Shown: positions 1 through 41,309 of the stretch, one piece after another | Layout: every line of letters starts with the position of its first letter | Position numbering within the stretch: position 1 is the first letter of the stretch | DNA from: Candidatus Woesearchaeota archaeon | Lineage (GTDB): Archaea; Nanobdellota; Nanobdellia; SCGC-AAA011-G17; JAGVZY01 | NCBI GenBank assembly: GCA_018302225.1 | Contig: JAGVZY010000004.1 | Span: forward strand, 1-41,309 | Direction of reading: 5' to 3' | DNA length: 41,309 nt | The notes under the pieces: generated by a model | The model's input: only the letters and a program-made list of their open reading frames with translations | Database searches by the model: none | What the model was told of the DNA's origin: nothing | Translations under genes and position numbers: made by a program

Positions 1-207
1 GGTTATTTAACTTATGATTCTAAAACTAAAAAAATAATTAAATCTAAAGATAATAAAGGTATTAAAGTATTAGTTTCATCTGATTTAAGTGGTTTCCGTG
101 GGGTCTATCGTATCGGGAACGACTGGGTTGGTGCTAACGACGTTGATTTGGCTAACGCGAGCTCTAATGGTCGGGTACAAGTTTTTTACAACCCGAAGGG
201 TCGTTAA
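1..207 (+). CDS. 3' end of an unidentified gene with GC-rich C-terminal tail
   Basis: Open from base 1 in frame 1 and ends at TAA 205-207, so only the last 68 residues are visible. The family is not recognised. The first 28 codons look like the rest of the window (AT-rich, lysine-rich). From about base 85 the composition changes: every arginine is CGT or CGG, and GAC, GGG, AAC, AGC and GCG appear, while the other genes use AGA and A/T-ending codons. The tail contains GVYRIGNDWVGANDVDL and a short NGRVQVFYNP end. A glycine/tryptophan/asparagine-rich C-terminus with a sharp composition break resembles variable regions of diversity-generating retroelement targets, but no template repeat or reverse transcriptase is visible here. 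A horizontally acquired surface-protein terminus is the alternative. Confidence 0.75.
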   Translation, partial: GYLTYDSKTKKIIKSKDNKGIKVLVSSDLSGFRGVYRIGNDWVGANDVDLANASSNGRVQVFYNPKGR

Positions 208-272
208 GTTTTTTAGCTGATTGTTATAATAAATCTAAACTTTTTTAAACTTCTCGCCAAATCTTCTTATTT

Positions 273-2450
273 ATGGCCTATGAACTTATTATTTGTGAAA
301 AGCCAAGTGCTGCTCAAAAGATAGCACAAGCTCTAGCAGATACTAAACCCGATACTATAAAAAATAAAACTGTTTCTTATTTTGAATTAGAACACAAAGG
401 AAAAAAAATAGTTATTGCCTGTGCAGCAGGACACCTTTTTAATTTAATGGAAGCAGAAAAAAATGGATGGAAATATCCTGTCTTTGAAATGAAATGGGAA
501 CCTTCATTCAAAGTTTCAAAAGCATCAGAATTCTCAAAAAAGTTCTATGACACTTTAGTTAAACTTTCAAAAGCTGCAACAGACTTTACAATTGCAACAG
601 ACTATGATGTTGAAGGAGAAGTTATAGGTTATAATATTTTAAATTTTATTTGTAAACAAAAAGATGGTAAAAGAATGAAATATTCTACCTTAACAAAAGA
701 TGAATTAATTGATTCTTATGAACACGCTGCAAAAACAATTAACTGGGGTTTAGCAAATGCGGGTGTTACAAGACATAAACTAGACTGGATGTATGGTATT
801 AATTTGTCAAGAGCTTTAACTTTAGCAGTAAAAACAACAGGTTCTTTTAAAATACTCTCATCAGGTAGAGTTCAAGGACCTGCATTAAAAATACTTTATG
901 ATAGAGAAAGAGAAATTCAAGCTTTCAAACCAGTACCCTATTGGGAAATAGCATTAAACACCGCTTCTCCAAAAGAATTAGAAGCTTTGCATGACGAAGA
1001 TAAATTCTGGGATGAAAAGAAGGCATCAAAAACTTATACAGATATAAAAAATGAAAAAATTGTAGTAGTACAAGATCTTAAAAAATCTTTGTCCAATCAA
1101 CAACCACCAAATCCTTTTGATTTAACTTCTTTACAAATTGAAGCCTACAAAGTTTTCAAATATACTCCTTCAAGAACTTTACAAATAGCCCAAGAATTAT
1201 ATTTGGCAGGATTAATTTCATATCCAAGAACATCTTCACAACAATTACCTGAATCAATAGGTTACAAAAAAATATTGATTCAGTTATCAAAAACTAAAAA
1301 CTACAAAGAATCTGCAGAATTTTTATTAAAAAAATCTACATTAAAACCTAACAATGGTAAAAAAACAGATCCCGCTCATCCAGCTATTTATCCAACAGGA
1401 GAGCATAGTAATATAGGTGATCAAAAATTAAAAGTTTACGATTTAATTGTAAAAAGATTCTTAGCAACATTTGCAGAACCTGCAGTAAGAGAAACTTCAA
1501 CTATTAATTTGCTAGTTAAAAAAGAACCTTTTACAGCAAAAGGAACAAGAACTAAAGAACAAGGATGGTTTAGTTTATACAAACCTTATGTTTTATTAGA
1601 AGAAAAAGAAATGCCTGTTTTAAATAAAGGGGATAAACTAACTATTAAAAAATTATCTTTAGATAAAAAAGAAACTCAACCTCCAAAAAGATATACTGAA
1701 GCTTCTTTAGTTAAAGAATTAGAAAAAAGAAATTTAGGCACAAAAGCAACTAGAGCTTCAATTATAGAAAATCTTTATCAAAGAAATTATTTAGATGAAA
1801 AATCAATTAATGTTACCGAGTTAGGTTCAAAAACTGTAGAAGTTCTTGAAAAGTATTCCCCTTTAATTTTAGATGAAAAACTTACAAGACACTTTGAAAA
1901 AGAAATGGAAGCGATAGAAGAACACAAACTAAAACCTGAAACTGTCCTAGATGAAGCTAAAAAAACATTAATTAAAATCTTAGAACATTTCAAAAAGCAT
2001 GAAAAGAAAATTGGAGAAGAACTTTTGGGTGCAACAGTTTCAACAAGAGAGAAAGCAACCAATATAGGTTTATGTCCTATCTGTAAAAAAGGAAAGTTAT
2101 CAATAAGAAAAGGCAAATTTGGTTTATTTATTGCTTGTGATAGATATCCAGAATGTAAAACTACTTTTGGTTTGCCTAAAAACGCATTAACTAAACCAAC
2201 AGAAAAATTATGTGAAACTTGTCATTATCCTATAGTCCAAATAATTAGAAAATCAAGGCAACCTCAAGAGTTATGTATTAATCCTAATTGTCTCTCTAAA
2301 AAAGTTCCAGAATTAAAAGCAGGCACAAAATGCCCTAAATGTGGAAGCCCATTACTGGTTAGAAAATCTTTCTATGGTTCATTTATTGGATGTTCTAATT
2401 ATCCTAAATGCAGATACATGCAAAAGATGAAGAAAGAAGATAAAGATTAA
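273..2450 (+). CDS. topA: DNA topoisomerase I (type IA)
   Basis: Type IA topoisomerase, which relaxes negatively supercoiled DNA through a 5'-phosphotyrosine intermediate. The N-terminal Toprim domain is clear (LIICEKPSAA near residue 5, and TDYDVEGE at 109-116 supplying the acidic metal-binding residues). The catalytic tyrosine is Tyr317 in SYPRTSS, with its codon at 1221. The C-terminus carries three cysteine-pair zinc modules: CPICKKG with CDRYPEC, CETC with CINPNC, and CPKCGSP with CSNYPKC, the last resembling the other topoisomerase zinc fingers. At 725 residues it is a normal length for an archaeal TopA. A T-rich TATA-like element near 241-250 places transcription start close to the ATG, so translation may be leaderless. 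It converges with radB with a single base between stop codons. Confidence 0.95.
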   Translation: MAYELIICEKPSAAQKIAQALADTKPDTIKNKTVSYFELEHKGKKIVIACAAGHLFNLMEAEKNGWKYPVFEMKWEPSFKVSKASEFSKKFYDTLVKLSKAATDFTIATDYDVEGEVIGYNILNFICKQKDGKRMKYSTLTKDELIDSYEHAAKTINWGLANAGVTRHKLDWMYGINLSRALTLAVKTTGSFKILSSGRVQGPALKILYDREREIQAFKPVPYWEIALNTASPKELEALHDEDKFWDEKKASKTYTDIKNEKIVVVQDLKKSLSNQQPPNPFDLTSLQIEAYKVFKYTPSRTLQIAQELYLAGLISYPRTSSQQLPESIGYKKILIQLSKTKNYKESAEFLLKKSTLKPNNGKKTDPAHPAIYPTGEHSNIGDQKLKVYDLIVKRFLATFAEPAVRETSTINLLVKKEPFTAKGTRTKEQGWFSLYKPYVLLEEKEMPVLNKGDKLTIKKLSLDKKETQPPKRYTEASLVKELEKRNLGTKATRASIIENLYQRNYLDEKSINVTELGSKTVEVLEKYSPLILDEKLTRHFEKEMEAIEEHKLKPETVLDEAKKTLIKILEHFKKHEKKIGEELLGATVSTREKATNIGLCPICKKGKLSIRKGKFGLFIACDRYPECKTTFGLPKNALTKPTEKLCETCHYPIVQIIRKSRQPQELCINPNCLSKKVPELKAGTKCPKCGSPLLVRKSFYGSFIGCSNYPKCRYMQKMKKEDKD

Positions 2451-2451
2451 C

Positions 2452-3078
2452 TTAGTTTAACTTTCTAATCCCCCCATCATAAATCTCAAACAAGAACTCT
2501 CTTTCTTTCATTAAAGCTTTTCTAGGATCTTTTTGCAGTCTAATTTTAAAATCTACTTTATCATTCATTACTTTTTCGCCAACCGGTTTAAACTTTCCTG
2601 CAGTGATATCCTCATAAACTTGACTTGTTAACAACACAACACTACCCTTTCTTGCTATATCCCTAATATTAAACATATGCCATCTCAACTTAGCATCAAT
2701 ATTTTCATTTTCACGTATTTCTTGCCTATGAAAATAGGTTACTGTATCTATAACAATCAAATCAAATAATTTTTTAGAAGCAACTAGTTTATTTATTAAT
2801 TCTATTTGCTTGTTAAAAGAATTTACTTTAATTAAACTTATTTTATCTAAAACTTCTTTAAATTTCTCACCTGCAATTTGTTCCAATCTTTTAACATTAA
2901 AACTATTTTCTGCATCTAAAAATAAAACTTTCTTACCTTCTAATATTGCAGAAATAGTAGCCATCAAACATAACGTTGTTTTTCCAGATCCACCGGGGCC
3001 ATAAATTAGAGTTATACAATTCTCTTTATACCCCCCATTCAAAAATTCATCAAAATCTTTACTAAGTGTTTTAAGCAT
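2452..3078 (-). CDS. radB: RadB, RecA-family recombination protein
   Basis: RadB is an archaeal RadA paralogue that lacks the helix-hairpin-helix domain and has weak ATPase activity. It is thought to assist or regulate recombination. The 208-residue protein consists only of the RecA core. Walker A is GPGGSGKTT at residues 27-35 and Walker B is LIVIDT ending near Asp111. The length and the absence of an N-terminal domain separate it from RadA, which is encoded at 9515. Upstream on the minus strand there is a symmetric ATTTATATAAAT at 3097-3108, about 25 bases before the ATG, so the message is probably leaderless. Its 3' end abuts topA. Confidence 0.92.
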   Translation of the reverse strand: MLKTLSKDFDEFLNGGYKENCITLIYGPGGSGKTTLCLMATISAILEGKKVLFLDAENSFNVKRLEQIAGEKFKEVLDKISLIKVNSFNKQIELINKLVASKKLFDLIVIDTVTYFHRQEIRENENIDAKLRWHMFNIRDIARKGSVVLLTSQVYEDITAGKFKPVGEKVMNDKVDFKIRLQKDPRKALMKEREFLFEIYDGGIRKLN

Positions 3079-3160
3079 AACATCATAAGCCTTGAAATTT
3101 ATATAAATCTATTCCTTAGCTTAAAAGCCGATTTTTACAAGAAAACCCCCTAACTTCACA

Positions 3161-3213
3161 GAAAACTTTATATATTGTATAAATTCTTTATTCTTACATT
3201 AACCCTGAGGTGG
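3161..3213 (+). promoter_or_regulatory. Promoter and ribosome binding site of the pilin-like operon
   Basis: GAAAAC followed by TTTATATA (3161-3174) is a good BRE/TATA pair, predicting a start near 3197. The Shine-Dalgarno GAGGTGG at 3207-3213 decides the start of the first gene: it lies 5-6 bases before ATG 3219, while the GTG at 3210 is inside the site itself. Confidence 0.7.
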
Positions 3214-3218
3214 TCATG

Positions 3219-3602
3219 ATGAATAAGAAAGGAGATATGTCCCTTACAACTGTAATAACAGGAATTATACTTTTAATAGTTTTATTAGTAGTAGTGTTTT
3301 TCTTTACAGGAACATTCAATACTATTGGAAAGAAATTAGGTTTTATTTCAGGTACACTTGGAGATGATTTATCTATTACTGTGCAAGCTTGTCAAAATTA
3401 TTGTGAAACTGCAAAAAATTTGCCTAATCCATTAGAAAGAATAAAGAGTATGCCTTTTTGTACTAAACCATTTGCAATTGATAAAAACAATGATGGAAAA
3501 GTAGAAGAAGACGAATTAACAATTAAATGTACAGAACCTCCAATAAGTGCTAAATGTATGATTCCAGATATAAATGGAATAGAAAAAGAAGCAATATGTT
3601 AA
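3219..3602 (+). CDS. Pilin-like protein 1 with class III signal peptide
   Basis: A 127-residue secreted or filament-forming protein of unknown exact family. It begins MNKKGDMSLTTVITG and runs straight into a hydrophobic stretch (residues 10-31), the class III layout in which a prepilin peptidase cuts after the glycine of KKG. The mature part has six cysteines and a short acidic segment, DKNNDGKVEEDE, that matches an EF-hand-like calcium loop (D-x-N-x-D-G-x-x-x-x-E). ATG 3219 was preferred over GTG 3210 and ATG 3216 because of the spacing to GAGGTGG. The stop overlaps the start of the next gene (ATGTTAA). It is the promoter-proximal gene of the cluster and could be the major subunit. Confidence 0.8.
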   Translation: MNKKGDMSLTTVITGIILLIVLLVVVFFFTGTFNTIGKKLGFISGTLGDDLSITVQACQNYCETAKNLPNPLERIKSMPFCTKPFAIDKNNDGKVEEDELTIKCTEPPISAKCMIPDINGIEKEAIC

Positions 3603-3796
3603 TTAAGAGTTCAAAAAAAGGAGAGTTATCCTTAGAAACAGTAATCATAGCAATAATTGCTTTAATTGTTTTGATTACAGTTATTTTAATTTTTAGTAAA
3701 CAAATAAGTAATGCTGCTTCAAGTTTGTTTGGCGTTGCAGACCAAACAAATAGTACAATCTCAAATTTAAACATTGCAGAATCAATCAAAAAATGA
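3596..3796 (+). CDS. Pilin-like protein 2, small, with type IV pilin-like Glu5
   Basis: A 66-residue protein, MLIKSSKKGELSLETVIIA followed by a hydrophobic helix. If cut after KKG the mature protein begins ELSLE, putting a glutamate at position 5, the residue conserved in bacterial type IV pilins, then about 21 hydrophobic residues and a short polar tail. A longer in-frame start at 3554 lies deep inside the upstream gene and would put 14 unlikely residues ahead of the signal. ATG 3596 gives a 7-base overlap, the usual coupling in this operon. It is small enough to be a helical filament core subunit, which is inference. Confidence 0.75.
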   Translation: MLIKSSKKGELSLETVIIAIIALIVLITVILIFSKQISNAASSLFGVADQTNSTISNLNIAESIKK

Positions 3797-3799
3797 AAG

Positions 3800-5473
3800 A
3801 TGATATCTTCAAAAAGAGGCGATACAACAACCCTAGAATTTGTTCTTAGTTTTGTATTCATTCTAATCATTATTGCTCTTGTTGCTACATTTCTAATTGC
3901 CTATTTTAGCAAACCTTTATTCAAAGATGAAACTGTTTTGATTATGGATACAATCTCAACAGAATATGATAAATGTTCTAATTATCAGATTAGCAATTGT
4001 TTATGCTATGTTAATTATATGGATTTACCTCAGGAATATGTTATTGAACTCAGCCCTGGAAAAATTAAACTTTCTGATTCAGATGAAAAAGACATTATTA
4101 ACTTAGAATTAGTAGTAGAAGAAAGAAAAGTTCAAAGTAAATACTTTGCAGGTTTATTATATAAGGCAGAGTTAGATCAATCTGAAGTTCCATTTACTTA
4201 TACACTTAAAAAACTAGAAACTTCAAAAGATTTAATAAAAATAGAAGGTTTTAAAATTTCTAAAGAAGATAAAGAAAAATACTTAAAACTAGGACAACCA
4301 AATCAACCAAGTAGTTTCTTAATTCTAAAAACTAAAGAAAGTCCCATACTTATAACCTTTAAAGGTTTATCAAGTATTTCTAAAATAAGAGAACTAGAAA
4401 ATATGTTTCCTTATTGTAATGAAAACAAATTAAATATTATAGTCTCAAAACCCCATCTTAACATAAACTCTTTAACTCTCATAAATTTTAATAATTTGGC
4501 AATACCGAATAGTATAGCGCCAATCTCCTCTTCTAAATCTTACAACAAATTCATACTCAATTCAGATTTGAATAGAGACAAAATTTATTCAGACAATATT
4601 AATTCAATTATTATCTTTGAAGTAAATTATGATGTCACAGAAGATTCAGTAGAAGCAAAATTCCTTCCAAATAGTATAAATTCAAAATTATTTGCAGACA
4701 ATATCGCCTCAAAATTAAAAGAAAAAAACTCTAAATCTGAATTAGATAACGAAGCTACTCAATTTGAAGATTTAGAAATTACCGAAGGTATACCTGCAGA
4801 AGATTTAGTAAAGATTCCGATAGTAAAAGTAGTAATAAATGATTATATAAAAGAAAATACAAAGTTCAATTTTACTAATACTGATGAAATAAAAGGAATT
4901 CTTTACGAGATTAAGGGCGCATTAGATGCAACTCAATCAAATCAAGCCTTAGACAACACACAAAAAAGCTTAGAAATCAAGGGCTATGAGCTTGAAATTA
5001 CTGGAACAAACAATTGGGTAGATATTTGGAATAAATTAAAGATAACTACAGAAGAGGGAAAATTAGATTTAATCTCAGTAAATCCATTTATGAAAGATGT
5101 TTCTCTAAAAGATGGTGTTTACAAATCTGGAACCCAAGATTTCATTCTAAACACAAACAAAATCATTCTACCGCTTATAGAAATAAAATATGTACAAATA
5201 GATCCAATAAACAAAAAGTTTAGACTATCAAATATAAATGAAAAAGTAAAGTTTGATGATGTTTTAAATATTATAAATATAAAAACTGAAGCCCAGAAAA
5301 AAGCATTCCAGATTTTAAATGATTTAAAAGAAGATGCACAGGGAAATCTAATAAGCGTAAAATCCAAGGGATTCTATTATTATGACTCTCAAGCAAAAAT
5401 TCAAAAGCAATATTATCTAGAACCAAATAAAGAATACAAATACGATGAAACTTTATACACCCCTTTCAAATAA
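3800..5473 (+). CDS. Large pilin-like surface protein 3
   Basis: A 557-residue protein beginning MISSKRGDTTTLEF and a hydrophobic helix of about 24 residues, so it is anchored by the same kind of class III signal (KRG). The remaining roughly 500 residues are predicted extracellular: charged, rich in N, K and I, with four cysteines grouped near residues 53-67 (CSNYQISNCLCY). I do not recognise a domain. A large C-terminal domain on a pilin-type N-terminus suits a minor or tip pilin or an adhesin. The start lies 3 bases after the previous stop. Its 3' end overlaps the next gene by 29 bases. Confidence 0.75.
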   Translation: MISSKRGDTTTLEFVLSFVFILIIIALVATFLIAYFSKPLFKDETVLIMDTISTEYDKCSNYQISNCLCYVNYMDLPQEYVIELSPGKIKLSDSDEKDIINLELVVEERKVQSKYFAGLLYKAELDQSEVPFTYTLKKLETSKDLIKIEGFKISKEDKEKYLKLGQPNQPSSFLILKTKESPILITFKGLSSISKIRELENMFPYCNENKLNIIVSKPHLNINSLTLINFNNLAIPNSIAPISSSKSYNKFILNSDLNRDKIYSDNINSIIIFEVNYDVTEDSVEAKFLPNSINSKLFADNIASKLKEKNSKSELDNEATQFEDLEITEGIPAEDLVKIPIVKVVINDYIKENTKFNFTNTDEIKGILYEIKGALDATQSNQALDNTQKSLEIKGYELEITGTNNWVDIWNKLKITTEEGKLDLISVNPFMKDVSLKDGVYKSGTQDFILNTNKIILPLIEIKYVQIDPINKKFRLSNINEKVKFDDVLNIINIKTEAQKKAFQILNDLKEDAQGNLISVKSKGFYYYDSQAKIQKQYYLEPNKEYKYDETLYTPFK

Positions 5474-5846
5474 AAAAGGAACTGATTTAGTTTTTTATGA
5501 AACTGCAGAAATGATTTTTATAGTTATCGTTATAGTTATGATTTACTTTTCAATAAACAATGTTTTTTCAACAGAAAAATTAGCCAATCAAATAGCTTCA
5601 GAAGAAATTCCAAAATCAGCATTATTAGTAGATACTTTCAGAGATAACACTAAAGTAAATTATTACTATCCAAAAAAAATCAGAATAAAAAGTTCACTAG
5701 AAAATGATTTACTTCATCTTTATTTTTCAACAGGCAAGGAATCTAGAGCAGAACACATAATTATGCCTCCATTTATCAAGGAAATAAACCTTGAAAAACA
5801 AGCAGTTTCAATTGAAAAAGATTCAGGAGAAGTAAAAATAACATGA
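5445..5846 (+). CDS. Pilin-like protein 4
   Basis: A 133-residue protein with an 8-residue leader before NKKG, then TDLVFYETAEM and a hydrophobic helix (about residues 22-39). The soluble part is about 90 residues with no recognised domain. The start lies inside the end of the preceding gene (29-base overlap) and the stop overlaps the next start as ATGA, so expression is probably coupled. The role is inferred only from the signal and position. Confidence 0.72.
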   Translation: MKLYTPLSNKKGTDLVFYETAEMIFIVIVIVMIYFSINNVFSTEKLANQIASEEIPKSALLVDTFRDNTKVNYYYPKKIRIKSSLENDLLHLYFSTGKESRAEHIIMPPFIKEINLEKQAVSIEKDSGEVKIT

Positions 5847-6274
5847 ACAAAAAAGGTTCAGGTGGAACAGGAGGATTCAAAGGAGGGTATTATGTCTTTG
5901 CACTTTTTTTAATCACTATTGGATCTTTTTTAATCATACCTCAGATAAAATCTCTCCATATAGACAAAATTTATTTTGATGCTGACAAATCTTTAATATT
6001 AAATAGAGCAATACAATGTTTGTCTACAGAAGACTTAGGAGTAATAGACAAATCAAAATTTAATGATCTAGATACATGCTTTAAAGGATATAATCAGCTT
6101 TACATAACTATACACCTTTCAATTGAAGAGTATGAATCTTCAAAATATAATATAGTTTTAAAAAAAACAATAGGAAAAGAACACCCAACCGTTCTATCTT
6201 CACAAACTTATATTTTAATCACAGATGGAAAAGAAATAAATAAGGGGAGATTGACAATTGAATATCTCAAATAA
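5843..6274 (+). CDS. Pilin-like protein 5
   Basis: A 143-residue protein beginning MNKKGSGGTGGFKGGYY and a hydrophobic helix (about residues 18-35). Glycines are concentrated between the KKG and the membrane segment, unlike its neighbours, so the peptidase site is less canonical. Two cysteines lie in the soluble part. The start is coupled to the previous stop by ATGA. No family is recognised. Confidence 0.72.
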   Translation: MNKKGSGGTGGFKGGYYVFALFLITIGSFLIIPQIKSLHIDKIYFDADKSLILNRAIQCLSTEDLGVIDKSKFNDLDTCFKGYNQLYITIHLSIEEYESSKYNIVLKKTIGKEHPTVLSSQTYILITDGKEINKGRLTIEYLK

Positions 6275-6776
6275 AAAAGGACTTTATCCAAAAGATTCAG
6301 GAGATTTAGTATTTGCTTCAATATTACTAATATTCGGAGCAGTGCTAGTCTTTGTTCTTTCATCTACAGATATAACTAAAACAATAGAAAGTCCAATAGC
6401 TACTTTTCAAGAATACAGAGGATTAACAGAATTAAATTTCCAGGTTTCTCCGGATTTAGAACCAAGAATTGCCTTATTAAATTTTTTAAGAACTCCTGTA
6501 GAAAGTAAATCTATTGCTGATTTAATTATTGAAAATAACAAAGATAATTCAAAAATAATTAGAGAGAATGGAAAATTTGCCTTAAACTCAATAAGTGCTG
6601 GAAATGCAGGAATTTACATCTTGGGTGATTTAGTTGCAAGTAAGGGCCCAATAAAATATGACTCAGAATTAACTTATTATCTGCCAGGAAATAAAGGTTT
6701 AATACCTATTATTTTGAAATGGGGAGAAGATCCAGGAAAACAAGATTTTATCTTAATGGAGATGGCTAGAATATGA
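6258..6776 (+). CDS. Pilin-like protein 6, TTG start
   Basis: A 172-residue protein starting at TTG 6258, supported by the Shine-Dalgarno GGGGAGA at 6244-6250 seven bases upstream. The sequence opens MNISNKKGLYPKDSGDLVF and enters a hydrophobic helix at about residues 17-34. The remaining 135 residues are mixed alpha/beta by inspection, with no recognised motif and no cysteines. It overlaps the previous gene by 17 bases and the next by ATGA. Confidence 0.72.
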   Translation: MNISNKKGLYPKDSGDLVFASILLIFGAVLVFVLSSTDITKTIESPIATFQEYRGLTELNFQVSPDLEPRIALLNFLRTPVESKSIADLIIENNKDNSKIIRENGKFALNSISAGNAGIYILGDLVASKGPIKYDSELTYYLPGNKGLIPIILKWGEDPGKQDFILMEMARI

Positions 6777-7522
6777 AAAAAGGAATGTTTATGACTTCAG
6801 GAATTATAGGGGCCTTAATAATATTTTTAGTAATTAGCATTTTCATTGCAGATAAAACAAATAAAACTTATCGTCTAGAAGAAAATACAACCTTGCTTAC
6901 AGATATAAATAAAGTAGTCTGGGATACAGAGTATATTAGTTTATATTATGAAAAAGCTTTAGATATTTCTATTACTCAAGCAAAATCAGATTCAAATATT
7001 CTTACAACTAAAAATTGTGGTTCTATTAGTTATAATTCAGAAACAGTTTATTTGATAGCTAATAAAGAAAATCTTTGTAATATTGAAAAAGATAAACTAA
7101 AAAATTTATTTTTCAATAAAATTGTTGAAAACTTTAATTATTATAATCAAGAAATACAAAAAAATTCAGAATATAAATTAAAGAATGAAGATTTTTTATT
7201 AAGCATTCAAAATGAAGATATTACACTTAATTCTAAATCTGGAATAGAATTAGAAATTTCATCTTCAGAAAAGATATTAAAAAAAGAATACACTATAACC
7301 CATTCAAAACCCTTTAGTCTAACAATACATCTAGATTTTTTTGAAGAATATTCAACAACAATAAGTTCTCTAAAATTATTAATTTCTTGCCAACAGAAAA
7401 ATGATAATATTCAAGAATGTGCAAAAACAAAAGACTATAGTTTTAAATTAACTCAAATAAATAAAGAAACATATAAACTAAAAGACACAAAAAATAACCT
7501 AGAATTATTTATTTCAATATAA
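6773..7522 (+). CDS. Pilin-like protein 7
   Basis: A 249-residue protein with a minimal leader, MKKGMFMTSGIIG, directly followed by a hydrophobic helix to about residue 27. The rest is lysine- and asparagine-rich with four cysteines. It is the last gene of the coupled run and joins the previous one by ATGA. After its stop a new TATA-like element serves RPA. No family is recognised; it is assigned to the filament cluster by its N-terminus and by context. Confidence 0.72.
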   Translation: MKKGMFMTSGIIGALIIFLVISIFIADKTNKTYRLEENTTLLTDINKVVWDTEYISLYYEKALDISITQAKSDSNILTTKNCGSISYNSETVYLIANKENLCNIEKDKLKNLFFNKIVENFNYYNQEIQKNSEYKLKNEDFLLSIQNEDITLNSKSGIELEISSSEKILKKEYTITHSKPFSLTIHLDFFEEYSTTISSLKLLISCQQKNDNIQECAKTKDYSFKLTQINKETYKLKDTKNNLELFISI

Positions 7523-7587
7523 ACTTTTTATAGAGTATATTGGAGAATACATATCTATTTATACCCCAAAATCCTCAAAAATTTGAA

Positions 7588-8574
7588 ATGTTTACTCTTG
7601 GTTTTGATGAACTTAAAAAGAGAATTATGGAAGAAAAAGGGCTTTCTTCTGATGAAATAGATTCTAAAGTTAAAGAAAGAATGGACAAACTATCTGGTTT
7701 GATTTCTAAAGAAGGTGCAATCCACATTATCGCAAATGAGCTTGGAATGAAACTTCTTAATCTTAATAAAAAGCGTGTAAAAATAAATCAATTATCGCCT
7801 GGGATGAGAGGTATTGAGCTTAGTGGTAAAGTGGTTAATTTCTATGGGATAAAAGAATTCAAAACAGAAAAACGTTCTGGAAAAGTTGCAAGTATGCTAA
7901 TTGGAGATGAAACAGGAAAGACAAGAATTGTTATCTGGGAAGAAAAATTAATGCCCTTAATAGAAAACATAAAACAAGATGATATTATTAAAGTAACCAG
8001 TGGATATGTGCGTGAAAATAATGGTTATAAAGAAGTTCACTTAGGCGCAGATTCAAAAGTAGATATTAATCCAGAAGGAGAAGCAATAGATTTTGTAGCT
8101 TCATTAGGAGAATTTACAAGAAAGAAAATCTCAGAATTAAATGAGTCTGATAAAAGAATAAGCTTAATTGGAACCATAGTTCAAATATTCGAACCAAAAT
8201 TCTATGAAGTTTGTCCAGAATGTGGAAAAAGAGTAAGACAAGACAATGGTATTTTCAAATGCCTAGAACATAATGAAGTTACTCCAATATTTAACCCAGT
8301 TATAACTGTTTTCTTAGATGATGGAACAGATGCTATACGAGTAGTTTGCTTTAGAGAACAAGCAGAAAAGATTTTAGGTATAGACTCAACAATAATGCAA
8401 AAAGTTCAAGAAAAAACAATAAGCTTTGATGAACTTAAAAAATCAATCTTAGGCTCACAAATGGTAATTAATGGAAAAGTAACTAAAAATGCAATGTTTA
8501 ACAAATTAGAATTTATCGCCTCACAAATTGAAATGGCAGATCCAAAAGTTCTTGTAGAACAATTATTAGTTTAA
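7588..8574 (+). CDS. rpa: Replication protein A, single-stranded DNA binding
   Basis: Archaeal RPA coats single-stranded DNA in replication and repair. The 328-residue protein has the usual N-terminal helical segment (KLSGLISKEGAIHIIANELG), an OB fold around residues 50-140 and a second one near 185-280 containing a zinc site, CPECGK followed by CLEH. A longer reading from TTG 7540 is open, but the TATA-like TTTTTATAG at 7526-7534 would place transcription start downstream of it, and the family normally begins near MFTLGFDEL, so ATG 7588 was chosen. It is a single gene, not split into subunits. Confidence 0.88.
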   Translation: MFTLGFDELKKRIMEEKGLSSDEIDSKVKERMDKLSGLISKEGAIHIIANELGMKLLNLNKKRVKINQLSPGMRGIELSGKVVNFYGIKEFKTEKRSGKVASMLIGDETGKTRIVIWEEKLMPLIENIKQDDIIKVTSGYVRENNGYKEVHLGADSKVDINPEGEAIDFVASLGEFTRKKISELNESDKRISLIGTIVQIFEPKFYEVCPECGKRVRQDNGIFKCLEHNEVTPIFNPVITVFLDDGTDAIRVVCFREQAEKILGIDSTIMQKVQEKTISFDELKKSILGSQMVINGKVTKNAMFNKLEFIASQIEMADPKVLVEQLLV

Positions 8575-8614
8575 AATCATTAGGTATATAAATTTTAAAT
8601 TCTTTCAGTTTATA

Positions 8615-9079
8615 ATGAGATGGAAAACACACTTAGCCTTTGCATTATTATGTGGATTATTCCTATTTAAATTCTTCAAAATTCCAGTTTACTTATTTTT
8701 CCCTCTTGTTTTATTTGGTGCTTTACTTCCAGATTTAGACACTCCTCAAAGCAAGATAGGAAAAAAAGTCCCCCTTATTTCAAAACTAGCAAATTTTCTT
8801 TTAGGGCACAGAGGTATATTTCACTCAGTGTTATTCTTAGCCTTACTTTACTTTGCCTTTTCTTTTTTAATTGGAAAATGGTACGCTTTAGCTCTAGCCT
8901 TAGGATATTTAAGCCACTTAGTTATAGACGGGTTTACAATTGCAGGTATTAATTATTTAAACCCAATAGCAAAGCTTCATGTTTCAGGATTTATAGAAAC
9001 CGGAACATTCTCAGAAACAATTTTATTATTTATTTTAATAGGCCTAGATATAATTAAGATATACGGCTTAATAATCTAA
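8615..9079 (+). CDS. YdjM/DUF457-like membrane-bound metal-dependent hydrolase
   Basis: A 154-residue polytopic protein with about four membrane segments. The family markers are the N-terminal WKTHLAF, then LPDLDTP, HRGIFHS and GYLSHLVIDGFT; the histidines and aspartates form the presumed metal site of LexA-binding or YdjM-type putative hydrolases. The biochemical function of the family is unsettled. GGTATATAAATT at about 8580-8592 is a TATA element about 26 bases before the ATG, so the gene is probably leaderless and transcribed on its own. Confidence 0.8.
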   Translation: MRWKTHLAFALLCGLFLFKFFKIPVYLFFPLVLFGALLPDLDTPQSKIGKKVPLISKLANFLLGHRGIFHSVLFLALLYFAFSFLIGKWYALALALGYLSHLVIDGFTIAGINYLNPIAKLHVSGFIETGTFSETILLFILIGLDIIKIYGLII

Positions 9080-9117
9080 TTCGACATTATGACATAGTTG
9101 ACATCTATGCGTGAGCC

Positions 9118-9141
9118 TTATAAAGAAGTAAGTACTTACTT
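9118..9141 (+). promoter_or_regulatory. Promoter of the radA operon with overlapping perfect palindrome
   Basis: TTATAAA at 9118-9124 is a TATA box. One base later, 9126-9141 is a perfect 16-base palindrome, AAGTAAGTACTTACTT, lying between the TATA box and the predicted start (about 9147). A dimeric regulator bound there would block assembly of the transcription complex. The role is inferred; the palindrome itself is exact. Confidence 0.55.
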
Positions 9142-9146
9142 TGTTT

Positions 9147-9264
9147 AAGCCATGAGGTTCGCCCTTAGCCCAAGGGTTTAACCTTATAGTTTAGTACAAC
9201 TTAAATCTTTGATTATTAAAATCAGAGATTTTAATGAAATAAAATCCGAAAGGAAGGTGGAAAT
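9147..9264 (+). promoter_or_regulatory. Structured leader of the radA operon
   Basis: About 118 bases between the predicted start and the ATG at 9265. It can form a hairpin at 9156-9183 (GGTT and CCCTT pairing with AAGGG and AACC) and an 11-bp hairpin at 9203-9231 (AAATCTTTGAT with ATCAGAGATTT, loop of 7), and ends in the Shine-Dalgarno AGGAAGGTGG at 9251-9260. Most promoters here give leaderless messages, so a long folded leader stands out. It could instead be a separate small RNA. Confidence 0.45.
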
Positions 9265-9528
9265 ATGACAAAACCAATAAAAAAATTTAGAGCAGGAAAC
9301 ATAGAAGCAGTTCTATGGTTCAATGAGAAAATAATAGAAGGAAACAAAGTAGGTTTCAAGACAGCATCTTTAAGAAGATTCTGGAAAGATAAAGACAAAG
9401 ATATCTGGCGTGATGAAGTTGTTAATTTAAGAAAACAAGACATCACAAAAGCAATAATAGTTCTACAAAAAATGCAAGACGAACTTTTTCTAAATGATGA
9501 AAAAGGTGAAGAAGATGAAGAAAAGTGA
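9265..9528 (+). CDS. Small PC4/YdbC-like putative single-stranded DNA binding protein
   Basis: An 87-residue protein. The start has a strong Shine-Dalgarno (GGTGG, spacing 4). The body, [17 protein letters not shown], then [19 protein letters not shown] and [13 protein letters not shown], resembles the short proteins with a PC4/whirly-type ssDNA-binding fold (YdbC-like, KFRxGxVxAxVWxNE ... KDKDGxW ... LPKAxxxLQKA). That similarity is from memory, so the call is tentative. The C-terminus is acidic (EKGEEDEEK), as in many ssDNA-binding proteins. It overlaps the start of radA by 14 bases, which suggests co-expression with recombination functions. Confidence 0.7.
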
Positions 9529-10486
9529 AACTGAAGAAGAAGTTTTAGATATAGACTCATTACCCGGTGTAGGAGAAGCAACAGCAGAAAAATTAAAAGA
9601 ATCTGGTTTTGATAATTTTTTAAGTATTTCAGTTGCAAGCCCGGCAGATTTAGCCGAGGCTGCTGGAGTTACAGAAGCTGCAGCAAGAAAAATAATTTAT
9701 GCTGCACGTGAAAAGTTTGATGTTGGTTTCCAATCAGGTGATGATTTGTTAAGAAAGCGTGATAATGTTATTAGAATTACTACAGGTGCAAAAGCACTAG
9801 ATAATTTATTTGGTGGTGGAGTAGAAACAGGGGGTATTACTGAATGTTATGGTGAATATGGTTCTGGAAAATCTAGCTTAGCACATGAACTTGCAGTTAC
9901 AGTTCAATTATCAAGAGAAAAAGGTGGTGCAGAAGGCATGGCTGTTTGGATTGATACAGAAGGAACTCTTAGACCAGAAAGAATGAAACAAATTGCAACA
10001 GCTTTAGGAATGGATGTTGATGCTGTTCTAAAAAATTTTAGAGGTGTTCGTGCTTTCAATTCAGATCATCAAATGTTATTAGTAGACAAAATAGAATCTC
10101 TAATTAAAAAAGATAAACTTCCAATAAAATTAGTAATTGTAGATTCTTTAATGGGACATTTCAGGTCAGAGTTTATTGGAAGAGGCACTTTAGCAGACAG
10201 GCAACAAAAAATAAACAAACACTTGCACGCATTACTAAAACTTTCACAAACATATAATTTAGCAGTATATGTTACTAATCAAGTAATGTCTAGGCCAGAT
10301 GTTTTCTTTGGTGACCCAACAGCAGCTATAGGGGGACACATAGTCGCGCATATGAGTACTGTTAGAGTCTACTTAAGAAAAGGAAAAAAAGGAACAAGAG
10401 TTGCAAGAATGATAGATGCACCACATTTACCAGATACAGAAGCAATTTTTAACATTACAACAGATGGACTTAAGGATGTAGAATAA
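9515..10486 (+). CDS. radA: RadA recombinase
   Basis: The archaeal Rad51/RecA orthologue, forming filaments on single-stranded DNA and driving strand exchange. The 323-residue protein has an N-terminal helix-hairpin-helix domain ([17 protein letters not shown], about residues 16-33), the Walker A GEYGSGKS at 113-120 and Walker B LVIVDSL, followed by the L1/L2 region with [11 protein letters not shown] and [12 protein letters not shown] 9515 follows GGTGA at 9505-9509; the alternative ATG 9494 has no ribosome binding site. It is co-transcribed with the small ssDNA-binding-like gene. A T-rich terminator follows the stop. Confidence 0.95.
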
Positions 10487-10490
10487 GTCC

Positions 10491-10504
10491 TTTTTTATTT
10501 TTTT
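10491..10504 (+). terminator. T-rich terminator after radA
   Basis: TTTTTTATTTTTTT starts 4 bases after the radA stop, the oligo-T type of archaeal terminator, with no hairpin needed. Confidence 0.6.
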
Positions 10505-10542
10505 AAAAAGCCTTATAAATTAAACAGACTTAAATTAAATAT

Positions 10543-11346
10543 ATGCAAGAAGAAAAGTTATTAGATATAGGAGATTTAAAATTATTCTGTGAAGATACAC
10601 TTTTAACAGATAAAATTCCCCACCAAAGTATAGATTTAATAATTACTTCTCCACCTTATAATGTAGATATAAAATATAATTCTCACAATGATAAGATTAC
10701 TTATAAAAAATATCTTGAATTTAGTTCTAAATGGTTAGCTCGTTGTTTTGAATGGCTAAAAGAAGACGGAAGACTTTGTCTTAATATTCCCCTAGATAAA
10801 AATAAGGGTGGCCAACAAAGTGTTGGAGCAGATTTAACAACTCTTGCGAAAAAAATTGGATTTAAATATCATTCAACTATAGTTTGGAATGAAGGGAATA
10901 TTTCAAGAAGAACAGCTTGGGGATCTTGGCTTAGTGCTTCTGCACCTTATGTTATTGCTCCTGTAGAATTAATAGTTATTTTATATAAAAAAGAATGGAA
11001 AAAAATTATTAAAAAACAATCAGATATCTCAAAAGAAGAATTCATAAATTGGACAAATGGTTTATGGACATTTAATGGCCAAAATAAAAAAAAGGCAAAT
11101 GGCCACCCCGCGCCATTTCCAATTGAATTACCAAAAAGATGCATAAAATTATTCAGTTATGTAGGCGATACAGTTTTAGATCCTTTTATGGGAAGTGGTT
11201 CAACAATGATTGCAGCATTACTAAATAATCGAAAAGCTATAGGCCTAGAAATAGATAAAGAATATTATTCTTTAGCCAAAAAAAGAATAATAGAAGAAAC
11301 AAAAATTTTAGATAAAAAACTATTACCCTCACTATTAATTAGGTAA
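10543..11346 (+). CDS. Type II DNA methyltransferase, beta class
   Basis: A 267-residue amino-methyltransferase of a restriction-modification system. Catalytic motif IV, TSPPYN, is at residues 35-40 and the AdoMet-binding motif I, DPFMGSGST, near residue 213. This order (IV before I) is the beta class. SPPY is more usual for N4-cytosine enzymes, DPPY for N6-adenine, so the methylated base is left open. A TATA element, CTTATAAATT, near 10511-10520 puts the transcription start at about the ATG. The gene is followed 5 bases later by an HNH nuclease gene, its likely cognate restriction enzyme. Confidence 0.88.
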   Translation: MQEEKLLDIGDLKLFCEDTLLTDKIPHQSIDLIITSPPYNVDIKYNSHNDKITYKKYLEFSSKWLARCFEWLKEDGRLCLNIPLDKNKGGQQSVGADLTTLAKKIGFKYHSTIVWNEGNISRRTAWGSWLSASAPYVIAPVELIVILYKKEWKKIIKKQSDISKEEFINWTNGLWTFNGQNKKKANGHPAPFPIELPKRCIKLFSYVGDTVLDPFMGSGSTMIAALLNNRKAIGLEIDKEYYSLAKKRIIEETKILDKKLLPSLLIR

Positions 11347-11351
11347 ATAAA

Positions 11352-11945
11352 ATGATTAAAAAAATAAAAAGTTTATCTCAATCAGATTTAATTATGGAAT
11401 ATTTTAAGAAAAATCCTAAACGTGAAATAAAACATCCAGAGATTGTAGACTGGGCAGTTGCAGAATTAAAAAAGCAGACAGGAGAAATTTTTAGAGATCC
11501 TGATAGAGCAATAAGAAAACTCTCTCAACAAGGCCAGTTAATAAAGATTTCAAAAGGTGTTTATAAATATGACCCTGATTTTATTATACATCGAGAGCTT
11601 GAGGACTTTACTCCAATTCAAAAAGAAGAAATTTTCAAAAGAGATAAATATAAATGTGTCATTTGTGGAAAAGGTAGAGCTGAAGGAGTAGAAATTCATG
11701 CAGATCATATTAAACCCAAAGAACTTGGTGGAAAAGCAGAAATTGAAAATGGCCAAACTTTATGTGCTCAACATAATTTTCAGAAGAAATACTATAAACA
11801 AACTGAAACTGGAAAAAGAATGTTTTTTCGACTCTATGAACTCGCAAAGAAAAACAATGATAAAGAATTAATATCTTTTTGCGAAGATATTCTAAAACTT
11901 TATGATAAACACAAAATTAATGGACACATTATTTGGAAGAACTAA
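11352..11945 (+). CDS. HNH-family type II restriction endonuclease (putative)
   Basis: A 197-residue nuclease. Residues 1-80 look like a winged-helix DNA-binding region (SQSDLIMEYF ... DRAIRKLSQQGQLIKISKGVYKY). Residues 95-150 are an HNH domain: zinc cysteines CVICG (C102, C105), the catalytic HADHIKPKELGG and the second zinc pair CAQH. A C-terminal helical region follows. Position directly after a DNA methyltransferase, in the same transcription unit, argues for a type II restriction enzyme. A stand-alone HNH nuclease is less likely. Confidence 0.82.
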   Translation: MIKKIKSLSQSDLIMEYFKKNPKREIKHPEIVDWAVAELKKQTGEIFRDPDRAIRKLSQQGQLIKISKGVYKYDPDFIIHRELEDFTPIQKEEIFKRDKYKCVICGKGRAEGVEIHADHIKPKELGGKAEIENGQTLCAQHNFQKKYYKQTETGKRMFFRLYELAKKNNDKELISFCEDILKLYDKHKINGHIIWKN

Positions 11946-11962
11946 TTTCTTATTTTAATAGA

Positions 11963-11975
11963 AAACTATATATCT
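11963..11975 (+). promoter_or_regulatory. TATA promoter of the structured RNA
   Basis: AAAACTATATATC lies about 27 bases before the first base of the perfect closing helix of the RNA at 11999, the spacing expected for an archaeal TATA box. Confidence 0.55.
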
Positions 11976-11998
11976 TAGTTCGTATTTATATTAAAAAT

Positions 11999-12231
11999 AG
12001 TAAGCTGGTTAGGACATTTCGGTTGTCCTGAAAAGGATGTGTTCATACAAGCCTCTGTCAGATATCAACCATTAATGCAGTGCCTGGACTATAACTCACT
12101 GTACGAAACCTGTATCTGTTAAGCTTCTCTGTGACGCGAATGAGATAACCTTTAAAACACATTTATAGGTTAAGTTTCGATCAAAGCAGTGTTTGAGGAA
12201 CTCAGTCACCGAGTCCAGAAATTAGCTTACT
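11999..12231 (+). ncRNA. Structured RNA of unknown family, closed by a 12-bp helix
   Basis: This occupies most of the only gap over 300 bases without a protein gene (11946-12246). It is clearly richer in G+C than its neighbours and has no long reading frame. The 5' end AGTAAGCTGGTT (11999-12010) pairs perfectly, allowing G-U, with AATTAGCTTACT (12220-12231). Inside are hairpins 12011-12029 (6 bp), 12076-12103 (7 bp), 12146-12172 (6 bp) and 12194-12204, plus longer stems 12059-12065/12112-12118 and 12131-12135/12205-12209. The loop segment CTGGACT (12084-12090) is fully complementary to AGTCCAG (12212-12218), a possible pseudoknot. RNase P and SRP RNA signatures are missing. It might also be a leader of the gene that starts 15 bases later. 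Confidence 0.62.
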
Positions 12232-12246
12232 AATTTATTTTGTAAA

Positions 12247-12435
12247 ATGGTAAAAAGAAAAAAAATTGCAGGAAGATCACCAAGTAACAAAAGCAAAGAG
12301 TCAAAAGTTAAGAAATTAATTAGACTTGCAAAGTTAAGGATCAAGAAACATAAAAGGAAATTCTCTCAAAAGTTTAGAGCTAGTAAGAAAAAATCAGTTA
12401 AAAGATCCTCTAAATCTAAAAAGAAAAAGCGATAA
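12247..12435 (+). CDS. Tiny, extremely basic protein
   Basis: A 62-residue protein of which more than half is lysine or arginine, with serine as the other main residue. It has two blocks: KSKESKVKKLIRLAKLRIKK may form an amphipathic helix, and the tail, KKSVKRSSKSKKKKR, is histone-H1-like. It has no acidic stretch, cysteine or membrane segment. Nucleic-acid binding (chromatin, ribosome or the RNA just upstream) is inferred from charge alone. An A-rich frame can occur by chance, but the codon choice and a T-run terminator right after the stop support a gene. Confidence 0.6.
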   Translation: MVKRKKIAGRSPSNKSKESKVKKLIRLAKLRIKKHKRKFSQKFRASKKKSVKRSSKSKKKKR

Positions 12436-12439
12436 GGTC

Positions 12440-12445
12440 TTTTTT
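12440..12445 (+). terminator. Oligo-T terminator after the basic-protein gene
   Basis: A run of six T begins 5 bases after the stop codon (GGTCTTTTTTAG). It lies between this gene and the convergent tRNA. Confidence 0.4.
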
Positions 12446-12471
12446 AGTATAATCAAACTTTTTGTTTATCA

Positions 12472-12545
12472 TGCCCCCACCAGGATTTGAACCTGGGTCT
12501 CAACCTCCGCGGGGTTGCATTCTATCCAAACTATACTATAGGGGC
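12472..12545 (-). tRNA. tRNA-Arg(GCG), with unusual C33
   Basis: A 74-base cloverleaf on the minus strand. Acceptor GCCCCTA pairs with TGGGGGC and the discriminator is A. The anticodon stem is CAACC/GGTTG with the 7-base loop CCGCGGA. The T arm is CCAGG/CCTGG with loop TTCAAAT. By loop position the anticodon is GCG (Arg, CGC/CGT codons), and the D-loop TTTGGATA fits arginine tRNAs. Two oddities: position 33 is C instead of the near-universal T, and the D stem has a possible A12-A23 mismatch. CCA is not encoded. The TATA box at 12576-12583 is its likely promoter. Confidence 0.85.
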
Positions 12546-12575
12546 TTTAAATTAAGTTTATAGTATTTCAAAAGA

Positions 12576-12583
12576 TTTATAAA
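12576..12583. promoter_or_regulatory. Symmetric TATA box shared by tRNA-Arg and the zinc-ribbon gene
   Basis: TTTATAAA is its own reverse complement. Its centre is 27 bases before ATG 12607 on the plus strand (leaderless) and about 34 bases before the tRNA 5' end on the minus strand, so one box can serve both directions. Confidence 0.5.
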
Positions 12584-12606
12584 GGTTCTTTAAATTTGGG
12601 ATTAGC

Positions 12607-12777
12607 ATGACAGATTTAATATGTAATTCATGTAAAGTTCCTATAGCAAATCAAAGGGGCGTAGTTAAGTTCAAATGTCCTAATTGTGGGGATTTTGTTA
12701 TAATTAGATGTAAGCATTGCAGAGAACTAGGCTCAAAATATCTCTGTCAAAAATGTGGTTTCTCAGGACCTAATTAG
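12607..12777 (+). CDS. Small zinc-ribbon protein (HVO_2753-like family)
   Basis: A 56-residue protein with four CxxC-type pairs: CNSC, CPNC, CKHC and CQKC, enough to bind two zinc ions. It opens MTDLICNSCKVPI and ends CGFSGPN. This matches the short archaeal zinc-finger proteins commonly encoded immediately upstream of elongation factor 1-beta, as here (9 bases away). The exact role is not established; a link to translation or RNA binding is inferred from this conserved neighbourhood. The ATG sits at the predicted transcription start, so it should be leaderless. Confidence 0.88.
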   Translation: MTDLICNSCKVPIANQRGVVKFKCPNCGDFVIIRCKHCRELGSKYLCQKCGFSGPN

Positions 12778-12786
12778 GAAATTAAA

Positions 12787-13062
12787 ATGGCCCAAGTAAT
12801 TGTTACATTAAGCATAATGCCTTCTTCACCAGATGATGATTTAGATGCAATTGAAGAATCAGCAAAAGAAAAAATTAAAGCTTTTGATGGCGAACTTGCA
12901 AAATCAGAAAGAAAACCTGTTGCATTTGGATTAAAAAGTATAGAATTAATTTTTACAATGGATGAAAAGAAAGGTTCAACAGACGAATTAGAATCCGAAA
13001 TTTCTCAGATAGAAAATGTTAACAGTGTTTCAGTAACTGATGTAAGAAGAATGTTTGGATAA
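12787..13062 (+). CDS. ef1b: Elongation factor 1-beta (aEF1B)
   Basis: The 91-residue guanine-nucleotide exchange factor for aEF1A, recharging it with GTP during translation elongation. The family traits are visible: small size, start MAQVIVTLSIMPSSPDDDL, and the central KPVAFGLKSIELIFTMDE, with a C-terminal VTDVRRMFG that matches the usual V(T/S)D(V/I)RR ending. It is in an operon with the upstream zinc-ribbon protein. It converges with the tldD genes with no gap. Confidence 0.93.
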   Translation: MAQVIVTLSIMPSSPDDDLDAIEESAKEKIKAFDGELAKSERKPVAFGLKSIELIFTMDEKKGSTDELESEISQIENVNSVSVTDVRRMFG

Positions 13063-14685
13063 TTATTTTTTATTTCTAAAATATTTCCTCGGAATTCTTA
13101 CAATTGGTCTTCCAGGTCTATCTAAAATATCTCTTTGTAAACTGCCTATTTCTGCAGATTCAAATAATATTCCAGGAGCATAAGTTGTAGAGGGAATTTC
13201 TCCGGACAACGAACCACAAGTTCCATCATCAAAAACATATTGATCAGTTGTTGCAACAATTTTATTTAACAAAGTATAAACTGTTCCAATCATATAAGCA
13301 TCTCTTACTCTTTCAAGTTTTTTTCTTCCAGGATAAATTCTAAATGTATAAGCTGGATAAACTGTTAAAAGAGAATTCTCATAATCTATACACCCATGAG
13401 AAGCTCTACGCATAATCAAACCATAAGGTATTTTTTTATTTATACAAATTTTAATCATCTTTTCTTTTAATTTATCAAAGCTATACACTTTTTCAGATTC
13501 AAGAATCAAATTACTCATTCTTGAAACTGGAGATAAGGTATCTTGAGCCAAACCATGACCATTTGATTTAATACCTAAGTAACCTGCACTTTGTCTAGAA
13601 GTTAAATAATTTTTAAGAATCCCATTTTTAATTAATTCAACTTTTTCTGCCTTAACTCCTTCTTCATCTATAAAATGATAAGTATACGAATTAGGAATTA
13701 AAGGATCATCATATAATGAGATAAAATCCGGAGCAACTTTCTTGCCTATTTTATTTTCAAAAATATTAACTTTTCTTTCTTGAAATCTTTCACGAATATC
13801 TTGTTGCATAATTACGCCCTCAAGAATATGTCCTGCACCTTCATGTGCAACAAACCCGCCAAAATGACCTTCTGAAAGCAAAGGATACACACCATGTACT
13901 TCAACAGGTGCATCTTTAATTTCATTTAAATCTTCTATTAATTTTTCACCCAATTCGATTAAGGTTTCATTGTTAGGCAATTTAGTATAATCTCTTCCAG
14001 AAAGAAGACGAGACAAAGGAATAACTAAATTTTCTTTATTTAACATTTCAATAGTAAGATTAATAGCATAATTCAAAAAAGGTGTAAAGACTTTAGTGCC
14101 TTCTGAATTAATTAAATATCTTTTAATCTGAGTCACCCTACACGATATATTAGTGTTTAATACTTCTTTTTTAAGAAGTTTTGCAGATACTTCAGATAAT
14201 CTTTCTTCAAGATCTTGGTATATTCCAGTAACATCCAAATTTTTTTTGTCTCTTGCAATATACTTAATAGGTTCTTCTTCAGAAAAATACAAAAATACAT
14301 CTCTTAAGCCTTTATATTCTATATTCTTTTGTTTTCTGATATTATAATCCTCAGAAGCATCCCAATAAGCTTTGTTAAAACCCCTTATCAATTCTCTCAT
14401 ACTTCCAGTTTCATTTATATTTGTAGGAAGAATAATCTCTTCTGTACCAAATCCTCCCCCTTTTTTATAATCACCTATTCTAACTTCTATTCTCCCTTGA
14501 ATCGGGTCGTCTTCACTAAATTCTTCATTGATTACACCCCCATTTTTAATTTTAAAAAGTAGTTCTCTTTTATTTTTAGTACTAATAGAAGTAAAAAATG
14601 GGCTAAGAATTTTATTATTATATTTAGCGTCTAATACCTTTTTAAGTCCTTTTTCCATTACTCCAAATAACTTCTCATCAGCCAT
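13063..14685 (-). CDS. tldD: TldD-family metallopeptidase, copy 2
   Basis: A 540-residue predicted zinc peptidase of the TldD/PmbA family, which degrades unfolded peptides or matures ribosomally made ones. The zinc/catalytic motif HEGAGH is at His281-Glu282-His286 and the third-ligand cysteine region is DGTCGSLSG. RQSAGYLG and ASHGCIDYE mark the C-terminal domain. It is longer than E. coli TldD (about 480). Start ATG 14685 (MADEKLF) was preferred over GTG 14694 because the TATA at 14712-14718 would give a leaderless message. It is a diverged paralogue of the next gene, with the motif at the identical residue numbers. Confidence 0.88.
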   Translation of the reverse strand: MADEKLFGVMEKGLKKVLDAKYNNKILSPFFTSISTKNKRELLFKIKNGGVINEEFSEDDPIQGRIEVRIGDYKKGGGFGTEEIILPTNINETGSMRELIRGFNKAYWDASEDYNIRKQKNIEYKGLRDVFLYFSEEEPIKYIARDKKNLDVTGIYQDLEERLSEVSAKLLKKEVLNTNISCRVTQIKRYLINSEGTKVFTPFLNYAINLTIEMLNKENLVIPLSRLLSGRDYTKLPNNETLIELGEKLIEDLNEIKDAPVEVHGVYPLLSEGHFGGFVAHEGAGHILEGVIMQQDIRERFQERKVNIFENKIGKKVAPDFISLYDDPLIPNSYTYHFIDEEGVKAEKVELIKNGILKNYLTSRQSAGYLGIKSNGHGLAQDTLSPVSRMSNLILESEKVYSFDKLKEKMIKICINKKIPYGLIMRRASHGCIDYENSLLTVYPAYTFRIYPGRKKLERVRDAYMIGTVYTLLNKIVATTDQYVFDDGTCGSLSGEIPSTTYAPGILFESAEIGSLQRDILDRPGRPIVRIPRKYFRNKK

Positions 14686-14745
14686 ACAAAGCACATTTTA
14701 AAGATTTAAGCTTATAAAACTAATGTTACATAATTAATCCAAGTA

Positions 14746-16371
14746 TTACTTCTTTGTTTTAAAATATCTTTCAGGGGCTCTTGTTACTTGTATTCTAAGC
14801 TTTTCATATGAAGATTTAGGAATTTTATTTAGTTCTAATTCTGGGATGAATATATCTGGTGCAATCTCAGCAGAAGTAACCCAACCAGAGACAGAACCAC
14901 AATATCCTTCAAAAGTACCCAATCTATTACTTGCCGCAGCTATGCTTTGTAATAATTTGTAAGGTGTTCCAACAATATACATATGACTAACCCTTTCACG
15001 TTTTTTATTATTTGGAAAAATCTTGAAAACATGCACTGGATGAGTGCTAAAGTAAGCATCTTCTGGTAAAGCTAAACCTTGTGAAGCTCTTTCCATAATT
15101 AATCCAAAAGGTTTTTTATTCTCTACGCAATATTGTTTTACTCTTTCTTCAAGCTCTTCAATAGAATATTTATTTGTTGATTCTATAAACAGATTACTCA
15201 TTCTAGGTTTCGGTGTATTATTTTTATCAGCTCTTGCATGCCCATTTGAATGTTGTTTTAAATATCCTGCACTTTGTCTAGAATTCAAATATCCTTTTAA
15301 TTTTCCTTTTTCTACAAGGATTACTTTTTTTGCTTTAGTGCCTTCATCATCAATAAAATAATATCCAGATAAATCTACTCGAGTAGGATCATCATAAACT
15401 GAGAGATGTTTAGGCATTACAATTTCGCCTATTTTATCTTCAAATATTGTAGACTTTTCACGTTCTTCTTCATAACTTTCAGCATCACCTTGCAAACTAT
15501 CCCCTTCTAAGGCATGACCTATTGCTTCGTGAAATATTACCCCTGTGTTTTCAGGATCAAGTATTGTGGGATAAAGGCCATTAGGTATGGCTGGTGCATC
15601 TTTTATTGCAAAGGCATCCTCAATACATTTTTCACATAATTCTTTAAGTATATTATAATTAGGTATTTTCGCAAGACTGCTTTTAGCAATACTATAACTA
15701 ATAGGGATAATTATTCCTTTTTGATTTATTATTTCAACTGTAAAACCCATCCTATAATTTTTGCTTTCTGTAAATACTCGCGTACCTTCACTATTTACAA
15801 TATAATTTCTAGTTTTATTAAAATCAAATATAGAATAGATATTATAGATTTTTCTTCTAAGAGACTCAAGCGAAATTTTTTTTATATTTTCAGAAGTCTC
15901 ATTAATCAAATCTAAAGGAAGTCTTTTTTCTTGAGCAACATATCTAATTGGTTTTTCATCAGCAAAATAAACAAATAAATCTCGTGTATCTAAAAAACCT
16001 TCTGCAGCTTTCATCCTATCTTTAAGATTTTCATAGGATTCCCAAAAAGTATTATTAATCTGATGATTAAGCTCTTTCATACAAGAAGTTTTGTTCATAT
16101 CTCTAGGAAGTTCAGAGGTATTTGAAGAAAAACTTCCCCCTTCTTTTTTGTCACCTAGGCGGATTTCAATTCTTACTAACACAGGATTAAGATCATTAAT
16201 TTTTTTTATTAGCCCCCCGTTCCTATATTCAAAACTAAAATCTTCAGTTTCTTTTCCGCTCATAGAAACAAAGAAGGGCTTATGCTTAGCGCCATCTCTA
16301 GAAGTATAATCAATACTTTTAGCCATTTTAACGCCCTCTTCAAGAATATTAAACAGTTCTATTTTAACCAT
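14746..16371 (-). CDS. tldD: TldD-family metallopeptidase, copy 1
   Basis: A 541-residue TldD-type metallopeptidase. HEAIGH (His281, Glu282, His286) is the zinc site, in the conserved setting GVIFHEAIGHALEGD, and EGYCGSVSG holds the third ligand. RQSAGYLKQHSNGHARAD is close to the family consensus, so this is the more typical of the two copies. Usually TldD pairs with PmbA/TldE, which lacks HExxxH; no such partner is present here, and the neighbour also retains the motif. A symmetric TTTATAAA at 16394-16401 lies about 26 bases upstream, so the message should be leaderless. Confidence 0.92.
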   Translation of the reverse strand: MVKIELFNILEEGVKMAKSIDYTSRDGAKHKPFFVSMSGKETEDFSFEYRNGGLIKKINDLNPVLVRIEIRLGDKKEGGSFSSNTSELPRDMNKTSCMKELNHQINNTFWESYENLKDRMKAAEGFLDTRDLFVYFADEKPIRYVAQEKRLPLDLINETSENIKKISLESLRRKIYNIYSIFDFNKTRNYIVNSEGTRVFTESKNYRMGFTVEIINQKGIIIPISYSIAKSSLAKIPNYNILKELCEKCIEDAFAIKDAPAIPNGLYPTILDPENTGVIFHEAIGHALEGDSLQGDAESYEEEREKSTIFEDKIGEIVMPKHLSVYDDPTRVDLSGYYFIDDEGTKAKKVILVEKGKLKGYLNSRQSAGYLKQHSNGHARADKNNTPKPRMSNLFIESTNKYSIEELEERVKQYCVENKKPFGLIMERASQGLALPEDAYFSTHPVHVFKIFPNNKKRERVSHMYIVGTPYKLLQSIAAASNRLGTFEGYCGSVSGWVTSAEIAPDIFIPELELNKIPKSSYEKLRIQVTRAPERYFKTKK

Positions 16372-16412
16372 GCAATATCAAATTCCAAAAATGTTTATAA
16401 AACTAATGCAAT

Positions 16413-17273
16413 CTAAATAAGGTTTATTAACCGGAATAAGATAACCTCTTTGAATATTAAAGAAATAATAACACCTAACAAAAACGCAGGTGCAAATGCA
16501 AATCCTTCCTTAATAGTCACTTTTTTAATTTTTGCTTTTAATAATAAGTCTATTTGTTTTCTTTCAACGCCTATGCTCTTGCAATTATAAATTTTTTTGC
16601 CTTTAATAAAAATATCTTTAATTATCCAATCGCCCTCTCTTAAATTTTTAACTGGAATATCTTTAATCATACAGCATTCTTCCACAGACTTTAATATTGC
16701 CCATGCATAACTAGAAATTAAACTAAACAAGGCAATAGCATTAAACATAATCTTTAAAATTGCATCGTCTAAAAAAAATTGTAATAAAAAAACAATTATT
16801 GCCAAAATAAAGGTGTAATACTTTTGTTTTTTTATTTCTTTATTTATTATTTTAAACTTTAAAATAAATTTTTTCCAGTTTTTCACAATTAAATAACCTG
16901 CACCGAATAAATTATATAGCAAACCAACAATTAATATATTCATAAATATAACTAACACAAAAGGAATTTTAGTTTCAAAAGGCGCAGTCGCAAACAACAC
17001 TGCAATTCCAATTAATAATTTGGAATCCCCTCCACCCCATTGTTTAGTATAGTACAAAATATTTGCAAGTGCAAAAAATATTAAAAAGTAAATTAAGGCA
17101 ATAGTAAATATTTTAGCATCTTTTTCAGCTATAGCATAAATTCCTCTTATCGATAACCCTAGAAAAACTAAAGAATAAGTTATAACATCTGGAATTTCCT
17201 TAATTTTAATATCTACAATTGTAGCAATAATCAAACCTAAAAGTGCTATTATGCTTAAAATTAGATATAACAT
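16413..17273 (-). CDS. Archaeal prepilin/preflagellin peptidase (A24 family)
   Basis: A membrane aspartyl protease that removes class III signal peptides from pilin- or archaellin-type proteins on the cytoplasmic side. The catalytic aspartates are Asp21 (ATIVDIKIKEIPD) and Asp83 in the GxGD motif, KQWGGGDSKLLIG. At 286 residues it is longer than FlaK. After the six-helix core there is a soluble segment, CCMIKDIPVKNLREGDWI, and a last hydrophobic stretch, consistent with the 'A24 C-terminus type II' extension of some archaeal peptidases. It probably processes the seven KKG-type proteins at 3219-7522 and perhaps the protein at 20021. It is leaderless from the TATA at 17296-17303. Confidence 0.87.
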   Translation of the reverse strand: MLYLILSIIALLGLIIATIVDIKIKEIPDVITYSLVFLGLSIRGIYAIAEKDAKIFTIALIYFLIFFALANILYYTKQWGGGDSKLLIGIAVLFATAPFETKIPFVLVIFMNILIVGLLYNLFGAGYLIVKNWKKFILKFKIINKEIKKQKYYTFILAIIVFLLQFFLDDAILKIMFNAIALFSLISSYAWAILKSVEECCMIKDIPVKNLREGDWIIKDIFIKGKKIYNCKSIGVERKQIDLLLKAKIKKVTIKEGFAFAPAFLLGVIISLIFKEVILFRLINLI

Positions 17274-17295
17274 ACTTAACCAATCCTTAAATATA

Positions 17296-17303
17296 TTTAT
17301 AAA
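17296..17303. promoter_or_regulatory. Symmetric TATA box between two divergent leaderless genes
   Basis: TTTATAAA is palindromic. Its centre is about 26 bases from the first base of the prepilin peptidase gene (17273, minus) and from that of the reductase gene (17325, plus), so it can drive both. Confidence 0.55.
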
Positions 17304-17324
17304 CTTTCTTACAATTTTAGTTCT

Positions 17325-18410
17325 ATGTTGAATTCAGATGTCTCAGTCATAGGTGCTGGCCCGGTAGGTTCTTATACTTCCTTTAATTTAGCAAAAGCAG
17401 GTTTTAAAGTAAATCTCTTTGATCAAAAATCCATAATCGGAAAACCTATACAGTGTACTGGTTTAGTAAGTAAAAATATTCTAGATTTTGTAAAGCCAGA
17501 TAAAGAAACAATACAAACTGAAATAGATGGAGCAAGAATATATTCTTCAGACAATTCTTTATTTGAAGTCAAAAAATCAAAAGTTGCATTTGTTTTAGAC
17601 AGAGATAAATTTGATAATCAATTATTCCAACAAGCAATTTCGCAAGGTGTAAAACCTTTTCTAAATCACAAACTAGAATTAATAGCCAATAACGCCTTAA
17701 AATTTAATAAAACTTCAGCAACCTCAAGATATATAGTGGGTGCAGATGGACCTTTATCGCAAACAGCAAAATTATCAAATTTATTTAAAGGTAGAAAATT
17801 TTTACATGGTTTACAAACAATAACAAATTTAAAAGACAAAGATGAAAACTTTGTAGAACTTTATTTTGGAAAAGGATTCCCAGATTTTTTTGGATGGATA
17901 GTTCCACAAGGAAATAAATTATATAAAATTGGAATTGCAACTAAATCAAACCCAAAAATTCATTTTAATAATTTCTTAAAAAGACTGAAGGTTAAGCAAA
18001 AAGGCCTTCAAGCAGGTTTAATTCCGATTTATAATTCAAAAGTTAAAACCCAATTAAATAATATTTATCTTGTCGGAGATGCAGCTTGTCAGGTCAAACC
18101 AACTACAGGGGGAGGTTTAATAACTGGATTTAATTGTTCTAATGCTTTAACAAATTCAATTAAATATGGTCTAAACTATGATAAAGAATGGAGAAGAAAA
18201 GTTGGAAAAGAATTATTAATTCATTCTTTAATTAGAAAAACTCTTAATCACTTTGATGACAAAGATTATAATTCTTTTATTAAAGATTTAAATAAATCAA
18301 AATCTGAAATACAGAACTTCGGAGATATGGATTATCCTTCAAAATTTATATTAAAAATTTTATTTAAAAATCCCTCTTTACTAAAATATTTAACAAAAAT
18401 ATTATTCTAA
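17325..18410 (+). CDS. Geranylgeranyl reductase family FAD-dependent oxidoreductase
   Basis: A 361-residue flavoprotein of the family that saturates the isoprenoid chains of archaeal membrane lipids. The N-terminal dinucleotide-binding motif is VIGAGPVGS (Gly10, Gly12, Gly15), followed by the family-typical CTGLVS segment near residue 45, a central substrate domain and the second FAD motif, YLVGDAACQVKPTTGGG, near residue 250. Digeranylgeranylglycerophospholipid reductase is the likeliest activity, but related enzymes act on other polyprenyls such as dolichol, so substrate is not assigned. It is leaderless from the shared TATA box and overlaps the next, convergent gene by 4 bases. Confidence 0.85.
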   Translation: MLNSDVSVIGAGPVGSYTSFNLAKAGFKVNLFDQKSIIGKPIQCTGLVSKNILDFVKPDKETIQTEIDGARIYSSDNSLFEVKKSKVAFVLDRDKFDNQLFQQAISQGVKPFLNHKLELIANNALKFNKTSATSRYIVGADGPLSQTAKLSNLFKGRKFLHGLQTITNLKDKDENFVELYFGKGFPDFFGWIVPQGNKLYKIGIATKSNPKIHFNNFLKRLKVKQKGLQAGLIPIYNSKVKTQLNNIYLVGDAACQVKPTTGGGLITGFNCSNALTNSIKYGLNYDKEWRRKVGKELLIHSLIRKTLNHFDDKDYNSFIKDLNKSKSEIQNFGDMDYPSKFILKILFKNPSLLKYLTKILF

Positions 18411-18913
18411 AATAATTTCATACCTGTATTGGCTATCCAACATAAAATATCTGTTAGACCTGGAATTCCAAATAAAGCCAAGTAAAATGGTGTAGCTAAA
18501 ATTATCAAAGTAGCAGTTGACATTCCGCCAATAAAATCATCACTCATTAAAAATGCAAAAATTGCAGTAGGTATACCAAAAATAGGCAATATTTCTAAAC
18601 CTGTTCCAATAATCATAACAGGAATAATTGCCGGATATTTAACATACCATGGTGCATCAGATCTTACTGCCAAAATTACCCAGGCCAAACCGCAGAGGGG
18701 AGTAATAAAAGCGCCTAAAATCCCTATAGACATTAAATCACTAACAAACTGAGACAATGCACTCAATCCACCAATAAGAATATTACCTAAAAATCCTTTA
18801 ATTGCAACACCTAAACCTATTAATATCAAAGCTAAGAACCAATGATTAAGTAGAACCTTAAGTATAACAAATAATAATCTTATTACTGCTTCTACACATA
18901 TTGAAACCATCAT
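18407..18913 (-). CDS. Membrane protein of unknown function
   Basis: A 168-residue hydrophobic protein with four or five probable membrane helices and short loops (for example AVRSDAPWYVKYP between helices). No family is recognised. It is coupled to the Pelota gene: the Shine-Dalgarno GAGGTGA overlaps the end of Pelota, whose TGA shares bases with the first ATG (18913). The second ATG (18910) has better spacing and may be the real start. Nothing links it to translation except position. Confidence 0.75.
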   Translation of the reverse strand: MMVSICVEAVIRLLFVILKVLLNHWFLALILIGLGVAIKGFLGNILIGGLSALSQFVSDLMSIGILGAFITPLCGLAWVILAVRSDAPWYVKYPAIIPVMIIGTGLEILPIFGIPTAIFAFLMSDDFIGGMSTATLIILATPFYLALFGIPGLTDILCWIANTGMKLF

Positions 18914-19974
18914 TCACCTCTAATTTTATACCTAGTTATTCCTGCAATTCCGCCCAAACCATCTACTCTTTTAGACTCATCATTTTTTTCAGAGATTATA
19001 TGTATTTCGCTTTTTGAATCATCTGCAAGTTTCATTATATCTTCAATCTCTAAAAATTTATTATTTTGAATATACTTTTTAATCATTTTCTCAGTAACAA
19101 TTAACTCTTTTATATTTCCAGATTCAGAAGCTTCCTTAACATCTTTTAACCCATAAACAAAGTTTCTATCTTTTGAAATTTCTAAAAATAATTCATCTAT
19201 AATTTCATTTTCTCTAACAACATTTTTCATTTCTAAAGCTTTTCCAACTTCAGGCCTTTTCAAAACTTCATTTATTCCATTTCTCCCAGTATTATTACAA
19301 GTTGCAAATATCACTTTTTTATTAACACCCTCATTTTTTAAGAATTTAGCAATTTCTTCTTTCCAAAAAGCAGGAGACGCAATTATTATTGTTGCAGGAG
19401 AATATTTCCCATTATATAAATTAATCAGTTTAATTATTTCATCATAAAATTCTCCTTTAATATTTTTGTCGGGTTCTCTCTTATTTTGAACTTCACCTTC
19501 TAAATCAAACAGATATTCATAACTATTATTTCTTAACAAAGCAAAAGAAGCTTCTTTTCTATCCATAGCGACAATTAAAATATTTTTATTATCTCCTTTA
19601 GACAATTTTTCTATATTCTTCATTTCATAACTCAAAAAATTATCTTTTTGTAAAGTAAATACAGAATTATTCTCAAGTGAAACCCCCTGATAAGATTTAG
19701 GTATATCTTCTGGAGCTTCAGTAATAATTCCATTTATTCTCAAATCTTGTTTATCTGGTTCATAATCCACTTTTTCAACAATAATTGTTCCAGTAAAATT
19801 TCTAATTGTATTTTGAGACTTTTCATTACCCTTATCCAGCTTAACTTTACGGCTCATAGAAGTTTTTAATTTATCTCCTGGTCGTATAATATAACTTAAA
19901 TACCAGAAATCTTCAAGATTTGTAATTTTTAAAACCATTATCCCCTGCTTTAAATCCTTTTTTATAATCTGCAT
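18910..19974 (-). CDS. pelA: Pelota, ribosome rescue factor
   Basis: A 354-residue protein with the three domains of archaeal Pelota (Dom34): an N-terminal Sm-like domain (residues 1-130, DFWYLSYIIRPGDKL, GTIIVEKVDYEPDKQDLRI), a central eRF1-like domain (AMDRKEASFALL) and a C-terminal L7Ae-like domain (VKEASESGNIKELIVTEKM, GLGGIAGITRYKI). It lacks the GGQ loop of release factor aRF1, as expected for Pelota. With aABCE1 and aEF1A it splits ribosomes stalled on broken messages. It is promoter-proximal in a two-gene unit with the membrane protein. Confidence 0.93.
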   Translation of the reverse strand: MQIIKKDLKQGIMVLKITNLEDFWYLSYIIRPGDKLKTSMSRKVKLDKGNEKSQNTIRNFTGTIIVEKVDYEPDKQDLRINGIITEAPEDIPKSYQGVSLENNSVFTLQKDNFLSYEMKNIEKLSKGDNKNILIVAMDRKEASFALLRNNSYEYLFDLEGEVQNKREPDKNIKGEFYDEIIKLINLYNGKYSPATIIIASPAFWKEEIAKFLKNEGVNKKVIFATCNNTGRNGINEVLKRPEVGKALEMKNVVRENEIIDELFLEISKDRNFVYGLKDVKEASESGNIKELIVTEKMIKKYIQNNKFLEIEDIMKLADDSKSEIHIISEKNDESKRVDGLGGIAGITRYKIRGE

Positions 19975-20020
19975 TAAAATAGAAAAGAATATATACTAAA
20001 TAAAGCTATTCATTGCTATA

Positions 20021-21181
20021 ATGAAGTTCAAGAAGGGTGTGGATACAAATGCATCTGCTGTAGCAAGTCTTATAGCAGTGATTGCATTATTTATGATTGT
20101 AGTTATACTGCTTATGCCTTCGCAAGAAAGACATGATCTTCTTGGTGATAATCCTTCAATTTCAGGAACAAATAATAGTAAAGTAATTCTATCTGAGTAT
20201 ACAGGTAATGTAAATCCTACAGAAAAAGAAGCAACAATCAAGCATATACTTCAACCAGTTCATTTGTTTACAGAAGATGAAAGTGAAGTAATCTCTTTGT
20301 CAGATGGAACAGAGGTTAAAAAATCTCTTTTTAACTCGATTGAAAGAGAATTTAATTTAAAGGTGGATGAACCACAAAATATTAAAGATTTATCATTATA
20401 TGTTTTAGCTTCAGAAGTGTCAGGAAATTTAATTATTAAATTAAATGATGAAATAATCTTCGATGAAAAACTTGAAAAAAATCAACCCAAAATTATTCAA
20501 CTTCCTAATTCCAAAATTAAAAATAACAACCTAATAAGAGTCTCAGTAGGTTCTCCAGGATTATTAGTCGGAACTAACTTATATAATATAGAATATATTA
20601 AAGCAAGAAAGTCTTACAGTATTGTAAATAATAATGCCGAAAGACAACTGTCTATAACTGCTTCAGAATTGTCAGGAACTTCAAAAGCTTTACTAAGTTA
20701 TGAATGTATCTCAGAAGAAATTGGCTCAAAATTAAGAATATATCTTAATAATAATATTATATTTAACAGCTATTTAGATTGTAGCACAGAAACACCCATA
20801 GAGTTAGACAAATCTTATTTAATACAGGGGCCAAATAAATTAATATTTGAAACAACTTCAGGAAATTATTTAATTAATGATATAAAGTTAGAAACAATCT
20901 CAGAGAAAAAAGGATACCCAGAATATTACTTTAAGATAGACGACTCAGATTACAAAGAAATAAGGTTTGGAAATTTAGATGTAATACTTTCCTTCTTCTT
21001 ATATGGGGATAGCAAAAAGCTTAATGTTTATATAAACGAAAATAAAATCGAAATTTCAACAGATGAAAGTAATTATTTAACTTCTATCTCAAAGTATATA
21101 CAAAAGGGAGATAATTCGTTAAAAATAGAACCTTTAACATCGTTTGAGATAATAAGTCTTAAAGTTGAAATTGCAAAATAA
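20021..21181 (+). CDS. Membrane-anchored surface protein with three internal beta repeats
   Basis: A 386-residue protein. MKFKKGVDTNASAVASLIAV leads into one hydrophobic helix, so it carries a KKG that could be a class III site, though the charged-to-hydrophobic spacing is loose. The extracellular part has three diverged repeats of roughly 100 residues, each centred on the same pattern: LIIKLNDEIIF, LRIYLNNNIIF and LNVYINENKIE, then a polar strand and NNLIRV, PNKLIFE or DNSLKIE. They look like beta-sandwich domains. It is the first gene of a four-gene surface cluster, divergent from Pelota. No family is recognised. Confidence 0.75.
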   Translation: MKFKKGVDTNASAVASLIAVIALFMIVVILLMPSQERHDLLGDNPSISGTNNSKVILSEYTGNVNPTEKEATIKHILQPVHLFTEDESEVISLSDGTEVKKSLFNSIEREFNLKVDEPQNIKDLSLYVLASEVSGNLIIKLNDEIIFDEKLEKNQPKIIQLPNSKIKNNNLIRVSVGSPGLLVGTNLYNIEYIKARKSYSIVNNNAERQLSITASELSGTSKALLSYECISEEIGSKLRIYLNNNIIFNSYLDCSTETPIELDKSYLIQGPNKLIFETTSGNYLINDIKLETISEKKGYPEYYFKIDDSDYKEIRFGNLDVILSFFLYGDSKKLNVYINENKIEISTDESNYLTSISKYIQKGDNSLKIEPLTSFEIISLKVEIAK

Positions 21182-21209
21182 ATTTACTAAAAAGAGAGGT
21201 TGATTATTA

Positions 21210-22514
21210 ATGCCAGAAGCATCTTCAGTTACACCCCCAACTAGTCCAAAGGGTTCAGGTTTCCTTAGTTTTTTAGGTGGTGCAGTAAAAGAAAAAATTA
21301 AAAACAAAATAGAATCCGGTGAGTCTAAAACAAAAGAACACAAACCTATTCATATTCCTATTAACCTAATTATATTTGTCTTATTTGTTTTGCTTATCAT
21401 AGGTTTTTTTACATTAGGTTCAGACTCAGGATGGACACAGACCACCCTACAACCTCTAAAAAATCTTTATGATGATGCAATCAAACCATTTGTAAAATCT
21501 GGTGTAGAAGGATTAGAAGAAACTTCTAGAATGATTACTGAAGGGCCAAGTTATCAATTCAAAAGTTCAAACACAAAAAATTCAGAAAAAACAGGGATTG
21601 AATTGGGAAAAGCAGAAGTAGTCTCGGGTATAAATGGGGGTTTTATTTCATCAACCTCTCCCTTAAGAGTAAGAAGCAAGATTGAAATCAATCAACTTGA
21701 TGAAAACATAAAAAGTATACCTGCAGAAATATCTTGTGAAATGGATAACTCTTCAGGAGAATTAAAAACCGGTTTTCCACAAAGAAAAGTAGGTAGCAAA
21801 CAAATAGTAACCTATCCAAATACTGGTGAACCTTATGAAGACACTGCAACTTGTACATTTAAACAAACAACTTCAGAAGAGTTTAGAAAAAATTTAATTT
21901 CTTATAATTCAAAAGATATTTACTTCACATTAACCTATTATTTTGAAAATTTTGCAGAATTAGATATTAATATTGTAAGTCCAGATGTAGACTATTCGCT
22001 CAGTCCAAAAGACAGAAAGCAAATTCCTTCTATAATGAATTATAAAAGTGACTTAGACATTTCTCTTTATTTTGATTCTCAGCCAGTTGTAGCTGAAGGT
22101 ATGTCTAAAGATGGATCTTTATCAGATGGCCTGACTTACTTAAACTTAGGATTAATCAACAAAAAGCAAGATACTGAAGTAAAGATTAATAGTTTGAGTT
22201 TAGAACTGCCAAAAGGAGTTTCATTACAAGACTATTCTGATTATTTTGAAGCTAAGCAAAATTCTTATTCTTTAAAAGACACAGAAATAAAAAAATGGGA
22301 AAATTCTTTAAAAAAAGGTCAAAAAGCTTACATTTCAGTTCCAGTACAAGTTTCAGAATTGGCTTTAGGTGGTTCAAAGCAAACACTTGGAGCACCAGTA
22401 ACTCTTAAAGCAAGACTTATAGCAAATTATGCTTATAAATTAAAAGAAAAAACAACTATAAATATGAATTCTATTGATAGCACTAAAGAAAAAAGTGCAG
22501 AGTTACTTATTTAA
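21210..22514 (+). CDS. Single-pass membrane protein of surface cluster
   Basis: A 434-residue protein with a cytoplasmic N-terminus of about 50 residues (proline/serine-rich, then lysine-rich), one membrane helix at about residues 51-69 (INLIIFVLFVLLIIGFF) and a large extracellular domain. The outside part has beta-rich segments, such as SSTSPLRVRSKIEINQLDE and LDISLYFDSQPVVAEG, with few cysteines. The start has a GAGGTTGAT ribosome site. It follows the triple-repeat protein by 28 bases and precedes two lipoproteins. The function is unknown; a scaffold for an envelope complex is only a guess. Confidence 0.75.
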   Translation: MPEASSVTPPTSPKGSGFLSFLGGAVKEKIKNKIESGESKTKEHKPIHIPINLIIFVLFVLLIIGFFTLGSDSGWTQTTLQPLKNLYDDAIKPFVKSGVEGLEETSRMITEGPSYQFKSSNTKNSEKTGIELGKAEVVSGINGGFISSTSPLRVRSKIEINQLDENIKSIPAEISCEMDNSSGELKTGFPQRKVGSKQIVTYPNTGEPYEDTATCTFKQTTSEEFRKNLISYNSKDIYFTLTYYFENFAELDINIVSPDVDYSLSPKDRKQIPSIMNYKSDLDISLYFDSQPVVAEGMSKDGSLSDGLTYLNLGLINKKQDTEVKINSLSLELPKGVSLQDYSDYFEAKQNSYSLKDTEIKKWENSLKKGQKAYISVPVQVSELALGGSKQTLGAPVTLKARLIANYAYKLKEKTTINMNSIDSTKEKSAELLI

Positions 22515-22565
22515 TCTTTAAATCTTATAGAAAACTATTTAAAGCACTATTTTAATAATTCTAAT

Positions 22566-23546
22566 ATGGTATTTAGTAAATTTAAGATATTATTAGTTTT
22601 ATTTGTAAGCTTAATATTACTTACTGCTGGTGCAGGGTGTGATACTTCTAGTGCAGGCTTAAAATCATTTAGTTTAGGTAATAGTGGGGGCTCTAGATCA
22701 GTTACAAAAGAAGATGATTTCTCAGGAACAAAAGGTTTAAACATACAATTTATGGAAGGGCGTCCTCCTTCAGAAATTTATAAAGATAGTCCTTTTAGTA
22801 TAGGTTTTACTGTAAAAAATGAAGGTGCATTTGATGTTCAAGATGGTGCAGTCTGTTTTGGTAGCTTAAGTGAAGATGTATTTTCAAAGCCAGATACTTG
22901 TTTACCTCTTGGAAATTTGTATGGAAGAAGAAATATGATTGGTGGAGAATCAAAAGAATATATTGAAGAAGGTTATAATTTTAAATTAGATTATAGATTA
23001 GACACAAATTATCCTATTAAAGGAAAAGCTTGTTATTCATATGAAATGAATATACCCTTTAGTGTTTGTTTAAAATCTTTAGAAGTAGGTGCAGAAAATT
23101 CATGTAACACTGGAATGTTAACTTTAACTCCTTCGTCACAAGGCGGACCGATACAAATTGTTTCAATAAAAGAAGATATTATTCCAACTGAAAACCAAAA
23201 TGAAATAATGTTAACCATATTACTAAAAAATACTGATGCTGGAAAAGTATATGATTCTTCATCAATCTCTTCAGGATCTTGCCCTTCTATTTCAGATAGT
23301 GCAATAAAAAATAAAGCAAAAATTACAGTTTCACTTCCAGGAGAATATGGTACTGCAAAATGTACTCCTGCAAATTATGCAATGTTTGACAATTCAGGAA
23401 ATGCAAAAGTAATTTGTAAAGAAATTTATTATGAAAAAGATAAATCTTACCCATTAGAAGCTAATATTAATCTTAAATTTGGATATGTAATCGAAAAAGA
23501 AGGAACATTCAAATTAAAAGCAAAAATGAATCAAAATGTGGTTTAA
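22566..23546 (+). CDS. Putative lipoprotein A of surface cluster
   Basis: A 326-residue exported protein. The N-terminal signal ends in a lipobox-like TAGAGC (Cys24), so the mature protein may be anchored by a lipid on the cysteine. Then comes a low-complexity G/S segment and a first domain, LNIQFMEGRPPSEIYKDSPF with FTVKNEGAFDVQDG, of the immunoglobulin-like or CARDB type. It has many cysteines. It is a paralogue of the next gene (same layout FxxxxPPxxxY ... LKNKGxxPV). A TATA-like CTATTTAAAG near 22534 gives it its own possible promoter. Confidence 0.75.
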   Translation: MVFSKFKILLVLFVSLILLTAGAGCDTSSAGLKSFSLGNSGGSRSVTKEDDFSGTKGLNIQFMEGRPPSEIYKDSPFSIGFTVKNEGAFDVQDGAVCFGSLSEDVFSKPDTCLPLGNLYGRRNMIGGESKEYIEEGYNFKLDYRLDTNYPIKGKACYSYEMNIPFSVCLKSLEVGAENSCNTGMLTLTPSSQGGPIQIVSIKEDIIPTENQNEIMLTILLKNTDAGKVYDSSSISSGSCPSISDSAIKNKAKITVSLPGEYGTAKCTPANYAMFDNSGNAKVICKEIYYEKDKSYPLEANINLKFGYVIEKEGTFKLKAKMNQNVV

Positions 23547-23564
23547 ATCAGGAGGAGATTAAAC

Positions 23565-24500
23565 ATGAACATTAAATATATAAATTATATACTTGTAATT
23601 TTGCTTTCAGGACTTTTAGTAGTCTCAGGAGCAGATTGTAGTAGTAAAAAGAAAGTAGACACCTCTGCAACATTTATTGGTGGAAATCAAGGCTTAGAAT
23701 TAAGTTTTGTTCAAGATATGCCTCCCGAAACAAATAATTATCAAAATGAACAATTTCCAATAAGCGTTCTTCTTAAAAATAAAGGAGAATATCCCGTAAA
23801 AAAAGATACAGTTGTAGTAAAAATAATTAAAACTTTTACAGATAAAAATTTCAAACTTACAAAACCAAAATCTTCAACTATTCATGATTTACTTCCAGCA
23901 TCAAAAGGATTAAATAATGAAATAGATTATGATGATGCAATAGTGGATTTAGGTTATGCAACTTATACTGCACAAACAATGTCACCAGATTACAAACCCG
24001 ATCTTTCAGTTGAAGCCTGTTATCCTTATAAAACAATGTTTAAATTAGACAAATTCTGTATACCTTCAACAAGCAGGGCTACAGAAGATCAAACATGTTT
24101 AATTGATCAAACAAAGAATCTTGTTACAGCAAACTCCAATTCAGGAGCACCAGTTCAAATAACTTCAATAAGACAAGAAATAGTACAAAATGCAGTTAGA
24201 ATTACTTTAGAAATTTCTAAACTTGGAGATGGAAAAGTTATAGAATGTGTTGAAAATCCAGAATCTAAAGATAAAAATAAAATAACTGTTCACATAAACT
24301 CTCCAACAGATATTAATTGTGGATTTACAGAAGGTTCAGGTAATTCTGGAATAGTTATACTAAAGAGCGATAATACTGCAAAATTAATCTGTGAAAAAGC
24401 AGCAGTCTCAGGAAAAGCTTATAATATAAACTTTGAAGCTTCCTTAGATTATAGCTTTACACAAGAAGTATCAAAACAAGTCATAATTAAAAAGACTTGA
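23565..24500 (+). CDS. Putative lipoprotein B of surface cluster
   Basis: A 311-residue exported protein starting behind a perfect AGGAGGAGAT ribosome site. The signal sequence ends at the lipobox-like VVSGADC (Cys25). The body repeats the layout of lipoprotein A: LELSFVQDMPPETNNYQNEQ, then VLLKNKGEYPVKKD, and a C-terminal half with paired cysteines and GAPVQITSIRQEI, which corresponds to GGPIQIVSIKEDI in A. The two are tandem duplicates that have diverged strongly. Substrate or partner is unknown. Confidence 0.75.
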   Translation: MNIKYINYILVILLSGLLVVSGADCSSKKKVDTSATFIGGNQGLELSFVQDMPPETNNYQNEQFPISVLLKNKGEYPVKKDTVVVKIIKTFTDKNFKLTKPKSSTIHDLLPASKGLNNEIDYDDAIVDLGYATYTAQTMSPDYKPDLSVEACYPYKTMFKLDKFCIPSTSRATEDQTCLIDQTKNLVTANSNSGAPVQITSIRQEIVQNAVRITLEISKLGDGKVIECVENPESKDKNKITVHINSPTDINCGFTEGSGNSGIVILKSDNTAKLICEKAAVSGKAYNINFEASLDYSFTQEVSKQVIIKKT

Positions 24501-24524
24501 TTTTGATTTTTTTTATTTTTTAAA

Positions 24525-25832
24525 ATGTTTTTCATAGATTTACATATACATTCTAGGTATAGTAGAGCTTGTAGCAAAGATATTTCTATAAAAAATTTAA
24601 GTAAATATGCAAAAATCAAAGGTTTAAATCTTTTGGGTACAGGAGATTTTACTCATCCAGAATGGACAAAAGAATTAAAACAAGAATTAGTTCCTGCAGA
24701 AGACTCTGGATTAGATACTAGCTTTGGAAAAGGAATTTATTTATCAAGAGATAAATTTCCATTTATATTTCAAACAGAAATTTCTCTAATTTATACTCAA
24801 GATGGAAAAGGAAGAAGGATTCATAATGTCATTATTGCACCAGATTTTGAAACTGCACTACAAATTACAGATGAATTAAAAAAACGTGGACGTGTAGATT
24901 ATGATGGTCGCCCAATTTTCAAAATATCCTGTCCAGATTTTGTAGAAATGCTAAGAAAAATTTCTCCAGATATAGAAGTTATTCCAGCACATATTTGGAC
25001 ACCTTATTTTTCTTTATTTGGAGAATATAATCAATTCTCAAAGGTAGAAGATTGTTATAAAGATCAAACAAAGCATATTCACTCTCTAGAAACTGGAATG
25101 TCTTCAGATCCTGCAATGAACTATAGATTGAGCCAATTAGATAAATATAATTTAGTTAGCTTTTCAGATATACATAGTTTTTGGCCATGGAGAATAGGCA
25201 GAGAAGCCACAATACTAAATCTCAACAAAGAAATCTCTTATAAATCAATATTAACTGCTTTAAGAACTGGAGAGAACATAATAGGAACTATAGAAACAAA
25301 CCCTAATTACGGTATTTATCATTATACTGGACATAGAAATTGTAATGTTTGCGTTGATCCAGTTGAATCTAAAAAATTAAATCAAATCTGTCCAAAGTGT
25401 CATCAAAAAATGACAATAGGAGTTCTAGAAAGAGTAGAACAATTAGCAGACAGAGCGCCAGGATTTAAACCAAAAACTGTAAAACCTTTTTATAATATGA
25501 TTCCTCTTTCAGAAATAATTTCTGGAATTTATGACACTGGCTTAGCAACTAGAAAATGTTGGGATATTTATAATCTACTGATTGAGAAATTTGATAATGA
25601 GTTTAATATTCTTTTAAATGTCTCAGAAGAAGAACTCGCAAAAGTATGTGACCCAAAATTAGTAGAATCTATTATTAATGTAAGGCACGGAAAAGTAAAT
25701 GTTAAACCTGGTTATGATGGCTTATATGGAATTCCAATCTTTGGAGATAAAGAAATTATTCAGAAACCTCTTAATATAAAATCAAAAACAATTCCTAAAC
25801 TTAAAGAACAAAAATCTTTATCTGAATTTTAA
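24525..25832 (+). CDS. Endonuclease Q-like PHP-domain repair nuclease
   Basis: EndoQ cleaves DNA 5' of deaminated bases (uracil, hypoxanthine) and abasic sites. The 435-residue protein has the N-terminal PHP metal motif DLHIHSRYS at residues 5-13, further metal ligands in GTGDFTHPEW and SFSDIHSFWP, and the four-cysteine zinc site CNVC (273-276) and CPKC (289-292), followed by a helix-hairpin-helix-like C-terminal region. The last residues, QKSLSEF (429-435), fit a PCNA-interacting peptide (QxxLxxF) placed at the very end. Family known from Thermococcales, some methanogens and Bacillus. It converges with the PAC2 gene with a 4-base overlap. Confidence 0.88.
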   Translation: MFFIDLHIHSRYSRACSKDISIKNLSKYAKIKGLNLLGTGDFTHPEWTKELKQELVPAEDSGLDTSFGKGIYLSRDKFPFIFQTEISLIYTQDGKGRRIHNVIIAPDFETALQITDELKKRGRVDYDGRPIFKISCPDFVEMLRKISPDIEVIPAHIWTPYFSLFGEYNQFSKVEDCYKDQTKHIHSLETGMSSDPAMNYRLSQLDKYNLVSFSDIHSFWPWRIGREATILNLNKEISYKSILTALRTGENIIGTIETNPNYGIYHYTGHRNCNVCVDPVESKKLNQICPKCHQKMTIGVLERVEQLADRAPGFKPKTVKPFYNMIPLSEIISGIYDTGLATRKCWDIYNLLIEKFDNEFNILLNVSEEELAKVCDPKLVESIINVRHGKVNVKPGYDGLYGIPIFGDKEIIQKPLNIKSKTIPKLKEQKSLSEF

Positions 25833-26632
25833 CCAATATATTTATTTGTGTGTTGTGTGAACTTTTCTTCTGCAATTAATTTTTTTGGTTGAGTCTTATC
25901 AATTTTTTCAACTTTTTCTTCATCTTTTTCAGGTTTATACAAGCTATCAATTTCTTTTTCCATTTTCTTAATTTCTTTTTCCATTTTCTTAAGATTAAGT
26001 TTCAGTTTTAATGTGCTGTCTAAACCTTTTAAAATTTCTTGGGCCCCATTTATTCCTAAATAAGTTGGATGTCCAAAAGTTTCAGATAAAAATGAAATTG
26101 CTGGTATATTCCTTTTTTTACTTAAGCCTATTAATAAGCCAGAAACACCCATTATTGGTCCTACAACATTATGTATTTTATCATTAAACTTAGAATATTT
26201 AGAAGTATATCTTTTAATTATTTCTTTGTCATTACCTGTACAATAAACTTTAGGATTTTGAGGAATATCATTTAAACCAATTCCACCTGTAGTTATAATC
26301 TCTTTCACACCTAATTGTTCAAACAAATCAAGGACCTTAGTGCAAAACTCATAACATGCTTGTTCGTTTGAAGGCTGAACATCTCCAGTCAAAAATAAAA
26401 TATTTCCTTTTCTAAAAATTTCAATCTTAGGAAGCTCAACAAGGTTTTCTTCATTTATAAAAACTGAATGAGGAAAGCTATCAGAATAAATTTCATAAGC
26501 TTTTTCAGCTTTTAATTCATCAATCATAAAATCTAAAGCAATTTTACCCACATTACCCATTCCAGGCAAACCTTCAATAACTATTGGATTCTCTAATTTT
26601 CCAAAATCCTTTATTTGTTTTATTTCAAACAT
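25829..26632 (-). CDS. PAC2-family proteasome assembly chaperone homologue
   Basis: A 267-residue PAC2-domain protein, the archaeal group related to eukaryotic proteasome assembly chaperones; the exact archaeal function is not settled. The domain starts with NPIVIEGLPGMGNVGKIA and includes ITTGGIGLNDIP and FGHPTYLGINGAQEIL. After about residue 205 there is a lysine/glutamate coiled coil (KMEKEIKKMEKEIDSL) and a charged tail. Start ATG 26632 (MFEIKQIK) overlaps the Nop10 stop by 8 bases. An alternative ATG 26668 would overlap by 44 bases and add 12 residues; it has an upstream GAGG, but that lies in Nop10 coding codons. Confidence 0.85.
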   Translation of the reverse strand: MFEIKQIKDFGKLENPIVIEGLPGMGNVGKIALDFMIDELKAEKAYEIYSDSFPHSVFINEENLVELPKIEIFRKGNILFLTGDVQPSNEQACYEFCTKVLDLFEQLGVKEIITTGGIGLNDIPQNPKVYCTGNDKEIIKRYTSKYSKFNDKIHNVVGPIMGVSGLLIGLSKKRNIPAISFLSETFGHPTYLGINGAQEILKGLDSTLKLKLNLKKMEKEIKKMEKEIDSLYKPEKDEEKVEKIDKTQPKKLIAEEKFTQHTNKYIG

Positions 26633-26774
26633 TTTTTGCCTGTTTATACTTTCTTCTGTATTCTCCATATTTATCCTCTGGAGAGTATTTTGGAGGTAAG
26701 GGTCTTATTGTTTCTGACTTGCATTTAGGACATTTAGTCTCAAGCGTATAAACTTTACATTTAGTACACTTCAT
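26625..26774 (-). CDS. nop10: Nop10, H/ACA RNP protein
   Basis: A 49-residue protein. The zinc ribbon has CTKC and CPKC (residues 3-6 and 18-21), followed by PLPPKYSPEDKYGEYRR, the family's conserved linker and helix. Nop10 bridges the pseudouridine synthase Cbf5 and L7Ae on guide RNAs. It is embedded in the conserved run aIF2-alpha, Nop10, PAC2. A longer frame is open upstream, but the family starts at MKCTKC, so ATG 26774 was chosen (ATG 26786 is a close alternative). Confidence 0.92.
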   Translation of the reverse strand: MKCTKCKVYTLETKCPKCKSETIRPLPPKYSPEDKYGEYRRKYKQAKNV

Positions 26775-26793
26775 TATATGGGTCATATGAATA

Positions 26794-27576
26794 TTAAATC
26801 TTTTTAATAGAGCAAATATCGCCTTTCTCAGGTTTAAATGATTGTTCAAGAGCTTTTGAAAACTCTTCAAGTATTTTTTCTCCAGCCTTGTAATCCTTTG
26901 TAGTAATATTTACAATATATCTTGGAGCACCAACATAATTTATTTCAATTTCCTTTGTAAATTTGGATTTTGCAGATATAATTGCTTTTTTAATATGTTC
27001 TATCCCATCTGCTCTATAGGTTTGCAAATCTGCTTCTGCTCTAATATTTACTTCAGGTATTTTTATTTTATCTTTTAAAATTTTTAATAACTCAGTTTCA
27101 ACTTCTTTTTTCAATTTAGCTTCTTTTATAAGATTATTATCTTCGGCAATTTTTTGAAAGAAAACATTTAGATATTCAAATTTGCCTTGTAAATTTTTCA
27201 AAGTACTTTCATAAATTTCTAAAGGTTGAAGACTAAACTTTTTAGCAATAATTTCAATTATTTTATAGGCTTTTTCTTCATTTTTAAGAAGTTTTGTTTT
27301 TTCTATTTTTTGACTTAAATTAACTCTTCTTAACGATAAATCTATTTGCTTCTTTATTTGATCTACTTTTAAAACCTTACATACTATCCTTTTACCTTCA
27401 ACAATATAATCTCTTAAGTTTCTTATTCTTCCAGGAGCTATCTCAGAAATATGAATCATACCTTCAAGGTTTTCATACTCATCAATTGTAACAAAAACAG
27501 AATGAAATAATATCTTTGTAACTGTGCACATTACAATTTCCGATTCTTCAGGTAGACCTTTCTTCTTATAGAACAT
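26794..27576 (-). CDS. eif2a: Translation initiation factor 2 subunit alpha (aIF2-alpha)
   Basis: A 260-residue alpha subunit of the aIF2 heterotrimer that delivers initiator tRNA. The N-terminal S1 domain is clear (EIVMCTVTKILFHSVFVTIDEY, with EGMIHISEIAPGRIRNLRDY), followed by the helical domain and the C-terminal alpha/beta domain (IEHIKKAI, EINYVGAPRYIV). The serine loop phosphorylated in eukaryotes is replaced by APGRIRN. Gene order S27e, aIF2-alpha, Nop10 is the common archaeal one. Its 3' end lies 19 bases before the Nop10 start. Confidence 0.95.
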   Translation of the reverse strand: MFYKKKGLPEESEIVMCTVTKILFHSVFVTIDEYENLEGMIHISEIAPGRIRNLRDYIVEGKRIVCKVLKVDQIKKQIDLSLRRVNLSQKIEKTKLLKNEEKAYKIIEIIAKKFSLQPLEIYESTLKNLQGKFEYLNVFFQKIAEDNNLIKEAKLKKEVETELLKILKDKIKIPEVNIRAEADLQTYRADGIEHIKKAIISAKSKFTKEIEINYVGAPRYIVNITTKDYKAGEKILEEFSKALEQSFKPEKGDICSIKKI

Positions 27577-27609
27577 CTTTTCTTAATATCCTTCCTATAT
27601 ACAAAATAA

Positions 27610-27795
27610 TTATCCTAAAACTTCAATGATTCTTGCTTTAATCTTACTTTTTCCACCACTTGGCTCAGCCAAAGGCTTATTACAAATTAAACATTTGATT
27701 AATGAAGATGTTTTTCCAAAAATTATTTGTTCATTTTTACATGCACATCTAACTTTTATAAACTTTGAATCAGGTTCTAATTTTCTTTTTCGCAT
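27610..27795 (-). CDS. rps27e: 30S ribosomal protein S27e
   Basis: A 61-residue zinc-ribbon ribosomal protein. The pattern CACKNEQIIFG then CLICNKPLAEPSGGKSKI is the S27e signature, with the first pair written as C-A-C instead of the usual CxxC, so one zinc ligand may be shifted. It starts one base after the L44e stop. It is part of the conserved ribosomal and initiation-factor block. Confidence 0.93.
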   Translation of the reverse strand: MRKRKLEPDSKFIKVRCACKNEQIIFGKTSSLIKCLICNKPLAEPSGGKSKIKARIIEVLG

Positions 27796-27796
27796 T

Positions 27797-28114
27797 TTAG
27801 ATTATCTCCAATTTTTTAGCTCTCTTTCCTTTTGCTTGTGGAACAGATTTTTTACATTCTTTACAAGTATATTTAATATTAATTTTTTTAGAAGCCTTTA
27901 CACCCGTTCTTTTCCAAGCTGAAATAGCTTTTCTAGAATATCTTCCTAAATTTCCTTTACCTTTTGATCTTCCTCTTATATTAGCTCTGATTTTAGAGCC
28001 ATGAGTAAGATGGTGTGTAGCATTAAGTCCTCTATTTTTTATCTGACTAACAGTTTGTTCAGTTTGCTTTTTACAAAACTTACAATATCTTTTTATTATT
28101 TTTTTTAATTTCAT
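27797..28114 (-). CDS. rpl44e: 50S ribosomal protein L44e
   Basis: A 105-residue large-subunit protein that sits near the E site. It has the two zinc pairs CKFCKKQT at the N-terminus and CKECKKSVPQAKGKRAKK at the C-terminus, joined by a basic middle (RGRSKGKGNLGRYSRK). It begins 4 bases after the GINS stop, so it is co-transcribed with it. Confidence 0.95.
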   Translation of the reverse strand: MKLKKIIKRYCKFCKKQTEQTVSQIKNRGLNATHHLTHGSKIRANIRGRSKGKGNLGRYSRKAISAWKRTGVKASKKINIKYTCKECKKSVPQAKGKRAKKLEII

Positions 28115-28118
28115 AGTT

Positions 28119-28742
28119 TTATCCTAAAGTATTAAACATTTCTTCTACTTTGTTTCTTTTGATTAATACCTCTTTTATTTCTTGAGGTATTGATATTATA
28201 TCTTCAGCCTCAAATGGGCCATAAATCCTTTCATCTGGACCTACAAACATAGGTATAGCACTAGTAACCTTTAAAAGGCTTTTCGTTTTCACATTATCAG
28301 AGACCCTTTTTAATTCTTTCGGTTGACTAGGCATAACCCCTTCTAATAGATTGAGCATAAATCCACGTTGATATTCGCATAAATTCTTATAAAATGACTC
28401 AATAAATATCTTTTCTTCATCAAGTAAATTCTTAAAATTAAGCTGTCCGCCAGATCTAGCAGTCATTATTGCACTGTCAATAATCTTTCTTTCACGTCTT
28501 TCAAAGAGTTCTTTTATCATCTTTTTAATATTTAAGAATTCTTTTTTTACTCTATCTACTTCACCAGAGAATATACTCCTTTTCTTTTCTTGGGTTTCTA
28601 TTATTCCTGCTTTGTCATTAAGGTAATTGACTACTTTTTTTATAAAATCCTTTGGAAGTTCCTGGATTTCTTCTTTAAACTTCTCTCTTCTTAAAATTTC
28701 ATACAAACTCTCATAAGTGATTATAATACTTTCTTCTTCCAT
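28119..28742 (-). CDS. GINS complex subunit (Gins15/Gins51-like)
   Basis: A 207-residue GINS subunit that helps activate the MCM helicase at replication forks. It has an N-terminal helical A domain (ITYESLYEILRREKF, with RERKIIDSAIMTAR) and a small C-terminal B domain (VTSAIPMFVGPDERIYGPF, then EDIISIPQEIKEVLIKRNKVEEM). The A-then-B order is the Gins51 type. No Gins23 is in the window. A TATA at about 28765-28772 on the minus strand is its promoter, heading the ribosomal block. Confidence 0.88.
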   Translation of the reverse strand: MEEESIIITYESLYEILRREKFKEEIQELPKDFIKKVVNYLNDKAGIIETQEKKRSIFSGEVDRVKKEFLNIKKMIKELFERRERKIIDSAIMTARSGGQLNFKNLLDEEKIFIESFYKNLCEYQRGFMLNLLEGVMPSQPKELKRVSDNVKTKSLLKVTSAIPMFVGPDERIYGPFEAEDIISIPQEIKEVLIKRNKVEEMFNTLG

Positions 28743-28787
28743 GCATTTAGAATCTTTAAAAAATATTATAAATCTATTGTTTAATTT

Positions 28788-29864
28788 TTAAATACTATTT
28801 AAAAGTTTCATGAGGCTCTTTCCTTCAATCTTTAAACTGCCTTTTTTAACTTCAGCTTCACAGAATTTTTTGATATTTTGGCCTTTTATATCTCTACCTG
28901 TAATCAAGATTGGAACAGGATTATTAGAATGTCTTTTTAACAAACAAGGTGTAGCATGATCTGCGGTTATGCATAGTTTAACTTTGTTTAATAAATCTTG
29001 ATTGCATAAAAGTTTTAGCATTTTATCAATATTTTCTATTGCCTTAATTTTGCCTTTATAATCTCCCCTATGTCCATAAGTATCTGGGCCTTTGATTTGA
29101 ACATAAATTGATTTTTTAGAATTTATTACCTCTTTAATTTTATTTTTAGTTTTTTTAATCACTTTCATTTTAAATAACTTTGCAAGTCCTATTTCAACAG
29201 GCATCTCTCCAATCATATTCCAATCTAATTTTTTTGTTTTAGTCTTTCTTATCTTTCCTGCCCCTCTTAACAATAATGTCTTTCCATTTATAATTTCAAA
29301 GTTTTCAATAAAATTATTTATTCTTTCAGAAGTTAATTTATCTCCAAAGCATTTCAATTTATTATTTCCATCAATTGCAACAGAATAGTTTTTTATTTTT
29401 TTATATCCTGGATGTGTATTTGTGACATTTTCAGAAGCATTTTTTATTTCTAATATTCCTCTATAATCTACTGTTTTGTAAACTTTTATAGTCTGAGAAA
29501 TTTTATTAACCCTCCCTATATCTTTGTCAGATAGAATTATGCGTTTATTTGTAATCTTATTTTTAGAAAATTCAGCAAAATTAACTCGCATATAAATACA
29601 ATCTTTTTTAATTTTAATTCCGGTACCCAAGGCCTCAATAACTCCTCTCCCAAGATAGTCTTTTTTATCTCCACCCAAAATTAAAAATTGAGATAAATCA
29701 GATTCAGGTGCAATACCTTTAACAGGCCACATCAAACCATATAGACTCTTTCGAGCAAGATAATCCAAATTAGGGGTTTTAGCAACTTCTAATGGAGTTT
29801 TATTTCCTAATTCCTTTAGAGGTAAATCTGCCAAGCCATCAAGAATTATTATTATCTTCTTCAA
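28788..29864 (-). CDS. apgM: 2,3-bisphosphoglycerate-independent phosphoglycerate mutase (archaeal type)
   Basis: A 358-residue member of the alkaline-phosphatase superfamily that interconverts 3- and 2-phosphoglycerate. Metal and catalytic elements are IIIILDGLADLP at the N-terminus, APESD with the presumed nucleophile serine, IKGPDTYGHRGD, and ITADHATPC at the C-terminus. Flanking PxSD, the usual TAH is LSQ here, so the active-site loop differs from well-studied members. TTG 29864 is chosen as start: GAGGTG at 29870-29875 lies 5 bases upstream and the protein then opens MKKIIII; the GTG at 29870 overlaps that site. Confidence 0.88.
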   Translation of the reverse strand: MKKIIIILDGLADLPLKELGNKTPLEVAKTPNLDYLARKSLYGLMWPVKGIAPESDLSQFLILGGDKKDYLGRGVIEALGTGIKIKKDCIYMRVNFAEFSKNKITNKRIILSDKDIGRVNKISQTIKVYKTVDYRGILEIKNASENVTNTHPGYKKIKNYSVAIDGNNKLKCFGDKLTSERINNFIENFEIINGKTLLLRGAGKIRKTKTKKLDWNMIGEMPVEIGLAKLFKMKVIKKTKNKIKEVINSKKSIYVQIKGPDTYGHRGDYKGKIKAIENIDKMLKLLCNQDLLNKVKLCITADHATPCLLKRHSNNPVPILITGRDIKGQNIKKFCEAEVKKGSLKIEGKSLMKLLNSI

Positions 29865-29949
29865 TATCACACCTCTATTTTGTATATTCTAATATAACTT
29901 ATAATAGTTACGAAATGCTTATAACTCTTTAGGACTTATAAACTTTCTT

Positions 29950-30846
29950 ATGCAACTAAAGTATAAGAATCAAGATTTTTTTGTTAAAGAAATTTTAGAT
30001 ATTAATAAATTCTTAGAAAAAGATGAAAAAGGTTGTTGTTATCATTATTTTATCTTAAAAAAAGATGGCTGGAATACTTTTGATATTTTAAGAAAACTTG
30101 CAGATATTCTAGATATTAACTTAAAAGACTTTGGATATGCAGGTAATAAAGACAAAGATGCAGTAACAGAACAATATATTTCAATAAGAACTTTTTCAAA
30201 TCCAGAACAGAAATTAAAATCAATAAAACTCAAAGATGTTAGTTTTGAATATCTTGGTAAAGGTAAAAAACCTATTTCTTTAGGAGACTTAGAAGGAAAC
30301 TTCTTTGATATTGTAGTTAGAAATCTAAAAAAGAAATATGAAGAAATTAAAAGTTTTAAAAATTATTATGGAGATCAAAGATTTGGAATGGATAAGAACA
30401 ATATTATTATTGGTCGAGCTTTATTAAAAAAAGATTATAAAACTGTAACAGAACTATTAAAACTTAAACCTAAATACACAGACTATATTGCTGCTTTAAA
30501 TGAATATGATAAAAGAGAGTTAAAATTCTATGTCTCTGCATTTCAATCTTATCTTTGGAATAGATTAGATAAACCCTTAGATGTAATTGGATTTGATTAC
30601 GAAGGTGAAGAATACAATAATTTACTTGCTGGAGAAGGTTTAACAAAGAAAGATTTTATATTCAAAGAGCTTCCATTTTTAAGTGCAGATTCTTCAAAAA
30701 GAGTATATCAACAAGAAGTACAAATAGAAACTGTAAACTTTGCAGAAGACGAATTCTTTCCAAAATCATGGAAGCAAGAGATTAGATTCTTTTTACCTAA
30801 GGGATGTTATGCAACAGTTTTAGTAGAACAAATGTTTAAAGATTAG
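29950..30846 (+). CDS. truD: TruD family tRNA pseudouridine synthase
   Basis: A 298-residue pseudouridine synthase, typically for U13 of tRNA. The catalytic aspartate is in GYAGNKDKDAVTEQYISI (Asp68), and the second family motif is NYYGDQRFGMDKNNI. ELKFYVSAFQSYLWN follows. It is shorter than E. coli TruD (about 350) because the inserted domain between the core motifs is reduced. It is divergent from the mutase gene, with a TATA-like CTTATAA near 29918 about 28 bases before the ATG. Confidence 0.92.
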   Translation: MQLKYKNQDFFVKEILDINKFLEKDEKGCCYHYFILKKDGWNTFDILRKLADILDINLKDFGYAGNKDKDAVTEQYISIRTFSNPEQKLKSIKLKDVSFEYLGKGKKPISLGDLEGNFFDIVVRNLKKKYEEIKSFKNYYGDQRFGMDKNNIIIGRALLKKDYKTVTELLKLKPKYTDYIAALNEYDKRELKFYVSAFQSYLWNRLDKPLDVIGFDYEGEEYNNLLAGEGLTKKDFIFKELPFLSADSSKRVYQQEVQIETVNFAEDEFFPKSWKQEIRFFLPKGCYATVLVEQMFKD

Positions 30847-30864
30847 ATTCTGGGCTCAGAAACC

Positions 30865-30934
30865 TTTATATACAACCTTTCTTTAATCTAAATAAGTAAT
30901 TATATAAGTACTAAAATAAGTAAAAAAGTAAGTA
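30865..30934 (+). promoter_or_regulatory. Promoter and repeated AAGTA elements of the surface-glycosylation operon
   Basis: TTTATATA (30865-30872) predicts a start near 30896. AAGTA occurs at 30894, 30906, 30918, 30926 and 30930, the first three exactly 12 bases apart (all in TAAGTA). Located in the leader of an AbrB-like regulator gene, they could be an autoregulatory operator. This is inference from pattern and position. Confidence 0.45.
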
Positions 30935-30938
30935 AAAA

Positions 30939-31271
30939 ATGCAGGCAAAATCCATAGAAAGGGGTATTTACAAACGTGGAAATAGTTTAGAAACCACTCT
31001 ACCTAAGCCTTTAATACTTCATTTTAACCTTGATGACAATTTCTGTGCTGTCTTTAAAGTAATAAACTCTAATCGCACACTAATCCTTTTTGAAGATTAT
31101 TTGAAAACAAATTCAACAAGAGAAATTAGAAGAAGAGTTTACAATCGTTCTGGAAGTTATGAAGTAACAATTCCAAAAGAACTTCTTTTCACATTAGATG
31201 AAAACAAACCAAAAAAAGCAATTTTCGAATTTGAAAATAATCAATGGTATTTAAAATTAAAAAATGAATAA
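30939..31271 (+). CDS. AbrB/SpoVT-like DNA-binding protein with two repeats
   Basis: A 110-residue probable transcription regulator. It contains two copies of the swapped-hairpin pattern: RGIYKRGNSLETTLPKPLIL (about residues 8-27) and RRVYNRSGSYEVTIPKELLF (about 66-85), each followed by a hydrophobic strand pair (CAVFKVINSNRTLILFE, AIFEFENNQWYLKL). MazE/AbrB proteins usually have one such unit and dimerise; a tandem copy could make the two-fold unit within one chain. The stop overlaps the start of the 1030-residue surface protein by 8 bases, so the regulator heads the operon. Confidence 0.82.
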   Translation: MQAKSIERGIYKRGNSLETTLPKPLILHFNLDDNFCAVFKVINSNRTLILFEDYLKTNSTREIRRRVYNRSGSYEVTIPKELLFTLDENKPKKAIFEFENNQWYLKLKNE

Positions 31272-34200
31272 AATAAGTAAAATTGGAATATTAGTATTTT
31301 TACTAGTCTCAATTATATTTACTTCAATATTTATTTTTGCAAACTCTGCACCAAATATTCATTATGCAGAACCTTCAACAGGAAATGTTTGGAGTAATTC
31401 AAAAAATCTTACAGATCAAACTTCTTATGCTCAAGATATACAAATTGCAATTGATAGTTCAGGAAATGTTCATGCGGTGTGGTCAGATACAGAATTAAAC
31501 TCAGACACATCAAATACAGATGAAGTTCATTATTCTATGTATAATACAACTTCGAAAGCTTGGGAAAGAGATTCCTGGCCCTCAGTAGATATAAATTCTC
31601 CTTCATCAAATGCAAGTATTGCAGTAAACTCAACAGATTCACCATTTGTAGTTTGGATAGATTATAGGGACTCAGAAGCTCAAGGAAGAGTTTATTATAA
31701 TATCTATGATGATGCTGCGCAAAATTGGACTAACAATTCTGTTTTAATGGATAATACTTCAGCAAGAGCATATTCGGTTGATGTTGCAATTGGATTTAAT
31801 GATACTATCTTAGTCGTATGGGATGATGATAGAGATACAGATTTATCTGGAAATTATTTTGAAACTTATTATAGGCTATTTAATAATACAATGGAATGGG
31901 AAAATGAAACTAATTTAACTGTAGATGATGATTTAGATACAGGTATTCCAAAAGTTGTAGCAGGTTACGATGATATGTATTATATTGTTTACAATGATTT
32001 CGGAGATAATACCGCTTATGAAGTAGAACTTCGTACAATTAATGCAAGTAATAATTCTTATTCAGATATACCTCCTATAATAACCTCTCCAGATACTGCA
32101 AATTCTTTAAGAGCAGACTTAGCTGTTACAGTAGATAACACAGTTCATGTAGTCTGGGAAGATGCACGCGCAGGTGCTGAAGGAATCTATTATAGAACGT
32201 ATAACCTTGAAACAGATACACTAGGTACAGAAACTTTCTTATCTGGAGGTTATGGTTCATCAGCCGTCAATCCTTCAATCTCTGCAAATGGAACTGATTT
32301 ATTTGTTGTATGGAGATATACAAATGTTTCAACAAGAATGATTGCTTTAACAGAATATAAAAATAGTGCTTGGACAATACCTCAAAATATTTCAATAAAT
32401 AGTGCAACTAATGCCGCAAAACCCGCAGTAGCTTCAGATAAAAATGGAAACGCTTATATTTTTGATTATGATGATTATCCTGGAATTTCAACAGATATAC
32501 CAAATATATTCTTTTTTACTAAAACTAAATCAGAACTAGTAAATATTTCCAAAAGAAGTACAATTTCATTTAATATAACTGCAATAGACACAGACTCAGA
32601 CGCAATTGACTACTTATGGTACTTTGATGATTATGGAAATGCAACTACAGATAACTTCACTTATATTTCAAATGGTTCAGATACAGGATGGCATAATATA
32701 ACTGTTTATGTAAATTCTTCAAATCAATTAGCTACAACAGACTTTTGGAATTTAAGTATATATAATATTATTCCAACTTGTGCAGTCATTCCAACAACAA
32801 GTTGGGTACAAGACACTTCACAAACTTTGAATTTAAGTCTATATATTACAGATTTAGATGAAGATGCAATTAATTATACTTATACAGAAGTAGATAATAT
32901 TGCAATTGCTACAGACAATGATACTGAGATTGCAACTCTTACACCAACAGCAGGATGGACAGGTTCAGTAGGAATAGTTTTCTCGGGGTGGGATGAAGAA
33001 AACGAAGGCGTAGATTGTAGTAATGCTACATTTACAGTAACTGCTTCAACACCAACATCCACTCCAGGTGGAGGTTCTTCTGGCGGTGGTGGTGGAGGAT
33101 CTTCAACAATCTTATCTTGTACAAAACAATGGTCTTGTAGTCAATGGTCTGATTGTACAGAAAAAGGAATTCAAACAAGAACTTGTTCATGTTCTTGCTC
33201 AGATGGAAAATGCTTGGGGGATCATTCAGAATTCAAATTCTGCAGTTATTCCTATGAAATACCTTACGAATTAAAATCCCCTCTTGAAGAAGGTATTGAA
33301 AAAATGTTAAAACAATCAGGTTTAGATTTATCTTTATACCCTGGAATTACAGATAAACTAGAAAAAGATTTAGCAGAATTATTAAAAAAATATAGTTATG
33401 AAGATAAACCAAAAATAAACTTCAAATATGGCGATGAAGGTTTCTCAATTACTGCCGATGATGTAACTATAGATGTAAAATTAAATAAAGACAATGAAGG
33501 AATTTTCACAAAGCCTTCTTTAGACGTTAATATTAACACAACTAAAGGCACATCACACACAGAAGTTCCATCAAAAAGATATTCAATTATAAAGGATTCT
33601 TTCTGGATATTAATTATTTTAGTAATTATATTACTTTTATTATTAATATATGTTTTAATAAAAGATAAAAATGAAAGATGGCATATTTACTTATGGGGAA
33701 GAGCACCAATTTCCAAATGGAAAGAAGAGTGTTCAAAAATAAAAGAACTAGTTAATAAAGGAAATTATTTTGATTCAATGAAAAGATACAAACAAATTTC
33801 AACAGTTTATAAAAAACTTCCTAAATATTATAAGAATTTTGATTCATTCGGAGAAATACATAATCTTCTTATAGATACATATAAAACTATTTCATTAAGA
33901 TTCTTTAAATCAGAAAAAATGCCTGAGTCAAGAGAAGGACAATGGCGTTTAGTATTTAACGAAAAAATTATAAAAGAAAGATTAGAAAGGTTGGACAGTT
34001 TATTAAAACAAGAAAACCTAAACCAATTTGTATTAGAATTCGCATCTTTATTAAAACAATACAAGAAATATTTAGATAATTCCCCGAAACAGGGCCAATT
34101 CCATAGCCAAATGGTTAAATTAGGCAAAGTTTTAGACGAAAAACTTTTAGAAGAGGAAAAACTAAGATTTAATAAGATTAATAGACTTGTCGATATAAAT

Positions 34201-34356
34201 AGAGCGAGTGAAGCCCATATACTATTAAATAAGGCACCCATGGGTTTATTTAGCATTTTAACTATTGAGGATCGCAAATCTATAGAAGAGATAATCAAAG
34301 AGTCAAGAAAGAAGCTTCAAAATGCTACGCTAACAAAAAAACATGAAACTAAATAA
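31264..34356 (+). CDS. Large modular surface protein with cytoplasmic coiled-coil tail
   Basis: A 1030-residue protein. A signal anchor (about residues 7-27) is followed by a sialidase-like beta-propeller of at least five repeats with the pattern VHAVWSD, FVVWIDYRD, LVVWDDDRD, VHVVWEDARA and LFVVWRYT. Then come one or two PKD/cadherin-like domains (about 420-596), a G/S-rich linker (near 601-613), a thrombospondin type 1-like segment (QWSCSQWSDCTEKGIQTRTC), a membrane helix (about 779-800) and a 230-residue charged cytoplasmic tail (helical, tetratricopeptide-like or coiled coil). N-x-S/T sequons are very frequent in the outer part, fitting the glycosyltransferases that follow. The start overlaps the regulator gene by 8 bases. 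Confidence 0.85.
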   Translation: MNKISKIGILVFLLVSIIFTSIFIFANSAPNIHYAEPSTGNVWSNSKNLTDQTSYAQDIQIAIDSSGNVHAVWSDTELNSDTSNTDEVHYSMYNTTSKAWERDSWPSVDINSPSSNASIAVNSTDSPFVVWIDYRDSEAQGRVYYNIYDDAAQNWTNNSVLMDNTSARAYSVDVAIGFNDTILVVWDDDRDTDLSGNYFETYYRLFNNTMEWENETNLTVDDDLDTGIPKVVAGYDDMYYIVYNDFGDNTAYEVELRTINASNNSYSDIPPIITSPDTANSLRADLAVTVDNTVHVVWEDARAGAEGIYYRTYNLETDTLGTETFLSGGYGSSAVNPSISANGTDLFVVWRYTNVSTRMIALTEYKNSAWTIPQNISINSATNAAKPAVASDKNGNAYIFDYDDYPGISTDIPNIFFFTKTKSELVNISKRSTISFNITAIDTDSDAIDYLWYFDDYGNATTDNFTYISNGSDTGWHNITVYVNSSNQLATTDFWNLSIYNIIPTCAVIPTTSWVQDTSQTLNLSLYITDLDEDAINYTYTEVDNIAIATDNDTEIATLTPTAGWTGSVGIVFSGWDEENEGVDCSNATFTVTASTPTSTPGGGSSGGGGGGSSTILSCTKQWSCSQWSDCTEKGIQTRTCSCSCSDGKCLGDHSEFKFCSYSYEIPYELKSPLEEGIEKMLKQSGLDLSLYPGITDKLEKDLAELLKKYSYEDKPKINFKYGDEGFSITADDVTIDVKLNKDNEGIFTKPSLDVNINTTKGTSHTEVPSKRYSIIKDSFWILIILVIILLLLLIYVLIKDKNERWHIYLWGRAPISKWKEECSKIKELVNKGNYFDSMKRYKQISTVYKKLPKYYKNFDSFGEIHNLLIDTYKTISLRFFKSEKMPESREGQWRLVFNEKIIKERLERLDSLLKQENLNQFVLEFASLLKQYKKYLDNSPKQGQFHSQMVKLGKVLDEKLLEEEKLRFNKINRLVDINRASEAHILLNKAPMGLFSILTIEDRKSIEEIIKESRKKLQNATLTKKHETK

Positions 34357-35806
34357 ATATATAATTGCATTGATTTTTGTAATCCTTCTATCCAGATTTA
34401 TCTTCGAGTTTTCAACACCTGAGTTTAGTAATGGAAAGTCTTATTTTTATATAAAGCAAATAGAAAGTATCAAAGATACAGGTAAAGTTTCTCAGACAGA
34501 AGCTCAGAATATAAATTTGCTTACTCTTTCCCCATTATTTTCCTATCTATTAGTACCTTTTTCAATATTTGGAAATGGGGGTATTAAAATATTTATATCT
34601 TTACTAATTGTATTTGCAGCAATAGTTTTATTTTATTTTTCAAAATTATTTTGTAAAGACGAAAAAATTTGTTTTATCTCAACTTTACTTTTTAGTTTTT
34701 CCCCCGTATTATTTAAAATAACCTTAAACAAAATATCTCTTATTCCTATCATTTTATTTTTAATGCTTGGAATAATTTATTTTTCTTTAAATCTCAAATT
34801 TAAAAACAATATAACCTATTTTATTATACTTTCATTTATATTGGCCTTAATCTCTCCAATGTCCATTTTAATTGCTTTTGCATTAATAATTTATTTATTA
34901 CTTATGTTATCTGAGTCAATGAAACTTGAAAGACTTAAAGGAGAAGCGATTATTTTCTGTATCTTTGCAATTATATTCTCCAATCTTTTAATTTATAAGA
35001 ATGTTTTATTTAGTTCAGGATTACAAGGATTAACGCAGAATACTCCTTTAGATCCATTAAACATAGAATTTGCTAGTCTAAGTATAATAAATCTAATTTT
35101 AAGTGTAGGAGTTTTAATCTTAATCTTTGGCATAATTGGTTTAATAGCTTCAATCTATTCAAAACCTCCAGAGTATGTTCTTATAAACTTAGCATTCATA
35201 ATCTCAACAATTATACTTCTCATATCCAGGACTATCAACCCCTATATCGGTTTACTCATTTTAATAGCTCCACTAACATTATTTTCTGCAAAAGGGCTTG
35301 AATTATTATATGAATATTATAAAAAAACCAAACTTATTAGATTTAAAAGAGGTTTTTATATATTTATTATCCTTTTATTTTTAATTTCAAATGTTTATCT
35401 TAGTTTAGATGCAGGAAATCAAACTATAAAAAATTCAATTACTTCAGAAGAAATAAATACTCTTCAATGGTTAAAGGATAACCTCCCAAAATCTGCTCTT
35501 ATTTTAACCTCGCCAGAAGAAAGCCATCTTATAACTTATTTTATAGAAAGAAAAACCGTTTGGGATGATTATACTCTTTCTAGAATAGAAATAGAAGAAA
35601 AAACAAAAGATATACAAACTATTTATACCACCAATTCAGAAACAAAGGCATTAAATTTAATAAAAAAGTATGAGATAAATTATATATATTTTTCAAATTT
35701 AACAAAAGAAAAATATTTAGTTAAAGAAATAGAATATGCAAATGACAAAACTTGCTTTGAAAGAATCAGGAATGGAAACCCAGAAATCATCAAAATCCAG
35801 TGCTAA
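34343..35806 (+). CDS. GT-C-like membrane glycosyltransferase 1
   Basis: A 487-residue polytopic protein with about 10-12 membrane helices and a soluble C-terminal domain of about 120 residues. The first outside loop, STPEFSNGKSYFYIKQIESI, resembles the acidic first loop of STT3/GT-C enzymes but lacks a clear DxD. The C-terminal domain, TLQWLKDNLPKSALILTS then YFIERKTVWDDYT, is like those of dolichol-dependent transferases. It is a paralogue of the next gene. Its start lies 14 bases inside the surface-protein gene. A role in glycosylating that protein is inferred from context. Confidence 0.75.
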   Translation: MKLNKYIIALIFVILLSRFIFEFSTPEFSNGKSYFYIKQIESIKDTGKVSQTEAQNINLLTLSPLFSYLLVPFSIFGNGGIKIFISLLIVFAAIVLFYFSKLFCKDEKICFISTLLFSFSPVLFKITLNKISLIPIILFLMLGIIYFSLNLKFKNNITYFIILSFILALISPMSILIAFALIIYLLLMLSESMKLERLKGEAIIFCIFAIIFSNLLIYKNVLFSSGLQGLTQNTPLDPLNIEFASLSIINLILSVGVLILIFGIIGLIASIYSKPPEYVLINLAFIISTIILLISRTINPYIGLLILIAPLTLFSAKGLELLYEYYKKTKLIRFKRGFYIFIILLFLISNVYLSLDAGNQTIKNSITSEEINTLQWLKDNLPKSALILTSPEESHLITYFIERKTVWDDYTLSRIEIEEKTKDIQTIYTTNSETKALNLIKKYEINYIYFSNLTKEKYLVKEIEYANDKTCFERIRNGNPEIIKIQC

Positions 35807-37196
35807 ACTAATAACCTATCTTGCACTGGTTTTGTTCTGTCTAGTTATACTTCTCTTGCCTAATATTCTTAGAAACTCAGAATATCCACCTGGAGAAGAA
35901 GCTTACTATCACTACAGATTTGCAAAAATGTTGGGGGCAGAAAAAATATCTGATAACTTAAGTTATTCAGGCAGGGACAATTTTATGCCTCTTTCCACAC
36001 CTTATTTATTGTATATTTTAAATAAGACTTTTAATATAGGTCTATTTAATGCAGGAAGAATTTTCTTATTAATTCTAGGTTTGATTAGTTTCACTTTCTT
36101 TTATTTAATTTTAGAAAAATTTGAATATAATATAAAATCCTTAAGCTCTTTAATATTAATAATTTCTCCACCCTTTATTTATCTTTACACAGTTTTAACC
36201 AGATTTGCATTACCAATTACTTTACTTTTGATTATTATTTACCTTTTTATAAAAAACAAAAAAAATCTTTTTATCATCTTAAATATACTGTTAGCTTTAG
36301 TAGATATTTATTTTGCATTAATTTGTATAACTGGATTTTTATTGGTTTCACTTTTCTATAAGAAAGCAGATACAAAAAAGACACTCATCCTACTAGTTTT
36401 AGAATTGGCATTAGTCCCTATACTTTGGAATTTTTTTGCACCAACCAATTCAGTAATTCAACTTAGAACATTAATTTTTGATTTTGGTGCTACTTATGGA
36501 TTAAGTTTATTTGCTATTTTAACTGTATTTTCAAGCATTTTCTTTTTTTGGAAAAAGAAAAAAGAATTTTATATTCCTTACTTTTTATTAATACCGGGAC
36601 TAATTTTGTTGATATTTGAACATTGGGCAATATTTTTACTTTCTTTTATAATTGCTTTTATCTCTGCTTATGCTATAATCTTAATGATAAATGATAAATG
36701 GGAAAGCTATCTTATTAAGAATTTAACAATCTGGATTTTAATATGTGGGATTATCTTTTCAGGTGCATCATTCATAACACACTCCTTCAATTTAGAACCC
36801 ACTCAAGCAACAGTGAATTCATTTTCCTATCTAAACGAACTAAATAATGATAGTATTATTCTTTCATCAAAAGATAATGGTTATTTAATAAACTATTTTG
36901 GAAAAAAGAATTTCTATGATGATTTTAGTTTTGGTGTAGAAAAGAAAGATAACTTAGTAAATGATATTTTCTTAAGCTCTAAAAATCTTGAAGACATTTT
37001 AACCTATTTAAATAATACAAATCTAGATTACATCTTAATAACCACCGAAATGAAAAGACAAATATGGAATAACGAAGAAAAAGGTCTAATCTTTGTTTTG
37101 AATATTTTGCAAAAAAACCCGAATGATAACTTTAAAAGAATATACAAAGATGAAAATATTGAAATTTGGAGATATAATAAAGGAGAAATACAATGA
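35772..37196 (+). CDS. GT-C-like membrane glycosyltransferase 2
   Basis: A 474-residue polytopic protein with around ten membrane helices. The first loop, YPPGEEAYYHYRFAKML, has the acidic residues and YYHYR typical of GT-C enzymes using polyprenyl-linked sugars. The C-terminal soluble part, NDSIILSSKDNGYLINYF then FYDDFSFG, aligns with the same region of the upstream paralogue. ATG 35772 is chosen to limit overlap (35 bases); ATG 35736 or 35742 are alternatives with no better ribosome site. Which sugar or lipid is used cannot be said. Confidence 0.75.
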   Translation: METQKSSKSSAKLITYLALVLFCLVILLLPNILRNSEYPPGEEAYYHYRFAKMLGAEKISDNLSYSGRDNFMPLSTPYLLYILNKTFNIGLFNAGRIFLLILGLISFTFFYLILEKFEYNIKSLSSLILIISPPFIYLYTVLTRFALPITLLLIIIYLFIKNKKNLFIILNILLALVDIYFALICITGFLLVSLFYKKADTKKTLILLVLELALVPILWNFFAPTNSVIQLRTLIFDFGATYGLSLFAILTVFSSIFFFWKKKKEFYIPYFLLIPGLILLIFEHWAIFLLSFIIAFISAYAIILMINDKWESYLIKNLTIWILICGIIFSGASFITHSFNLEPTQATVNSFSYLNELNNDSIILSSKDNGYLINYFGKKNFYDDFSFGVEKKDNLVNDIFLSSKNLEDILTYLNNTNLDYILITTEMKRQIWNNEEKGLIFVLNILQKNPNDNFKRIYKDENIEIWRYNKGEIQ

Positions 37197-38419
37197 TTAC
37201 TGCTATAATCTGGTTTGCTTCCTTTGTCATGTTATTTATGACTACTTTTTGGTTTAGCATTCTTCTATTTAATGGAATTAAACAAGAAAAAACCAATCTT
37301 AACATTTTATTAAATTATCCTTTAGTGACTATTGCCATCCCTTGTTATAACGAGGAAAAAAAGATTATTAACACTTTAAATTCTATTTTTTTATTAAATT
37401 ACAAAAACATAGAAGTAATCGTAGCCGATGATGGTAGCAAAGATAATACTTTAAATTTAGTCAAGAATTTTTCAAAAACACATTCGTTAACAATAATCTC
37501 TTTAAATCATAAAGGCAAAGCACATGCGTTAAATAAAACTCTTGAAATTTCAAAAGGAGAATTTTTTTCAAATGTAGACGCTGATTCAGAAGTGCAACCT
37601 GAAACTTTAAGTTTATTATTACCCCATTTTTCAGATGAATCAATTGCTGCCACAGTTCCTTTTATGCAAATAAAGAATCCTAAAAAAATAATAAGCAAGA
37701 TACAAAAAATAGAATATCTTATTGCTGGAGTAATAAGATCTTTGATGTCTTCAATAGAAACCCTTCATTTAACTCATGGAGTAATGACAGTATATAGAAC
37801 TTCTTTATTGAAAAAACTTGGGGGATTTGATGAATTAACTTTAACAGATGATTTTGAAATGGGTATGCGTTTAATTTATCATGGTTATAAAATAAAGATG
37901 GAAGCAAAAGCCGCAGTATTTACTCACCCCCCATTAACATTTAAAGCCTTGTGGAGGCAAAGAGTGCGGTGGTTTAGGGGATATATAAGACACCATATTC
38001 AATATAGTAAGATGTTCTTAAATCAAAGATATGGTATGATGGGTAAATTTCAATTTCCAATAAATATTTTATATCCTTTAATTATAATTGCCCTAACTTC
38101 ACTTACTTTAATAACTCTCTTTAAAACTTTAAGAATAAAATTAATGGAGCTATTTAGTTTAGGATTTTCAGCTTTAAATATTAATTTTTTGGGCGTAAAA
38201 GAAACTTTGCTCTCTCTAGATTATAAATTAATTTTTCCAATCGTAGTTATGCTAATCTTAGGAATTTATATTTTTTACATCTCCCATATTTTAAATAAGG
38301 AAAAAATCAAGAGCCCATTCGTTATATTTATATTCTTTGTTATTTATCCTTACATTATTGCTTCACACTGGGTTTCAGCATTTATTAATGAAACAGGAAA
38401 TTTAAAGAAAAAATGGTAA
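37193..38419 (+). CDS. GT2-family membrane glycosyltransferase
   Basis: A 408-residue enzyme of the GT2 type: one N-terminal helix, a cytoplasmic GT-A domain and C-terminal helices. The motifs are VTIAIPCYNEEKKI, VADDGSKDNT, NVDADSEVQPE (donor and metal binding), LTDDFEMGMRL (catalytic base) and WRQRVRWFRGY (the QxxRW motif seen in processive or BcsA-like enzymes). It starts with an ATGA overlap behind AAAGGAGA. It could extend a surface polysaccharide or prime a lipid-linked glycan for the neighbouring GT-C proteins. Confidence 0.9.
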   Translation: MITAIIWFASFVMLFMTTFWFSILLFNGIKQEKTNLNILLNYPLVTIAIPCYNEEKKIINTLNSIFLLNYKNIEVIVADDGSKDNTLNLVKNFSKTHSLTIISLNHKGKAHALNKTLEISKGEFFSNVDADSEVQPETLSLLLPHFSDESIAATVPFMQIKNPKKIISKIQKIEYLIAGVIRSLMSSIETLHLTHGVMTVYRTSLLKKLGGFDELTLTDDFEMGMRLIYHGYKIKMEAKAAVFTHPPLTFKALWRQRVRWFRGYIRHHIQYSKMFLNQRYGMMGKFQFPINILYPLIIIALTSLTLITLFKTLRIKLMELFSLGFSALNINFLGVKETLLSLDYKLIFPIVVMLILGIYIFYISHILNKEKIKSPFVIFIFFVIYPYIIASHWVSAFINETGNLKKKW

Positions 38420-39054
38420 GTCGAACAAAACTATTGATTGGAAGTTTTATATTTACTTTAGTTGTTTTTATAATTGGTTTATTTATCGGTTTTCAGATGG
38501 ATAAATTAAGAGTAAATGATCTTTCAAATCTTCTAAGTGAGAGTGATTTAAATTCTCAAAGTTATCTCATTAATCAAGACTTTTATTCTGTATTTGGTGG
38601 AGATTGGTGTAAAAATGCACTCCCTCTTGCAGAAAAAGTATCTTTAGAGTCCGTAAGGGTTGGAAGACTTCTATCTTCCTATGAATCAAAAAAATTTTAT
38701 AATGAAGATGAATATAATTATTTAAAAAGAAAGTATTTCTTATTAGAATTAAATGCATTTATACTTTTTACAAAAATGAATCAAAATTGTAAAACTAAAA
38801 ATCATATGATTCTATTTTTTTATGATATTGACCAAGGTTCTTCTATTGCACAAGGTACCAATCTAGATGAATTAGTTGAAGAGAATAAATTGGTTTATGT
38901 TTTTTCTTTTGATAGAACCTACACTCAAGAACCGCTTTTAGAGTCGATTAAAACCCAATATAATATTACCAAATCTCCTACTCTAATAATTAATTCAAAC
39001 AAAAAATTAGAAGGGTTTACAACCTATAAAGAGATATTAAACTCTTTAAATTAA
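38413..39054 (+). CDS. Membrane-anchored thioredoxin-fold-like protein without CxxC
   Basis: A 213-residue protein with one N-terminal membrane helix (about residues 7-28) and a soluble domain outside. The second half looks like a thioredoxin fold: strand MILFFYDI (near 131), then DLDELVEENKLVYVFSFDRT and the cis-proline segment TKSPTLIINSNKKLEG. The place where a catalytic CxxC would follow the first strand holds no cysteines, so it should not be an oxidoreductase. Isolated cysteines at about 73 and 126 remain. The start overlaps the GT2 gene by 7 bases; it is last in the operon. Confidence 0.65.
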   Translation: MVSRTKLLIGSFIFTLVVFIIGLFIGFQMDKLRVNDLSNLLSESDLNSQSYLINQDFYSVFGGDWCKNALPLAEKVSLESVRVGRLLSSYESKKFYNEDEYNYLKRKYFLLELNAFILFTKMNQNCKTKNHMILFFYDIDQGSSIAQGTNLDELVEENKLVYVFSFDRTYTQEPLLESIKTQYNITKSPTLIINSNKKLEGFTTYKEILNSLN

Positions 39055-39055
39055 G

Positions 39056-39457
39056 ATGCAATGTGAAATATGCGGTTTTTCCGGACAGCTTTATAAAGCG
39101 AAAGTAGAAAGTACTTTAATGAATTTATGCGCTAATTGTTTAAAATATGGAAAACCTATCGAATATTTAAAGGAAAATAATCCTCTTTCCCAAATGCAGC
39201 ATAAAAAAAATACTATTCTTAAATTCAAAGAAAATATTTCATCTGATTTTAAAGATGAACCGCTATATATAGAAAATCTTGGGAAAAGAGTAAAGCAATT
39301 AAGAGAAAAATTAAACTTAAAACAATCCGAATTAGCTCAAAAAATATCAGAAAAAGAAAGTATAATTCATAAAATAGAATCCGATTCAGAAGATCCTTCA
39401 ATCCAAGTAATAAGAAAATTAGAAAGATTTTTCAAAGTTAAATTAATAGAAAAATAA
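39056..39457 (+). CDS. MBF1-like transcription factor (zinc ribbon plus helix-turn-helix)
   Basis: A 133-residue protein with CEICGFSG and CANCLKYG, an N-terminal zinc ribbon, a linker and a Cro/C1-type helix-turn-helix, RVKQLREKLNLKQSELAQKI (residues about 80-99), followed by IHKIESDSEDPSIQVIRKLE. This is the layout of archaeal multiprotein bridging factor 1. The role of the archaeal protein is less clear than the eukaryotic one; ribosome association has been suggested for it. It starts one base after the preceding gene and is followed one base later by a methyltransferase. Confidence 0.88.
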   Translation: MQCEICGFSGQLYKAKVESTLMNLCANCLKYGKPIEYLKENNPLSQMQHKKNTILKFKENISSDFKDEPLYIENLGKRVKQLREKLNLKQSELAQKISEKESIIHKIESDSEDPSIQVIRKLERFFKVKLIEK

Positions 39458-39458
39458 A

Positions 39459-40079
39459 ATGGTATCTAAAAAAGAAGTGGAAATTTTAATTTCAAAATTA
39501 GAAGATTTCAATTCTCCTAATCCTAAATTAGAACAATATTCCACCCCATCAGAAATAGCTTCAGAAATGGTTTGGATAGCTTATTTAAACAAAAATATAG
39601 AGAATCAAATCATCGCAGATTTAGGTTGTGGTACAGGAATACTTGGAATTTGTGCTCTTCTCTTAGGTGCAAAAAAAGTTTACTTTGTAGATATCTCAAA
39701 AAAAGTCTTAATTCAAGCTCAAAAAAATTTAAAATATCTAGAATTAGAAACTAAAAAGAAATTTAATGCAGAATTTCTAAATTTGAATGTAGAAGAATTC
39801 AATAAAGAAATTGATACTATTTTAGAAAATCCTCCTTTTGGTGTTCAAAATAAAAATGCAGATAGAATATTTATAGAAGTCGCATTAAAAAAATCCAAAT
39901 ACTCCTATATTTTAACAAATTCAAAAACAGATAATTTTATTGATAATCTTCTTAAAAATAATAAATATAAAAAGATTAAGCAATTTGAATTTACATTAAA
40001 AAAGACAATGTTTTTTCATAAAAAAAATAAATATCATATTGATGTAAGCTTATGGTTTGTTGAAAATGATAAAAAATAA
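39459..40079 (+). CDS. METTL5-like N6-adenine rRNA methyltransferase
   Basis: A 206-residue class I methyltransferase. The AdoMet motif is IADLGCGTGILGICALLLGA, followed by VYFVDIS and the catalytic NPPFGVQNKNADRIF, typical of N6-adenine enzymes and matching the archaeal METTL5 family (COG2263), which acts on small-subunit rRNA. The upstream QYSTPSEIASEMVWIAY also matches the family. The enzyme normally works with a Trm112 partner, which is not seen in the window. It overlaps the AMMECR1 gene by 14 bases. Confidence 0.88.
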   Translation: MVSKKEVEILISKLEDFNSPNPKLEQYSTPSEIASEMVWIAYLNKNIENQIIADLGCGTGILGICALLLGAKKVYFVDISKKVLIQAQKNLKYLELETKKKFNAEFLNLNVEEFNKEIDTILENPPFGVQNKNADRIFIEVALKKSKYSYILTNSKTDNFIDNLLKNNKYKKIKQFEFTLKKTMFFHKKNKYHIDVSLWFVENDKK

Positions 40080-40578
40080 AAAAATATTTTTAGAAGCTGT
40101 GAAAGAAGCAATTTTAAATCCAGATTTTAATTTTACAGGTTTTCCAGAGAAGAAAGGCATTTTTGTGACTCTTAAAAAACACGGAAATCTAAGAGGTTGT
40201 ATTGGATTTATAGAACCTATTTATCCTTTAGACAAAGCATTAGTTGAAGCATCAAGACTTGCAGCATTTGAAGACCCAAGATTTCCAGTTTTAAAAAAAG
40301 AAGAAGTAAAAGATTTAGAAATAGAAATAAGTATTTTATCAAAACCTCTTCAAGTAAAAAATATTAAAGAAATAAAACTTGGAAGGGATGGTTTGATAAT
40401 TGAACAAGGGTATAACAAAGGTTTGTTGCTTCCACAAGTCTTTACAGAATTTAATATAACCTCAATTGAAGACGCACTATCTATGACTTGTGAAAAAGCA
40501 GGACTTCCAGAAGATGCTTGGAAGTCTAAATTAACAAGAATTTACAGATTTGAAGCAGAAATTATTTCTGAAACATAG
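40066..40578 (+). CDS. AMMECR1-domain protein
   Basis: A 170-residue AMMECR1-family protein. The signature LRGCIGF appears at about residues 40-46, with SRLAAFEDPRFPVL, EIEISILS and GLLLPQV after it. The family is widely conserved but has no established reaction in archaea. ATG 40066 is chosen over TTG 40057; the gene begins inside the methyltransferase gene. The C-terminal half carries a single cysteine in LSMTCEKAGLP, as in other archaeal members. Confidence 0.9.
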   Translation: MIKNKKIFLEAVKEAILNPDFNFTGFPEKKGIFVTLKKHGNLRGCIGFIEPIYPLDKALVEASRLAAFEDPRFPVLKKEEVKDLEIEISILSKPLQVKNIKEIKLGRDGLIIEQGYNKGLLLPQVFTEFNITSIEDALSMTCEKAGLPEDAWKSKLTRIYRFEAEIISET

Positions 40579-40623
40579 AAACCTTTTTATTTCTGAGCTT
40601 TAATTTTAAACTATACTTAAAAA

Positions 40624-41196
40624 ATGAACCCTAAAATCATAAAATTACTAAAAGATTTCTGGAAGTTTATCTGGGAAGATGACAGTCTTTTAAGCTGGGT
40701 AGTTAATATTATTCTTGCTTTTATTTTAGTAAAATATCTGATTTACCCTTTTCTTGGATTGATGTTAGGAACTCAATATCCTATAGTTGCAGTAGTTTCA
40801 AACAGTATGGAACATCAAGACAATTTACAAGCTTGGATTCAAGAAAATAAAGAATTTTATGCAGATTATAATTTTACAGAACAAGACTTAAATTCTTGGA
40901 ATTTTAAGCACGGATTTAATAAAGGGGATATAATGATTTTATTTTCTGCAAAGAATCTTAAAAAAGGTCAAATTGCAGTTTATACTACAGGATTATACAA
41001 ACAACCAATTATACATAGGGTTGTAGATCTACAAGATGATTATATTACTACTAAAGGAGATAATGTTGTTTATGTTCAATCTTTTGAAAAACAAATTTCA
41101 AAAGAAAATATTTTGGGCAAGGCAATTATTAGAATACCTTATTTAGGGTGGATAAAAATAAAAGCTGTTGATCTTTTGAATTGGATTATAACATGA
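40624..41196 (+). CDS. Signal peptidase I, archaeal/ER type
   Basis: A 190-residue membrane protease that removes secretory signal peptides. The nucleophile is Ser61 in VVSNSMEHQ, the catalytic histidine is His131 in PIIHRVV and the conserved aspartate is Asp146 in TKGDNV. A Ser/His pair instead of Ser/Lys is the ER and archaeal form. A hydrophilic insertion of about 35 residues separates the serine box from GDIMIL. It couples to the next gene by ATGA. It can process the signal sequences of the window's surface proteins other than the KKG type. Confidence 0.9.
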
Positions 41197-41309
41197 AATT
41201 TTGTAAAAAATGTGGCAGTTTAATGATGCCTCGGAAAAATGAATTTGTATGTGGTTGTGGTTACAAAGAAGAATCAACAGGATCCACAAAACTTCATGAA
41301 ACAACCACT
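41193..41309 (+). CDS. Transcription factor S (TFS), N-terminal part
   Basis: Only the first 39 codons lie in the window; the frame is open to the end. [15 protein letters not shown] and [10 protein letters not shown] form the N-terminal zinc ribbon of TFS, the archaeal TFIIS/RPB9-like RNA polymerase cleavage factor. The second cysteine pair reads C-G-C instead of the usual CxxC. It starts in an ATGA overlap with the signal peptidase. The C-terminal ribbon that would separate TFS from RPB9-like proteins is not visible. Confidence 0.75.

Follow-up and report, generated by a model that had tools for sequence, protein, structure and literature searches.

Which kind of machine is encoded by seven consecutive genes that each begin like a prepilin gene, when no secretion motor lies beside them? 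This question is raised by contig C4 of a Candidatus Woesearchaeota archaeon genome (814 kb, 21 contigs, estimated 99.4% complete); the entire contig, 41,309 nucleotides in length, is here called the window. A first-pass annotation offered two readings of the missing motor, a new filament type or a motor encoded elsewhere. Unannotated signal-peptide 'dark matter' proteins encoded next to FlaI-type and TadC genes in some DPANN genomes were predicted to be diverse pilins in a 2019 review (Makarova et al., PMC6393860, Fig. 2A), and in 2024 two conserved DPANN loci encoding CpaF, TadC and coiled-coil proteins were reported, with filament proteins named in the text for Locus 1 only (PMC11291902). 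Locus 2-type loci are reported there in Woesearchaeota, Pacearchaeota, Nanoarchaeota and others (PMC11291902, Fig. 4). FlaJ/TadC homologues of Nanoarchaeota were also discussed in a 2018 paper as possible symbiosis genes (PMC6142677).

Seven consecutive genes carry class III signals

Seven consecutive open reading frames, p1 to p7, were confirmed in coordinates and strand at 3219-7522 of the window (Table 1). Each encodes a K(K/R)G motif (KKG or KRG) followed by a hydrophobic helix, i.e., a class III signal; the signals of p5 and p6 are the weakest, with the helix starting ~8-13 residues past the Gly. The gaps between the genes are -7, +3, -29, -4, -17 and -4 nt, so that the seven genes mostly overlap as first described, the exception being p2 and p3. 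Because the gaps are tight and p1 is preceded by a TATA-like stretch (ACTTTATATATTG) and, immediately before its start, a GAGGTGG ribosome site, the seven genes look like one transcription unit. The genes preceding p1 are unrelated.

When ~254 kb of the genome (the window and 12 sampled stretches) was scanned for K/R-K/R-G with a hydrophobic helix behind it, 20 of 294 reading frames had the signal, mostly in pilus-type loci; the stretches were picked partly around ATPase hits, and the background sample includes the pilus loci. Nine of the 13 carriers outside the window belong to three pilus-type loci, on contigs C5, C6 and C14, and four are scattered. The scan gave p2 no separate row owing to its handling of overlapping frames; the signal of p2 is plain in the sequence. 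Against this background, a run of seven signals is not chance, and the run as first described lies far above it.

Table 1. Positions of the array and of associated features in the window
Feature	Position	Strand	Length (aa)	Remarks
p1, candidate major pilin	3219-3602	+	127	signal with KKG; six conserved Cys; loop DKNNDGKVEEDE resembling an EF-hand
p2, small pilin-like	3596-3796	+	66	p1-like N-terminus without the Cys domain; position profile 2.1e-18
p3, large KRG protein	3800-5473	+	557	position conserved
p4, minor pilin-like	5445-5846	+	133	position profile 1.7e-6, best hit
p5, minor pilin-like	5843-6274	+	143	position profile 4.3e-17, best hit
p6, minor pilin-like	6258-6776	+	172	TTG start; LLNFLRTPV motif; position profile 2.2e-7, best hit
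p7, minor pilin-like	6773-7522	+	249	position profile 1.1e-7, best hit
RPA-like OB-fold protein	7540-8574	+		PF01336 3.3e-14; PF08646 4.4e-11; conserved downstream neighbour of array
A24 prepilin peptidase	16413-17273	-		PF01478 1.5e-10; DIKIKEIPD and GGGD motifs
KKG protein, second module	20021-21181	+	386	conserved in families f10 and f5 (6.5e-63, 9.4e-74)
Membrane protein, second module	21210-22514	+	434	homologues 2.2e-17 to 9.1e-9
Lipoprotein 1, second module	22566-23546	+		homologous to array-side lipoproteins in families f5 and f4 (e.g. 2.2e-9)
Lipoprotein 2, second module	23565-24500	+		family of lipoprotein 1 (up to 1.4e-53)

The array adjoins a motor in many relatives

Since the subunits evolve fast, few relatives were recovered when p6 was the only query, and this search was replaced by surveys with two anchors, a ~700-aa platform protein and the RPA-like gene that lies downstream of p7. 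Within the order, the platform was found in 94 of 103 genomes and the RPA-like gene in 83; in 40 of the 76 genomes with both markers, the two lie on the same contig and strand, 4.9-10.7 kb apart. In the remaining genomes with both they are mostly on different contigs of drafts, and in three they are demonstrably apart on one contig. The gene order of the relatives begins with two multi-TM genes, two divergent coiled-coil genes, an ATPase and the platform, continues with KKG proteins of ~280, ~50 and 200-500 aa, and ends with p1 (~125 aa), p2 (~60), p3 (160-560), p4 (~130), p5 (~160), p6 (~165), p7 (~250) and the RPA-like gene. This order, for which a search in related genomes had been proposed as a check, is common to ~40 loci from many families and is identical in named genomes of an independent collection, including GW2011_AR20 (CP010426.1).

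The proximal part of such a locus is present on contig C5. A 760-aa secretion ATPase, the third of the genome (T2SSE, 1.8e-13), is encoded there with intact Walker A and B motifs; its best PDB matches by phmmer are an archaeal type II secretion protein (2oap, 8e-25), CpaF (2e-21) and FlaI (7e-17). It is followed by a 726-aa multi-TM platform, a 294-aa KKG protein, a ~50-aa KKG frame, a 498-aa KKG protein and then unrelated genes. With unrelated genes here and before p1 in the window, the break falls inside the contigs on both sides and not at contig ends; it is possible that it stems from misassembly. Profiles were built for each position from 22 relatives, with the window left out, and the window gene at the same position was the best hit for p1, p2, p4, p5, p6 and p7. 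Together with the contiguity in relatives, this recovery of six of the seven genes identifies p1-p7, by homology and order, as the distal half of a conserved locus that is split in this genome. The observation that no motor ATPase or TadC-like gene adjoins the array is thus correct locally and does not extend to the genome, which carries at least three TadA/FlaI-type ATPases as well as platforms. A motor encoded elsewhere is the alternative that the data favor, and motor absence loses its force as a sign of a new filament type, as the motor exists in this genome and adjoins the array in many relatives.

Beyond the order, the array usually does not adjoin the motor; in several other orders an array of KKG genes lies directly before the RPA-like and YdjM genes, with the motor elsewhere. 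Across the phylum, 362 of the 371 genomes sampled have the platform itself, mostly in single copy. Some relatives (L149, L163 and L187) encode very large proteins (~650-790 aa) after the platform in place of p1-p7, perhaps an expanded variant.

Some further features of the C5 locus were observed. The ~50-residue frame (INKKGEFAFGKIGNFILILVAAVLILLLILFLFG, INKKGEFAFG...; L013:10735-10885) lies between the two longer KKG genes at the conserved position of the ~50-aa protein; it has no ATG, GTG or TTG start, and its translation may begin at a rare codon. The ATPase is preceded by three small multi-TM proteins (~180-200 aa, no clear family; L013:2025-3824), which other orders of the phylum also have close to it.

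Individual subunits

No Pfam family was found above its cut-off in p1-p7, and the assignment of the seven proteins as pilin-type subunits, already proposed in the first-pass annotation, is upheld by their signals, conserved order and position-specific orthology. The position profile of p1 matches the window p1 at 4.2e-26, and 143 of 157 genomes from across the phylum have a member of the p1 family, many of the matches in other orders spanning the N-terminal half only. In an alignment of 30 orthologues, up to six Cys are common and most sequences have an EF-hand-like D-x-D-x-D-G loop, which EF-hand models match weakly in p1 (0.015); p1 may therefore form disulfides and bind calcium. The start of the mature helix is of a nearly constant L-S-M-N type, a pattern from which the window p1 departs. 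A structural model of p1 reached pLDDT 80, and its predicted ectodomain had no match among solved structures in the PDB at E<0.001, so that support for a pilin fold is confined to the N-terminal helix.

The class III signal is present in p7 of 22 of 22 relatives; at positions p2 to p6 it is recognisable in 13-19 of the 22 and is often absent. The Glu5 pointed out earlier in p2 is present there alone among p1-p7; it is not a family feature, being found in none of 22 p1 orthologues. The window p3 was the only one of the seven sequences not recovered by the profile of its position. It is possibly a tip or adhesin subunit; the large tip protein first suggested is no more than a possibility, given this result and a length of ~160-560 aa among relatives.

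Platform, peptidase and second module

The Pfam T2SSF family reached 6 of 23 members of the platform family, weakly, and missed most; in two relatives, PF00482 matched at 1.8e-5 and 1.4e-4. By hhalign, the platform alignment matched the T2SSF domain alignment at 7.6e-5 over the domain and had no match to single TadC sequences. In a Foldseek search, an AlphaFold2 model of the orthologue from GW2011_AR20 (pLDDT 79) matched the cytoplasmic domains of OutF (5nbg) at probability 1.00 (TM 0.72 by target) and of EpsF and PilC at probability 0.99; it should be noted that the E-values exceed 0.1, and that the support lies in high match probabilities to several GspF-type domains. By profile and model, the platform is a divergent member of the GspF/PilC/TadC type.

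The co-occurrence with an A24 peptidase, which had been named as a check, was found in the window itself: the peptidase has the conserved Asp and GxGD and is the single A24 match found in the genome. Four features of the type IV filament (T4P-like) superfamily are thus represented, namely class III signals, an A24 peptidase, an ATPase linked in relatives, and a GspF/PilC/TadC-type platform.

A second module lies near the peptidase. Homologues of its 434-aa membrane protein are encoded in family f5 between p7 and the OB gene, and in family f4 immediately ahead of the OB gene. Since they and homologues of the lipoproteins adjoin the array or the RPA-like gene in these families, the membrane protein and both lipoproteins probably belong to the same machine as p1-p7.

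These components could also be those of a short pseudopilus, part of a type II-like secretion machine for protein export, rather than of a surface filament. Such a machine would account for many minor pilin-like subunits beside one candidate major subunit, for the associated lipoproteins and membrane protein, and for a platform domain that matches OutF/EpsF as well as PilC. However, no consistently linked substrate gene was seen, archaea have no outer membrane for a piston to serve, and Nanobdella cells have surface appendages of a second, unidentified kind (PMC11104419); we regard the pseudopilus as a serious but doubtful reading.

The RPA-like neighbour

Both in the order and outside it, the array is immediately followed by the OB gene, and RadA is encoded a few genes on. 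This arrangement might suggest a DNA-uptake pilus, with imported DNA passed on to recombination as in competence. The OB protein, however, is the only PF08646 match of the genome and is therefore probably the replicative RPA, so that the linkage may be old synteny and was set aside as evidence for DNA uptake, which we consider improbable. The RPA-like gene serves as a marker of the locus and is probably not a part of the machine.

Other motors of the genome

Genome-wide searches for TadA/TadC-type genes, as had been proposed, returned four secretion ATPase family matches that passed the cut-off and four matches to the T2SSF platform family, the latter at two loci. Besides that of C5, two conventional pilus loci of the genome encode separate sets of pilins, motors and platforms (L011:7810-17293 and L012:6544-13000). 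On contigs C6 and C14 alike, an ATPase lies with two platform genes and with adjacent pilins of its own.

With all three motors present in one genome, the C6 or C14 motor could assemble p1-p7 while the C5 motor served its own KKG proteins only. This is very improbable, because p1-p7 are contiguous with a C5-type motor across many families, whereas the C6 and C14 motors adjoin different pilins and their ATPases are only ~28% identical to that of C5. Finally, the weak signals of p5 and p6 notwithstanding, the idea of unrelated small single-pass membrane proteins with a chance KKG can practically be discarded, as it is contradicted by the base rate of the signal, which occurs mostly in pilus loci, and by the conserved order and position-specific orthology.

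Discussion

Altogether, these data indicate that p1-p7 are probably the pilin-like subunits, major and minor, of a type IV filament (T4P-like) machine that the C5-type motor would drive. This machine is, in all likelihood, nearly universal in the phylum of Nanoarchaeota and Woesearchaeota, whose members are tiny and mostly host-dependent. In many relatives of the order, the locus comprises the coiled-coil genes, a TadA/CpaF-type ATPase, a GspF/PilC-type platform, about three KKG proteins and p1-p7. In this genome it is broken between the third KKG protein and p1, which places the motor and proximal subunits on C5 and the distal subunits in the window. We infer that the prepilins are inserted into the membrane, where the sole A24 peptidase would cleave them behind the Gly; p1 would then be polymerised on an initiating complex of p3-p7 by the ATPase and platform of C5, and the 434-aa membrane protein and the lipoproteins may aid assembly or display.

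Class III signals, an A24 peptidase, a secretion ATPase and a TadC-type platform are shared with archaeal type IV pili (Makarova, Koonin and Albers 2016, PMC4858521); here, however, the platform is too divergent for Pfam T2SSF in most members, the ATPase is ~28% identical to the conventional ones of the same genome, p1 is Cys-rich, and there are about ten subunits. The archaellum likewise has a FlaI-type ATPase, a FlaJ-type platform and class III signals, but none of p1-p7 matches the archaellin profile (Pfam, up to E=1). In contrast to the bacterial Tad/Flp pilus, no Flp-type major pilin was found above the curated cut-off, p2 reaching 21.3 bits (1.9e-4) against Flp1_like, below the cut-off of 33.5.

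The C5 locus resembles DPANN Locus 2 in having a CpaF-type ATPase, a platform and two coiled-coil genes, and it presumably is Locus 2 by gene content, rather than by sequence comparison (PMC11291902); the text of that paper mentions neither p1-p7 and their link to the motor nor the lipoprotein module or the RPA linkage. The account of the dark matter islands is a general statement with examples, and its text holds no gene-by-gene families or distribution (PMC6393860). Pili are not mentioned in a comparative-genomics paper on Woesearchaeota. The pilin array and its linkage to a motor thus appear to be undescribed in the literature searched, supplements and subscription papers aside. A kind of motor locus conserved in DPANN thereby gains its likely missing subunits, and the motorless look of the array in this genome is explained.

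The most likely use of the filament, as a leading guess, is contact with the host cell; this draws on lifestyle and on DPANN structures imaged by cryo-ET. In Nanobdella and YN1, cryo-ET showed an 'attachment organelle' with a thin filament or tube, whose proteins are unknown (PMC11104419, PMC11420986). That the array encodes this filament or tube, and perhaps other parts of the host-contact apparatus of the phylum, is unlikely though conceivable; if true, a Cys-rich and possibly calcium-binding p1 would build that filament. The structures that bridge such archaea to their hosts have been imaged without known proteins, and the machine proposed here is near-universal in the phylum. Labelling and proteomics in the co-cultures that already exist can take the platform and the p1 and p7 families as concrete targets.

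Other genes of the window

On the minus strand at 13063-16371, two neighbouring genes (543 and 541 aa) look like paralogues and may be TldD/PmbA-like. At 34343-38419, two multi-TM membrane glycosyltransferase-like proteins and a family 2-type glycosyltransferase, recognized by inspection, are encoded in a row.
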